Source: a virus. Taken from it: DNA of 46,411 nt. A program made the translations under genes and the position numbers. Below the pieces are notes generated by a model, which was not told the origin of the DNA, did no database searches, and saw only the letters and a program-made list of their open reading frames with translations. The stretch spans positions 1 through 46,411 of IMG/VR virus record IMGVR_UViG_3300037492_000204. One strand, written 5' to 3'. Position 1 is the stretch's first letter, and each line of letters begins with the position of its first letter. This document shows, piece by piece, positions 1-46,411 of the stretch.

Positions 1-1
1 A

Positions 2-100
2 GCAAAAGTAGAGTTTTGCCATGAACCTCAAAAGGGAATGGAGCTTTACAACTATGCTATAAAGTTGTTAGATAAAATGAACTGTAAATCCTGTCATTAA
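2..100 (+). CDS. C-terminal end of an unidentified protein (partial)
   Basis: An open frame enters from the left edge and ends in TAA at 98-100, giving 32 residues that finish in NCKSCH. The start lies outside the window. The fragment has a short amphipathic helix-like stretch and then a CxxC pair, in keeping with the Cys-rich proteins that follow. It is spaced only 17 bases from the next start, so it is probably the preceding gene of the same operon. No family can be named from so short a piece. Confidence 0.5.
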   Translation, partial: AKVEFCHEPQKGMELYNYAIKLLDKMNCKSCH

Positions 101-117
101 CCTTAAACCAACCAACA

Positions 118-333
118 ATGATTTGTTCAAATTGTAAAACCAAACTATCTTGCGGATGTCAACAAAGAGTTGCATCTAACGGAGCAAGTGTATGTTCAAA
201 CTGTATCTCATCTTATGAAATACATTTAGCTTCACTAAAAACAAAAAATGCCGTAGTAAATAATCCAGAAACTGCTAGGATGCGACAAGAAACAAAACCT
301 ACAGATGTAACTGCTAGTGGTACTTTAGGATAA
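118..333 (+). CDS. Small Cys-rich (probable zinc-binding) protein, 71 aa
   Basis: This is a 71-residue protein with cysteines at 3, 6, 12, 14, 26 and 29, arranged as CxxC, CxC and CxxC. That pattern suggests a small zinc knuckle or ribbon in the first 30 residues. The C-terminal half is polar and probably disordered. It lies between the partial gene on its left and the 790-aa surface protein on its right, in the same direction, so it probably belongs to the late operon. Its role is not recognised. It could be a small virion component or a transcription- or assembly-associated factor. Confidence 0.6.
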   Translation: MICSNCKTKLSCGCQQRVASNGASVCSNCISSYEIHLASLKTKNAVVNNPETARMRQETKPTDVTASGTLG

Positions 334-358
334 TCTATAACATACTAAACTTTACATA

Positions 359-2731
359 ATGCCTTGCTATAAACTAACTTCTTGTAATCCTTCATTATAC
401 CCTGATATTATCAATATATCAGATACTATTTTATCAACATATGTAGGAGAACTTGTATCTATAAATTTTGATATTTATAGAAGATATTATGTAGAGCTTA
501 TTGCAGATTGTGATACTGGGTTTTCTCATAGTATTACAGATGTTGTTGTACAAACAGTATGTTTAACCGAAATACCTTGTGGATGTCCTCCGGGATACAC
601 CATAGACTCATTGGGTAATTGTAGTAAAGTAACTAATGTACCTTCTGTATTGAATCCAACGATTTATATTACAGGTCCAGGATCTTTAAATAATGGTTAT
701 GGTAGAATGGGTGCTGTCTTTTATGAAGATGTTACTTTTAAATCTTGGCCAATAGTTGCTGGCCCAGGTTCTTTTACTACAGTAACACCATTATATGATA
801 GTAACTTAGTACCAATCTTAGTTACCAATCAAGTACAAAATCCAGTATGGGGAGAAAATCCATATGGAGCTGGTTATGCTGATTATCGTTTAAACAAAGT
901 AGGAGTATTTTCAACAGTAACACCTAGTCCTGTAAACGAATGGATTGGATTTTCTTTCTGTCAAGTTCTTACAGAAACAAAAACATACTACATAGGTATT
1001 GCTGGAGATGATGTTTATAGATTAACTATCAATGGTAATCTTGTTATCAATCATGATTATATTCCTGGGTTCAACAATGGTTATTCATTCTCTTCTTGGA
1101 AGATCATACCAATAACGTTAACTGCTGGAACAAACATTATTCTTGCTGAAATCTATAATTTTGGTGGTGCCGCAACATTAGGATTCGAAATCTATGATGC
1201 TACTTTACCTCAGTTATTAGCTATAACTACAGCCAACGGTACACCTGGTCCAACAGATCTTGATCAATACATAATCTTTTCAACAAAAGATATGTTAGGT
1301 CAACCTTTTGATACAGGTATTAACTCTGGTTTCAGCTGTCCTAATGGTTACTCATTAAATACTTGTGAAGGTAATGTATGTACTAACATAAATACCGTAG
1401 CTTCTGTTGATTGTTGTTATGTATTAACTGCATGCGACGGATCAGTTCCTCCTATTATTGTTGATAATGATTTCAACAACTTGTTAGGGTCTGTAATAAA
1501 AGTATGTCCTGAAAATCTTCCACAAAGTGGTACAGGTTTACCAGTAGGTGCACCTGTAGTAGATGCTCAAAGTTATATTACTATCTGGGATCTAACTGAT
1601 TGTTGTGGTGTATTACCACCAATGAGAGTTGATAATGGTCTCGCTGCTTACTTTGGTGGTACTATAGTAATACCAAGTATAAGTGCAACCACTTGTTGGT
1701 TTGTAGATAAAGCAACATCTACTATTCCTATTACTCGTCCAGATTTAACTGGAGCTACATATTATGTAAACTGTACTGAATGTCAAGGTGCATTCCCATG
1801 TTTACCTTTACCATTGATTACAGAATGTACTTGCTTTACTATTTCTAAAGCTGATAACTGCGATAGTGCAATAACTCTGTTAAATCCTCAAACAATAGAA
1901 GTATTTACAGATTGTGAAACTTGTAATCCTCCTTGTTTTGTATTGACTAACTGTACAGAACCTAATGTGTTTATCGTAACAAATACTGATTTAACTCAGT
2001 ATGTAGGTAACGGAACTGTATTAGTAAACGGTGATTGCTGGACTGTAACTGAAGCTTTAAATTGTGTAGATGCATTACCTGTAGTTGTAACTCAAGCATA
2101 TGCTGATTGTGAAGCTTGTTTACCTAAGTGTTATATATTAACTGATTGTAGTAACCCTGCTTTAGTTTTAAATGTAACTACAGATTTATCGCAATACGTT
2201 GGTCAAGTTGTTCACATTAAAAACTGTGGAGATACTTGCTGGTTAGTTGAAGAAACTATCGATTGTCAAGATTGTTATGATGTAACAGTTATAGAAACCT
2301 TCGTTGACTGCGATACATGTTTACCAAAACCACCGGAATTACCCGAAGTAGAACTACACCCAAGACGTGTAAAACCTGGGTATTATACACCAGCTTGTAC
2401 ACCGGAATATGTTGAAAAAGTTAACTGTAGTTATGCTGAAGCTCTTTACAACGAAGTTATATCTAAACGATATGGCATAAAAATATGCTGCCAAGAGGAT
2501 AAGCTTAAATGGGAGATAAAGAAACATCTTTTGGATCTTAAGTCTTTATACGATCCTAACTTGTGTAAATCTACTTTAAACAGATGTTGTCCACCTACTT
2601 GTGTCGAAAGTACTCTTTATGTACTTGACAGTAGACCGTGTCCAGCACCTACCAACGTAACCTCTACTTTAAATATACCTCCTGTTGACTGTCCGCCTCC
2701 AACTAATGTCAATAGTTATATTAGAGTATAA
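359..2731 (+). CDS. Cys-rich modular tail or head fibre protein with PA14-like domain, 790 aa
   Basis: The protein is likely exposed on the virion and used for adhesion. It has about 50 cysteines. Modules opening with C(Y/F)xLTxC start near residues 3, 353, 526 and 591; the last two also share a CWxV centre and a DCxxCLP end, and a more divergent copy fills about 416-525. Residues about 200-285 resemble a PA14 beta-barrel, with a GDDVYRL segment and a later LTAGTN segment; PA14 domains often bind carbohydrate. Residues about 680-740 look helical. The C-terminus has two CP(A/P)PTNVxS motifs that resemble the first strand of an Fn3 domain. It has no signal peptide, as expected for a protein assembled in the cytoplasm. 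The fibre assignment rests on domain type and position. The exact location on the virion is unknown. Confidence 0.7.
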   Translation: MPCYKLTSCNPSLYPDIINISDTILSTYVGELVSINFDIYRRYYVELIADCDTGFSHSITDVVVQTVCLTEIPCGCPPGYTIDSLGNCSKVTNVPSVLNPTIYITGPGSLNNGYGRMGAVFYEDVTFKSWPIVAGPGSFTTVTPLYDSNLVPILVTNQVQNPVWGENPYGAGYADYRLNKVGVFSTVTPSPVNEWIGFSFCQVLTETKTYYIGIAGDDVYRLTINGNLVINHDYIPGFNNGYSFSSWKIIPITLTAGTNIILAEIYNFGGAATLGFEIYDATLPQLLAITTANGTPGPTDLDQYIIFSTKDMLGQPFDTGINSGFSCPNGYSLNTCEGNVCTNINTVASVDCCYVLTACDGSVPPIIVDNDFNNLLGSVIKVCPENLPQSGTGLPVGAPVVDAQSYITIWDLTDCCGVLPPMRVDNGLAAYFGGTIVIPSISATTCWFVDKATSTIPITRPDLTGATYYVNCTECQGAFPCLPLPLITECTCFTISKADNCDSAITLLNPQTIEVFTDCETCNPPCFVLTNCTEPNVFIVTNTDLTQYVGNGTVLVNGDCWTVTEALNCVDALPVVVTQAYADCEACLPKCYILTDCSNPALVLNVTTDLSQYVGQVVHIKNCGDTCWLVEETIDCQDCYDVTVIETFVDCDTCLPKPPELPEVELHPRRVKPGYYTPACTPEYVEKVNCSYAEALYNEVISKRYGIKICCQEDKLKWEIKKHLLDLKSLYDPNLCKSTLNRCCPPTCVESTLYVLDSRPCPAPTNVTSTLNIPPVDCPPPTNVNSYIRV

Positions 2732-2803
2732 TTTGATAATGATAAAAAATATTTGTATATTAACAGGTGATAACTTAAGTTTGATCCACAATAACTAAAA
2801 GAC
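2732..2803 (+). promoter_or_regulatory. Promoter-like element ahead of the 505-aa fibre gene
   Basis: This 72-base intergenic stretch holds an AT-rich segment with TTTGTATATTA at 2752-2762. The same 11 bases recur at 6193-6203, just before another gene, and a related TTATATTTA lies at about 16679-16687. A TTTG at 2732-2735 sits about 20 bases before TATATT (2756-2761), a spacing like that of Bacteroidota promoters, although the canonical TAnnTTTG box is not exact. Promoter function is inferred from the recurrence and position only. Confidence 0.4.
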
Positions 2804-4321
2804 ATGAAACCTCTAAACGCAGAAGAAAGAACTTGCGATCCAGTATCATCAAACTGTGTGATCTGGCAAGGGCCTGATATCGAATGTTTATCTCTATGTA
2901 AAGGAGATACCATTTCTGATGTTATGTTCAAAATGGCTACAGAACTATGTACTATTATGACTGCTCTTAATGTAGATTCTTATGATCTTTCATGTTTTAA
3001 CTTAAAAGCTTGTGCACCTAAAGACTTTACAGCTTTATTACAGTTCTTAATGGAACGTATTTGTAAGCTTGAAGGATGTACAGGATGTAAACCAGATTGT
3101 GATGGCAACTCAGTATTACCAACTACTGGTACAACTGTAGCCGGATGTCCTGATTGTGAAGTAATAATTGCTCCTTGTTTCTACTATACTAATGCATTGG
3201 GTGACCAAGTTACTACAATGCAGTTAAAAGATTATGTAACAGCATTAGGTAATAAGATTTGTGGTATCGTTGAAGGTACTGTAACAATCAATGCTACATT
3301 ACAAAATCATGCACAAAGAATTGCAGTTCTAGAGGGTGAAGATCCTATTGTAACACCTATCCCTGCGATAACTCCAGTATGTGTTTTACCACAAGAAACA
3401 ACTACAATCGATGTAGTATTACAAGCTTTAGAAGCTCAGTTCTGTCAATTACGCGGAGCAACAGGATTACCTAACGATTTATTCTTTGCAATCGATAAAC
3501 AACCAGTAGGTTTGACCTTATCAAATGCATTAAGTTTTAACGGTACAATGGGATCAATACCAGGTTGGGTAGCAGGCGTTACTAACGTAGCTGATACATT
3601 AACCAACATGTGGTTAACTATCGATGATATGCGTAAAGCTATACAAAATATTAAACTTAACTGTTGTCCTTCTGGATGTGATGGTATCTTATTAAACCTT
3701 ACTGGTTTCTCATTGGATGCTAACAACATCAAGTTATACATTACAGGTACAATTCCTTCTGGGTTCTTACCTTGTTCTGGTAATACTTTATTTACTATTA
3801 CAGATGCATTAGGTAACTCGTTCCAATATCCTATCGATATTCCTGTTTATTTAAACAATCCAGCTGGTGTAACTATTAACTTAACAACAACTCCTGTTAA
3901 TGGAAGTAGTAACTTAACTATTACAGCAGTTCCATGTTTAACAAACAGTTCTACTAATGCAACATGTCAATCAGTATTAAACACATATATCCAAAATCAA
4001 AATAACTGTCCTGTGGTTGTATTAACTTCTGGCTTAACTAATGTTAACTATAGCATTGGAACAACTGTTGCAAATACAGTATATACTGTTGAGTTATGGG
4101 ATAACACAAACAGTGTAATGTTACAACAAGCTATTCATAGTGTTGTAACTCCAACTGCTATAGGTGGATCATTTGTTGGATTAACAGGTGGTACATCATA
4201 TAACGTACGTGTTAGATTAACTATTGGAACTTTAGAATCAACTTGTCCTTTTGCTGCAGTAACTACTTTACCGTTGTTATGCCCAGCACCAGATACTGTA
4301 ATATCAACTTTAACATACTAA
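2804..4321 (+). CDS. Fibre-type structural protein with Fn3-like C-terminus, 505 aa
   Basis: Residues about 15-45 carry a module with the pattern C-V-x-W-x-G-x-D-I-x-x-L-x-x-x-K-G-D. It recurs at residues 44-63 of the next protein and is probably an attachment or folding module. The middle holds Cys-rich helical stretches (about 60-125), a possible short coiled coil (about 165-178), and beta-rich Ser/Thr/Asn-rich segments. Residues about 400-490 look like a fibronectin type III domain. The protein ends with CPAPDTVISTL, nearly the same as a motif near the end of the 790-aa protein. Gene order and composition suggest a receptor-binding or decoration protein. No enzymatic motif is visible. It ends 4 bases before the next start. 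Confidence 0.65.
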   Translation: MKPLNAEERTCDPVSSNCVIWQGPDIECLSLCKGDTISDVMFKMATELCTIMTALNVDSYDLSCFNLKACAPKDFTALLQFLMERICKLEGCTGCKPDCDGNSVLPTTGTTVAGCPDCEVIIAPCFYYTNALGDQVTTMQLKDYVTALGNKICGIVEGTVTINATLQNHAQRIAVLEGEDPIVTPIPAITPVCVLPQETTTIDVVLQALEAQFCQLRGATGLPNDLFFAIDKQPVGLTLSNALSFNGTMGSIPGWVAGVTNVADTLTNMWLTIDDMRKAIQNIKLNCCPSGCDGILLNLTGFSLDANNIKLYITGTIPSGFLPCSGNTLFTITDALGNSFQYPIDIPVYLNNPAGVTINLTTTPVNGSSNLTITAVPCLTNSSTNATCQSVLNTYIQNQNNCPVVVLTSGLTNVNYSIGTTVANTVYTVELWDNTNSVMLQQAIHSVVTPTAIGGSFVGLTGGTSYNVRVRLTIGTLESTCPFAAVTTLPLLCPAPDTVISTLTY

Positions 4322-4325
4322 GATC

Positions 4326-4856
4326 ATGAGCTGCAAATCTTGTCATAAATGTAAAAACGATTGTAACTGTCCAGGTGGATATACTACTGCTCCAGTGTGT
4401 GAAAACACATTACCAGCATGTCCAGATCCAGAACCTTGTGCAGAGACTTTCAATGCCGGCTGTATTGTTTATATGGGCGATGATATTATAGATCTTGATA
4501 TTAAAAAAGGAGATCGTTTGGATATTGTTCTTCAAAAGTTAATACTTGCTGCAACTAATCCAGGTTGTATTCTTCCTACTACACCATGTAACTCAGTAAT
4601 AGGTCTTAAAACAACAAGCATTAGTCCAACAGTTATCAACTTGAAATGGTTGGTAGCAGCAAATGCATTGAACTATGTAGTAGAGTATCGAGCAGTTACA
4701 TCTTTAACATGGATACTAAACCCTACATTGGGCCCAACAGTTACTACTGATTATATCAGTGGATTAACATCAGGTACTGAATACTACATTCGTGTAAACA
4801 CAATATGTGCAACAGGTAACTGTTACTCATTAACTATAAAAGTAAAAACTAAATAA
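4326..4856 (+). CDS. Small fibre or decoration protein: Cys cluster plus Fn3 domain, 176 aa
   Basis: The N-terminus has five cysteines in the first 15 residues (MSCKSCHKC, then CNC), resembling a metal-binding knuckle. Residues 44-63 share the GxDI...KGD module of the preceding 505-aa protein. Residues about 88-176 form a convincing fibronectin type III domain, including a W in strand B and a late YxxxV-type strand (LTSGTEYYIRV). Fn3 domains are common on phage surface proteins and mediate weak binding to host surface glycans. It looks like a shortened relative of its neighbour and may have arisen by duplication. Its exact place on the virion is unknown. Confidence 0.65.
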   Translation: MSCKSCHKCKNDCNCPGGYTTAPVCENTLPACPDPEPCAETFNAGCIVYMGDDIIDLDIKKGDRLDIVLQKLILAATNPGCILPTTPCNSVIGLKTTSISPTVINLKWLVAANALNYVVEYRAVTSLTWILNPTLGPTVTTDYISGLTSGTEYYIRVNTICATGNCYSLTIKVKTK

Positions 4857-4880
4857 TATAAATCTTAAAACCAATATATC

Positions 4881-6077
4881 ATGGCAGCAATACCAGGAAC
4901 AATAACAGTAAACTTTATCAGCAACTATGCTGGACCACACAGAGTGTGTTGGAGAATAGGTGGAACCGGAGCATATGATTGCACAACTATCGTGAATTGC
5001 GGTGGCGGTGGTGCAGCATGTACTGCAACTATTGCAGTAACTGTAGATAATGAAACTTGTGATCCTGTTGTATTCGACGGATATGTTCAAGCAACATGTC
5101 AAGTTGAAGGATCTCTTGTAGATAGAGTACCTTTTACAAACACATTTACACCAAATCCTTCATGTAAAGGTTACACATTAACTTGTGAATCAGTTCGTGT
5201 TGCTGGTGCTACTATTACAAATCCAGGTTCTGGTTATAATCCATTATCTCCTCCTGTAGTAAGTATTGCTACTGGACCAGGTGTTGGTGCAACAGCTCAA
5301 GCTGAAGTAGGTGATGGTGGTATTTTAACACAAACTATCACTACAGGTGGTGCCGGATATGTTGATGGTACTTATACAAGTGTACCAGCAGTTACTTTAA
5401 CAGGAACAGGATCTGGTGCATTATATACTGTAGTTGTTGTAGGTGGTATTGTTACCTCTATAACATTAACTAATCCTTTAGTTACTCCAATAGAAGCTGG
5501 TAGTGGTTATAACATTGGTGATACTTTCGAGTTCAGTAATGCTAACTTAGGCGGAGCTGGAGCAGGGGTTGTTGTTACAGTAGATACTTTAAACACTGGT
5601 ATGATAACTTTCATAACAATGTTAACAAATGGTTCAGGTTATGTTGCGATACCTTCTATTACAGTACCAGCTCCTGGTGCAGGTGTTCAAGCAACATTTA
5701 CAGGAGTATTAACTGGTTGTAATACTTACAACGCAGGAGCTAACTGCGATAGTACAGTTAAGCCAAATATTAACTTAGCATTAAACGAATCAACTATTGT
5801 TTGTGCACCAGTAACTCCTCCAAATCCTGAAAGTCCTACAGATGGTTTAACTATAACACAAGATGCTTGTTGTTATGATTGTACCAGTTACACTGTAACT
5901 TTACTTGAAGGAGATCAATCAAGAGTTATTTATACAGATTGTACAACAAGAAACCAAGTTAAAACAGTACTTACAGGTCCATTTACAGCTACTGTTTGTA
6001 TGGTAACTGGATCCCTTTTAGTTCAATACATTAGCGGAGCTCCTGCTGTTGTGACAACAGGATTAGCTTGTCCATAA
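4881..6077 (+). CDS. Tail fibre or adhesin-like protein with GSGY repeats, 398 aa
   Basis: Residues 1-100 form a Cys-containing beta-rich domain with seven or more cysteines and a Gly run at 41-44. Residues about 105-275 contain four repeats centred on G(S/A)GY at 116, 157, 207 and 251, spaced 41-50 residues apart and accompanied by GxGA(G/T)A-type strands. Such GSGY repeats occur in many phage tail fibre and adhesin proteins and probably form a beta-solenoid or trimeric shaft. The last 120 residues are again Cys-rich, with CCYDC near residue 330. Its location after two fibre-type genes and before a strong hairpin suggests it ends the adhesion module. Function is inferred from repeat type and context. 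Confidence 0.65.
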   Translation: MAAIPGTITVNFISNYAGPHRVCWRIGGTGAYDCTTIVNCGGGGAACTATIAVTVDNETCDPVVFDGYVQATCQVEGSLVDRVPFTNTFTPNPSCKGYTLTCESVRVAGATITNPGSGYNPLSPPVVSIATGPGVGATAQAEVGDGGILTQTITTGGAGYVDGTYTSVPAVTLTGTGSGALYTVVVVGGIVTSITLTNPLVTPIEAGSGYNIGDTFEFSNANLGGAGAGVVVTVDTLNTGMITFITMLTNGSGYVAIPSITVPAPGAGVQATFTGVLTGCNTYNAGANCDSTVKPNINLALNESTIVCAPVTPPNPESPTDGLTITQDACCYDCTSYTVTLLEGDQSRVIYTDCTTRNQVKTVLTGPFTATVCMVTGSLLVQYISGAPAVVTTGLACP

Positions 6078-6083
6078 TATTAA

Positions 6084-6112
6084 AGTCACGATTTGTTGGT
6101 TTCAGCGTGACT
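6084..6112 (+). other. Hairpin with 7-bp perfect stem (AGTCACG/CGTGACT)
   Basis: AGTCACG at 6084-6090 pairs with CGTGACT at 6106-6112 around a 15-base loop. It begins 6 bases after the stop of the 398-aa gene and directly precedes a second, stronger hairpin. It could be part of a tandem terminator, an mRNA-stabilising structure, or a protein-binding site. It has no T-run of its own. Confidence 0.5.
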
Positions 6113-6120
6113 GACAGGTG

Positions 6121-6155
6121 AATGGCCTCAGAGAAATCTGGGGCTATTTGCTTTT
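6121..6155 (+). terminator. GAAA-tetraloop hairpin plus T-run, probable terminator
   Basis: AATGGCCTCAGA (6121-6132) pairs with TCTGGGGCTATT (6137-6148) in a 12-bp stem with two G-T wobbles, closed by a GAAA tetraloop. TGCTTTTT follows. This is the form of an intrinsic terminator at the end of the fibre module. The ATG at 6122 lies inside the stem, which argues against it being a translation start. The T-run is short, so termination may be partial. Confidence 0.6.
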
Positions 6156-6164
6156 TAAACATTA

Positions 6165-6208
6165 AAAGTTTATTTTTAAACTTTATAAATTTTTTGTATA
6201 TTAGAGGT
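6165..6208 (+). promoter_or_regulatory. Promoter-like element ahead of the tail/connector module
   Basis: This AT-rich stretch follows the hairpin. Its segment from AAACTTT onward (about 6177-6209) matches a segment at about 16661-16693 at 26 of 33 aligned positions, counted by eye. It includes AAATTTTT and TATATT, and TTTGTATATTA (6193-6203) also occurs at 2752-2762. If TATATT is the -10/-7 box, transcription would begin at or very near the ATG at 6209, giving an almost leaderless mRNA. The polymerase that would use it is unknown. Confidence 0.45.
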
Positions 6209-6811
6209 ATGAGCGAGATCAAAACATTTAAAAAACCAAATCTTAATGCTCCTAGATTTAGGCCGACTGTTCTAAGTCTTTTAAATAAAGAGCTCTTTGA
6301 TAAGTTTATTGAAGAATACCCAGAGTACAAAGATGTTATTGATTGTGACACTTTTAAGAATATAATCAATACCTTTGATAAGAATATTACCAAGACTGTT
6401 ATCTCTAATAGAGATGGTGTAGAATTACCAGAAAGCTTAGGCTTTCTTTTTATAGGTAGTTGTGCACCACCAAAAAAGAAACGTACGAATGTAAACTACG
6501 GTGAATCTATTAAGCAAAACACTCTAGTAATAAACAGAAACTTTGGATCAGATAGTTTTTTATGTAAGATCTTTTATACAAACTGTACTTCAAAGTATAG
6601 ATTTTTACATAGAGAAGTTTGGCAGTTTGAAGCTAGTAAAGAGTTTTCAAAAGCTGTATCTGACAACTATAAAATAAACTGGAAGAACTATATACAAGTT
6701 GAGAATAATCTGAAGATATCACAACTATATAAAACAAAAGTAAAAGTTAAGTTCCTTGAAGAGAACAGACACGAGGCACCAGAAGGATACAACGAATTTG
6801 ATCTTGATTAA
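6209..6811 (+). CDS. Unrecognised protein at head of tail/connector operon, 200 aa
   Basis: I chose the ATG at 6209. The longer reading from 6122 would start inside a hairpin and add a low-complexity, AT-derived leader. The N-terminus is basic with Pro and Arg (residues 7-19). A basic patch, PPKKKR, lies at 87-92, and the C-terminal tail is acidic. No catalytic motif or membrane segment is seen. It is the first gene after the terminator and promoter-like element and precedes the ring-type tail genes. A virion connector component, a small nucleic-acid-binding protein or a late regulator are all possible. I do not recognise the family with certainty. Confidence 0.6.
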   Translation: MSEIKTFKKPNLNAPRFRPTVLSLLNKELFDKFIEEYPEYKDVIDCDTFKNIINTFDKNITKTVISNRDGVELPESLGFLFIGSCAPPKKKRTNVNYGESIKQNTLVINRNFGSDSFLCKIFYTNCTSKYRFLHREVWQFEASKEFSKAVSDNYKINWKNYIQVENNLKISQLYKTKVKVKFLEENRHEAPEGYNEFDLD

Positions 6812-6822
6812 AACAATATATC

Positions 6823-7491
6823 ATGACTACTATAAACGAATCTATATCTAGAATAAGAAACACAGCAAAGGCTGTTAAGGAAGATGCTTTCTTAACTGAT
6901 CGTTTTGTGTACAGCTTAATCTTAAAGTATGCGAAAGTTCTAATTCGTAGACAAGATAATGAAAACAAAATCATGAGATTTCAGAGTTTGTTTGTACCAT
7001 TACCTTGTGTTGAACTTATAGAAGTAGATAAAATCGAAGCATGCTGTACAAGTATTAAAACTGGTTGTACATTCATGCGTACTAAAGATAGATTACCTAA
7101 TGTTCTTGAAGGAGTATACGGACCTTTGTTTAGAAGTATTACTTCTATCGACGGGTCTGTAAACGTTATAAAAACATATCCTGCAACATTTGCTTCTATG
7201 GCCAACTTGCCTAGTTTCAAATACAATACCAATAAATACTATTGGTTTCTTGACGGATATCTTTACCTCCCGAATGTAGAATGGGAATCAATACGCGTAG
7301 AAGCTCTTTGGGAAGATGATATTAGTTACTTTAAATGCGATGAAGAAGTTTGTATTCCAAGACAAGAATCTCCAACACATATACCTGAATATCTATTTGC
7401 AGAAATAGAAGGATTAGTTCTTAAAGATTTAGGATTCACATTACAAATCCCTCAAGAAAGAGGTGATGATAGTCAAAACCAATTAAGATAA
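6823..7491 (+). CDS. Probable tail ring/head-completion protein (P22 gp4-like position), 222 aa
   Basis: The protein has a helical N-terminus (about 1-55), a central beta-rich part, and a C-terminal helix (about 185-210, AEIEGLVLKDLGF). This layout, its size and its place two genes before the large hub protein fit the ring protein/tail accessory factor of crAss-like and P22-like podoviruses, which seals the portal and starts the tail. Three cysteines cluster near residues 60-75. Its stop overlaps the next ATG by one base (TAATG), so translation is probably coupled. The assignment depends on size and gene order more than on a diagnostic motif. Confidence 0.55.
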   Translation: MTTINESISRIRNTAKAVKEDAFLTDRFVYSLILKYAKVLIRRQDNENKIMRFQSLFVPLPCVELIEVDKIEACCTSIKTGCTFMRTKDRLPNVLEGVYGPLFRSITSIDGSVNVIKTYPATFASMANLPSFKYNTNKYYWFLDGYLYLPNVEWESIRVEALWEDDISYFKCDEEVCIPRQESPTHIPEYLFAEIEGLVLKDLGFTLQIPQERGDDSQNQLR

Positions 7492-8462
7492 TGGCTGGAT
7501 ATACTATACAATACAGAACATTCGATCAACTTGTTGATGATGTTAGAGTAGATTTTCAAAACTATACTCTAGAGAATATGATTGAACCACAACAACTAAT
7601 CAAAGTTGCCAAACGTGTAACTTATGATCTAGGACTTCGTGTATTCAAAACTAAAGAAGATGTTCTTGAAGTAAACAATCATAGAGTAAAATTACCAGAT
7701 ACATTTTTCTCTTTAAACTTTGCATTCATGTGCGATGAGTTTACAGTAGAAACTCCTGTAATATCTGGAACACATGTAACTGAAAGACCAATCAAACCAG
7801 TTACTTATCAGTGTGCACCACCAGAAGTTATCGATGTATGTAATACACCAAATCAAACAGAAACTCCTATCCCTTGCGATACTGGTTGTGAAACTGCTTT
7901 TGATCCATGTACTACACAACCTTGTGTAAAACTTAACTGTAAAGGTGAAAAGTTCGAACTTATCGAGATAACAAGAACTTACACTAGAACATATAAAAGG
8001 TTTCATCCGTTACATATTAAAGACAGCGGTAGAACAATCGATTGTGATTGCCCTAATACTAGAGTTAGTTCTCCAAATCAAGCATGGATTAAAGATAACT
8101 ATTTATATACCAACTTCGAATGTGGTAAAGTATATATTAACTATCAAGGAATGCTTGAGAATGACGAAGGTCAGTTATTAGTTGTAGATCACGATCTTAT
8201 AAATGAATACTATGAGTATGCATTAAAAGAAAGAATACTTGAGAACTTATTATTTAACGATGAACCGGTAGATAAAAAACTTCAGTATGTTCAACAAAAA
8301 CTACATGTAGCAAGAAGACAAGCTGTATCATTAGTTAATATGCCAAACTTTAACGAGTTAAAACAATTGTGGGAAACAAACCGACGTGCTCAATATCACA
8401 AATATGTTGACATGTTTAAGTCGTACGAACCTTTAGGATTTAATAGCAATGGCTGGTACTAG
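7491..8462 (+). CDS. Probable tail ring protein 2/tail tube component, 323 aa
   Basis: The first 90 residues contain helices and strands. Residues about 110-195 hold a Cys-rich insertion with more than ten cysteines (for example CDTGCE, CTTQPC, CDC), probably a metal- or disulfide-stabilised knob. The C-terminal 90 residues are helical (LKERILENLLF, then LHVARRQAV), as in tail connector proteins. It is coupled by one base to the preceding ring-type gene. Its TAG stop lies inside the start of the hub gene, a 14-base overlap. The order ring 1, ring 2, hub is that of crAss-like tails, and this supports the call. The Cys insertion is an oddity for a connector. Confidence 0.5.
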   Translation: MAGYTIQYRTFDQLVDDVRVDFQNYTLENMIEPQQLIKVAKRVTYDLGLRVFKTKEDVLEVNNHRVKLPDTFFSLNFAFMCDEFTVETPVISGTHVTERPIKPVTYQCAPPEVIDVCNTPNQTETPIPCDTGCETAFDPCTTQPCVKLNCKGEKFELIEITRTYTRTYKRFHPLHIKDSGRTIDCDCPNTRVSSPNQAWIKDNYLYTNFECGKVYINYQGMLENDEGQLLVVDHDLINEYYEYALKERILENLLFNDEPVDKKLQYVQQKLHVARRQAVSLVNMPNFNELKQLWETNRRAQYHKYVDMFKSYEPLGFNSNGWY

Positions 8463-11400
8463 TAGTCAAGGGACTAAATCTTTTGATAAAGAGATTGTCA
8501 CCGATATAAACGATTTCCATTTACCAACAAACTCATGGGGACATGCTAGAAATGCTATCAACAATAGTGTAACTGGTGACTTAGGAAAACTTGGTAACGA
8601 ACCTTCTAACTTAGCTTGTATTAAAGCTCCTTATAAAATTATAGGGATGATTCATATACAAGCAGATGAATGGGCTATATTTTCAACAGATAATACAAAC
8701 TCTGAGATTGGTCAGTTCATTGAAAACTCTTGTACGTACAACACAAAAGTAAACGACCCTTGTTTAAACTTTAATCAAGCAAATCTTATCAAAGGTGTAT
8801 CTCGTGCAACAAGTGAGTGTACATTTGAAATCTATTGGGATGATGGAAGAAATCCTTCTAGATATATGGACTTCAATAATATTCCTTGGATCCAAGATTG
8901 TCTTGATGAAAATGGTAATAACCCTACACATCCTACATATCCTGTAGGTTGTATTACATGTACTGATACTACAAACTTAGACTGTAACTTAATACGTTTA
9001 GCTAGATTTGTAAAAGCTCCGTGCTTACGCGTACAAAAGGGTGCAAATAATGGAACGATTCCTAACGGATCTTATTTTGTAGTTGCAGCCTATGTTATAA
9101 AAGGATTAAAACTTACTGACTATTTTCCTCCAAGCAATAGTCAACCACTCTTTTACCACGAAAATACTGCTGGATCTCTAGATATTGTAATAGAATCTAT
9201 GGATACAACTTTTGATGAATATGAGTTGGTATTAATATCTACTGTAAATCAACAAACAGTTGCAAGAAAAGTAGGTATATATTCAACACATCAGAAACGT
9301 GTTACTATCGATATTATTAGCCAAACTTGGCCGTCTGTTCCTATTGAGAATATTCCGATCAGAAATCCTATCATTGATAAAACTGATGCTATGTTTAGTG
9401 TTGGTGATTATTTACTTCGTGTAGGGCCTACAACTAAGTTTGATTTTAACTATCAACCATTAGCAAATCAGATTGTAACTAAATGGGTTTCTGTAGAATA
9501 TCCTGCAGATTATTACAGACAAGGTGGTAACAATACAGGATACATGCGTGACGAAGTATATCCATTCTTTATTAGATGGGTATATGATACAGGTGATAAA
9601 TCAGCTTCATACCATATTCCTGGTAGAGCTCCTTTACCAAGTGACTTAATATTAACAGCAACTGATGCATTACCAGAAGAAATCTCTGGTGGTTTCAACT
9701 ATAATTGGGTTGTAAATAACACAGCAATCCCTGGTACAATCTTTCCTCCAAATACATTAGCACAAGATGGTGTTGGTGTATTACTTCAAGAAGGATACAT
9801 GGGATATTGGGAATCATCAGAAAGATATCCAGATAACAAATCAGATGTTTGGGATGCTAACGTAGCTGTTCCTCCTTACCCTGGAACATTACCTGCAGAT
9901 TATAACTTATGTGGTAATCAAATCAGACATCATAGATTTCCAGACAACGGATTAACTACAAACACTGAACACTTTTCTGATGTCGGTGGTGTTAAGAAGA
10001 TCCGTATAATGGCTGTTGATTTTGAAAACATTAAACCACCAGTTGATAATGCTGGAAATGTTATAACTAACATTGTTGGTTATGAAATATTAAGAGGATC
10101 TCGCCAAGGTAACCGTACGGTTATTGCAAAAGGTATGATCAACAACATGTTCTTGTATACCATTGACGGTAATATTACAACAAGAACTGGTGCATATCCT
10201 AACTATCCTTACAACGATTTAAGACCTGATCCATTTTTATCACAAATACCTACATCTATACCGATGTGTGATATCTTTGGTAACAGTGGTGGTGGATTAG
10301 TTTCATCACCAATATCAAACTATTCTCAAAGATTGTTTACATTCCATTCACCTGAAACAAGTTTTACGGATCCATACTTAAATGCAAAGGAACTTAAATC
10401 TTATGGTACAGTGTATGGTGATGTTAACGGTAAGTTTGAATATTCAGAAAAACATCCTCAACATAAACTTGTAACTAACGTTGCATTTATAGTATCTGCA
10501 TTAGCTGGTTTAGGTTTAGCTGCTATGTCAATGGCAGGTAATACAAAGATTACTGATACAGGTTCTAGAAAAGGTACAATACCTTGTACAGTTTGTGGTA
10601 CAACAGTTCCTTTACCAGCATTCTCTGGTAACATTGCAGGTGATATTGCTCGACAAGTATCTGATTTAGCAAGAACTGCATTAAGAATAAGTGGTGCTGA
10701 AGCTGCAACATTAGCTGGCCCAGGATCTTCATTACCAGGTTTTCCAGGTACTGAGATTAGTAGTGAGTTTTTCATGAAAGCTGTAAATGATGTATTAAGT
10801 CTTTTACCTGTAACGGATGTAAACGGTATCAGTTATGAAGCAGAAGATACTGCATTTAAGAAAACAGGTGGTGTTGGTAGTGCTTTAGCTATTGGTGCCC
10901 TTAACCCTACATTTGCTTATTACTTTGCTGAAGGTACAGATGCTACATTAAGAATCATTAAAGCAATGTTAAGATACAGACAGTTTGCTATTAAGTATAA
11001 CTCTCATTGTTTATATAATAGATTTATCGGTAATAGTGCTGGACAAAAAAGAAGAGCATTGACTGATGCTAATTACATAGGTCCACAACTTACAGATTTT
11101 GGTTCTAGTGTTCGTATTAACAACTTAAACAGAAGTAGAACTGTAGCTATAAATCTATTAACAGCATTAGCAGATCCACCAGTAACTGACAACTCAAGAG
11201 TATTATTATCTTCAGTTTCTGGTACAATTACTAATGATGATCCTACTACTTTCTATACAGTTAATACTGCAGCATCTCATTACGTTGCTTTAAAACAAAG
11301 ATTGAGAAATCAATATGGTCAAATCGATTCTATATTACAAGAGGTTATTCCAGCTTGTGTATTTAATCCTAAATCAGGTGCAACATTAACATCAGTAACT

Positions 11401-13386
11401 GGTGTTAATACTGTATTGTTTGGTGGTGATACTTACATCGGTAGATTTACTGAAAAGAATACAATGCCTTTCTTTTATGATTGGTTATATGATCAACCAG
11501 ATGGTACAGGATTTGACTATACTAAATATAAAAATGTACCTAACCCTACTTATTGGGTGAATGCTGAAGAATATGAAACTCAAACTTTCACTTCAGGTAT
11601 GCAATTACAATGGACTCCACCAGCTCCACCAACTATTCCTAACTGGCAATCTAATCTTCCTTCTGGAAGATATTGTTTAGATTCATTCTCTTGTCCAGGT
11701 TTTGAGTTTGGTGTAAAGAATGGTTACTTCTATTTATTCAACTCAGGAGTTCGTGACTTCTTTGTTGAATCTGAGATTAATATCGATCTTCGCGATTGGG
11801 GAGATAGAGATGCTGAACAACATTACGATCCATATCGTTACACAAACGAAAAACAATTGTTTGATACAGCTATTATTCGTTCTGGTAACTACTATAAATA
11901 CGACTTCTCATTGAGTATATCTAAGTCATTCTTTAACTACATATCTTGGGGTAATACTCAAGATAGATATTATGATCCTCAATTAGCAGAAACATGTTTT
12001 GTGTATGATCCTAATCGTGTTATTTATTCTTTACCTGCACAATTCGAAAGCAAGCGTGACAACTGGTTGTTCTTCTTACCAAATAACTATAAAGACTTTT
12101 TATCTACAGTAACAACAGTTAAATCTGTAAACAAAAATGGAGCTTTAATAATGTTTGATAGAGAAAGTCCTGTACAATTTATGGGAGTTGATCAATTACA
12201 AACAGACACTGGTACTAAGATTACTATTGGTGACGGTGGTTTATTCTCACAACCTCTTCAGAATCTTATGAATTCTGATAAGTCTTACGAGTATGGTTCT
12301 TGTCAAAACAGATTAAGTGCTATTAATACACCTATGGGTTTATTCTGGATTAGTCAAAACCAAGGTAAGATCTTCAGATTGATGGATGGAGTAAAAGAAA
12401 TATCAATGACTGATAACAAATGGTGGTTTGCAACATATCTACCATACAAGATCACTGATGATTTCCCTGACTTTAAATTATTAGATAATCCGGTTATCGG
12501 AGTTGGTTGTCAGTCTATTTACGACAACGAAAATGCCTTAGTATATTTCTGTAAAAAAGACTTTACTTTAAAGAAAGACTTGGTTGATACTGTAGTTTAC
12601 ATCGATAACGATGACTTCCTTGTTAACGGTATATTACCTATTAAACTTGGAGACTCTAGATACTTCGATGATGCAAGTTGGACTATGTCTTATGATCCAA
12701 AAACTGATGGTTGGATTGGATGGCATGATTGGCATCCTAACTTATTGATACCAGGTAAGAATACTTTCATGAGTGTTCTTGATGACGGTGTATGGATCCA
12801 TAATCAAAGATGTGATAGTTATTGTAACTTCTATGGTATCGATTATCCTTTTGAAGTTGAGTATTTGTTAAATACTGTTCAACAAATAAATACACTAAGA
12901 AGCATCGAGTATATTCTAGAAGTTTACAAATACCATAAAAACTGTCATGATAGGTTCCATGTATTAGACTTTAACTTTGATGAAGCTGTTGTTTATAATA
13001 CAGAACAAGTATCTGGTTTATTAAGACTTAACATCACGCCTAAAAATGATGTAGGATTGTTATTACAATATCCTCAAGTTAATGTAAACAGTATTGATAT
13101 CTTGTATTCTAAAGAAGAAAACAAATATAGATTCAATCAGTTCTGGGATATAACAGATGATCGTGGTGAATATAATATCAATGCTCAACGTATGATATGG
13201 AATACATTACCTAACGGTTATATTAAGAGCTTAAACTTTAACAATTTATCATACAATAAAGACTTTACACAACGTAAGAAGTTCAGACATTATACAACTT
13301 CTGTGTTCTTAAGAAGAAAAGTGTCTGGAGATCGTAAAATGTTGGTAATGTTAACTGATAATAAAAACCTTTATTCACCAAGATAA
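8449..13386 (+). CDS. Large tail hub/stabilization-type protein, 1645 aa
   Basis: This protein probably forms the tail hub or nozzle (the P22 gp10/T7 gp12 position) of the short tail. The N-terminus (KSFDKEIVTDINDFHLPTNS, then ARNAINNSVTGD) resembles crAss-like stabilization proteins as I know them. The rest is beta-rich with many Tyr, Trp and Asn residues, as in beta-propeller nozzle proteins. Residues 674-697 form an unexpected hydrophobic Ala/Gly/Leu stretch, followed by CTVC near 709-712 and a Gly/Ala-rich helical region to about 770. The whole looks like an insertion into the propeller. The gene overlaps the previous one by 14 bases and the next by one base. No enzymatic motif is clear. 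Confidence 0.65.
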   Translation: MAGTSSQGTKSFDKEIVTDINDFHLPTNSWGHARNAINNSVTGDLGKLGNEPSNLACIKAPYKIIGMIHIQADEWAIFSTDNTNSEIGQFIENSCTYNTKVNDPCLNFNQANLIKGVSRATSECTFEIYWDDGRNPSRYMDFNNIPWIQDCLDENGNNPTHPTYPVGCITCTDTTNLDCNLIRLARFVKAPCLRVQKGANNGTIPNGSYFVVAAYVIKGLKLTDYFPPSNSQPLFYHENTAGSLDIVIESMDTTFDEYELVLISTVNQQTVARKVGIYSTHQKRVTIDIISQTWPSVPIENIPIRNPIIDKTDAMFSVGDYLLRVGPTTKFDFNYQPLANQIVTKWVSVEYPADYYRQGGNNTGYMRDEVYPFFIRWVYDTGDKSASYHIPGRAPLPSDLILTATDALPEEISGGFNYNWVVNNTAIPGTIFPPNTLAQDGVGVLLQEGYMGYWESSERYPDNKSDVWDANVAVPPYPGTLPADYNLCGNQIRHHRFPDNGLTTNTEHFSDVGGVKKIRIMAVDFENIKPPVDNAGNVITNIVGYEILRGSRQGNRTVIAKGMINNMFLYTIDGNITTRTGAYPNYPYNDLRPDPFLSQIPTSIPMCDIFGNSGGGLVSSPISNYSQRLFTFHSPETSFTDPYLNAKELKSYGTVYGDVNGKFEYSEKHPQHKLVTNVAFIVSALAGLGLAAMSMAGNTKITDTGSRKGTIPCTVCGTTVPLPAFSGNIAGDIARQVSDLARTALRISGAEAATLAGPGSSLPGFPGTEISSEFFMKAVNDVLSLLPVTDVNGISYEAEDTAFKKTGGVGSALAIGALNPTFAYYFAEGTDATLRIIKAMLRYRQFAIKYNSHCLYNRFIGNSAGQKRRALTDANYIGPQLTDFGSSVRINNLNRSRTVAINLLTALADPPVTDNSRVLLSSVSGTITNDDPTTFYTVNTAASHYVALKQRLRNQYGQIDSILQEVIPACVFNPKSGATLTSVTGVNTVLFGGDTYIGRFTEKNTMPFFYDWLYDQPDGTGFDYTKYKNVPNPTYWVNAEEYETQTFTSGMQLQWTPPAPPTIPNWQSNLPSGRYCLDSFSCPGFEFGVKNGYFYLFNSGVRDFFVESEINIDLRDWGDRDAEQHYDPYRYTNEKQLFDTAIIRSGNYYKYDFSLSISKSFFNYISWGNTQDRYYDPQLAETCFVYDPNRVIYSLPAQFESKRDNWLFFLPNNYKDFLSTVTTVKSVNKNGALIMFDRESPVQFMGVDQLQTDTGTKITIGDGGLFSQPLQNLMNSDKSYEYGSCQNRLSAINTPMGLFWISQNQGKIFRLMDGVKEISMTDNKWWFATYLPYKITDDFPDFKLLDNPVIGVGCQSIYDNENALVYFCKKDFTLKKDLVDTVVYIDNDDFLVNGILPIKLGDSRYFDDASWTMSYDPKTDGWIGWHDWHPNLLIPGKNTFMSVLDDGVWIHNQRCDSYCNFYGIDYPFEVEYLLNTVQQINTLRSIEYILEVYKYHKNCHDRFHVLDFNFDEAVVYNTEQVSGLLRLNITPKNDVGLLLQYPQVNVNSIDILYSKEENKYRFNQFWDITDDRGEYNINAQRMIWNTLPNGYIKSLNFNNLSYNKDFTQRKKFRHYTTSVFLRRKVSGDRKMLVMLTDNKNLYSPR

Positions 13387-14636
13387 TGCAAACATATTCT
13401 ACAGGAGGACCTTCTCCAGAAAAGGCTCAAAAGTTTTTAAAAGATGGTCAAATATATGGTCATCCACTTTCTGATAAACAGAAAGAATTTTTTGCTAACT
13501 TAGCGGGGACGGATTTAGATGGGAATTTGTTAGATGAAGAAACAGGTGAACCAATTGAACAACTAGATTCAGAAGAACAAGAATTTAAAAAAGGTGGTAG
13601 TATGAAACGAATAGAAATACCTGAAGGCCCTTTATATTATATGTTTAACCTTGGTGGTCAAAACGGAATATTCAAAGGTGATGTATCTATTAATAACCCT
13701 AGATTAGCGAAAGACTTGAGTAAGTTTATTCGTCAAATAAATATTGTGAAAACAGGTGGAGAACATATACCACCTGCAAGCGATGTTAATGACGTTGTAG
13801 CTCAGAAAAAAAATACCTTTCAACAGTTTCTTCAAACTAATACAATGAATGCATTAGCTGATGAAGAAGCTAAGAGTATTATTGGTGCACATGATCTGAT
13901 ACAAAAATGTGGTGGTTCTATGTTTGCCTATGGCGGTGAAGATTACGATCAACCGATTGGACCAGAAACTCCATATGAGCATGCATTAAGATTAAAGAAA
14001 ATGCAACAACCAATACCACCAACAACTATTTCTGATCAGATTCCTTTATCACAAACTAACGAACCGTCTTCATATGATTGGAAAGCTAATCCTTTCAATC
14101 AAACAACACCTACACCTCCGAATCAAGTAGCTAATACTACTATGACTGGTGTACAAGCTCCGGCCGTTGTTCCTTCTACTACACAGGTAATGGATAATCT
14201 TACACCTAATGCAACAAGATTTGATACAGATGTAAAGAAACCAAATCAAAGAAATACAGGTATAAACTATACACAATCAGCTACATCAAATATACCATAT
14301 GGTCAACTTGCAGCTGAAGGTATTATAACTGGAATGGAAGGTATTACAAGTATGTTGAATGCTGGTGAATATAAAAGACAAGAAGAACTTCGTAGAAAAA
14401 GATTAAATGCAGATGCTGTATTTACTCCTGTAACAGGTTCAAATAACAGAGGTACATATGATGTAAATACTGGTGCATTCAGACCAGATCAAATGGTACC
14501 TCAACAATTTAAAGGGAATAGTTTTGGTCAGTTTGGTTCACCATCTAGCTATAAACTTGGTGGAGAACATGAAATGGATGATGACGAAATAAAAGAACTT
14601 ATTAAACAAGGTTATAAAATAGATTACTTAGACTAA
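13386..14636 (+). CDS. Putative virion protein with GG motifs and acidic C-terminus, 416 aa
   Basis: The ATG overlaps the TAA of the hub gene, so translation is probably coupled. The protein has several Gly-Gly segments (KKGGS, KCGGSMFAYGGE) and a Pro/Thr/Asn-rich, probably disordered middle (about 190-300). A helix with RRKRLNADAVF lies near 335-350. The C-terminus YKLGGEHEMDDDEIKEL...GYKIDYL resembles endings I associate with crAss-like structural proteins. No catalytic motif is visible. It could be a tail-internal, scaffold-like or cargo-loading protein. Confidence 0.5.
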   Translation: MQTYSTGGPSPEKAQKFLKDGQIYGHPLSDKQKEFFANLAGTDLDGNLLDEETGEPIEQLDSEEQEFKKGGSMKRIEIPEGPLYYMFNLGGQNGIFKGDVSINNPRLAKDLSKFIRQINIVKTGGEHIPPASDVNDVVAQKKNTFQQFLQTNTMNALADEEAKSIIGAHDLIQKCGGSMFAYGGEDYDQPIGPETPYEHALRLKKMQQPIPPTTISDQIPLSQTNEPSSYDWKANPFNQTTPTPPNQVANTTMTGVQAPAVVPSTTQVMDNLTPNATRFDTDVKKPNQRNTGINYTQSATSNIPYGQLAAEGIITGMEGITSMLNAGEYKRQEELRRKRLNADAVFTPVTGSNNRGTYDVNTGAFRPDQMVPQQFKGNSFGQFGSPSSYKLGGEHEMDDDEIKELIKQGYKIDYLD

Positions 14637-14641
14637 CTATC

Positions 14642-16627
14642 ATGAGAAAAGTAAAAATAACAGGCTTGCCAGAAGCTAAGAAAGGTGGAAATACTGATCG
14701 TAATAATGCGATGTTCTTTCCATGGCCGGTATTAAATGGTACCGCATTGTCTAAACCTGATGTAGAAGTTAACAAAACTTTGAAACCAGTACCTCGTGAA
14801 GAAGCTACATTAGAAGCTGAAAAAGGTGAGACTATAGTAACCGACATGAACAACGATGGTATTACAGAACATTATACTATTGGTGGAGAAAGACATTCTA
14901 ATGGTGGTACTCCATTAAACGTTCCTAAAAATTCTTTTATATTTTCTCGAGATAAATCTATGGCTATAAAAGACCAAGAAATATTAAAAGACTTTGGAAC
15001 AAGTGGTACAAAAACACCAGCTGATATCTCAAAGAAATATGATATCAACGAATTCCGAAGAGTCTTAGCAGATCCTGATACTGATAAACTTCAGAAAAAA
15101 ACTGCAGAACAAATGATTGCAAACTACAACATGAAGTTAGCTAAACTTGCTTTAGCACAAGAATCAATCAAAGGATTTCCTAATGGTATCCCTGAGATTG
15201 CTATGCCTTACTTAATGGCTACAGAAATGGATCCATCTCAAATGTTAGGTACACAAGGAATGCCAGAACAACCTTTAGGTAATACTGCCAAATACGGTGG
15301 TCAATATATGTTTGAAACTGCAGGTGAAGTATTAGATCCAGATATCAATCCTTGGGCCAGCAAGACTAGCCAAGGTAAAACAACACCTACACAACAAAAT
15401 TCAGATTCTCCATATACAACTGAAGACTATAATCGTTTCTATAAAGAGAAAGGTATCGATACTTCTAAGTTAAATGGTAAACAAGCTCAGTTAGAACTAT
15501 ATAAAAAAGCAGATCCTTTCCACAAAGCATACATGTGGGGATCGTACGGTGATACAAAAGCTGGTGCTACTGGTAGTAAGTTTGAAAAATATGCACCTTT
15601 ACCTAATGAAAATTATACAGCATATAGAGATCGTATGTCAAAGACATATTCTCCTGAAGCTTTAAACAAAGAATTAGATAAGTATGTACCTAACTTTGCT
15701 GATGGTAAGAATGGTGCTCGTGTAGCTTTCTTATTAAACGAACCAAAGATAGACCAAGCTCCAGTTGCTGATCCAGTTAAAGATCCAGTTACAGCATTAA
15801 CACAACCAGCAGTTCCTGGAGTTCCTGCTCAACCTCACTTACAAGGTGTACCAGCTAAAGAAAATGATCAGTATTGGTTACAAGATATTATCAAAACTGC
15901 AGGTGCTACTCGTGACTTTTTTGGTATTAAGAAATATGGCCCGTGGCAAGCTACTCCGGGAGTAGATTACGTGGATCCTACTTTTTACGACCCAAATAGA
16001 GAAATAGCAGCAACCAATGAACAGATGGCTATCGGTACACAAGGTGCACAAATCTTTACTGGACCACAAGCCTACAACGCTCGTTTTGCTCAAATGCAAG
16101 GACAAGGTGCTAAGTCTATCGCAGATACCATGAGTCGTGTTAATAACTTGAACGTTGGTGTAGCAAACCAAACTGAAGGAGTTAATACTGATATCTATAA
16201 TCAACACTCACAAAACTTAGCAGGTTTACAAACTCAACTGTATGATAAGGGAGTTATCTTAAACCAACAGTTTGACAATTCTAAGAACATGGCTCGTCAG
16301 AACATGAGACAAAGTTATATCGATGCTGTTACAAACAAGAACCAAACAGCTAGTTTAAACTCAATGTTCCCTCAGTTCAATATCAATCCTTTAGAAGGAG
16401 GTCGTGTTCGTTATACTGGTAAAGAGGCTCCATTGGATACCAATACACAGGATCATAACCAAATGATTGAGTTGGCTAAGAAATATAAAGATCTTCCTGG
16501 AATGTCTTGGAAAGATGCTTTGGATGCAGCTCAAACTGAAATGACAGGTAAACGTGGTAACATAAATAACCCTGACTACAAGTTTGAACAGTACCAAAGG
16601 TTGCTAGCTGCCCAGAATAATGGATAA
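14642..16627 (+). CDS. Conserved crAss-type virion protein (GGERHSNGG motif), 661 aa
   Basis: Residues 55-105 carry the distinctive segment EAEKGETIVTD followed by GGERHSNGGTPLNVP (81-95) and FIFSRD, a pattern I associate with a conserved structural protein placed between the tail hub and the cargo genes of crAss-like phages. A Pro/Val-rich, probably flexible linker occupies about 375-405. The C-terminal 200 residues are Gln/Asn-rich and helical, and may form a coiled coil. It begins 5 bases after the previous stop and is followed by about 78 bases with a promoter-like element, so it may be the last gene of the tail sub-operon. Its molecular role is not known to me. Confidence 0.55.
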   Translation: MRKVKITGLPEAKKGGNTDRNNAMFFPWPVLNGTALSKPDVEVNKTLKPVPREEATLEAEKGETIVTDMNNDGITEHYTIGGERHSNGGTPLNVPKNSFIFSRDKSMAIKDQEILKDFGTSGTKTPADISKKYDINEFRRVLADPDTDKLQKKTAEQMIANYNMKLAKLALAQESIKGFPNGIPEIAMPYLMATEMDPSQMLGTQGMPEQPLGNTAKYGGQYMFETAGEVLDPDINPWASKTSQGKTTPTQQNSDSPYTTEDYNRFYKEKGIDTSKLNGKQAQLELYKKADPFHKAYMWGSYGDTKAGATGSKFEKYAPLPNENYTAYRDRMSKTYSPEALNKELDKYVPNFADGKNGARVAFLLNEPKIDQAPVADPVKDPVTALTQPAVPGVPAQPHLQGVPAKENDQYWLQDIIKTAGATRDFFGIKKYGPWQATPGVDYVDPTFYDPNREIAATNEQMAIGTQGAQIFTGPQAYNARFAQMQGQGAKSIADTMSRVNNLNVGVANQTEGVNTDIYNQHSQNLAGLQTQLYDKGVILNQQFDNSKNMARQNMRQSYIDAVTNKNQTASLNSMFPQFNINPLEGGRVRYTGKEAPLDTNTQDHNQMIELAKKYKDLPGMSWKDALDAAQTEMTGKRGNINNPDYKFEQYQRLLAAQNNG

Positions 16628-16705
16628 TAAACTTTAAAGGTTTATTAGAATAAGGAGTTAAACTTTTAAAATTTTTCTTATATTTAAAGTATCAAAGTAT
16701 AAACT
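16628..16705 (+). promoter_or_regulatory. Promoter-like element ahead of the giant cargo/RNA polymerase block
   Basis: This is the largest gap in the 23-kb block of tail and cargo genes. The stretch at about 16661-16693 (AAACTTTTAAAATTTTTCTT, then ATATTTAAAG) matches the element before the 200-aa gene at 26 of 33 aligned positions. TATATT is at 16679-16684, leaving a leader of about 15 bases to the ATG at 16706. A weak A/T-rich inverted repeat (AAACTTTAAAGGTTT, about 16629-16643) precedes it. The element suggests that cargo genes can be transcribed separately from tail genes. Confidence 0.45.
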
Positions 16706-19642
16706 ATGGCAACATACATTCCTGGAATGACGGATTACATCCCTCAGATTCAACCGTTCAAACCTGACTATAACTTTTATGGAAATATCCTTCAAACTAA
16801 ACAAGGACAGTTCGATGCAAACCACAAACAAATAAGTGGTGTATATAGTACATTACTTAACTCACCTATGACTCGAGATTCAAATCTTGCTAGACGTGAG
16901 GAGTTCTTTAAAGCTATTGACCAGGATATCAAAAAGATCTCTGGTATGGATTTATCCAAACAAGAAAATGTAACTGCCGCAAACAAGATATTCAGCTCAT
17001 TCTACAATGATAAAAACATGGTGAATGATATGGTTAAAACCAAGAACTGGATGTCTGAGATGGATCGTGGAGAAAACTTCCGTAAATGTACTTCTAGTGA
17101 AGAATGTGGTGGAGAGTTTTGGGAAGCAGGTTTACAAGCATTACAATACAAACGTGAAGATTTCCGTAAAGCAAGTGATGAACAAGCTATGGGAATGGAT
17201 ATGGGTCGTTATGTTCCATATCAAAACTTTACTGACAAAGCATTTAAAGCAGCTAAAGAAGCTGGTTTTAATATTAAAACTGATACTGTAAATGGTGGAT
17301 ATATTGTAACCACTAAGAATGGTCAACAATTAACTCCTCAGTTACACGATTACTTTATGGCCAAGTTTGGAGATGATCCTAAAATGATGGATGTTTTTAA
17401 AACACAAGCTTTCGTTCAACGTAAAAATTATATAGCTCAAGCTGCCGCATTAACAGGAAATGAAGAAGCTGCAGAAAATGACTATATCAACTCGATTATA
17501 AATACAGTTCCTCAAGCTAATAAAGCAGCTCAAACAAAAGCTAATGATACGCATGATAGTATTGCTAATCGATTAAAGGTTATGCAAGTTAGAGCACAAG
17601 AAGAAGGTGCTGATGAGAATGCTGTAAAGTCTTTTCAAGATTTACAAGAACAGTTTGGTATTGCTCAAGCAAACAAAGGAGTGCACGATAAAGCTGAGAC
17701 TGTAATCAAGACTGCACAAAACATTAAAGATCCTATTGCATACAAAGATCGTATCGATGATATCGTAGCTTATGCTATGTTACAACATCATTCAGCAACT
17801 ACTGCTGAGAACTATGCAATGAAAGATACTGAGTTGAGTGTTAAAGCAGATCCTTATGGATTGGCTACTCATTCTTCAAATCTATCTTTGAGAAATATGA
17901 TGGCCGGAAAAGAAGCTGACTTCAACTATTGGACAAAGAAAGAAGATTATAAGCAAGCTGTTGAGGTAAAGAAAAAAGCTGAAGAGCAAGACAAGCTTAA
18001 CCGTATGTTCGGTTTAAGTGATAAGCCTGTTATGGATCCTAATACACCAGGTGGTGCAACTGAACAAAAAAGTAATACTGAAGTATCAAATACTACAGAT
18101 AGAAATAACTTGATCATAGAAAAAACATCTGCTCAAAAATCATTTGTAACATCAATGATTGGTTCTATGAAAGCTGCTTATGATGCAGCTGGACAAGCTG
18201 ATGTTGAAGGTGGTTCAGAAAAACAAAAACTTATCATTGATACTGCAAAGAAAGTATTCGAAGGAACTGGTGTAGATCCTGCAAAGTTATTTAAAGACGA
18301 TACATATTCTGAAGAGTATGCTAAGATTGGTAACCTAAGTTTAGGTACTACTAAAGTTATCTATGATAAATCATTAGTAAATGTTAATCCTAATGCTAAA
18401 GGTATTGGTGCTGAAAACAGTTTCTGGTCTAGAGATTTCTGGAACGATAAAGGCGGTATGACAGAAACAATAAAAGTTCGCGAAAAACTTATAGGTGCTT
18501 TTGATAAACAATATCAAAGTAATGCAGCTAATGTAAAAGCTGATTTGATAGGTAATTACCAATCAGAAGGATCTCGTGAAAAAATATTAATGGCTAACTC
18601 TTTAACAGATGCTAAAGGTAGATTCTTAACAAAAGAAGAATTTGCTAAAGAGTATGCTAGAAAAAATCAAGGTAGTTATCCAGAAGAAGGTACTAACAAT
18701 TCAGCTAATGGTATGCAAGCTGCTTCAACTTATTCTGGAGCTCAAGGTCAAACAAACATTAGAACACCATTTCAAAAAGCATATTCTGCAGCTTTACTTA
18801 ACTACGATAATCTTAGTAAAGATTATACAAGTGCATATCAAGCTAAAGGTGTAGCATCAAATGGTTTAAATATATTAGGTAATCAAGGTGGTGCTAAAAC
18901 TGCTGCCGGTTACTGGTACCAATTTGAACCAGCTGTGTTAGAACACAATGGTACACTTAATGGTTACAGTTTCTTCAGAAACTACGATCAGTTAAAAGCT
19001 TCAGAAGGAGTTAACTTAAATGTTAAGTTTGGTGATGCTGATATCATTACTCATAATGATGATGCAAAGAAAGTATTAGATCTTTTAGAACAAGATTCAA
19101 AACGTCAATACAAACTTACGGATGATAAAAGACCTTCATTAAGTTACAGAGCTCAAGAAGTTGCTGGCGGTGATGCAAACATGACAGCAGTACACTTTCA
19201 GATCCCTGAAAAGTGGGCATCACAATACACTAAAAAAGGTGGAGCATTAGAAGGAATTGATAAGGACTTATTAAATAAAGGATTGACTTTGTTTATTCCT
19301 AAAGATAAAGCTACTAATCAATATCATACTGACAACCAAATGGATGATTACGATCGTTTATTAAAAATCGATGGTCAAATAAATATGGATACATATCCTG
19401 ATGCTGGTAAGGTAAATCTTAAAGTAGTCGGTGATAAATATATTATCAGTGGTTTCTTTAATGACTTAACACCAGAGGGTAAACCAGTACCAACAACATA
19501 CTATGAAGAACATCCATTAAGTACAGGATTAAAACCAGGAATGATTGTAGACAATGTAAACAGTAAAATGAAACAACATTCTATAGAACTACAAAACTAC
19601 AAGCGTACTTACAATGCTAAACATGGTATAAAAACTCTTTAA
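16706..19642 (+). CDS. Putative ejected capsid cargo protein, 978 aa
   Basis: The protein begins MATYIPGMTDYIPQIQPF and is then mostly charged and helical. Residues about 20-110 are an amphipathic helical region. Residues about 260-440 are rich in Ala, Gln, Lys and Glu and look coiled-coil-like. The C-terminal 250 residues are mixed alpha/beta. It has no signal peptide or clear membrane helix. In crAss-like phages the genes directly before the virion RNA polymerase encode capsid cargo expelled with the DNA, and this gene is in that place and of similar size. The role is inferred from context. No enzymatic motif is seen. Confidence 0.55.
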   Translation: MATYIPGMTDYIPQIQPFKPDYNFYGNILQTKQGQFDANHKQISGVYSTLLNSPMTRDSNLARREEFFKAIDQDIKKISGMDLSKQENVTAANKIFSSFYNDKNMVNDMVKTKNWMSEMDRGENFRKCTSSEECGGEFWEAGLQALQYKREDFRKASDEQAMGMDMGRYVPYQNFTDKAFKAAKEAGFNIKTDTVNGGYIVTTKNGQQLTPQLHDYFMAKFGDDPKMMDVFKTQAFVQRKNYIAQAAALTGNEEAAENDYINSIINTVPQANKAAQTKANDTHDSIANRLKVMQVRAQEEGADENAVKSFQDLQEQFGIAQANKGVHDKAETVIKTAQNIKDPIAYKDRIDDIVAYAMLQHHSATTAENYAMKDTELSVKADPYGLATHSSNLSLRNMMAGKEADFNYWTKKEDYKQAVEVKKKAEEQDKLNRMFGLSDKPVMDPNTPGGATEQKSNTEVSNTTDRNNLIIEKTSAQKSFVTSMIGSMKAAYDAAGQADVEGGSEKQKLIIDTAKKVFEGTGVDPAKLFKDDTYSEEYAKIGNLSLGTTKVIYDKSLVNVNPNAKGIGAENSFWSRDFWNDKGGMTETIKVREKLIGAFDKQYQSNAANVKADLIGNYQSEGSREKILMANSLTDAKGRFLTKEEFAKEYARKNQGSYPEEGTNNSANGMQAASTYSGAQGQTNIRTPFQKAYSAALLNYDNLSKDYTSAYQAKGVASNGLNILGNQGGAKTAAGYWYQFEPAVLEHNGTLNGYSFFRNYDQLKASEGVNLNVKFGDADIITHNDDAKKVLDLLEQDSKRQYKLTDDKRPSLSYRAQEVAGGDANMTAVHFQIPEKWASQYTKKGGALEGIDKDLLNKGLTLFIPKDKATNQYHTDNQMDDYDRLLKIDGQINMDTYPDAGKVNLKVVGDKYIISGFFNDLTPEGKPVPTTYYEEHPLSTGLKPGMIVDNVNSKMKQHSIELQNYKRTYNAKHGIKTL

Positions 19643-19644
19643 TA

Positions 19645-22600
19645 ATGGCTGATATCAATCCATCACCTTTAATAGGTAATACAGTAAATCCATTAACTAT
19701 ACAAAACTCTGAGTACAAATTACCAGAAGCACCTATAGCTAATGCATACAAAGGACCTTCTACTGTTTCGCAACAAGATGTTGATAGTTTAAAAACACAA
19801 CCTAAAACAGTATTTGGAGATAAGATTAAAAATCTAGTTCATACATTAGATACTGCACCCGCATGGGGAGCTGATGCAACTCCTTATGGTAAAGTTGTAG
19901 ATTACAATGCTGATTATACAGGATCTAACTTTCAAAGATATTATAGTCACTCTAAGTTCAAAGAGCTTGGGTTCTCTCCATTCAGAGATAACGAAACTCT
20001 TTACAACCAAAAAGGAACCTGGGCAGATGATGCTGGTAGGATGATGAGAGGTTGGGGTAATCTATTTGCAACTGGTGCATATGATGGTATTAAATCTTGG
20101 GGTGATAATCCATTTAATCCAGAAGCTGATACAAGTACTGCAGATGATATGGAACGTAAGATGTCTGTAATGACATCAAGTAAAGGTGGATTTGGTGGTG
20201 GTGTTATTAACTTCGGAGCTAATACTGCTTATTCAATGGGACTTGTTACTGAATTTATGGCGGAGAGTGCTGTACTTGCTGCAGCTACTGCTGTAACATT
20301 TGGTGCTGATATCGAGATAACTGCACCATTAGAAGCTGCTCGTGCTGCAACATTAGCTACAAAGTTAGGTAAGGTTGGTAAGAATATGTCACAAACATAT
20401 AAAACACTTACAGCACTTAAAGATTTAAACACAGCTAAAACTTTTTTCAACTCAGTTAAAGCTGGAGAGACATTAGGTAAAGCTTTAAACTTTATCAATC
20501 CATTAGAAAATACTTTAGAGTTTGCCAAAGATGTTAACAAGGCTATGAAGTCTGGTGAACAAGTTTACAATATGGCCAAAGCATCGAAAGGTATTGGAGC
20601 TTTTATCAAGGACGTAAGACAAACACAAATGGTTATGTCTGAAGCAAACCTTGAAGGTGGATCTGTACAAAACGAAATGGTAAAACAACTTACCAATGAT
20701 TTTTATAAAGAGAATGGTAAGATGCCTGATTCTGAACAATCAGCTGACATATATAAAACTGCACAAATAGCTGGTAACAAAACTATATTATGGAACATGC
20801 CTGCATTATTCCTTAGTAATAAAATAGTTTTTGAGAATGCTTTCAAAGGTTTCAAACCAATGAGAGCACTAGCTGCAGAAAGTTCTGAAGGACTTGCTGG
20901 TAAACTTGTATTTAATAAAGCTTGGAAATCAGCCGCTGTTAATCCATGGTCTGTTGTAGATGATGGATTTAAAAATAGTTTGAAGAGTTTAACTAAAGCT
21001 TCAACTTGGGCCCCAGGTAATCTTGCTAAGAACTTGCTTACAAAAGGTGTTGGATATACAAGTAAGAACTTAACTGAAGCTTTCCAAGAACAATATCAAG
21101 AAGCAGTTGCTGGTTCTATGAAAGAATATTATACTTCACTTTATCAAGATCCTTCGAAAGCAGGATCAGATGAAATGGGAAGTATCTTCACTGATAACTT
21201 ATCTAAACAGTTTACAACTATCCAAGGTTTTGAAACCTTTGCTAGTGGTTTTTTTATGGGCGGTGTATTACAAGGTCCACAAAAACTTGTGTTTGAGAAG
21301 ATCCCTCAAAAGATCTTTAAGATGAAGAACCCTGAAGAATATGCTAAACGTCAACAAGAGAAAAAAGAATGGACCGATAAAGTTGTAGAGTCTTTAAATG
21401 AAGTAACTAAGAATCCAGAAAAATACTTCAATGAAGTATCTGAGAACATGGTTGTTCAAAAGAAGACTGGTAAAACTATGACTGATGCTAATGAGCACAA
21501 TGATGAGAAATCATTCAAAGATGCCGCAGATGAGTCAACGTTTAATCATTTACATACTGTTATCAACTCAGGTAAGTTTGAGCTTGTCTTACAACACTTA
21601 CACGATATGAAACAGTTATCGCCTGACGAGCTTGAAGAAGCTTTCGGTAGTAACCCTGATAAAATAAACAAGTCTTTTTACATCAACAAAATAGATTCTT
21701 TAATAAACAGAGCCAACGAAATAAAAGGAAGAACTGACAAAGTAAATGAACAGTTTGTTAATCCTTTCAATCCATATAAGTTTAATCCTGGAACCGACAC
21801 CAAAAACTTTATAGATGAACAAATCAGATGGAGAGCATACGAAGATGCGAAGAAGACTGCGATATATTCTCAGTACTCTTTCGACAGAACTCTTAACCGT
21901 ATGCAGGATATTATTAAGGATGTAACTAATGACATTCCTGTTTCTAAAGCTAACATGTCTGACTTTAGCTTATTGTTTAATACAGATGATATCAACTCTG
22001 AAATCAATGCGTTAGATGTAGAAATCAAAGCATACTCAGAAGGTACATCTGAACAAAAATCTAAAGCTAAGAAATCAGCTAAGAAAAGAGCAGCATTAGA
22101 ATCTTTACGCGAGAATATTAAACATCATCAAGCTGGTTTAAAAGATCGTAATGATGCTGGAAAGTCTGCAGTAAGAAGTAATGCAACAGCTATTAAACCA
22201 AAGATGAAAGTTAAGATCAACACTGAAGCCGGTGGTACAGGTGTTGTAGAAAAAATCGTTGGTAAATATGCAATCCTTACTGATGGTAAAAAGATCCATA
22301 GAAAAAATCTTGAACCATTAGATAAGAAAAATATTGAGACTAAAGATCATATTGATGATTCATTAGAAACATTATATGAATCTTACAAAGATTATTTAAG
22401 AGTTATTGCTGATATCAATAAAGACCATGTTTTTGATGATAAAGTAAACTCTTCGTTTTCAAAACTAAAAGATTTTTACAGTCTTGAAGCTGACTCAAAT
22501 GATTTAGCTGGCACTGTAAACTTCTTACACAACCCAAGTTCTTTTGTAGAATATTCTAGACGTATGGAAGAGATCCGTAGATCTTTATACGAACGTCGTG

Positions 22601-24066
22601 CTGATCATATGAGAGCAGCACTAGAAGAGTATTTAAAAATAAAAGATCAAAACGAGTTATTAAATCAGTTATTAGAAGATGGTGTTTACATACATCCTGA
22701 TGATGTAAAAGCTTTACTTAACAATAAGATTGTACCAAAAGAATTATTCGATGTTATAACTTACGAAGAGTTAACACCATCTTCTGAAAAATATAAGAAA
22801 GGATTAGAGTCTATAACCAAATGGATAGAAGCTACTAAACCAGTAGAAGAAACAGCTGCTGAAACAACAGATGCTGTTGAACCTGTTACTGAACCTGTTG
22901 ATACAATCAACGTAAAAATAAAAGGTAATACTCCTATTTATGATATGCCTGAAGATTTACGTTCTGAATTAGCTGCTAGTTTTATTAGTGATAATAAACT
23001 TCGTATGGCAGACGGTGAACAACCACGAGTTGGATACAGAGATGGTATGTCAAATGATGAGATTTATCAAATGCCTTCATTTATAAGCTTTGTAAAAACG
23101 TTTAGTAAACCTGCTAAAATCATTAGTGAGTATAATACTAAACATAACAGAACTGTAGAACCAGTGATTGTTGAACCAGTTAAAAAAGAAGAACCTAAAG
23201 TTGCAACTGTTTCTTTAATCATTACAAAAGATATGAGACAACAGTTATCTGATTTAGGTTATTCTAAAGAAGACATTGATAAAATGAGACCTGCACAAGC
23301 TAATCATCTTATCTCTGGTAACATAACTAAACCAGTAAAAGCATTAACACCTGAAGAAGATATCGAAGCAAGAAGAAAGAAAGAGTTTGATGATTTAAAC
23401 GAAAAATTATTAGCTTCTGGTAGAGCTGATGAACCTATATCAGATACTAAACGAAAACAAATCAATGATAAGTATGATGCAGAGTTAGCCGCATTAAACG
23501 AAACACCTGAAGCTATAAAGTCTATTGAAGAATCGTTTAATGAAGCTACTACAATCGAAGAGTTGGAAGCTGCTGAGAATGAAGTTCTTGCTGTACTTGC
23601 AGATCCAGAACAACGTAGAGAACTTAACTTAACCAACGAGTTTATTGTTAATCTTATCGAAAGTAAGAAACGTGAGTTAGCTTTAAGTTTTACTTACGAA
23701 AGTATTCAACCGGGAGATGTTATTATCATGACGAATGATGATAAAATGTTGGTAGTAGAAAAGACCGATACTCAGTTAAAATTGCGTAAATTTGGTGATG
23801 AAACAGAAAATAACAATGTGATTGTTCCAAAAGATCTTGTTGCTACAACTGTAAAATATAAATACAAAGAAGGTATGGAAAATGTTTCTATAAAAACACC
23901 AGTAACTCCGCAAGAAGTTGAAGTATCAAATCAAAGTGTGAAAAACTTTACGGAGTTTAATGAAGACGATGATGCTGATATTGTAGATGAAGATATGGCG
24001 AAAGCTACTAACATGACTAAAGAAGATCGTAACGATGATTTAATTAACAACTTAGGCTGTAAATAA
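19645..24066 (+). CDS. Putative ejected capsid cargo protein with hydrophobic segment, 1473 aa
   Basis: Residues about 185-240 form a long hydrophobic, Ala/Gly-rich stretch (GVINFGANTAYSMGL, then ESAVLAAATAVTFGAD) that could insert in or cross a membrane during DNA ejection. The region to about 600 is helical and moderately hydrophobic. Two small SH3/KOW-like barrels appear near residues 850-895 and 1352-1407, and charged coiled-coil-like helices lie between them. Near 1195-1228 a short helical motif (MRQQLSDLGYSKEDIDKMRP) resembles UBA-like modules of phage giant proteins. The C-terminus is acidic. It lies two bases from both neighbours, so it is probably co-translated with the polymerase gene. 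Function as cargo is inferred. Confidence 0.55.
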   Translation: MADINPSPLIGNTVNPLTIQNSEYKLPEAPIANAYKGPSTVSQQDVDSLKTQPKTVFGDKIKNLVHTLDTAPAWGADATPYGKVVDYNADYTGSNFQRYYSHSKFKELGFSPFRDNETLYNQKGTWADDAGRMMRGWGNLFATGAYDGIKSWGDNPFNPEADTSTADDMERKMSVMTSSKGGFGGGVINFGANTAYSMGLVTEFMAESAVLAAATAVTFGADIEITAPLEAARAATLATKLGKVGKNMSQTYKTLTALKDLNTAKTFFNSVKAGETLGKALNFINPLENTLEFAKDVNKAMKSGEQVYNMAKASKGIGAFIKDVRQTQMVMSEANLEGGSVQNEMVKQLTNDFYKENGKMPDSEQSADIYKTAQIAGNKTILWNMPALFLSNKIVFENAFKGFKPMRALAAESSEGLAGKLVFNKAWKSAAVNPWSVVDDGFKNSLKSLTKASTWAPGNLAKNLLTKGVGYTSKNLTEAFQEQYQEAVAGSMKEYYTSLYQDPSKAGSDEMGSIFTDNLSKQFTTIQGFETFASGFFMGGVLQGPQKLVFEKIPQKIFKMKNPEEYAKRQQEKKEWTDKVVESLNEVTKNPEKYFNEVSENMVVQKKTGKTMTDANEHNDEKSFKDAADESTFNHLHTVINSGKFELVLQHLHDMKQLSPDELEEAFGSNPDKINKSFYINKIDSLINRANEIKGRTDKVNEQFVNPFNPYKFNPGTDTKNFIDEQIRWRAYEDAKKTAIYSQYSFDRTLNRMQDIIKDVTNDIPVSKANMSDFSLLFNTDDINSEINALDVEIKAYSEGTSEQKSKAKKSAKKRAALESLRENIKHHQAGLKDRNDAGKSAVRSNATAIKPKMKVKINTEAGGTGVVEKIVGKYAILTDGKKIHRKNLEPLDKKNIETKDHIDDSLETLYESYKDYLRVIADINKDHVFDDKVNSSFSKLKDFYSLEADSNDLAGTVNFLHNPSSFVEYSRRMEEIRRSLYERRADHMRAALEEYLKIKDQNELLNQLLEDGVYIHPDDVKALLNNKIVPKELFDVITYEELTPSSEKYKKGLESITKWIEATKPVEETAAETTDAVEPVTEPVDTINVKIKGNTPIYDMPEDLRSELAASFISDNKLRMADGEQPRVGYRDGMSNDEIYQMPSFISFVKTFSKPAKIISEYNTKHNRTVEPVIVEPVKKEEPKVATVSLIITKDMRQQLSDLGYSKEDIDKMRPAQANHLISGNITKPVKALTPEEDIEARRKKEFDDLNEKLLASGRADEPISDTKRKQINDKYDAELAALNETPEAIKSIEESFNEATTIEELEAAENEVLAVLADPEQRRELNLTNEFIVNLIESKKRELALSFTYESIQPGDVIIMTNDDKMLVVEKTDTQLKLRKFGDETENNNVIVPKDLVATTVKYKYKEGMENVSIKTPVTPQEVEVSNQSVKNFTEFNEDDDADIVDEDMAKATNMTKEDRNDDLINNLGCK

Positions 24067-24068
24067 TA

Positions 24069-27000
24069 ATGAACTGTGCATTAAACGTAGAACAACAAAG
24101 AGCTTTATTTAGAAAAGTATACGGAGACCTGAATGATACAAAATCATCAGGTCGTCCTTTTTTAGTTAAAGATTATATACAATCTGTATACAACTTGATT
24201 TATACAAAATCTAATGACCATGCTATGGCCTTAGATTACGCGAGACTTGTACCTCATTACATCATGCGTAGTATGATCAAAGATGATTCATTAATGGATC
24301 ACTTGCTCGACTCAGGTTTTAATATGAAAGACATTAACTCTATCAAAAAGAGTTTCACTAATCATATCGATAACGTAGAGAAATATATTGGTAACAACAA
24401 TGAAGCTCTTAAAGAAATAAAAGAGTTGCAAGAACAAGTTATCAAGAACGGTGCTAAGTTAGAACCTAATCCTTTAAAAGTACAAGGATCAAAACCTAAT
24501 CCATCACAAGAGTTTCGTGCTATTCCTCCTACTGCTTTAGCAGATAGAGGACAAGAAGCTTTGTCTTGGAAAGAAGGTGATCCAAACTTTAATGTACCAA
24601 ATCCGGATGTTGCTTTTTACTACAAAGTAAAACGTAAAATATTAGATTTGATAATGGAACCTTCTGCAGACTTCGATAGCAGAAAGATAAACTATCCAGG
24701 ATTTGGGCCAGTGTATTTAACTATCATGTCTTCAAGTAAAATACCAGAAGATCAATTATATCCAGGAACTCCAGTGAACAGTGATGCTCACAAGAAAGGT
24801 GTATCAATGGTTATAACTGATAGCTATGGTATGCCTATGAAGTTTAACAACGACTTAGAAGTTGACTTCAATGGTGGTAAAATGGCTTACTACCATATCA
24901 GAAAAACTGAAGGATTGGTTGATGGTAACAATGTAAATCTTGCACCAGAAGATATGAACTCAGTAGATGCTTTAGTTCGTTCTTCGGGTATCACTCGTGA
25001 TGAAGCTGTAGAAGTTATCAAACAACAAATAAAGTTCATTCATGATTTAAGAGAATACATAAACAAGAATCCTCAAGAGAATGATTTAAAAGCTAATATC
25101 AATGGTGGTTCTTTAGGTTATGCTTACAATGATTATGTAAGAATAAAAAACCCATTGGCTTCTGTTAACTTTGAAGGTGATAACTTTGACCCATTTCAAG
25201 CAAGAGAGAACGATCCTCAAAACGGGTTAGTAAAAGGATTTACTTACTTCTATACTAAAGGTATGCTTGACACTCCTGTTGAGATTAAGTTACCAGAGAT
25301 GAATGCTGAACTTAAAGATAAGTTAGTGTCTTTGTTCGCTGAAGATCTTTATGAAAAAGATCCTTCTGGAAATACTTATTCAGTATCTCCGGCAGACAGA
25401 CAACGTCTTATTGACAACTATATTAAAACAGGCCCAGATACTATACAGTTAATCCCTAACAGCGATAACAAAACTTATGCTGTAATGATTAAGGGTGAGA
25501 AAGTAGATCCGTCTGATCCAATGTTATTCAAACAAGCAATCAATGATTACTTTAATGCAGTAGCTCCATCTAAAACTGTAGCTGCTAATCGTATTCCAAG
25601 TGGTGCTACAATCCTTAAATCTACTGATCCTAGTTATCAGTCAAAGATGAAATCAGGAGATTATGTAGAAATGATTGATAATGGTAAGAGTAAGTTCTAT
25701 CTTGTAGAAGGAAGAAAGTTACATACAAATAACAAGTCTTTGAATAAAGACTTTGATGATGTTTCTTTTGACAAAACTCAAGCCGGTGTAACTTACTTAC
25801 AAAGAACACCTACTCCTTATAACGAGTTCATTCGTCAAAACTTTAACATTGACTATCAACTAAACGGAGAGAACAAACTAGTGAAGCTTAATGCTTACTT
25901 TACGTTTGCTCCTATTGATAGTGAACTAGAAAAAATATATGGTGTTAACGATGCTGTAAAAGAAGCTGAAACAACAACACCAACAGATACAGTGAACAAC
26001 AATAATGGGCCAGCTGATCAGTTAGGTTCTATTGATGATTTACTAAAAGATACTTTCGAAGATCCAGAACTTAACAAGTTATTGGATAACAAAGCGAAAG
26101 GATTACAAGCTACTCTTGATCAAATCAGTGAAGCTAAAACTTGGTATGCGAACCATCCGTTAAGTAAGCAGTTTCCTTTTACCACAATGTTCCATGCTAT
26201 CAACACTAAAAATCCTAATGCAGCTGCAACATGGACTAAGCATGGTATAACATTATTTAAAGGAGCTGACTACAGTGATTTATATCACGAAGCATGGCAT
26301 GCATTCTCACAAACTTTTTTACCTAAAGCAGAAAGAGCTGAGTTATATAATGAAGCTAGAAAACTTTCTGGTAGTTTCGTAGATTACAACGGTAAGAGTG
26401 TTAGATTTAATAAAGCTACAGATCTTCAAATAGAAGAATACTTAGCTGAAGACTTCAGAGAATATGTATTGAAAGGTACAGTTAAGAAAGGATCTCCAAA
26501 AAGAAATAACATATTCAGAAGAATATTAGACTTCTTAAAAACATTATTTGGTAAATCATCTGTTATCGATATTACAGATAACGATAAAGCTCAAGAACTT
26601 ATACATGACTTGTATGAAAAACTTCGTGTAGGTGATTTACATGAGTATAGTTTCAATGCTGAAAACAGAAACTTCGATATACTTAACAAAGGTGTTGGTG
26701 CTGTAAGCTTAACTGAACCACAAAAAAGTCTTGACTATGATAACTCTAAGTTAATGGTTGATACTATTGACTCTTTGATATCTGAATATATCGATAGAGC
26801 TAACATGGGTTTAAATGAAGTTGAGAAACTTCGTGCAGCAGAGCTTACTCGTAAAGCTCAAATCAACTCTATAACTCCAGAAGAAAAATCTGAGTTGACT
26901 GGTTTACAATCACGTCAAAGTTATAAGTATACTTCAAGTATTCTTAAAACAGAAAATGGTTTAAAGAATGCATATAAGTATGCTCAAATACGTTTGGCTA

Positions 27001-30000
27001 CTATCCGTAACCAAATGAATAGTTCTTTAGCTACAGCAAAAGAGTTAGAAAAAGAAAGAATACAAAAGAATGTAGATCTTCTTGATTATGTTATAAGAAA
27101 CTATGGTAACACTGATGTTCTTAGTGACAACAAAGAAGGTAAAGGAATGATTGCTTACCACAAGCTTAAATCAAAATATATCAATCAAGAAGATGTAGAA
27201 GAATTCTTCGAAGAGGAAAACCAATCTGAAGAAGAAAAATACTCTAAAGGTAAAGAAGGATATGATCGCGGTGGTAACGAAACATCGTTTACAGAAATGG
27301 CAAGTAAAGAAGTTCTATACTTGATGAGTAGTTTACATAAAGTAAACGAACAAAACGTTCCTGTATTAAACAAGTTAGGTGTAGCAGAGTTACATGACTT
27401 CGATACTGTTAAAAACAGATTTATAAGAATGTTACAAAACACTCTTAGCATTGAAGATATGTATAACAAACTTTCAATCGAGTCTGATACATTCCCTCCA
27501 GCTAAACAGATCTTAAATAAACTAGGGCCTGTAAGAACTGACAATGCTCGTTCGTTTAATTTATGGACAAGCTTCTGGCAATCATTTAATAAAACAAGAG
27601 TACCTCTTACTCAAATGACTGTTGAGAAAACATCTACTGATGATAATGGTGTTAAGTTAGCTGTACCAACTTATGCTGTAAGAATAGGTGAAGCTTCTGC
27701 TGATTACAAAAAGGTTGGACAGAAGTGGGAAAACTATTTCAAAACAGCGTATGATAATCCTTACATCAAGACTGATAACTTTGGTGCAAACTATTTAGAT
27801 ACTAAAAAGGTTCTAGAAGATTTCCCTCAAAACACTTTAAGTGGTAGAGAGTATGAATTCTTTAGAGCTATTGGTATGAGACTTTCTGACAAGAATGAAA
27901 TACACGATGATATCAGAAAGAAGAATACCGGTAATGCTAAAGCCTTACGTAATGCTTTATTTTTGATCAATCAAAGAGGTAACATTACAGTAGACAGTTT
28001 AGCTTCTATTGTAAAAGAATATCCTGCAATGGTTATCGGTGAACTTTCTTATCCTAAAATACCAGGTGAGAAAAGAAACTACAATAACTTACAAGAGCTT
28101 GAAGCAAGATACTCTGATGACTTTTCTAACTTCATGGTTAGTAATGCTAAAGGAGATCCTCAGTTTGAACACTCTTTAAACAATACATTAACAGTAATGA
28201 TTAACACTATAAACAGTGTTAAGAGTTACGATGATTTAATGCAGATACCACATATGTCTTATCTTGACATAGATCGTAATCCATTTGCTAGTGCTTCTAT
28301 TTGGTTAAACTCTATCTTTGATATGAACAAACCAGGAAGACCTAAACGTAGACAATCTGATGATCCTAAATCACCATTCGTTACAGTTAACTTGAATAAC
28401 TTATCAGGTGTTCTTACAATGGAGAATGGAGAGTCTACAGGAGAAGGTGTTGCTTCTGCTCAAGCTGATGAGTTTACAAAACTGATTTTAGATTTCCACT
28501 TGACTATTGTTAATGGTACACCCGAGTTAATGCGTCATGCTGATAAAGGTACATCATTCTCTGTATGGTTAAGTAACATAAATACTAAATCAGAAAGCAA
28601 GAGATTATATGTTGATACAACTTCTTTCATTTCTATCAATGATCGTATACCAGGATACACTGAAGCTTATTCTTTGGTTATTCCTTACATCAATGCCGAG
28701 CTTAAACGTATCAATGAGATGAAACGTTTATCAGAAACTGGAGTTCAAAACTTTGACTTCGGATATCTTGAACGTGGTAAAGAGTTCGTAATCTTTGATG
28801 ATAACATCTTATCTAAAGATGTGAAACAACAACTATTGGATTTACAAATACCTTTAGAAGATTATTTAAAAACAAATACACCAGAGTCTAATAATCTTAA
28901 TGCTGAAATATTCAAAGGGTTTGTAAACTACATGAATACTCAAAGCAAGAACATTGATGCTAAGTTTACTGAAGCTAAGTTCGTTGCTGACAGTGTGATC
29001 ACTACTATCAAATCTGAAGCTTCTAAGAAACAAATCAAAAATGTTAACGAAGTATCTGCATACAATGCCGCGGTAACCTCGTTTGCTTTCAATAACTGGA
29101 TACACAATATAGAGTCTTTAATATTCTTGTATGGTGATTTAGCTTTATACAAAGACTTACATAAACGTATTGCAGGTACAGCTTCTACTGGAGATATTTT
29201 CCGTACGGATAAAGCTGCTGTTGATTATGTAAACAAAGTTCTTGGTAGTAAATATGCTGAACAAATGAACATACCATCTCAACCATTTGATGGTACATTC
29301 AATACAGCTGTAATGACTGATAACGAAATCGGTTCAGAATATTACAAAGAGTATTTAAAAGCTATCGGAGATGAGAAAGCAGCTAAAGCTTATGCTGATG
29401 GTCAAATGAATGAAGGTGATGCTCAAGGTTGGATTACTTTTGATGCATATAGAACTTTATTAAATCTAGAAGGTAAATGGCTTGACGAACACGAAAAGCT
29501 ATACATGAAACTTGTAAAAGGAGAAGATGTAAATACTAGAGATATAACTAAGTTCTTCCCAACTAAAAAAGTACAATACTTCGGCCCACTTGATACACAA
29601 GGGTTGCCGGTTACAGCTTTCCATAAGTTTTCATTATTCCCTTTAATACCTAGTGTAATCAAAGGAACTAATCTTGAGAACTTACACAAGAAAATGATGA
29701 CTAACAATACACATTATGCATTGTTTAAATCTGGTTCTAAAGTAGCTACCATTACTAAATCTGGTAAGACTGATAAGTTTTATGAGAATGGTAAGACTCG
29801 TAAGTTATCAGAAGAGACTTTTACAAACAACAAAGTATTCTTAGAGTTCTTAAAAGATCAGTTAGAGATTGCACCTAAGTATAAAAACAAAGTTATATTC
29901 TCTACTCAGTTAAGAAAGCTTGTTGAAAATGGTTTGATGGAAAACAAAGTTCCTATCGACTTTAGAACTGACTTATCGTTAAATGATAAACGTGCAGAGT

Positions 30001-33000
30001 GGGATAAGTTATCTGAAACAGATAAACGAAAAAACTCAGACATATATACTCAGATATCAAACTATGAAAACAATCTGAACAAACTGAACGAAGTTAAAAA
30101 GAAAGAACTTCTTAAAGAAGCAGGTTGGAAAATGGAAAACGGCACACCTACTGGTAGTGTTGAGAACTTGTTATCGTTTGTGTCAAAAGAATTAGCTAGA
30201 CAAGATCTTTCAGATCATGAGTTAGACTTCATACAAGTTGGACCTGATGGTCAAATCAAACATGATTTGTCTATGTCTTTAAGTGCAGACAAAATAGAAA
30301 AGTTATTGAATGCTATCGTAAACAAAAGACTTGTTAAACAAAAAGTTAACGGAGAAGGTCTTATCCAAGTCTCTGGTGCAGGTTTCGAAAAGCTTGATGC
30401 TTATACTAATCCAGAAGAAAAAGATCTTGCTAAATGGGGTACAAATGATTTACCTACTTACCACAAAGGTACAGATGGTAAAACAACTGCTATGAAAGTT
30501 AAGATCGCAATGCAAGGTCAGTTCGAGAAATTATTAGACTTACCTTCTGTTAAAGATTATGCTTATAGTAAAAACATCGATAGATTGGCTGCGTTGAATG
30601 CTTTATTAAAAGATGAAGACTGGTTAAATCAAAACGAGAACCGTAGAGCAGTAACCATGGTTGGTGTACGTATTCCGGTACAAGGATTAAACTCTATGGA
30701 GTTTATGGAAGTGTTTGAGTTCTTACCTAAGTATGCAGGAAACATTATTGTTCCTCCAGCTGAGATCGTAGCTAAGTCTGGTTCCGATTTCGATATTGAT
30801 AAGTTGACAGTTATGATGCCAACTTTCAGATACGTGGATGGTATATTAGAAGTAGCAAGACAATACAGTGAGAAATCATTGAGAGATCTTTATGAAAAAA
30901 CTAAGAAAGCTAAACTTGAAGCTGGCTTATTAAAAGACAGTCAAGGTAAAGTTATATCAAGAGATTCTAACAGAATTGTAGATGGTGAACTTAAACAGCT
31001 TGATATGTATTATTATAACGACTTGATCAAGAATATATTTGGATTTGATCCAGATGTATTAGATCAAGAACTTATTGATGAGATTCTATCAGAAGAAAAG
31101 ATGCCAACTTACGAAGAGTTTTCTGAAAAGATAAACGGTTCTAAATCTATTGAGAACGATATCATTTGGAACATTCGTGAGATATTAGAATCTCCTATAA
31201 ACTATTCTAAACTTATAAAACCAAATGGTACGTATAGTGTTGAACCTTTAGCACAACAGTTGAAGAATAAAGTAATGACTTACAATCCTAAGAAGGGTGT
31301 ATTTAATCAAGCAAATGATAAGATCTCTACAAGTAGATTATTAGAATACACTCACAACTTAGACGTGCATTCTTCTAATAACATTGGTAAAGAAACTTTA
31401 GGTTTAGGTGCTGTTGATAATACATACAATTCTATATTCAATAGGATCGGTGCAAAGCTGAATAAATCTTATACCCAAGGTAAAGGTAACCAAGCTTACA
31501 ATAAACGATTAACTATTCTTTTACCACACAACACTGTTAAGACAGGAAACGAAGATGTAATATCTTTATCTCACATTATGGATAAAGACAATGTAAACGA
31601 CATATCAGACATCATCTCTCAATTGATGAATGGTTGGGTGGATATTGCTAAAGATGCTTGGATATTCAATATCCAGGGTAATAAAGAGATAGCTCCTTCT
31701 TTATTGTTTATGGTGCAGGCTGGTGTTCCATTTAAGCATGCTGTTTATTTGGTATCTCAACCATTGATTAGAGAATACGTTAAACAACAAAAACTTGCTA
31801 AGAGTACATTTGCTGAACCATTAGGTAAAGCTGCAACCAATCCATCATTCTTTAGAAGTAAAGCAAGAGAAGTTATTTTAGAAAACCCTAAGTTTGGTTT
31901 CAAGATAGTTAAGAACACTAAAGGAGTTATAACTGATAAAGCTATTTACGAAGAGACAGTTAAGTTGACTGATGCTAATCCTAATGCATTCGATATGAAT
32001 GAGCTTGAGAAAGTGATTGACAACTATGCTAGTGATGTTGAACATGGAATTGCTCACCAGTATACTGATGCAGAACGTGCTACATTCTTACACTTCTTAG
32101 AACTTGAAAACATATCTAGATCTGTTGCTAAAGTTAAGATGACTTTAAATGTAGATACATCTATTTCTAAAACATTGTTTGAAGCAGAAAGCTTAAAAGT
32201 AAAAATCATTGACTTAGAAAACGATGGTATCATAGACAAAGATATTGTTAACAATGTTAAAACTGGTTCACCAATATCTTCATTCTTTATATATGATTTT
32301 CAGAATGAGATCTGGAAAGACTTATTCAAGTTGAGAAATCATCCTGTATTAAACAAGTTTTTAGTAAATAAGTTTAGAGATGGTAATAAAGAACAAGTTG
32401 ATAAGACATTCGGAGATAACGAAAAGTTTGCCAATGAGTTCAGAAATGACTTCATGAGTTTCATATTCCAAAATACTGTAAAAGATTTTGATATAAACTC
32501 TGCATCATACAAAGGATTAAACATCGATGAAATCAAAGTTAGTCCTGTAGCTAGTTTACAGTTCGGTGCTATTGTTAAAGATTCTATTTTATATGTTGAT
32601 AAAGATCAGCTTAAAAAAGACTTCACAAGAAAAACATATTCAACTGAAGACTATACTAAAAAAGGATTGGCGATGTTGCCTGCGAATGCATTCCCTTACG
32701 ACAGAGATTACTATAAGTTTGTATTCGAAAGAGAATCATTAAGAGCTTTATATCCTATTGATAAGTTGACTCAATCTGAAGACTACCAAGATAAGTATGA
32801 GCATAACTTAAGTAACCATAAAAATCGTTTAGAAAACGAAACAGAACAATCATTCGTTAAACGTATGCGTGGTGTTACTTACGAAGAGATGCTTAGAGAT
32901 ATGGCTTTAGATAATACATTCAACAGCTGGAAGATCTTTAACAGTAACAATAGTTATGCTGATCAGTTTTTACGTATACGCGAGAAGTATCCTGAATTAT

Positions 33001-34112
33001 CTGCTGACTACAACATCATTAAGAGTTTGTCTTTATCGTTGAGTAAGACTGGATTTAAAAATCTTAAGTTGAACGATACTTTATTAGATGCAGATAAGAT
33101 CAATGTGTTACATGAAAACTTACTGGCTTTATCTAATCCTTCTGTTAAGAAAGTAAATGACCCAATCGAGAACGAAAGAATCAGTTTGTTCTTCTCTAGA
33201 TTTTCTACATATGCTTTCTTACAATCTGGATTAAATGTTAAGAGTAGTTTTTCTTTAGTTAGACTTGTTCCTCAAGATAACTTTGTTAGGATAATGGAAG
33301 AACCAGTTAAAGAATATATCAAGAACTTAAACGATTTGACTTTAGAAAAGTATTATAACAGATTCTTATCTGTTAACGATATTGCTAATAGTAAAACTCG
33401 TATTCGTTTTAAAGATTATGCTATTAACAACTCGAATGTTAATAAAGAATCTAAGTTAGGTTTAGTTAAAAAAGATGATGTTGACGGAGATATCTTAGCT
33501 ACAACAAAGAATGATTTATTTTCAGAAGATTATGTAGGTAACTTAATATACGACGCTCAAGATCTTAAGATATCAACTGCAAAAGAATTAGCAGAGAGTA
33601 ACAAAGATATAACATTTATATATAACGATGCTACAGTTTCTAGAATCAATGCTGCAAAATATGACTTCTCTTTAGCTGAAGCTTCAAATACACTTGGTAA
33701 CGTATTTGGTATACCTACCAGAAAAGCATTTGCTGGAACAGATACTTCATTCAGTGATGTATTAAGTGAAGCAGGTGTGCACATGATTGACCCTAAAAAC
33801 AAAGCTATCATCGACAATGCTATACAAGCTTTAATCAAACTAAAAAATGATGGAGCTACCTTGGCATTTAGTAAAGCTGGTTACGGTCAATACATGCTTG
33901 GGGCCGATGATTCTAATGGAGCAAATCCTAGTATCGCAAGAGCAAAAGCTCCAAAAACTTTCTTATATTTGTCTGAGCAGTTATTTAGAAACTTCGGTTA
34001 TAAAAACCCTAACTATATTGATACTGCAACCGGCCGTAAAGTCATTCAATCTACACAAGAGGTTAGTGATGAAATGGTAAAAGATATGTTAAACCACTGT
34101 TTTAATTCATAA
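24069..34112 (+). CDS. Giant virion RNA polymerase with zincin metallopeptidase domain, 3347 aa
   Basis: The RNA polymerase signature is DFDID at residues 2240-2244, within SGSDFDIDKLTVMMP. The aspartates would bind the catalytic metal, as in phi14:2 gp66 and YonO-like two-barrel polymerases. An RIP triplet at 2201-2203 lies 39 residues before the motif, much like the RxP segment before NADFDGD in cellular beta-prime. Lysines 1887 and 1891 (LFKSGSKVA) are candidates for the first-barrel catalytic lysines. A zincin motif, HEAWH (740-744), is followed by EEYLAEDFREYV near 793-804, which could supply the third metal ligand. In crAss-like phages this polymerase is packaged and injected to transcribe early genes. 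At 3347 aa it is much longer than phi14:2 gp66 (about 2,180 aa), which suggests fusion of units that are separate in relatives. The polymerase call is strong; the protease call is moderate. Confidence 0.85.
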   Translation: MNCALNVEQQRALFRKVYGDLNDTKSSGRPFLVKDYIQSVYNLIYTKSNDHAMALDYARLVPHYIMRSMIKDDSLMDHLLDSGFNMKDINSIKKSFTNHIDNVEKYIGNNNEALKEIKELQEQVIKNGAKLEPNPLKVQGSKPNPSQEFRAIPPTALADRGQEALSWKEGDPNFNVPNPDVAFYYKVKRKILDLIMEPSADFDSRKINYPGFGPVYLTIMSSSKIPEDQLYPGTPVNSDAHKKGVSMVITDSYGMPMKFNNDLEVDFNGGKMAYYHIRKTEGLVDGNNVNLAPEDMNSVDALVRSSGITRDEAVEVIKQQIKFIHDLREYINKNPQENDLKANINGGSLGYAYNDYVRIKNPLASVNFEGDNFDPFQARENDPQNGLVKGFTYFYTKGMLDTPVEIKLPEMNAELKDKLVSLFAEDLYEKDPSGNTYSVSPADRQRLIDNYIKTGPDTIQLIPNSDNKTYAVMIKGEKVDPSDPMLFKQAINDYFNAVAPSKTVAANRIPSGATILKSTDPSYQSKMKSGDYVEMIDNGKSKFYLVEGRKLHTNNKSLNKDFDDVSFDKTQAGVTYLQRTPTPYNEFIRQNFNIDYQLNGENKLVKLNAYFTFAPIDSELEKIYGVNDAVKEAETTTPTDTVNNNNGPADQLGSIDDLLKDTFEDPELNKLLDNKAKGLQATLDQISEAKTWYANHPLSKQFPFTTMFHAINTKNPNAAATWTKHGITLFKGADYSDLYHEAWHAFSQTFLPKAERAELYNEARKLSGSFVDYNGKSVRFNKATDLQIEEYLAEDFREYVLKGTVKKGSPKRNNIFRRILDFLKTLFGKSSVIDITDNDKAQELIHDLYEKLRVGDLHEYSFNAENRNFDILNKGVGAVSLTEPQKSLDYDNSKLMVDTIDSLISEYIDRANMGLNEVEKLRAAELTRKAQINSITPEEKSELTGLQSRQSYKYTSSILKTENGLKNAYKYAQIRLATIRNQMNSSLATAKELEKERIQKNVDLLDYVIRNYGNTDVLSDNKEGKGMIAYHKLKSKYINQEDVEEFFEEENQSEEEKYSKGKEGYDRGGNETSFTEMASKEVLYLMSSLHKVNEQNVPVLNKLGVAELHDFDTVKNRFIRMLQNTLSIEDMYNKLSIESDTFPPAKQILNKLGPVRTDNARSFNLWTSFWQSFNKTRVPLTQMTVEKTSTDDNGVKLAVPTYAVRIGEASADYKKVGQKWENYFKTAYDNPYIKTDNFGANYLDTKKVLEDFPQNTLSGREYEFFRAIGMRLSDKNEIHDDIRKKNTGNAKALRNALFLINQRGNITVDSLASIVKEYPAMVIGELSYPKIPGEKRNYNNLQELEARYSDDFSNFMVSNAKGDPQFEHSLNNTLTVMINTINSVKSYDDLMQIPHMSYLDIDRNPFASASIWLNSIFDMNKPGRPKRRQSDDPKSPFVTVNLNNLSGVLTMENGESTGEGVASAQADEFTKLILDFHLTIVNGTPELMRHADKGTSFSVWLSNINTKSESKRLYVDTTSFISINDRIPGYTEAYSLVIPYINAELKRINEMKRLSETGVQNFDFGYLERGKEFVIFDDNILSKDVKQQLLDLQIPLEDYLKTNTPESNNLNAEIFKGFVNYMNTQSKNIDAKFTEAKFVADSVITTIKSEASKKQIKNVNEVSAYNAAVTSFAFNNWIHNIESLIFLYGDLALYKDLHKRIAGTASTGDIFRTDKAAVDYVNKVLGSKYAEQMNIPSQPFDGTFNTAVMTDNEIGSEYYKEYLKAIGDEKAAKAYADGQMNEGDAQGWITFDAYRTLLNLEGKWLDEHEKLYMKLVKGEDVNTRDITKFFPTKKVQYFGPLDTQGLPVTAFHKFSLFPLIPSVIKGTNLENLHKKMMTNNTHYALFKSGSKVATITKSGKTDKFYENGKTRKLSEETFTNNKVFLEFLKDQLEIAPKYKNKVIFSTQLRKLVENGLMENKVPIDFRTDLSLNDKRAEWDKLSETDKRKNSDIYTQISNYENNLNKLNEVKKKELLKEAGWKMENGTPTGSVENLLSFVSKELARQDLSDHELDFIQVGPDGQIKHDLSMSLSADKIEKLLNAIVNKRLVKQKVNGEGLIQVSGAGFEKLDAYTNPEEKDLAKWGTNDLPTYHKGTDGKTTAMKVKIAMQGQFEKLLDLPSVKDYAYSKNIDRLAALNALLKDEDWLNQNENRRAVTMVGVRIPVQGLNSMEFMEVFEFLPKYAGNIIVPPAEIVAKSGSDFDIDKLTVMMPTFRYVDGILEVARQYSEKSLRDLYEKTKKAKLEAGLLKDSQGKVISRDSNRIVDGELKQLDMYYYNDLIKNIFGFDPDVLDQELIDEILSEEKMPTYEEFSEKINGSKSIENDIIWNIREILESPINYSKLIKPNGTYSVEPLAQQLKNKVMTYNPKKGVFNQANDKISTSRLLEYTHNLDVHSSNNIGKETLGLGAVDNTYNSIFNRIGAKLNKSYTQGKGNQAYNKRLTILLPHNTVKTGNEDVISLSHIMDKDNVNDISDIISQLMNGWVDIAKDAWIFNIQGNKEIAPSLLFMVQAGVPFKHAVYLVSQPLIREYVKQQKLAKSTFAEPLGKAATNPSFFRSKAREVILENPKFGFKIVKNTKGVITDKAIYEETVKLTDANPNAFDMNELEKVIDNYASDVEHGIAHQYTDAERATFLHFLELENISRSVAKVKMTLNVDTSISKTLFEAESLKVKIIDLENDGIIDKDIVNNVKTGSPISSFFIYDFQNEIWKDLFKLRNHPVLNKFLVNKFRDGNKEQVDKTFGDNEKFANEFRNDFMSFIFQNTVKDFDINSASYKGLNIDEIKVSPVASLQFGAIVKDSILYVDKDQLKKDFTRKTYSTEDYTKKGLAMLPANAFPYDRDYYKFVFERESLRALYPIDKLTQSEDYQDKYEHNLSNHKNRLENETEQSFVKRMRGVTYEEMLRDMALDNTFNSWKIFNSNNSYADQFLRIREKYPELSADYNIIKSLSLSLSKTGFKNLKLNDTLLDADKINVLHENLLALSNPSVKKVNDPIENERISLFFSRFSTYAFLQSGLNVKSSFSLVRLVPQDNFVRIMEEPVKEYIKNLNDLTLEKYYNRFLSVNDIANSKTRIRFKDYAINNSNVNKESKLGLVKKDDVDGDILATTKNDLFSEDYVGNLIYDAQDLKISTAKELAESNKDITFIYNDATVSRINAAKYDFSLAEASNTLGNVFGIPTRKAFAGTDTSFSDVLSEAGVHMIDPKNKAIIDNAIQALIKLKNDGATLAFSKAGYGQYMLGADDSNGANPSIARAKAPKTFLYLSEQLFRNFGYKNPNYIDTATGRKVIQSTQEVSDEMVKDMLNHCFNS

Positions 34113-34113
34113 T

Positions 34114-37100
34114 ATGAACAACGTTTGTCCAAATATAAACACACCAGAATGGAAAGCTTTAGAGAAGTCTGTAGGTCGATTTGAAGCAATGAAAGACTGG
34201 ATGGAAAACAAAGGAGAAATAAGAACTCCTGAAGAAGTGAAAGCTAAACTATTAGCGAGAGATGAAGAATATGCTGACATCATCGCTAAGAAAGAAGCTG
34301 CTGATTTAAAACAAGAACTGAAAGAACCTGAGAAGTTATTCAAGGAAGAACTCAAACTTGTAAAGAAACAACTAAGCTTTGCAGAAAGATCTTCTGTTAT
34401 AAACCGTGTACAAGCTGCCAATCAAAAGTTGGGTACATCCTTTAAGATTTTCTTTACCCCAATAGGTCAAGCTAATTTGTTTACCTGGGAGATAAAAGAT
34501 ATGAGAGGATCTGCATCAGCTCAAACTAAAATAAGTTTCCACCGTGATGCTACATTAGAAGAATACAGTGATGAGAATATTACTGAGTTTCCAGAAATGA
34601 ATGTAGTATCAACAGATACTGCTAGATCCTTAGAAATCGTTTCTAAGTTATCTCAAACATTAGCTGAACAAGTAGGAGTTGATTATCAAGTACTGACTCC
34701 TAATGAAGCAAAAGAAATAACTAAGGATGCACAAAACCCATGGAATGGTGAGAGTGCTTTCTTCATTGGAGATATTGTATACTTTGTTGGAGACAATCTT
34801 AATACTGAAAAAGTATTCCATGAGTTTGCTCATCCTATCTTTAGAGCATTATCTAAATCAAACAATGATACTTTCAATAAGCTTTATGAAAAACTAAAAG
34901 GTTCATCTGAAGGATTAACAATAATCCAACAAGTAAAAGATTTATATCCAGAACTAAGCGAAGATCAAGACTTATTTAAAGAAGAATGTCTTGTTAGATC
35001 TTTAGCAACTGATGCCAACAATAAGTTCTTGAAACAACAAAGCTCTACAGGATTTGAAAAGTTTGTAAACGATTTGTTGTATTCATTGAAACAACTCTTA
35101 AGAAAGATGTTTGGAATATCAGTTGATGTTTCTAAACTAGATAGTACTACAACTATTGATCGATTAGGAGAGATGTTAGTAGCAGGTAAAAAGTTTGATA
35201 TCTTTACAGAACAAGTTTCTGATGAAGATATTGTTGCTTACGTAAGAGATCAACAAAGTTACATCGATGATGTAATGAAGATCAGTCCTGCAGATATTCA
35301 AGCAATGACCAATCGTGGTTTTGATATTGCATCTAAACACATTGAGGTTGTTCTTAAAAATAAAAACTATGCTGAGATGGTTAATATCTTGGCCGATGAA
35401 TACAACCGAGGTGACCTTCAAGAAATACGTAAGAACTTATCAGCATACAAAACAGATCTTGTAGATAAGACTGAAAAGCTTGGTAAAGATATTGACTATA
35501 CAAGAAACCAAACATCGGCTCTTGTTAATACATTATTCCGTCTTGATAGTATGACTAAAAAAATACTATTACACATGGAAGATATTTCCAAACAACCGGA
35601 CAATATCGACAACCTTCATAAAGCTTACTATTATGATTACTTGTTAAAATACTGGGAACAGTTTGTAGCTGAAGCAAAAACAAACCTAGATAACAATCGA
35701 GTTGATTCAAACTCTCCTTTATCACAATTATTATCTAGTATTGATACATCTATTCGTCGTTCGAAAGATTTAACAAACACTATGTTTACAAAAGGTGTTA
35801 AAGATGTTTTATCTCAAGAGTTAGCACCTATGGCTAAATCTATTGATGAAAAGTATAACAACATCATCAATAACTTGAAAGCTAAAGGAGCTAACAAACA
35901 AATCATCGATCGTTGGACTAAAGAATACGAAAGTGTAAAGATAACTCCAGATAAAATAGAAAAGCTTTTAAGAGGTGAACTTGGTGATGCTAATGCATTC
36001 AATGCTTTCTTCGAAGGTTATATGTACAGTAGTGATCCGATCGTCGGAGGTATGGCTTTATATGTAAAGAACCAAATGAATGAGGTATTAGTTAAAGCAC
36101 AATCAAGCTATAACCACTTTGCATCTAAGATGGAACCATTGTTAAAAGATATCAACTTCAGTGCTTCTAAAGCAGGAGAACTTGGTAAACAAGTAGGTTT
36201 CATTGATTCAGTAGGAACAAGAGATGAAGAAGGAAACTTTGTAGAAAAGAAAGTATGGTCATTATTAAATCCATACAAGAACTACCGTTTTAAACAAGAT
36301 GAAACAAGACATAAGATAGAGCAAGCACAAAGTAAATATTCTGAAACACATTCTGATGAAGATCGTTTAGCTGTTATAAACTTAATAGCTGAAAACAAAA
36401 AACATCTTCGTGAGTTTTTCAATCAAGAGTATGTTACTGAGTTCTACGATCGTCAACGTTTATTAGAAGACGATGATATCGGTAAAGAAGCTGGTTACGA
36501 ACGTGACAGAATCTTTGAAGAGATGAGATTATTATCTGAGCCAGCTACATCTGAAATGGATGTGTTTGCTATATCAGATCAAATCGATTCTTTATGGAGA
36601 GAATACAGACAGTTACATTCTTTATTAGATCTTAATGGAGCTAAGAAAGAAGGTAAAGATTTAGAAATTGCACAAAGACTTCGCGAATATCGTGATGCTT
36701 CATATAAGTTCTACGAGTTCAAAGAAAGAACTGGTGTGTTCCAAAATGCATTAAACTCTTTTGAACAAGAACTTGTAGATAAAGGTTATGCTAAAGATGG
36801 TGATGACTTCAAAGCATTAAGAGAAGAATGGTTGAAGAAGAATACACGTATTGTTATCAAGCCTGAATTCTATGAAAGACGAAATGAAATCTTTGATCGT
36901 ATTCAACAAATCACATCAAGACTTCCTGATAACGAAAGAAAGAAAGTAGACTTCACTGAAGCTTGGCAAGATATCTTAGATGCTGTTGCTGGATTCAGAG
37001 ATGATGATGGCCAGCCTATTGGTACAGATATGAGTGAAGGTCGTATTGAAATCGTTAAAAAAAGACAAGAAGAAATCATAAAAGCTCAAGAAGCTTTTGC

Positions 37101-39822
37101 TGGATTATCAGGATTAACTCCTTCTGAAAGTACAACTTTATCTGAGATGTTTGCTATAATAAAAGCAGGCGATAAACTATCAAAAGAAGATAGAGATATA
37201 TTCAATAGTTTATTGAAGAAGAAAGATGAACTTGGTTTAAACAAATACGAAAAGACTGAGTTATTCAGTTTGTTCGAAGAGTTAAAAGAGTTACAAAGAA
37301 AAGAAGCAACAGATTACTATTTAGATATTGTAAATAACTACTTGTCTAAGTTAGATACAAATAAGTTATTCATTGAAACAGGATCCAGACTCATCACTAA
37401 AGATGGATCAGATATGATCTTGAAAGATTTCATAGTTAATGACTTGATGAAACAGAGTCCTGAGTTTGAGGCCTGGTTTACTAAGAACCACATACGTAAG
37501 TCTTTTTACAACAAGATAGATGGAGTACAAGAAGAACGTTGGGAAAGACTATACATATGGAACGTAGTAAAACCTAACGATCCTAAGTTCATGGAGAAGA
37601 CTGACATCATGGATTCCAATGGAGAGTTTGTAGAACAAATCGTAGGTCTCCCTGTAATGAAATACTATGCTCGTATTGTAAAACCTGAGTATAGAAATCA
37701 AAGAGTTGTTGGTGAAACTGTAGATAACCGTGGTAACTGGTTACCTAAAAGTATGATGCAAGGTGCTACAGACGAAAGATATCGTAACGAAGCATATCAT
37801 GACTTACAAAAGAATGATCCTAAGATGTTCGAAGTGTTGAAAGCATTAACTGAACAACACTTGAAATCACAAGAAGGGTTAAGCAGAAAGAGTAAGTTAT
37901 ATCTTGACATGCCAAGATTTAGAAAGGGTTCTCTTGAAACATTACAAACAAGAAATGTTCTTGGAGAAAAAATGAGTGCAATGACTCTTTATGCTAAAAG
38001 AGTTAAAGATTTCTTTAGAGGTGCTAAGGATGATGCTGAATCAGGATACAATGCACACGATGAGTTTAACTTAGTTCGTGCAGATATGTTTGATGATGAA
38101 GTTAGCAGTATTCCTATCGCTGGTTTATATGACTTAAATGTTGATGAAGTATCTACAGATATTACAGAGACAATGATGCGTTATATGTTATCTGCAGAAA
38201 GACAAAAGAAACTTGTTGAAATAAGTCCAGTTGCTCAAGCTTTAAAAAGTGTTGTAAACAATCCTAAAAATAAGGCCAAGCAAATGGATAAAGTTAATCA
38301 GTTCAACTTTGTCAATAGAGGTGTTACAACTTACTTGAACAAGAAAGGTAAATACGTAAGACAAACTGCAGTGAACAACTTTATCGAAAGAGAGTTTGAA
38401 GGTAAAACTCAAACCGGGTTTGCTCAAGAAACACCATGGATCAATAACACGGCCAACATTTTGTTCAAACGTGCATCATTAGGTTTCTTCGCGGTAAACA
38501 TTCCTTCTGCGTTAAAGAATACAATGGGAGCTAAGTTCCAAGGTATGATCGAAGCAGCTGCAGGTCAATATATGAACATGCAATCTTTTACCAAAGGTGA
38601 AGGTTGGGCATTCAATACAATGGGAACTATTAGTTTCGAAGTTTACAAACAGGGCCCTAAGAGTCACAACGTTCAAATGGTTGAACTATTTGATCCAGCA
38701 CAAGGTAGATTTGAAGAAAACTTTGGTGAGTCAATGTCAAGAGGTGTTGCTAAAGATGTAGCTAACTTGACTATGTTATATAACTTCCGTAAGTGGACAG
38801 AGTTACAAGCTACTTTACATACGTTTGCTGGTATGATGTACTTCCAAAAAGTAAAGCAAGATGGTAAGGAAATAAACTACATGGATGCTTGGGAAACAAT
38901 CGATGGTAAAATACAACTTAAAAAAGGTATAGACCCTACTTGGGGTGTCACATATGATGCAGACGGTAACATGCTTGTAGGAGCTGAGTTCAAAAGAATG
39001 AAGAACCAGATACAACAAGTGATGAATAACTTGAACGGAGCTTATTCTAGATTCGATCAACCAGAAGCTCAACGATACATTGCATTCAAGTTTATATCTT
39101 ATTTGAGAAGATACTTTACTACCATGGCCGTAAACAGATGGGGCTTCTCTGGATCCATAGCTCACCCAATGGCGAGACTAAATCCAGGACTTGGAACAAC
39201 AACTGAAGGATGGTATATATCAACTCTTAAACTTATGGTAAGAACTGTAAGAAGTGGTGGTAAATATTTATCGTACATGACTCCTGAAGAGAAAAGAGGT
39301 TTCATAAAAGTGGTAACTGAAGTAGGAAGTCTTATTGCAATCAATGCACTTATGGCTCCATTGTTTGGATGGGATCCAGATGATGAAGAAAAGTATGCTA
39401 AGTTACGCGAGAAGTCTGGCCCATTACCGTTCCCGTTTGTATCAGCAAATGAACCTGAGTTTAAACTAAACGGTTACTTAGAGAACCATGCATTAATGTT
39501 AATGATGAACATACGTTCTGAAAACGAACAGTTTGCTCCATTCCCTAACATGGGTAACTATAAACAAATGTTAGATGTTAAGTCTGTAGCATTCGGTCCT
39601 ACTTTAGATGCATATTCTCAAGTGTTTGATGACTTAGTTAACATATACCAAGAGAAAGATGTAGCATACTATAAACGTAGAGTTGGACCTTATGAATGGC
39701 AACAACAAGAGTCAGCTAAAGTATGGGCTCATATGTTTAAAACAATAGGATTAACTGGTAATACACTTGATCCTGCAACAGCTATTAAAAACTTCCAATC
39801 AGTACAAGCAAGAGCTAAATAA
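34114..39822 (+). CDS. Giant ejected virion protein with second zincin motif, 1902 aa
   Basis: A zincin HEFAH motif sits at residues 236-240 in VFHEFAHPIFRAL. Acidic residues follow at about 290 (EECLVRS), and then LLRKMFG, the same order as around HEAWH in the 3347-aa protein. Residues about 400-1150 are long charged helices, probably coiled coil. The C-terminal third (about 1440-1900) resembles domains found near the ends of phage large polyvalent proteins, with Trp/Tyr/Phe-rich helices and a moderately hydrophobic stretch (about 1730-1755, IKVVTEVGSLIAINALMAPLFGW) that may contact membrane. It starts one base after the polymerase stop. Likely roles are packaging, cleavage or membrane passage of the cargo. 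Peptidase activity is inferred from one motif and context. Confidence 0.65.
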   Translation: MNNVCPNINTPEWKALEKSVGRFEAMKDWMENKGEIRTPEEVKAKLLARDEEYADIIAKKEAADLKQELKEPEKLFKEELKLVKKQLSFAERSSVINRVQAANQKLGTSFKIFFTPIGQANLFTWEIKDMRGSASAQTKISFHRDATLEEYSDENITEFPEMNVVSTDTARSLEIVSKLSQTLAEQVGVDYQVLTPNEAKEITKDAQNPWNGESAFFIGDIVYFVGDNLNTEKVFHEFAHPIFRALSKSNNDTFNKLYEKLKGSSEGLTIIQQVKDLYPELSEDQDLFKEECLVRSLATDANNKFLKQQSSTGFEKFVNDLLYSLKQLLRKMFGISVDVSKLDSTTTIDRLGEMLVAGKKFDIFTEQVSDEDIVAYVRDQQSYIDDVMKISPADIQAMTNRGFDIASKHIEVVLKNKNYAEMVNILADEYNRGDLQEIRKNLSAYKTDLVDKTEKLGKDIDYTRNQTSALVNTLFRLDSMTKKILLHMEDISKQPDNIDNLHKAYYYDYLLKYWEQFVAEAKTNLDNNRVDSNSPLSQLLSSIDTSIRRSKDLTNTMFTKGVKDVLSQELAPMAKSIDEKYNNIINNLKAKGANKQIIDRWTKEYESVKITPDKIEKLLRGELGDANAFNAFFEGYMYSSDPIVGGMALYVKNQMNEVLVKAQSSYNHFASKMEPLLKDINFSASKAGELGKQVGFIDSVGTRDEEGNFVEKKVWSLLNPYKNYRFKQDETRHKIEQAQSKYSETHSDEDRLAVINLIAENKKHLREFFNQEYVTEFYDRQRLLEDDDIGKEAGYERDRIFEEMRLLSEPATSEMDVFAISDQIDSLWREYRQLHSLLDLNGAKKEGKDLEIAQRLREYRDASYKFYEFKERTGVFQNALNSFEQELVDKGYAKDGDDFKALREEWLKKNTRIVIKPEFYERRNEIFDRIQQITSRLPDNERKKVDFTEAWQDILDAVAGFRDDDGQPIGTDMSEGRIEIVKKRQEEIIKAQEAFAGLSGLTPSESTTLSEMFAIIKAGDKLSKEDRDIFNSLLKKKDELGLNKYEKTELFSLFEELKELQRKEATDYYLDIVNNYLSKLDTNKLFIETGSRLITKDGSDMILKDFIVNDLMKQSPEFEAWFTKNHIRKSFYNKIDGVQEERWERLYIWNVVKPNDPKFMEKTDIMDSNGEFVEQIVGLPVMKYYARIVKPEYRNQRVVGETVDNRGNWLPKSMMQGATDERYRNEAYHDLQKNDPKMFEVLKALTEQHLKSQEGLSRKSKLYLDMPRFRKGSLETLQTRNVLGEKMSAMTLYAKRVKDFFRGAKDDAESGYNAHDEFNLVRADMFDDEVSSIPIAGLYDLNVDEVSTDITETMMRYMLSAERQKKLVEISPVAQALKSVVNNPKNKAKQMDKVNQFNFVNRGVTTYLNKKGKYVRQTAVNNFIEREFEGKTQTGFAQETPWINNTANILFKRASLGFFAVNIPSALKNTMGAKFQGMIEAAAGQYMNMQSFTKGEGWAFNTMGTISFEVYKQGPKSHNVQMVELFDPAQGRFEENFGESMSRGVAKDVANLTMLYNFRKWTELQATLHTFAGMMYFQKVKQDGKEINYMDAWETIDGKIQLKKGIDPTWGVTYDADGNMLVGAEFKRMKNQIQQVMNNLNGAYSRFDQPEAQRYIAFKFISYLRRYFTTMAVNRWGFSGSIAHPMARLNPGLGTTTEGWYISTLKLMVRTVRSGGKYLSYMTPEEKRGFIKVVTEVGSLIAINALMAPLFGWDPDDEEKYAKLREKSGPLPFPFVSANEPEFKLNGYLENHALMLMMNIRSENEQFAPFPNMGNYKQMLDVKSVAFGPTLDAYSQVFDDLVNIYQEKDVAYYKRRVGPYEWQQQESAKVWAHMFKTIGLTGNTLDPATAIKNFQSVQARAK

Positions 39823-39824
39823 AT

Positions 39825-40478
39825 ATGAAAGTATTAATATTAGTATTAAGTCATCTAGAAGACGGATACGAACCCTTTATAGACATGCAAAAGAAAACCT
39901 GGGACAGTATATCTGTTCCGGGTGTCGAAACGTTCTTTTACTACAATGGAAAAACCCGAGACGGTCAATCAAACGAATGGGGAATCGACTGTCCTGGTGA
40001 TCTAGAACATACCTATATAAAGATGATTAAAGCCTTCAGGGAAGCTTTAAAACACAACTGGGACTATTTGTTCAGAACTAACTCAACCAGTTACGTGGTA
40101 AAAGAACAGCTGTTAGATATGTATTCTCAACTCAATCCTTTGAATACAATAGCAGGTCAACTTGGGCCCTATCCTGAATGCTTTAAAAGTACAGGTCATG
40201 TACAAGGATTCTCTATGATGATATCAAGAGATATTGTACAATTGTTGGTTGATAAATATCCAGAAGGAAGTGGAGTTGATGCAAGAGTTATGAGCAGATA
40301 CTTATTCGATAACGAAAAAGTAGTACTTGATAACAGACATTACCCTCATGGTGTAGAATCGTTAGATGATATAGACATTGAAAACCCTACACATCTTTAC
40401 AGAATCAATAAGCATACAGATATTGAAGGAAGACTCTTGCTAATGGAACAGATCCACAAGCACATCTATAACACATAG
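39825..40478 (+). CDS. Putative GT-A-type glycosyltransferase, 217 aa
   Basis: The N-terminus MKVLILVLSHLED is a beta strand typical of a Rossmann-like start. WDYLFRTNSTSYV (79-91) resembles the segment around the acceptor/metal site in small viral and GT31-like glycosyltransferases, although no DxD is present there. SGVDARVMSRYLF (149-161) could be the equivalent of the later acidic catalytic segment. It starts two bases after the giant zincin gene and is the last plus-strand gene before the bidirectional terminator, so it is a late gene. It may modify virion proteins or host surface glycan. The fold call is moderate; substrate is unknown. Confidence 0.55.
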   Translation: MKVLILVLSHLEDGYEPFIDMQKKTWDSISVPGVETFFYYNGKTRDGQSNEWGIDCPGDLEHTYIKMIKAFREALKHNWDYLFRTNSTSYVVKEQLLDMYSQLNPLNTIAGQLGPYPECFKSTGHVQGFSMMISRDIVQLLVDKYPEGSGVDARVMSRYLFDNEKVVLDNRHYPHGVESLDDIDIENPTHLYRINKHTDIEGRLLLMEQIHKHIYNT

Positions 40479-40493
40479 CTTTGTAGCTGACGG

Positions 40494-40521
40494 AAAAAAA
40501 AGGGCATAAAGCCCTCTTTTT
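40494..40521. terminator. Bidirectional intrinsic terminator between convergent operons
   Basis: AGGGC (40501-40505) pairs with GCCCT (40511-40515) around a five-base loop. On the plus strand it is followed by CTTTTT, and on the minus strand by a run of seven or eight T. Plus-strand late genes end at 40478 and minus-strand genes end at 40520, so the site lies exactly where both transcripts should stop. Confidence 0.8.
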
Positions 40522-40684
40522 AATAAGTAATAGGTTCAACTTTAAAGTTGAGATCAGTAAGTTCGGAAGCATCTACTTTAAAAGCTTTGGTTCCATCTTC
40601 ACTATACGATACCAACATATAAGCTGCATTTTCTGCAACATATTGAACGTATACTTTTTTAGTTTGGTAAGTTGCTGTTTTCAT
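40520..40684 (-). CDS. Small unrecognised protein, 54 aa
   Basis: An ATG at 40684 opens a 54-codon frame ending in TAA at 40520, directly before the terminator. The product (MKTATYQTKKVYVQYVAENA...) alternates polar and hydrophobic residues and probably folds as a small beta sheet. It overlaps the end of the zinc-ribbon gene by 26 bases, which suggests coupled translation. No family is recognised. It is a plausible last gene of the minus-strand operon. Confidence 0.5.
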   Translation of the reverse strand: MKTATYQTKKVYVQYVAENAAYMLVSYSEDGTKAFKVDASELTDLNFKVEPITY

Positions 40685-40937
40685 TTGGTTTGAATCTTTT
40701 AAGAAAGTCTTTTGCAGTTCCTATCTGATCTTTCAGTTCTTGAGGTAATTCCTCAATAGCTTCTTCAGATAGTTCCGACAAAGATAAGTCTTTTTGGTAA
40801 ACTAATACAGCTGAACAACCCGAACAAATAGTAATATCATTTTCAACTGGTAATTGATCCTGCCCATCTACAGCTGAAGCTGCATCTAGTTTTTTCTTAC
40901 ATTTCGGGCAATCTGAACTTTTTTCTAGTGTTATCAT
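40659..40937 (-). CDS. Zinc-ribbon protein, 92 aa
   Basis: Two CxxC pairs, at C10/C13 (CPKC) and C38/C41 (CSGC), are separated by 24 residues, which is the layout of a zinc ribbon. The second half is acidic and helical (LSEEAIEELPQELKDQIG). It begins 4 bases after the MazG-like gene and overlaps the next ORF. Such small ribbons may bind nucleic acid or a protein partner. The specific role is unknown. Confidence 0.6.
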   Translation of the reverse strand: MITLEKSSDCPKCKKKLDAASAVDGQDQLPVENDITICSGCSAVLVYQKDLSLSELSEEAIEELPQELKDQIGTAKDFLKRFKPNENSNLPN

Positions 40938-40941
40938 AATA

Positions 40942-41325
40942 TTACAAGTCTAATACAAGTGCGATGTGTGGTCTGAAATAGTTTGGGCCTTTGATGATCT
41001 TACCATCTTCTCGGTAAACGGGTTCTCCGTTATCTCCAAGCTTACTCATATTACTTCTGTGGATCTCCGCAAACACTTCTTCAATTTTGTGTTGAAGACC
41101 GTGTCTGAGGATTGTTCCACATAAGATATATAACTGATCACCTAATGCATCGGCTATTTCAACCAGATCACCTTTCTCACAAGCATCATGATATTCTTGA
41201 TTTTCCTCTCTCATCAATTTATATCTCAAAAGAGATTCTTGAGGACTTAATAATACAGGAGATGTTCCGTCTCCAACCTTGAATTTCTCATGAAACTCAG
41301 CTACTTGATCTAATTGTTTTTTCAT
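40942..41325 (-). CDS. MazG-like nucleotide pyrophosphohydrolase, 127 aa
   Basis: This is a member of the all-alpha NTP pyrophosphohydrolase group, which hydrolyses nucleoside triphosphates to monophosphate and pyrophosphate. The metal-binding pattern is visible as E40-E41-x-x-E44 (REENQEY), then E56 and D59 (EIADALGD), and a later N92...K95. I chose the ATG at 41325, because an upstream in-frame extension overlaps the endonuclease gene and has no family resemblance. Phage members are thought to clean up the nucleotide pool or lower the alarmone response; which applies here is not shown. The gene directly follows a GIY-YIG gene but is itself intact. Confidence 0.7.
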   Translation of the reverse strand: MKKQLDQVAEFHEKFKVGDGTSPVLLSPQESLLRYKLMREENQEYHDACEKGDLVEIADALGDQLYILCGTILRHGLQHKIEEVFAEIHRSNMSKLGDNGEPVYREDGKIIKGPNYFRPHIALVLDL

Positions 41326-41335
41326 ACTTTTTGGG

Positions 41336-42052
41336 TTATTGTTTGTACTTCCAGTAAAATCCAACGGATTTACTATTATTTTTAATAGCTTTCCATATAG
41401 CCTTATAACTAACATTATAAAAATCAGCAGCATCTGTTGTTAAGTACCATTCTTTTATAATAGTTCCTTCTTCAGACAGTTGTAATACTCTTTTATTGAT
41501 TTTTTCGAGCCTTCCTTTAAGCAAAGAATCTAATTGTTTAATGTTTAGTTTCTTACCAACTGAATACTTATTACCTCTATTTTTAGCAGCAACTTTTTTA
41601 TAATGTTCTATGTTATTAGCAATAGGATGTCTACCTTCTGAGTATGCTAATAACAACTTATTACTTATTTTTGACTTTGTAGATTTTAAACATTCTCTAC
41701 CGGTATTTGATATAGCTATTTTATCTTTAGTTTCTTGAGATTGATTACTAATACCAGTAGGCGAAGTTGGCTTTATATTAAAGCCAAAATCTTTGTTATG
41801 AGTATTGAGTAATAAACACCAAAAATTTTCAAAAGAACAAATATACTCTATTGGATATTCCTCAAGAAGTTCGAATGTAAAGTTGTCAATACCATAACTA
41901 TCTACAGATCTTTGTAAATGATGATTATTATGTTTACCTGAAAGTAGAGACCTTTTATGATCATTAAGTCTAGCATATACATTAATAGACTTACCTATAT
42001 AAACTTTTTTGTTTATTAGATTTGTTATAATATATACACCAGACTTGATCAT
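41336..42052 (-). CDS. GIY-YIG homing endonuclease with NUMOD-type DNA-binding tail, 238 aa
   Basis: The GIY-YIG nuclease core is clear: GVY at 5-7, YIG at 18-20, R28 and H32 on the following helix, and E75 (SFENFW) as the metal-binding acid. Residues about 105-130 (ETKDKIAISNTG) match the NUMOD3 pattern, and 188-238 look like a helix-turn-helix NUMOD1/IENR module ending in GFYWKYK. The ATG at 42052 is preferred; an in-frame TTG lies at 42058. It is free-standing and wedged, with 10-12 base gaps, between the 180-aa and MazG-like genes. Such genes spread by cutting alleles that lack them. It is probably a selfish passenger in this operon. Confidence 0.85.
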   Translation of the reverse strand: MIKSGVYIITNLINKKVYIGKSINVYARLNDHKRSLLSGKHNNHHLQRSVDSYGIDNFTFELLEEYPIEYICSFENFWCLLLNTHNKDFGFNIKPTSPTGISNQSQETKDKIAISNTGRECLKSTKSKISNKLLLAYSEGRHPIANNIEHYKKVAAKNRGNKYSVGKKLNIKQLDSLLKGRLEKINKRVLQLSEEGTIIKEWYLTTDAADFYNVSYKAIWKAIKNNSKSVGFYWKYKQ

Positions 42053-42064
42053 AAGCAAATATAC

Positions 42065-42607
42065 TTATTTTACAGTATATTTTATTCCTTTTACTATGAA
42101 AAAGTTTATACTTCTTGGATCAACTAATCTTGTACGAGTATCATAATCTTTACCTGCATCACGTACTTCTTCCATATCGATGAAGCTAACACGACCTAAG
42201 TCATTTAACTCACCGTTATGTCTTCCTACCATGGTACGAGCTTCACCAACTAAACCAGTTTTAATGGTTTTCTTAAGTTTTGTTTCAAACTCTTTTGGTG
42301 TTGAGTTACCATAGGTATCCATGATTTCTTTTACAACATCTGCTTCTTTAACTTGTTTGTTAAAGTTAACTGTAATAGCAACATCAGGATTAGCTAAGAA
42401 CTTAGCTGCAGCTTCTGTTTTGTTTACAGTTACATCTTTAGTAAACTGGTTTGCAGATAATAAACAAGATTCAGCATAGTTTTTATCTACTACGATGTTT
42501 GTACCTTGATCATTCTTTAATTGCACTTTACCAGCATTAATGGCTTCTACAGTATAAAACTGTGTTTCTGAAAGGACATCGCCTTTTTTTAATAGTTTAA
42601 AGTTCAT
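42065..42607 (-). CDS. Unrecognised protein next to the VWA-MoxR genes, 180 aa
   Basis: The first 50 residues (LLKKGDVLSETQFYTVEAI, then KVQLKNDQGTNIVV) look like a small SH3-like or KOW-like beta barrel. The rest is mixed alpha/beta with a VVKEIMDTYGN helix and a conserved-looking RTMVGRHNGELNDLGRVSF segment. It starts 2 bases after the stop of the 482-aa VWA protein, so it is probably made with it and may act as an adaptor or substrate. No catalytic motif is recognised. Confidence 0.55.
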   Translation of the reverse strand: MNFKLLKKGDVLSETQFYTVEAINAGKVQLKNDQGTNIVVDKNYAESCLLSANQFTKDVTVNKTEAAAKFLANPDVAITVNFNKQVKEADVVKEIMDTYGNSTPKEFETKLKKTIKTGLVGEARTMVGRHNGELNDLGRVSFIDMEEVRDAGKDYDTRTRLVDPRSINFFIVKGIKYTVK

Positions 42608-42609
42608 CT

Positions 42610-44058
42610 TTAATGTTTAATTTTTAATACTGATTTACCGTCGTAAGTAGTCATTGAGTCTGTATTGGCTACAACATACTTACCTTTATTTTTTATACAT
42701 AAGTCTCTAAGCTCTCCATTATCTTGAAATAACGATATAGCATTAGTTTTGTATGTAAAGTTTTGTGTTTTGATACTGTCTTGACCATCATTGATAGCAA
42801 GAATCTCAGGCATGTCTTTAGACAAATCTATTGGTAGATTTACCAACCATTTACCACCTTTAATATCTTGACCGATTCTGTTTACCATATCACCTAAACG
42901 AGTTTCACCACCACTTGGTCTTGTAGAGAATTTACTCCAAAACTCGATAGCGGTATCTCTATTATAGATATGAGTAAACTTTAAAGAGTCAGCACTGTGT
43001 AAGAAGTAACTAAAGAATATTTCAGCTTCTTCTTTTATAGCATGTCTCAATCGATCTAACATAATAGCTACAACCCATTCCTGTTTATCCACTTGATTCA
43101 TACTTCCAGAATAATCTAATAACATAATAATCTTTTGTTTATGTTCTGTTTTATCAACATGAACATCTACTACTAGATCTTTAGTTATCAACTTACTATT
43201 AAAGTTTGGTAACAGTCTTTGATACATTTGAACATTTGCGATTTGAGAATAATCTCTCATGATTCTTTGAGCTAATATTCGAGAGTTATCAACTACTTTT
43301 TCTTCAACTTCTTTCTCGATTTTAAACTCAGATCCTAGATTCTGAACCATAGATATTTTAGATAAAATATTCATCTTACGATTTTTGAGTTCGCTTACAT
43401 CTAATAGTTCATTATAAATAGGATCACCATAAGTTTTCTCATCAAAACGCATCTTTTCTAATGCTCTGTCTAAGTTTTGAGCTTGCTTTACATCCAATTT
43501 AGGATCTAAATCAGTAAGCTCATTTATAACAGCAATTGCTTTTTCTAATGGAGACATTCCTGGGATATACTTATCCCATAAGTCATTGTAGAATTTCTTC
43601 TTAGATGACAAGGCTACGATATCTGATTCAGACAACTTAGTAAGATCTTTATACTTTGTTTCAAAGTAATCCTTCTCACCAAGCATTCTGTAGTAAAAGA
43701 ACCTAGCCATTTCTTTGACTAAGTTTCTATTATCGTAAGTATTGTTGCTACCATTAAGTCGGTACATGATCTCAGTATGTGTAGGTGTAAAGTAACTTTC
43801 GTGACTCTTTACATACAATCCTGAATCATTGTCTTCTAATGTTGACGAACCGCCAAAACTCCCCCAACTCCAGTTGTTTTGATAATACGGGTTGTTATAA
43901 TATTCTCTATCATAATAACCACCGCTATTACCACGATGATAATAATCTTCATCATAGTAATTTGTATTTTTCTTACTTCCCTTTTTCGAGGATTTTTTGG
44001 TTGCAGCTTTCTTAGAGTATCCTCTTTCGAAAGCTGTATAACCTATCCCGTTTCCCAT
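42610..44058 (-). CDS. VWA-domain protein, MoxR partner, with Tyr-rich N-terminus, 482 aa
   Basis: The C-terminal VWA domain has an intact metal-ion-dependent adhesion site: DYSGSM at 315-320, T386 in GGETRL, and D424 in INDGQD. Such domains bind a protein ligand through a divalent metal. The middle region (about 110-300) is helical. Residues 33-70 are rich in Tyr, Asn and Gly, with basic KK/SS repeats before them, so the first 75 residues are probably disordered. It lies 2 bases downstream of the MoxR ATPase and is oriented the same way. VWA proteins paired with MoxR AAA+ ATPases serve as remodelling or chaperone cofactors. What this one acts on is not shown. Confidence 0.75.
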   Translation of the reverse strand: MGNGIGYTAFERGYSKKAATKKSSKKGSKKNTNYYDEDYYHRGNSGGYYDREYYNNPYYQNNWSWGSFGGSSTLEDNDSGLYVKSHESYFTPTHTEIMYRLNGSNNTYDNRNLVKEMARFFYYRMLGEKDYFETKYKDLTKLSESDIVALSSKKKFYNDLWDKYIPGMSPLEKAIAVINELTDLDPKLDVKQAQNLDRALEKMRFDEKTYGDPIYNELLDVSELKNRKMNILSKISMVQNLGSEFKIEKEVEEKVVDNSRILAQRIMRDYSQIANVQMYQRLLPNFNSKLITKDLVVDVHVDKTEHKQKIIMLLDYSGSMNQVDKQEWVVAIMLDRLRHAIKEEAEIFFSYFLHSADSLKFTHIYNRDTAIEFWSKFSTRPSGGETRLGDMVNRIGQDIKGGKWLVNLPIDLSKDMPEILAINDGQDSIKTQNFTYKTNAISLFQDNGELRDLCIKNKGKYVVANTDSMTTYDGKSVLKIKH

Positions 44059-44060
44059 TG

Positions 44061-45245
44061 TTAGAATCCTTCAGATGTATCGTTATTACTTACTGCAAAA
44101 TCTTCTAACATACCAACTACAGATACAACCTTTTTATGTTTATCATAAATAGTTGTATACTTACTGATTGTTTCAGCAGAACTTGAGGCTAAAGAATCAT
44201 CAGCTTTGATAGCTTTGAATGCAGTTAACTCCACAAACAATTGCTTGTTTACTTCTGCAGCAGCTTTAAGATCATCTGCAGTAATTTTAGGCATTGCTTC
44301 GAACTTCTTAACAAGGTCTAACATTACCTGAGTTTTCTTACTGATCTCAATCACACCATTGAACTTAGTAACCGAAGTTTTTAACAACTCTGGTTTAACA
44401 CTAAAGTCAGCAATAAAGCTTAAAGCTTCAGGACCTGATTGTGCAATGATGTCTGCGGCAGCAATAGCAATACGAGGACTAATAATGTTACCCGCACCAG
44501 CATATTGTTCAAGGATGTATGTTAACATAGGATCAGCAAATCCGTTTTTAGTAACGAATAACTTTTCGTATGTAATACGGTTGTGATCTTTCCAGATTAC
44601 TTTATGTTCTAAAGGAAAACGTTCCATTAAAGCTTTTAATGATGTTGTTTTTGAGAACTCTTCACGCGTTTTGTTAGTGCAACAAACAATAACTTTTGTT
44701 TTAATATTGAATACTTGACTACCATTTCTTAACTTACCTGAACTCAAGATATCTTTCAACTGTTCTAAGATATAATCTGGAGCATCAAACAACTCTTCGA
44801 AAATAACATATTCATAGTTCATGAATGAGTTTTCGATTAAGTATTGGATCTTACCTGTTGTATTAAATGCTGGTAAATCTAACCCACCGAATAAACGGTC
44901 TGTAGTTGTACCAGTACCCATTGTAAATACAAATGGTTCTACTCCTTTATCTTCTAGAAATGCTTGAGCATATTCTGATTTACCATATCCACCTGGACCA
45001 TAAAGAATAACATTCTTTTGGTTATTGAAAGAAATTTCCAAAGCCATTTTTGTTTCATCCATGAATACGAATGAATCAAGGATGTTTGACTTTACACCTA
45101 GGTTACCTAGTGTTGATTTTTCGTCATTTTTTTCTACTTTAGTACTTGTTGTAGACTTCGCTACAGTTCCTACTACTTTTACACTTTTTTTTGCACCAGT
45201 CTTTGCTGCTGCTTTCTTTGTTGTTGTTGCTACTACTTCTGCCAT
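44061..45245 (-). CDS. MoxR-type AAA+ ATPase, 394 aa
   Basis: An ATP-driven remodelling enzyme. The Walker A motif is GPGGYGKS (83-90), Walker B is YVIFEE (146-151), a sensor-1 asparagine is N191 (CCTN), and an arginine-finger candidate is R209 (MERF). The lid and helical region follow to about 345. The first 45 residues are a low-complexity Lys/Ala/Thr tail. It lies between two VWA genes with gaps of 10 and 2 bases, the arrangement seen in MoxR-VWA systems, where the ATPase works with VWA proteins to insert cofactors, mature complexes or act in conflict systems. A phage-specific target is likely but unknown. Confidence 0.8.
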   Translation of the reverse strand: MAEVVATTTKKAAAKTGAKKSVKVVGTVAKSTTSTKVEKNDEKSTLGNLGVKSNILDSFVFMDETKMALEISFNNQKNVILYGPGGYGKSEYAQAFLEDKGVEPFVFTMGTGTTTDRLFGGLDLPAFNTTGKIQYLIENSFMNYEYVIFEELFDAPDYILEQLKDILSSGKLRNGSQVFNIKTKVIVCCTNKTREEFSKTTSLKALMERFPLEHKVIWKDHNRITYEKLFVTKNGFADPMLTYILEQYAGAGNIISPRIAIAAADIIAQSGPEALSFIADFSVKPELLKTSVTKFNGVIEISKKTQVMLDLVKKFEAMPKITADDLKAAAEVNKQLFVELTAFKAIKADDSLASSSAETISKYTTIYDKHKKVVSVVGMLEDFAVSNNDTSEGF

Positions 45246-45255
45246 TTGTTTTTGA

Positions 45256-46080
45256 TTAAAGGGTTCCTACTTCTTTATAGAAGTTTACTTTTACATCACG
45301 ACCTTCAGCTACATTAGATGAAAAGGTTTGTCGTGAAGACATTGTTTTTGCGAATGCTCTTGTCATACCAGCACCTGTGTTATCATGTACTAATGTATTT
45401 GAAGCATCAATATTTAAGTTACGTTGAGAACGTTCAACATCGTACTGTGTACCTACAAATGTTACAGTAAAGTTATGTTTCTCTTGTACTAATTTTAATG
45501 TTTTTGGTAAGTTTCTGAATCTACCGAAACCATCTGTATCATCACCATCTGTTACAATGTTTAATAATACTTTATGTTCTTTACCTACAATCTTTAAAAC
45601 ACTTTCGATAGTTTCTCCGATTGTTATAAATAATGGTGTACCACCTAAACGAGTATGTCCATTGTATATAACATCTCTAGGGTTTTCCATCCAGATAACT
45701 CTTCCTCTGTTTAAATCTATAATAGATATTGTATTATCAGTTAGAGTATCTTGTTTGATAGATTTTACCAATTCTTGAATACCTTTTACACCATTTTCAT
45801 ACTTTGCACCACGCATTGATCCAGAATCATCCATAATAAATACATTATGAATAGTTTGTTTTATACGAGATGCTTTGATTTTAGATACAACTTTAGGAGC
45901 TGCTTTTTTTGCAGCTTTCTTAGGAGTTGCTTTAGCACCAGTTACAACAGGTGTTGTACTAGCAAGTGCTATTAGATATGCAGATTCGGTTTTATAACCG
46001 GCTAACGTAAGGATTCTAGCCTTACGATCTTTATTAGACTTTTTATAAGCCTTTAAAAGTTCAAGATTTGATTTTGCCAT
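45256..46080 (-). CDS. Second VWA-domain protein, 274 aa
   Basis: The VWA domain has a full metal-binding site: DDSGSM at 84-89, T148 in GGTPL, and D178 in VTDGDD. Residues 50-72 are a Lys/Ala-rich linker (ATPKKAAKKAAPKVVSK), with a helical Lys-rich segment before it. It precedes the MoxR gene by 10 bases. It differs in size and linker from the 482-aa VWA protein, so the two are not recent copies. The ATG at 46080 lies inside the end of the upstream 55-aa ORF, so translation may be coupled. Confidence 0.75.
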   Translation of the reverse strand: MAKSNLELLKAYKKSNKDRKARILTLAGYKTESAYLIALASTTPVVTGAKATPKKAAKKAAPKVVSKIKASRIKQTIHNVFIMDDSGSMRGAKYENGVKGIQELVKSIKQDTLTDNTISIIDLNRGRVIWMENPRDVIYNGHTRLGGTPLFITIGETIESVLKIVGKEHKVLLNIVTDGDDTDGFGRFRNLPKTLKLVQEKHNFTVTFVGTQYDVERSQRNLNIDASNTLVHDNTGAGMTRAFAKTMSSRQTFSSNVAEGRDVKVNFYKEVGTL

Positions 46081-46228
46081 CTTGTAATTTTTTTTCGAAA
46101 TAGTTTAGTTGACCAGTGGCCGAGGCTATGATCTCGGCCTTTCTGATCTCAGACAAATGTGTCTCACTTATCTGCTTAATATACACGTTTTGTTCTTGAA
46201 TTCTTTTGAGTATAAACTCTTGGGTCAT
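46061..46228 (-). CDS. Small helical protein, 55 aa
   Basis: An ATG at 46228 starts a 55-residue frame (MTQEFILKRIQEQNVYIKQI...) ending in TGA at 46061, with a 20-base overlap onto the start of the VWA gene. The heptad-like charged and hydrophobic pattern suggests one long helix. It is too short for a family call, but its packing between two genes of the operon supports it. Confidence 0.5.
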   Translation of the reverse strand: MTQEFILKRIQEQNVYIKQISETHLSEIRKAEIIASATGQLNYFEKKLQDGKIKS

Positions 46229-46234
46229 TAACAA

Positions 46235-46411
46235 TTATAACTCTACAGTAACAGGAGCTTTTTCATTAACATTACCATTTGATTCTGGCAAGTTGTTACC
46301 TAATGACTCACTTACTGGAACTGTTCTTTCAACTAACATATCATCATCTAATACGATAGCGTAAGCAGCTTCTTTTTTAGCTTTAGGTTTAGCTTTACTT
46401 AAACCAAAGGT
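46235..46411 (-). CDS. C-terminal part of Lys/Ala-rich protein (partial)
   Basis: A frame open from the right edge ends in TAA at 46235, giving 58 residues. It begins in a KAKPKAKKEAAYA stretch and becomes acidic and polar (PESNGNVNEKAP). It ends 6 bases before the 55-aa ORF and has the same direction. The Lys/Ala-rich part resembles the linker of the next VWA protein. Its start and identity lie outside the window. Confidence 0.5.
   Translation of the reverse strand, partial: TFGLSKAKPKAKKEAAYAIVLDDDMLVERTVPVSESLGNNLPESNGNVNEKAPVTVEL

Follow-up and report, generated by a model that had tools for sequence, protein, structure and literature searches.

A single 3347-aa chain encoded in the window, a 46,411-base IMG/VR virus record, joins a predicted zincin peptidase to a predicted two-barrel virion RNA polymerase of the crAss-like type. 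The ORF at 24069-34112 (+) is open across all 3347 codons and free of stops. The preliminary description had placed a zincin HExxH and the motif DFDID in this same uninterrupted ORF, and this is borne out by the translation, by the motif positions and by all testable chains of the clade (71/71). The crAss-like phages rank among the most abundant human gut viruses, and their polymerase is virion cargo that must traverse a narrow tail. The features of the chain are as follows.

24069-34112 (+): 3347-aa ORF with a variable N-terminal region, zincin 1, a predicted two-barrel virion RNA polymerase and a C-terminal region
24069-25988 (+): aa 1-640, N-terminal region, poorly conserved, fold unassigned (alignment, HHalign)
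26091-26708 (+): aa 675-880, zincin 1, gluzincin-like, followed by an amphipathic helix (alignment, AF2, HHalign, profile)
26286-26300 (+): aa 740-744, HEAWH, predicted zinc-binding helix (motif scan, alignment, model)
26433-26450 (+): aa 789-794, EEYLAE, invariant glutamates of which one is the predicted third zinc ligand (alignment)
26688-31835 (+): aa 874-2589, region homologous to phi14:2 gp66 (6VR4) (BLASTP, AF2 match, profile)
30786-30800 (+): aa 2240-2244, DFDID, predicted metal-binding catalytic loop of the polymerase (motif scan, alignment, 6vr4 profile match)
31650-31652 (+): K2528, nearly invariant lysine in NGWVDIAKD, candidate second-barrel lysine (alignment, profile)

Same-composition shuffles contain HE..H in 3.6% and DFD.D in 5.8% of cases. 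With a chance rate of a few percent per shuffle, single motifs are weak evidence and conservation therefore had to decide. For the 3347-aa chain, neither PHROGs nor Pfam returned a usable match, and phmmer against the PDB found none. As a single-protein query against viral contigs the whole chain likewise matched nothing, and the zincin alignment offered no stretch of sufficient conservation for scanning the collection, while an alignment-based search succeeded. This profile scan of IMG/VR yielded 80 loci, giving 81 chains with the window, of which 77 are distinct and a few are near-identical copies; the nearest relative is ~60% identical to the window chain in the polymerase region. HE[ASG][WFYL]H lies upstream of DFD[VI]D within one ORF in each of the 71 chains that reach far enough (window counted), at a spacing of 1344-1774 aa (median 1509). 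The remaining 10 of the 81 chains start at a contig edge, too near to judge, and the zincin motif is absent from none. As the clade was collected via the polymerase motif and not via HExxH, the retention count for HExxH is not circular. When the 66 long chains were aligned (window included), H740, E741, H744, E789, E790, A793 and E794 were at least 95% invariant, as were D2240, F2241, D2242 and D2244. Since the ORF is common to many independent contigs, it is not an assembly artefact. A third D.D.D, DVDGD at aa 3137, was rejected as a site; conservation around it is poor, and it probably arose by chance.

In a quick tree, the window falls within a large clade of uncultured phages that is distinct from Suoliviridae, Intestiviridae and most Steigviridae; cr108_1 sits on a long branch close to the base of this clade. 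In cr108_1 (L097, MT774385), a group I intron at 20375-20693 (RF00028, 80 bits) interrupts the polymerase gene at the GSDFDxD/DFDID loop. The fusion is not special to the window but widespread, and is also found in deposited Suoliviridae (cr118_1, cr1_1, cr4_1 and cr50_1).

DFDID is part of a predicted crAss-like two-barrel RNA polymerase. A profile built from 17 sequences of the window's clade, with phi14:2 left out, matched only 6vr4 in the PDB (E 6.7e-27), through GSDFDID and a later VDNAKDP stretch, which upholds the earlier designation of DFDID as the RNA polymerase site. BLASTP matched phi14:2 gp66 with an E-value of 1.6e-29, and in tblastn against phages the polymerase region matched crAss-like polymerases including phi14:2 gp66 and p-crAssphage gp44. 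From model residue 275 (aa 874) onwards, an AF2 model covering aa 600-1180 corresponds to residues 97-340 of 6vr4 (Z 8.5), so the polymerase would start directly behind zincin 1. Homology to 6VR4 implies a predicted double-psi beta-barrel fold around DFDID. K2528 is aligned with the lysine of the phi14:2 VDNAKDP stretch, and we infer that it would be the second-barrel lysine. N4 itself has a T7-like, single-subunit polymerase; such an N4-like (T7-type) polymerase was considered and rejected here, the polymerase region matching 6VR4 only.

For zincin 1, the same AF2 model places HEAWH on a helix at 138-150 and the glutamates on a helix at 186-203 (model numbering). The HExxH helix itself is moderately confident, pLDDT falls below 50 directly before HEAWH, and the model has no confident adjoining sheet. 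As the stretch before HEAWH is of low confidence, the predicted fold rests on the conservation pattern and on homology, not on the model, which matches known zincins weakly (Z 4.0). A profile match to PPEP-1 is also weak (E 0.4), and no peptidase family of Pfam was consistently matched by the zincins. In tblastn against phages, the zincin region matches crAss-like cargo proteins. A profile detected the zincin 1 domain in Suoliviridae, cr108_1, cr112_1 and Dulem 41, and HHalign detected it in Dulem 42. Intestiviridae proteins carry an HExxH domain at the corresponding position, with no significant HHalign match to zincin 1. The domain was not found in phi14:2 gp67 or Fpv20 and is thus not essential at that position. 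Taken by its sequence, zincin 1 appears catalytically intact and is a predicted peptidase. The shuffle rate of HE..H and the missing confident sheet beside HEAWH would also suit an HEAWH that arose by chance on a helix of an all-helical cargo protein, with no zincin fold at all. This is extremely improbable, given that HEAWH is invariant across the clade, that the domain is homologous to zincins of Steigviridae, Suoliviridae and Dulem viruses, and that it aligns with the well-modelled second zincin described below. Conservation, the model helix and HHalign together point to a gluzincin-like domain, in agreement with the original naming of HEAWH as a zincin motif.

The second zincin lies in the next cargo protein, whose ORF starts 1 base downstream of the 3347-aa ORF.

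34114-39822 (+): polymerase-associated protein, 1902 aa, relative of phi14:2 gp65 (sequence comparison)
34489-35328 (+): zincin 2 domain, modelled as aa 126-405 (alignment, AF2, profile, structural match)
34819-34833 (+): HEFAH, aa 236-240 of the downstream protein
34984-34986 (+): E291 of the downstream protein, invariant, predicted third zinc ligand (alignment, model)

E291 follows HEFAH at 55 residues. The AF2 model of zincin 2 (mean pLDDT 83.6, core above 90) shows the zincin order of helix, strands, HExxH helix and glutamate helix. Its top structural matches according to VIA are all gluzincins of the lethal-factor-like or Pro-Pro-endopeptidase type (Z 7.8-5.4); the Z of 7.8 is within the range on which this tool cautions, and the top rows are mutually coherent. 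Foldseek on its own did not rank matches to this model meaningfully. In HHalign, the alignment of zincin 1 with zincin 2 spans HExxH, EE and the next helix, with a probability of 86.8 and an E-value of 4.3e-6, a value for a single pair that is uncorrected for database size, which suggests that the two domains are distantly related by common descent. HExxH is kept in 63/63 full zincin 2 profile matches of the clade, a count that is partly biased by a profile built from HExxH-bearing copies. Four loci (L010, L011, L031 and L037) have an additional zincin copy within the polymerase-associated protein. The downstream protein of cr118_1 (L002, 23225-28225) matches zincin 2 with an HHalign probability of 98, has lost HExxH and is probably inactive. 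The first ~45 aa of the window's downstream protein (34114-34260) are conserved in close relatives as a possible packaging signal, and the stretch behind them differs through insertions as long as ~650 aa.

The genome context is a crAss-like tail and cargo module, with CrAss_Ring_1 at 7491-8462 and a virion structural protein at 8449-13386; the polymerase ORF is located after the tail/stabilisation genes, in the cargo module. Upstream of it lies a further cargo ORF.

19645-24066 (+): 1473-aa ORF related to the N-terminal part of the zincin-carrying cargo protein of Steigviridae (HHalign probability 97.8, E 6.7e-13)

Across the families the order cargo, zincin, polymerase and associated protein is fixed, and the gene boundaries shift along it. 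In cr112_1, Dulem 41 and p-crAssphage, the zincin is in the cargo gene and the polymerase in a separate gene. The cargo protein of crAss001 and of 'tikkala' has its zincin at the end. One gene comprises cargo, zincin and polymerase in Suoliviridae. In the window's clade, a separate 1473-aa protein is followed by the zincin-polymerase chain and by the associated protein with zincin 2, and the distance between the start of the chain and the zincin motif ranges over 204-1757 aa. HHalign comparison found no match for aa 1-640 in other crAss-like families. The idea that this region is the C-terminal part of a known cargo protein found no support in HHalign and was rejected. Elsewhere in the window, a MoxR-type AAA ATPase at 44061-45245 (-) adjoins a protein at 42610-44058 (-) with a weak, sub-threshold VWA match, and a GIY-YIG endonuclease and a phosphoribosyl-ATP pyrophosphohydrolase-like ORF lie side by side at 41336-42058 (-) and 40942-41433 (-) as overlapping predicted ORFs.

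In the window's phage, the chain would be made late, packed in the capsid, and threaded partly unfolded through the tail to refold in the cytoplasm of the host; there, the polymerase would transcribe early genes. The predicted peptidase, delivered together with the polymerase, would then cleave host proteins or other ejected cargo in trans after ejection, and its fusion to the polymerase would mainly be a route to packaging and delivery. We give this reading about an even chance of being correct. Other groups have shown polymerase activity for phi14:2 and presence in virions for phi14:2 and crAss001, and tail passage with refolding is a published model. The crAss001 cargo proteins gp47, gp49 and gp50 are present in virions (PMC10172136). 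Action in trans is suggested by the zincin being kept, joined or unjoined, and by a second, related zincin in the next cargo protein. Against this reading, no measured peptidase activity for any crAss-like zincin was found in the literature searched.

Alternatively, the zincin may cut its own chain, at the zincin-polymerase junction or upstream of it, during capsid maturation or after ejection, in which case fused and split lineages would yield the same mature proteins. The gene boundaries of related phages do lie on either side of the zincin, aa 921-960 behind it form a variable insert of low occupancy, and model confidence is low at model residues 229-274. Furthermore, autoprocessing has been proposed for the zincins in polyvalent phage proteins, e.g. 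P1 DdrB (Iyer et al. 2017, PMC5512222). However, HExxH is intact in cr112_1, where the zincin and polymerase genes are on opposite strands, and in Dulem virus 41, so freeing the polymerase cannot be the sole job of the zincin, and the comparative evidence leans against polymerase release as its only purpose. In N4, the zincin-bearing virion polymerase is packaged unprocessed (PMC5512222), and its size after ejection is given as ~3500 residues (PMC12633501). An injected polymerase that is still packaged whole with its zincin favours delivery of the peptidase along with the polymerase and action in trans. Self-cleavage, the main rival, is consequently not favoured, and we regard it as rather unlikely.

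A third reading takes the zincin as a relic that holds a metal or a packaging fold, its catalysis being immaterial. In this respect, the N4 region with the zincin domain is required for encapsidation (PMC5512222), and the second zincin of cr118_1 still matches the domain profile despite the loss of its HExxH. A scaffold should, however, occasionally lose the general-base glutamate, and HExxH is retained throughout the clade in both zincin 1 (71/71) and the full zincin 2 matches (63/63), which makes a relic distinctly improbable. It is also conceivable, if unlikely, that the two gluzincins flanking the polymerase are an injected processing system that cuts the cargo after ejection into identical mature parts, or cuts host targets in favour of phage transcription. 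If so, a peptidase cutting into the same mature parts may explain the sliding gene boundaries.

An apparently intact peptidase travelling with the polymerase, clade-wide and in gut relatives, is a candidate for cargo maturation or early host attack. If its target lies outside the zincin-polymerase junction, peptidase activity would be expected to persist in those split lineages that have cultured members. The zincin-polymerase combination is already present in deposited genomes and, as a principle, in the literature for N4. Among the papers searched, none was found on a crAss-like virion polymerase with a metalloprotease or on a crAssphage zincin, and none that describes a second zincin or sliding gene boundaries; Yutin 2018 and Drobysheva 2021 may contain earlier mentions. 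As p-crAssphage gp45 is already annotated as 'putative RNAP associated protein fused to zincin protease', the zincin seems to have been noticed by the time of those papers.

Among known systems, the Suoliviridae chains cr118_1 gp14 (4946 aa), cr1_1 gp076 (4551 aa), cr4_1 gp26 (4491 aa, TAG-recoded) and cr50_1 gp059 (4774 aa) are alike in having an HEAFH zincin and a DFD[VI]D polymerase in a single chain, ~1430-1490 aa apart. They differ by a long cargo region fused in front, with ~1660-2000 aa before HExxH, whereas the cargo N-terminus of the window seems to be the separate 1473-aa ORF. In p-crAssphage, the zincin-bearing cargo protein gp45 similarly adjoins the polymerase gp44; however, its zincin and its polymerase are encoded separately, the polymerase is joined to a different subunit instead, and the zincin has diverged so far that it does not match zincin 1 significantly (HHalign probability 30). 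With phi14:2 gp66 (6VR4), the window shares the polymerase region and DFDID. The length of 2180 aa given for gp66 in the preliminary description is right, but as the sole yardstick this zincin-free protein is misleading: the zincin is part of the adjacent cargo protein, which some families encode on its own and others as a fusion. In phi14:2 that neighbour, gp67, also lacks a zincin, and gp65 has HEIMH at 245. The C-terminus of gp67 (L004, 21811-27201) is by eye a candidate GNAT acetyltransferase. Flavobacterium phage Fpv20, which has a cultured host, encodes a 4419-aa chain (L090, 12469-25725) with DYDID in place of DFDID at 3240 and HEVIH at 4197, near its end. The lethal-factor-like (ATLF) and Pro-Pro endopeptidase gluzincins share HExxH and a glutamate in the next helix with the crAss-like zincins, but no significant sequence match. 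Finally, the N4-like virion RNA polymerase is likewise an injected giant polymerase with a zincin-like HExxH MPTase domain (PMC5512222, PMC12633501); in N4 the zincin lies behind the polymerase, whereas in the window zincin 1 lies before it.

Follow-up and report, generated by a model that had tools for sequence, protein, structure and literature searches.

In the cellular NorQ-NorD system, NorD consists of an N-terminal domain, a linker, and a C-terminal VWA domain; a finger of this VWA domain enters the pore of the NorQ ring, the C terminus touches the ring, and in the proposed mechanism ATP hydrolysis twists and stretches the linker (PMC13036017). In jumbo phages of group 2.2, the VWA protein of the MoxR-vWA pair also bears a metallopeptidase domain, and a role in virion assembly has been proposed for the pair; the MoxR-vWA of an archaeal virus, the Acidianus two-tailed virus, is associated with tail development (PMC7824862). 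Phage MoxR-VWA pairs are therefore already known from jumbo phages and an archaeal virus, and the pair described here from crAss-like phages is a new variant. We consider it probable, at about 65%, that the four-gene locus in which it was found comprises two independent modules side by side: module 1, a MoxR-VWA remodelling chaperone, and module 2, a separate crAss-like gene pair.

The window, which is the whole stretch of DNA analysed (an IMG/VR record of 46,411 bases), is a fragment of a crAss-like phage, a relative of crAssphage. One window protein passed the CrAss_Ring_2 cut-off (70.4 vs. 27 bits), and two ORFs of 3347 and 1902 aa matched the giant RNA polymerase-type proteins of phages phi14:2 and crAss001 (1e-26 to phi14:2 gp077 and 2e-12 to crAss001 gp50 for the longer ORF); the crAss-type tail ring protein together with these ORFs places the window in the Crassvirales. 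The plus strand carries the structural genes. The four-gene block faces them from the minus strand, and genes for MazG and a GIY-YIG endonuclease lie in between. The endonuclease gene (41336 to 42058; phrog_314, 5.8e-30) is of the free-standing homing type, lies between the gp51-like gene described below and MazG, and overlaps the 5′ end of the listed MazG ORF by 98 bases.

The four genes that a sequence-only reading had located in this block were confirmed as minus-strand ORFs in the order VWA1 (45256 to 46080), MoxR-like ATPase (44061 to 45245), VWA2 (42610 to 44058), and a 180-aa protein (42065 to 42607), separated by 10, 2, and 2 bases. Such a contiguous arrangement on one strand is what would be expected if all four products acted together in one machine, with the 180-aa protein as its effector or client, and the sequence-only reading had proposed a single active machine. 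The evidence given below supports this proposal for the ATPase and VWA2 but not for the four genes as a unit.

The 394-aa ATPase of module 1 scored above the Pfam cut-offs for bpMoxR (46.3 vs. 27 bits, 3.4e-12) and AAA_5 (34.1 vs. 22 bits, 3.2e-8), its best solved relative was RavA (profile E 5e-13), and a MoxR-class profile was matched at E ≤ 0.001 by 41 of 41 homologues. The P-loop, acidic Walker B, sensor 1 Asn, Arg finger, and sensor 2 Arg of a MoxR ATPase were all present. The Walker motifs had been described as intact, and this was correct for the canonical Walker A, GPGGYGKS (residues 83 to 90; 44976 to 44999, minus strand), in which G83, G86, and K89 were invariant in 41 homologues. 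The Walker B, VIFEE (residues 147 to 151; 44793 to 44807, minus strand), departs from the canonical form throughout the family: when aligned to the VFLDE of RavA, the first Glu occupies the position of the RavA Asp, and Glu-Glu was present in all 73 parsed homologues and Asp-Glu in none of the 73. It was found that G83, G86, K89, E150, E151, N191, R209, and R258 were invariant in alignment A7, where the invariance of VIxEExFDA is partly by construction because this pattern served to collect loci; for E150 and E151, the invariance stems partly from the search pattern, and the Glu-Glu pair also held in a scan that used patterns from three regions. The Glu-Glu Walker B could lower the rate of ATP hydrolysis by the ATPase.

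A tblastn search with the ATPase against 50,697 named phages yielded no crAss-like ATPase, and the ATPase profile found none in nine named crAss-like genomes; one weak partial match in a 790-aa frame of crAss001 was taken as noise. Matches to the Walker A pattern in genome collections (Spirulina, Couchioplanes, and Anaerolineae) were at best weakly similar to the ATPase and were set aside.

VWA2 (482 aa, module 1) is encoded directly downstream of the ATPase, and its AlphaFold2 model has a VWA fold (best Z 13.1), the protein itself being below the Pfam VWA cut-off (E 0.0095). The model shows a disordered N terminus (residues 1 to 90), helices in the middle, and the VWA domain at the C-terminal end (about residues 301 to 481); confidence was modest overall (mean pLDDT 65.7) and 75 to 94 for most of the VWA part. 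The MIDAS motif is DYSGS (residues 315 to 319; 43102 to 43116, minus strand), and the site is complete, with D315, S317, S319, and D424 conserved in all 30 homologues and T386 in 26 of them. Residues 241 to 300, which precede the MIDAS strand, ranked among the most conserved stretches of VWA2. The rows of the VIA-align alignment extend mainly over the VWA domain (246 to 477) and barely sample the helical middle. No match to known families was found for the N-terminal part of VWA2, and a Pfam scan of 30 family members returned VWA models only and no peptidase domain. The first 86 residues (43800 to 44058) are of low complexity and rich in Tyr, Gly, and Ser, and 50 of 74 family members had an aromatic content of at least 20% in their first 60 residues.

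The linkage of the two genes of module 1 was evaluated in IMG/VR. Single-sequence scans with the ATPase, VWA2, or a 505-aa structural protein gave no matches; the Walker A pattern gave one further contig with the pair, the Walker B pattern gave dozens, and a profile scan that drew on patterns in three regions gave 80 ATPase loci. In all 75 of these neighbourhoods that were readable, a gene of the VWA2 family with the DxSxS motif was directly 3′ of the ATPase gene, at a distance of mostly −37 to +24 bases and in a few cases 70 to 78 bases. An ATPase gene adjoining that of a VWA partner with a complete MIDAS is the arrangement of MoxR-VWA chaperone pairs, and this linkage, together with the conserved catalytic and MIDAS residues, supports the ATPase and VWA2 as an active machine.

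Contigs with module 1 that also bore landmark genes (terminase, portal, primase, DnaB, PolA, and UDG) were crAss-like. Replication-type landmarks were on the same strand as the ATPase in 43 of 43 cases, and late landmarks were on the opposite strand in 32 of 32; these counts are not independent, as many of the contigs are close relatives, and they include several lineages with different flanking genes. The ATPase-VWA2 adjacency held even though the flanks varied by lineage, module 1 adjoining primase in contigs L204 to L214 and lying several kb from terminase in L143 to L181. The possibility that module 1 is a virion-assembly chaperone, which the sequence-only reading had also mentioned and which has precedents in the jumbo-phage pair and the Acidianus two-tailed virus (PMC7824862), is disfavoured by this location among replication genes, with 0 of 32 late landmarks on the ATPase strand, and by the lack of any peptidase domain from Pfam in VWA2 family members. 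Since proteins made early may nonetheless help in assembly, the strand evidence only makes such a role less likely; we regard it as improbable.

At 19 loci of one lineage (for example, L029:4373-4870), a conserved protein with IFSFDHGQKKLNKAIGV near its start and an acidic tail was encoded immediately or almost immediately upstream of the ATPase; it was absent from the other lineages with module 1. This protein, the sole candidate client, is a possible client or adaptor in that lineage.

Module 2 consists of VWA1 and the 180-aa protein. VWA1 (274 aa, minus strand) matched phrog_7371 (2.4e-9) and was below the Pfam VWA cut-off (E 0.017), and its homologue in contig L013 passed that cut-off (25.2 vs. 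23.8 bits). Its MIDAS motif is DDSGS (residues 84 to 88; 45817 to 45831), and D84, S86, S88, T148, and D178 were invariant in the three rows of alignment A5, so that both VWA1 and VWA2 have all five residues of the metal-binding site, as had been read from the DNA. The 180-aa protein, which had been called unrecognised, is in fact a homologue of crAss001 gp51 and IAS gene 51 (phmmer 1.4e-8), full-length and collinear with gp51, with 17 invariant columns in 12 members, and one record labels a relative as gene51_IAS. The two closest relatives, in contigs L012 and L013, were 54% and 52% identical, and weak tblastn matches were found in 36 phage records, all of which were crAss-like. Weak C-terminal matches in L198 to L200 (E 0.0025 to 0.004) belonged to an 87-aa protein of phrog_2267 and were not counted.

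In L012, L013, L189, and L192, the gene immediately upstream of the gp51-like one encodes a VWA1 homologue. In the named phages, the VWA gene gp52 of crAss001 is directly upstream of gp51, the VWA gene beside the gp51-like gene of cr128_1 is broken into pieces, and no VWA gene was seen beside the gp51-like gene in DAC15, cr126_1, cr111_1, cr85_1, and frurule. In cr106_1, a structure match brought to light a single 468-aa ORF (L225:2221-3627, QOR58338.1) in which a gp52-like VWA (residues 1 to 255) and a gp51-like protein (residues 261 to 468) are fused with no intervening stop. There was no detectable homology between VWA1 and crAss001 gp52 beyond the VWA fold, and therefore the VWA1-gp51 and gp52-gp51 pairs could be convergent. 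The neighbours of module 2 are replication and recombination genes, and in gut phages an RNA polymerase gene adjoins it. A model of the gp51-like protein (pLDDT 83.5) had no convincing match in the PDB (best E 0.02); the weak matches were to tandem Tudor and MscS beta domains and therefore suggest that the protein may contain SH3/Tudor-like barrels.

Other genes near gp51-like genes or in the same genomes were recorded as well. In L192 (17647-20471), the VWA1-gp51 pair is followed directly by TerC (PF03741, 9e-42), then a 234-aa protein, and then two TerD proteins with PF02342 matches of up to 4.5e-76. The gp51-like gene of L014 has the gene of a different VWA protein (7459-8343; motif DVTGSM) a few genes upstream, and an adenylosuccinate synthetase-like gene separates the two. 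In crAss001 (L005:31394-33792), a ThiF/E1-like protein adjoins a protein with a sub-threshold JAB match (gp76-gp77), possibly a ubiquitin-type pair unrelated to the MoxR-VWA finding.

The two modules were rarely found together. The gp51-like profile was clear in only 2 of 54 ATPase contigs, L189 and L192 (23 of the 54 exceed 100 kb), and the VWA1 profile was clear in the same two, the second batch of contigs having been covered over fetched flanks only; because contigs may be fragments, gene absences are soft. In L189 and L192, VWA1 and the gp51-like gene are adjacent to each other on the same strand as module 1 and about 4.2 and 3.4 kb, respectively, downstream of VWA2. Conversely, no ATPase was found anywhere in the L012 and L013 contigs (156 and 165 kb), where VWA1 and the gp51-like gene are adjacent. 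The window was the only case seen in which module 1 separates the two genes of module 2. In a tree of the ATPases, the window grouped with L139 and outside the L189/L192 group, a tentative placement given several long branches. Most simply, module 1 would have been inserted between VWA1 and the gp51-like gene. The sequence-only reading had named unlinked genes in relatives as a refutation; the relatives surveyed bear this out for VWA1 and the 180-aa protein but not for the ATPase and VWA2. That L189 and L192 have both modules on one strand, no more than about 4 kb apart, is in keeping with a joint machine of all four products, but the modules stand apart in these two contigs, none of the other ATPase contigs searched (54 in all) clearly has VWA1 or the gp51-like gene, and VWA-gp51 pairs and one fusion exist without the ATPase. 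The four genes are two separate modules and not one triad, and we consider a four-gene machine distinctly improbable.

The order of parts in VWA2 is like that of NorD and residues 241 to 300 are conserved; from this we infer that a ring and a VWA protein make up a remodelling chaperone. The likeliest form is a chaperone of ATPase and VWA2 that resembles NorQD and RavA-ViaA and is made together with replication proteins. The ATPase would form a hexameric AAA+ ring docked on the VWA domain at the C-terminal end of VWA2, and the ring, moved by ATP, would pull on or twist VWA2, as described for NorQ-NorD, while the helical middle and the disordered, aromatic-rich N terminus of VWA2 may hold the client. 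Residues 241 to 300 are a plausible pore finger, because this highly conserved stretch sits where NorD has its finger. Since module 1 is encoded with replication genes, the virion is a less likely client than a host protein or a phage factor for replication or transcription. In module 2, a single-domain VWA protein may partner a small protein with SH3/Tudor-like barrels, encoded among genes of DNA metabolism.

Takeover and counter-defence had been raised by the sequence-only reading as well: a host target could also be a defence complex that module 1 disarms, or module 1 might exclude rival phages. A role in conflicts has been predicted for some of the cellular MoxR-vWA systems (PMC7159879), module 1 is placed with early genes and has a patchy distribution, and Ter stress-response genes come after module 2 in one contig. 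However, no effector domain was found in VWA2, PADLOC gave no meaningful match, and Ter genes were present in only 1 of 28 contigs searched (L192); a role in conflict is therefore doubtful, although less so than virion assembly. Beyond the remodelling chaperone in the window, we tentatively suggest, at somewhat less than even odds, that many crAss-like phages carry an early AAA+/VWA machine, marked by the Glu-Glu Walker B, that remodels the replication or transcription apparatus or dismantles a host complex. If true, this would contrast with the phage and virus MoxR-VWA pairs so far tied to virion assembly.

CrAss-like phages are abundant, and most of their genes are unexplained. No report that combined crAss-like phages with MoxR, VWA, or von Willebrand was found in a literature search that was thin on subscription journals and preprints. 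The useful results are the division of the triad into two modules, the strand rule, the Glu-Glu signature, and the VWA-gp51 fusion. They define, in lineages outside the named genomes, a chaperone-like module of two genes that recurs and has sequence signatures by which it can be found. They also argue that module 1 does not share the part in virion assembly suggested for other phage MoxR-VWA pairs, and they make its function testable with two genes instead of four.

In comparison with known systems, the best Pfam model for the ATPase domain is that of the beta-propeller MoxR-vWA ternary systems (PF20030, PMC7159879), and no match to a beta-propeller was found among VWA1, VWA2, the 180-aa protein, and the window neighbours. 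Module 2 is like crAss001 gp52-gp51 in that a VWA gene immediately precedes a gp51-like gene at the end of the early operon; crAss001 differs from the window in that its pair has no MoxR ATPase and its gp52 is not detectably related to VWA1 beyond the VWA fold. Like the group 2.2 jumbo phages, the window phage encodes a MoxR ATPase adjoining a VWA protein, but VWA2 has no peptidase match (30 members) and the pair sits with replication genes. The virus-encoded MoxR-vWA of the Acidianus two-tailed virus likewise lacks a peptidase, a likeness by description and not by sequence. As in NorQ-NorD, CbbQ-CbbO, and RavA-ViaA, module 1 combines a MoxR-type ATPase with a VWA partner that has an extra N-terminal domain and a C-terminal MIDAS VWA. 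Unlike these cellular pairs, it has no known client enzyme nearby, the N-terminal part of VWA2, with its disordered tail rich in aromatic residues, resembles no known family, and the module is phage-borne with a Glu-Glu Walker B.
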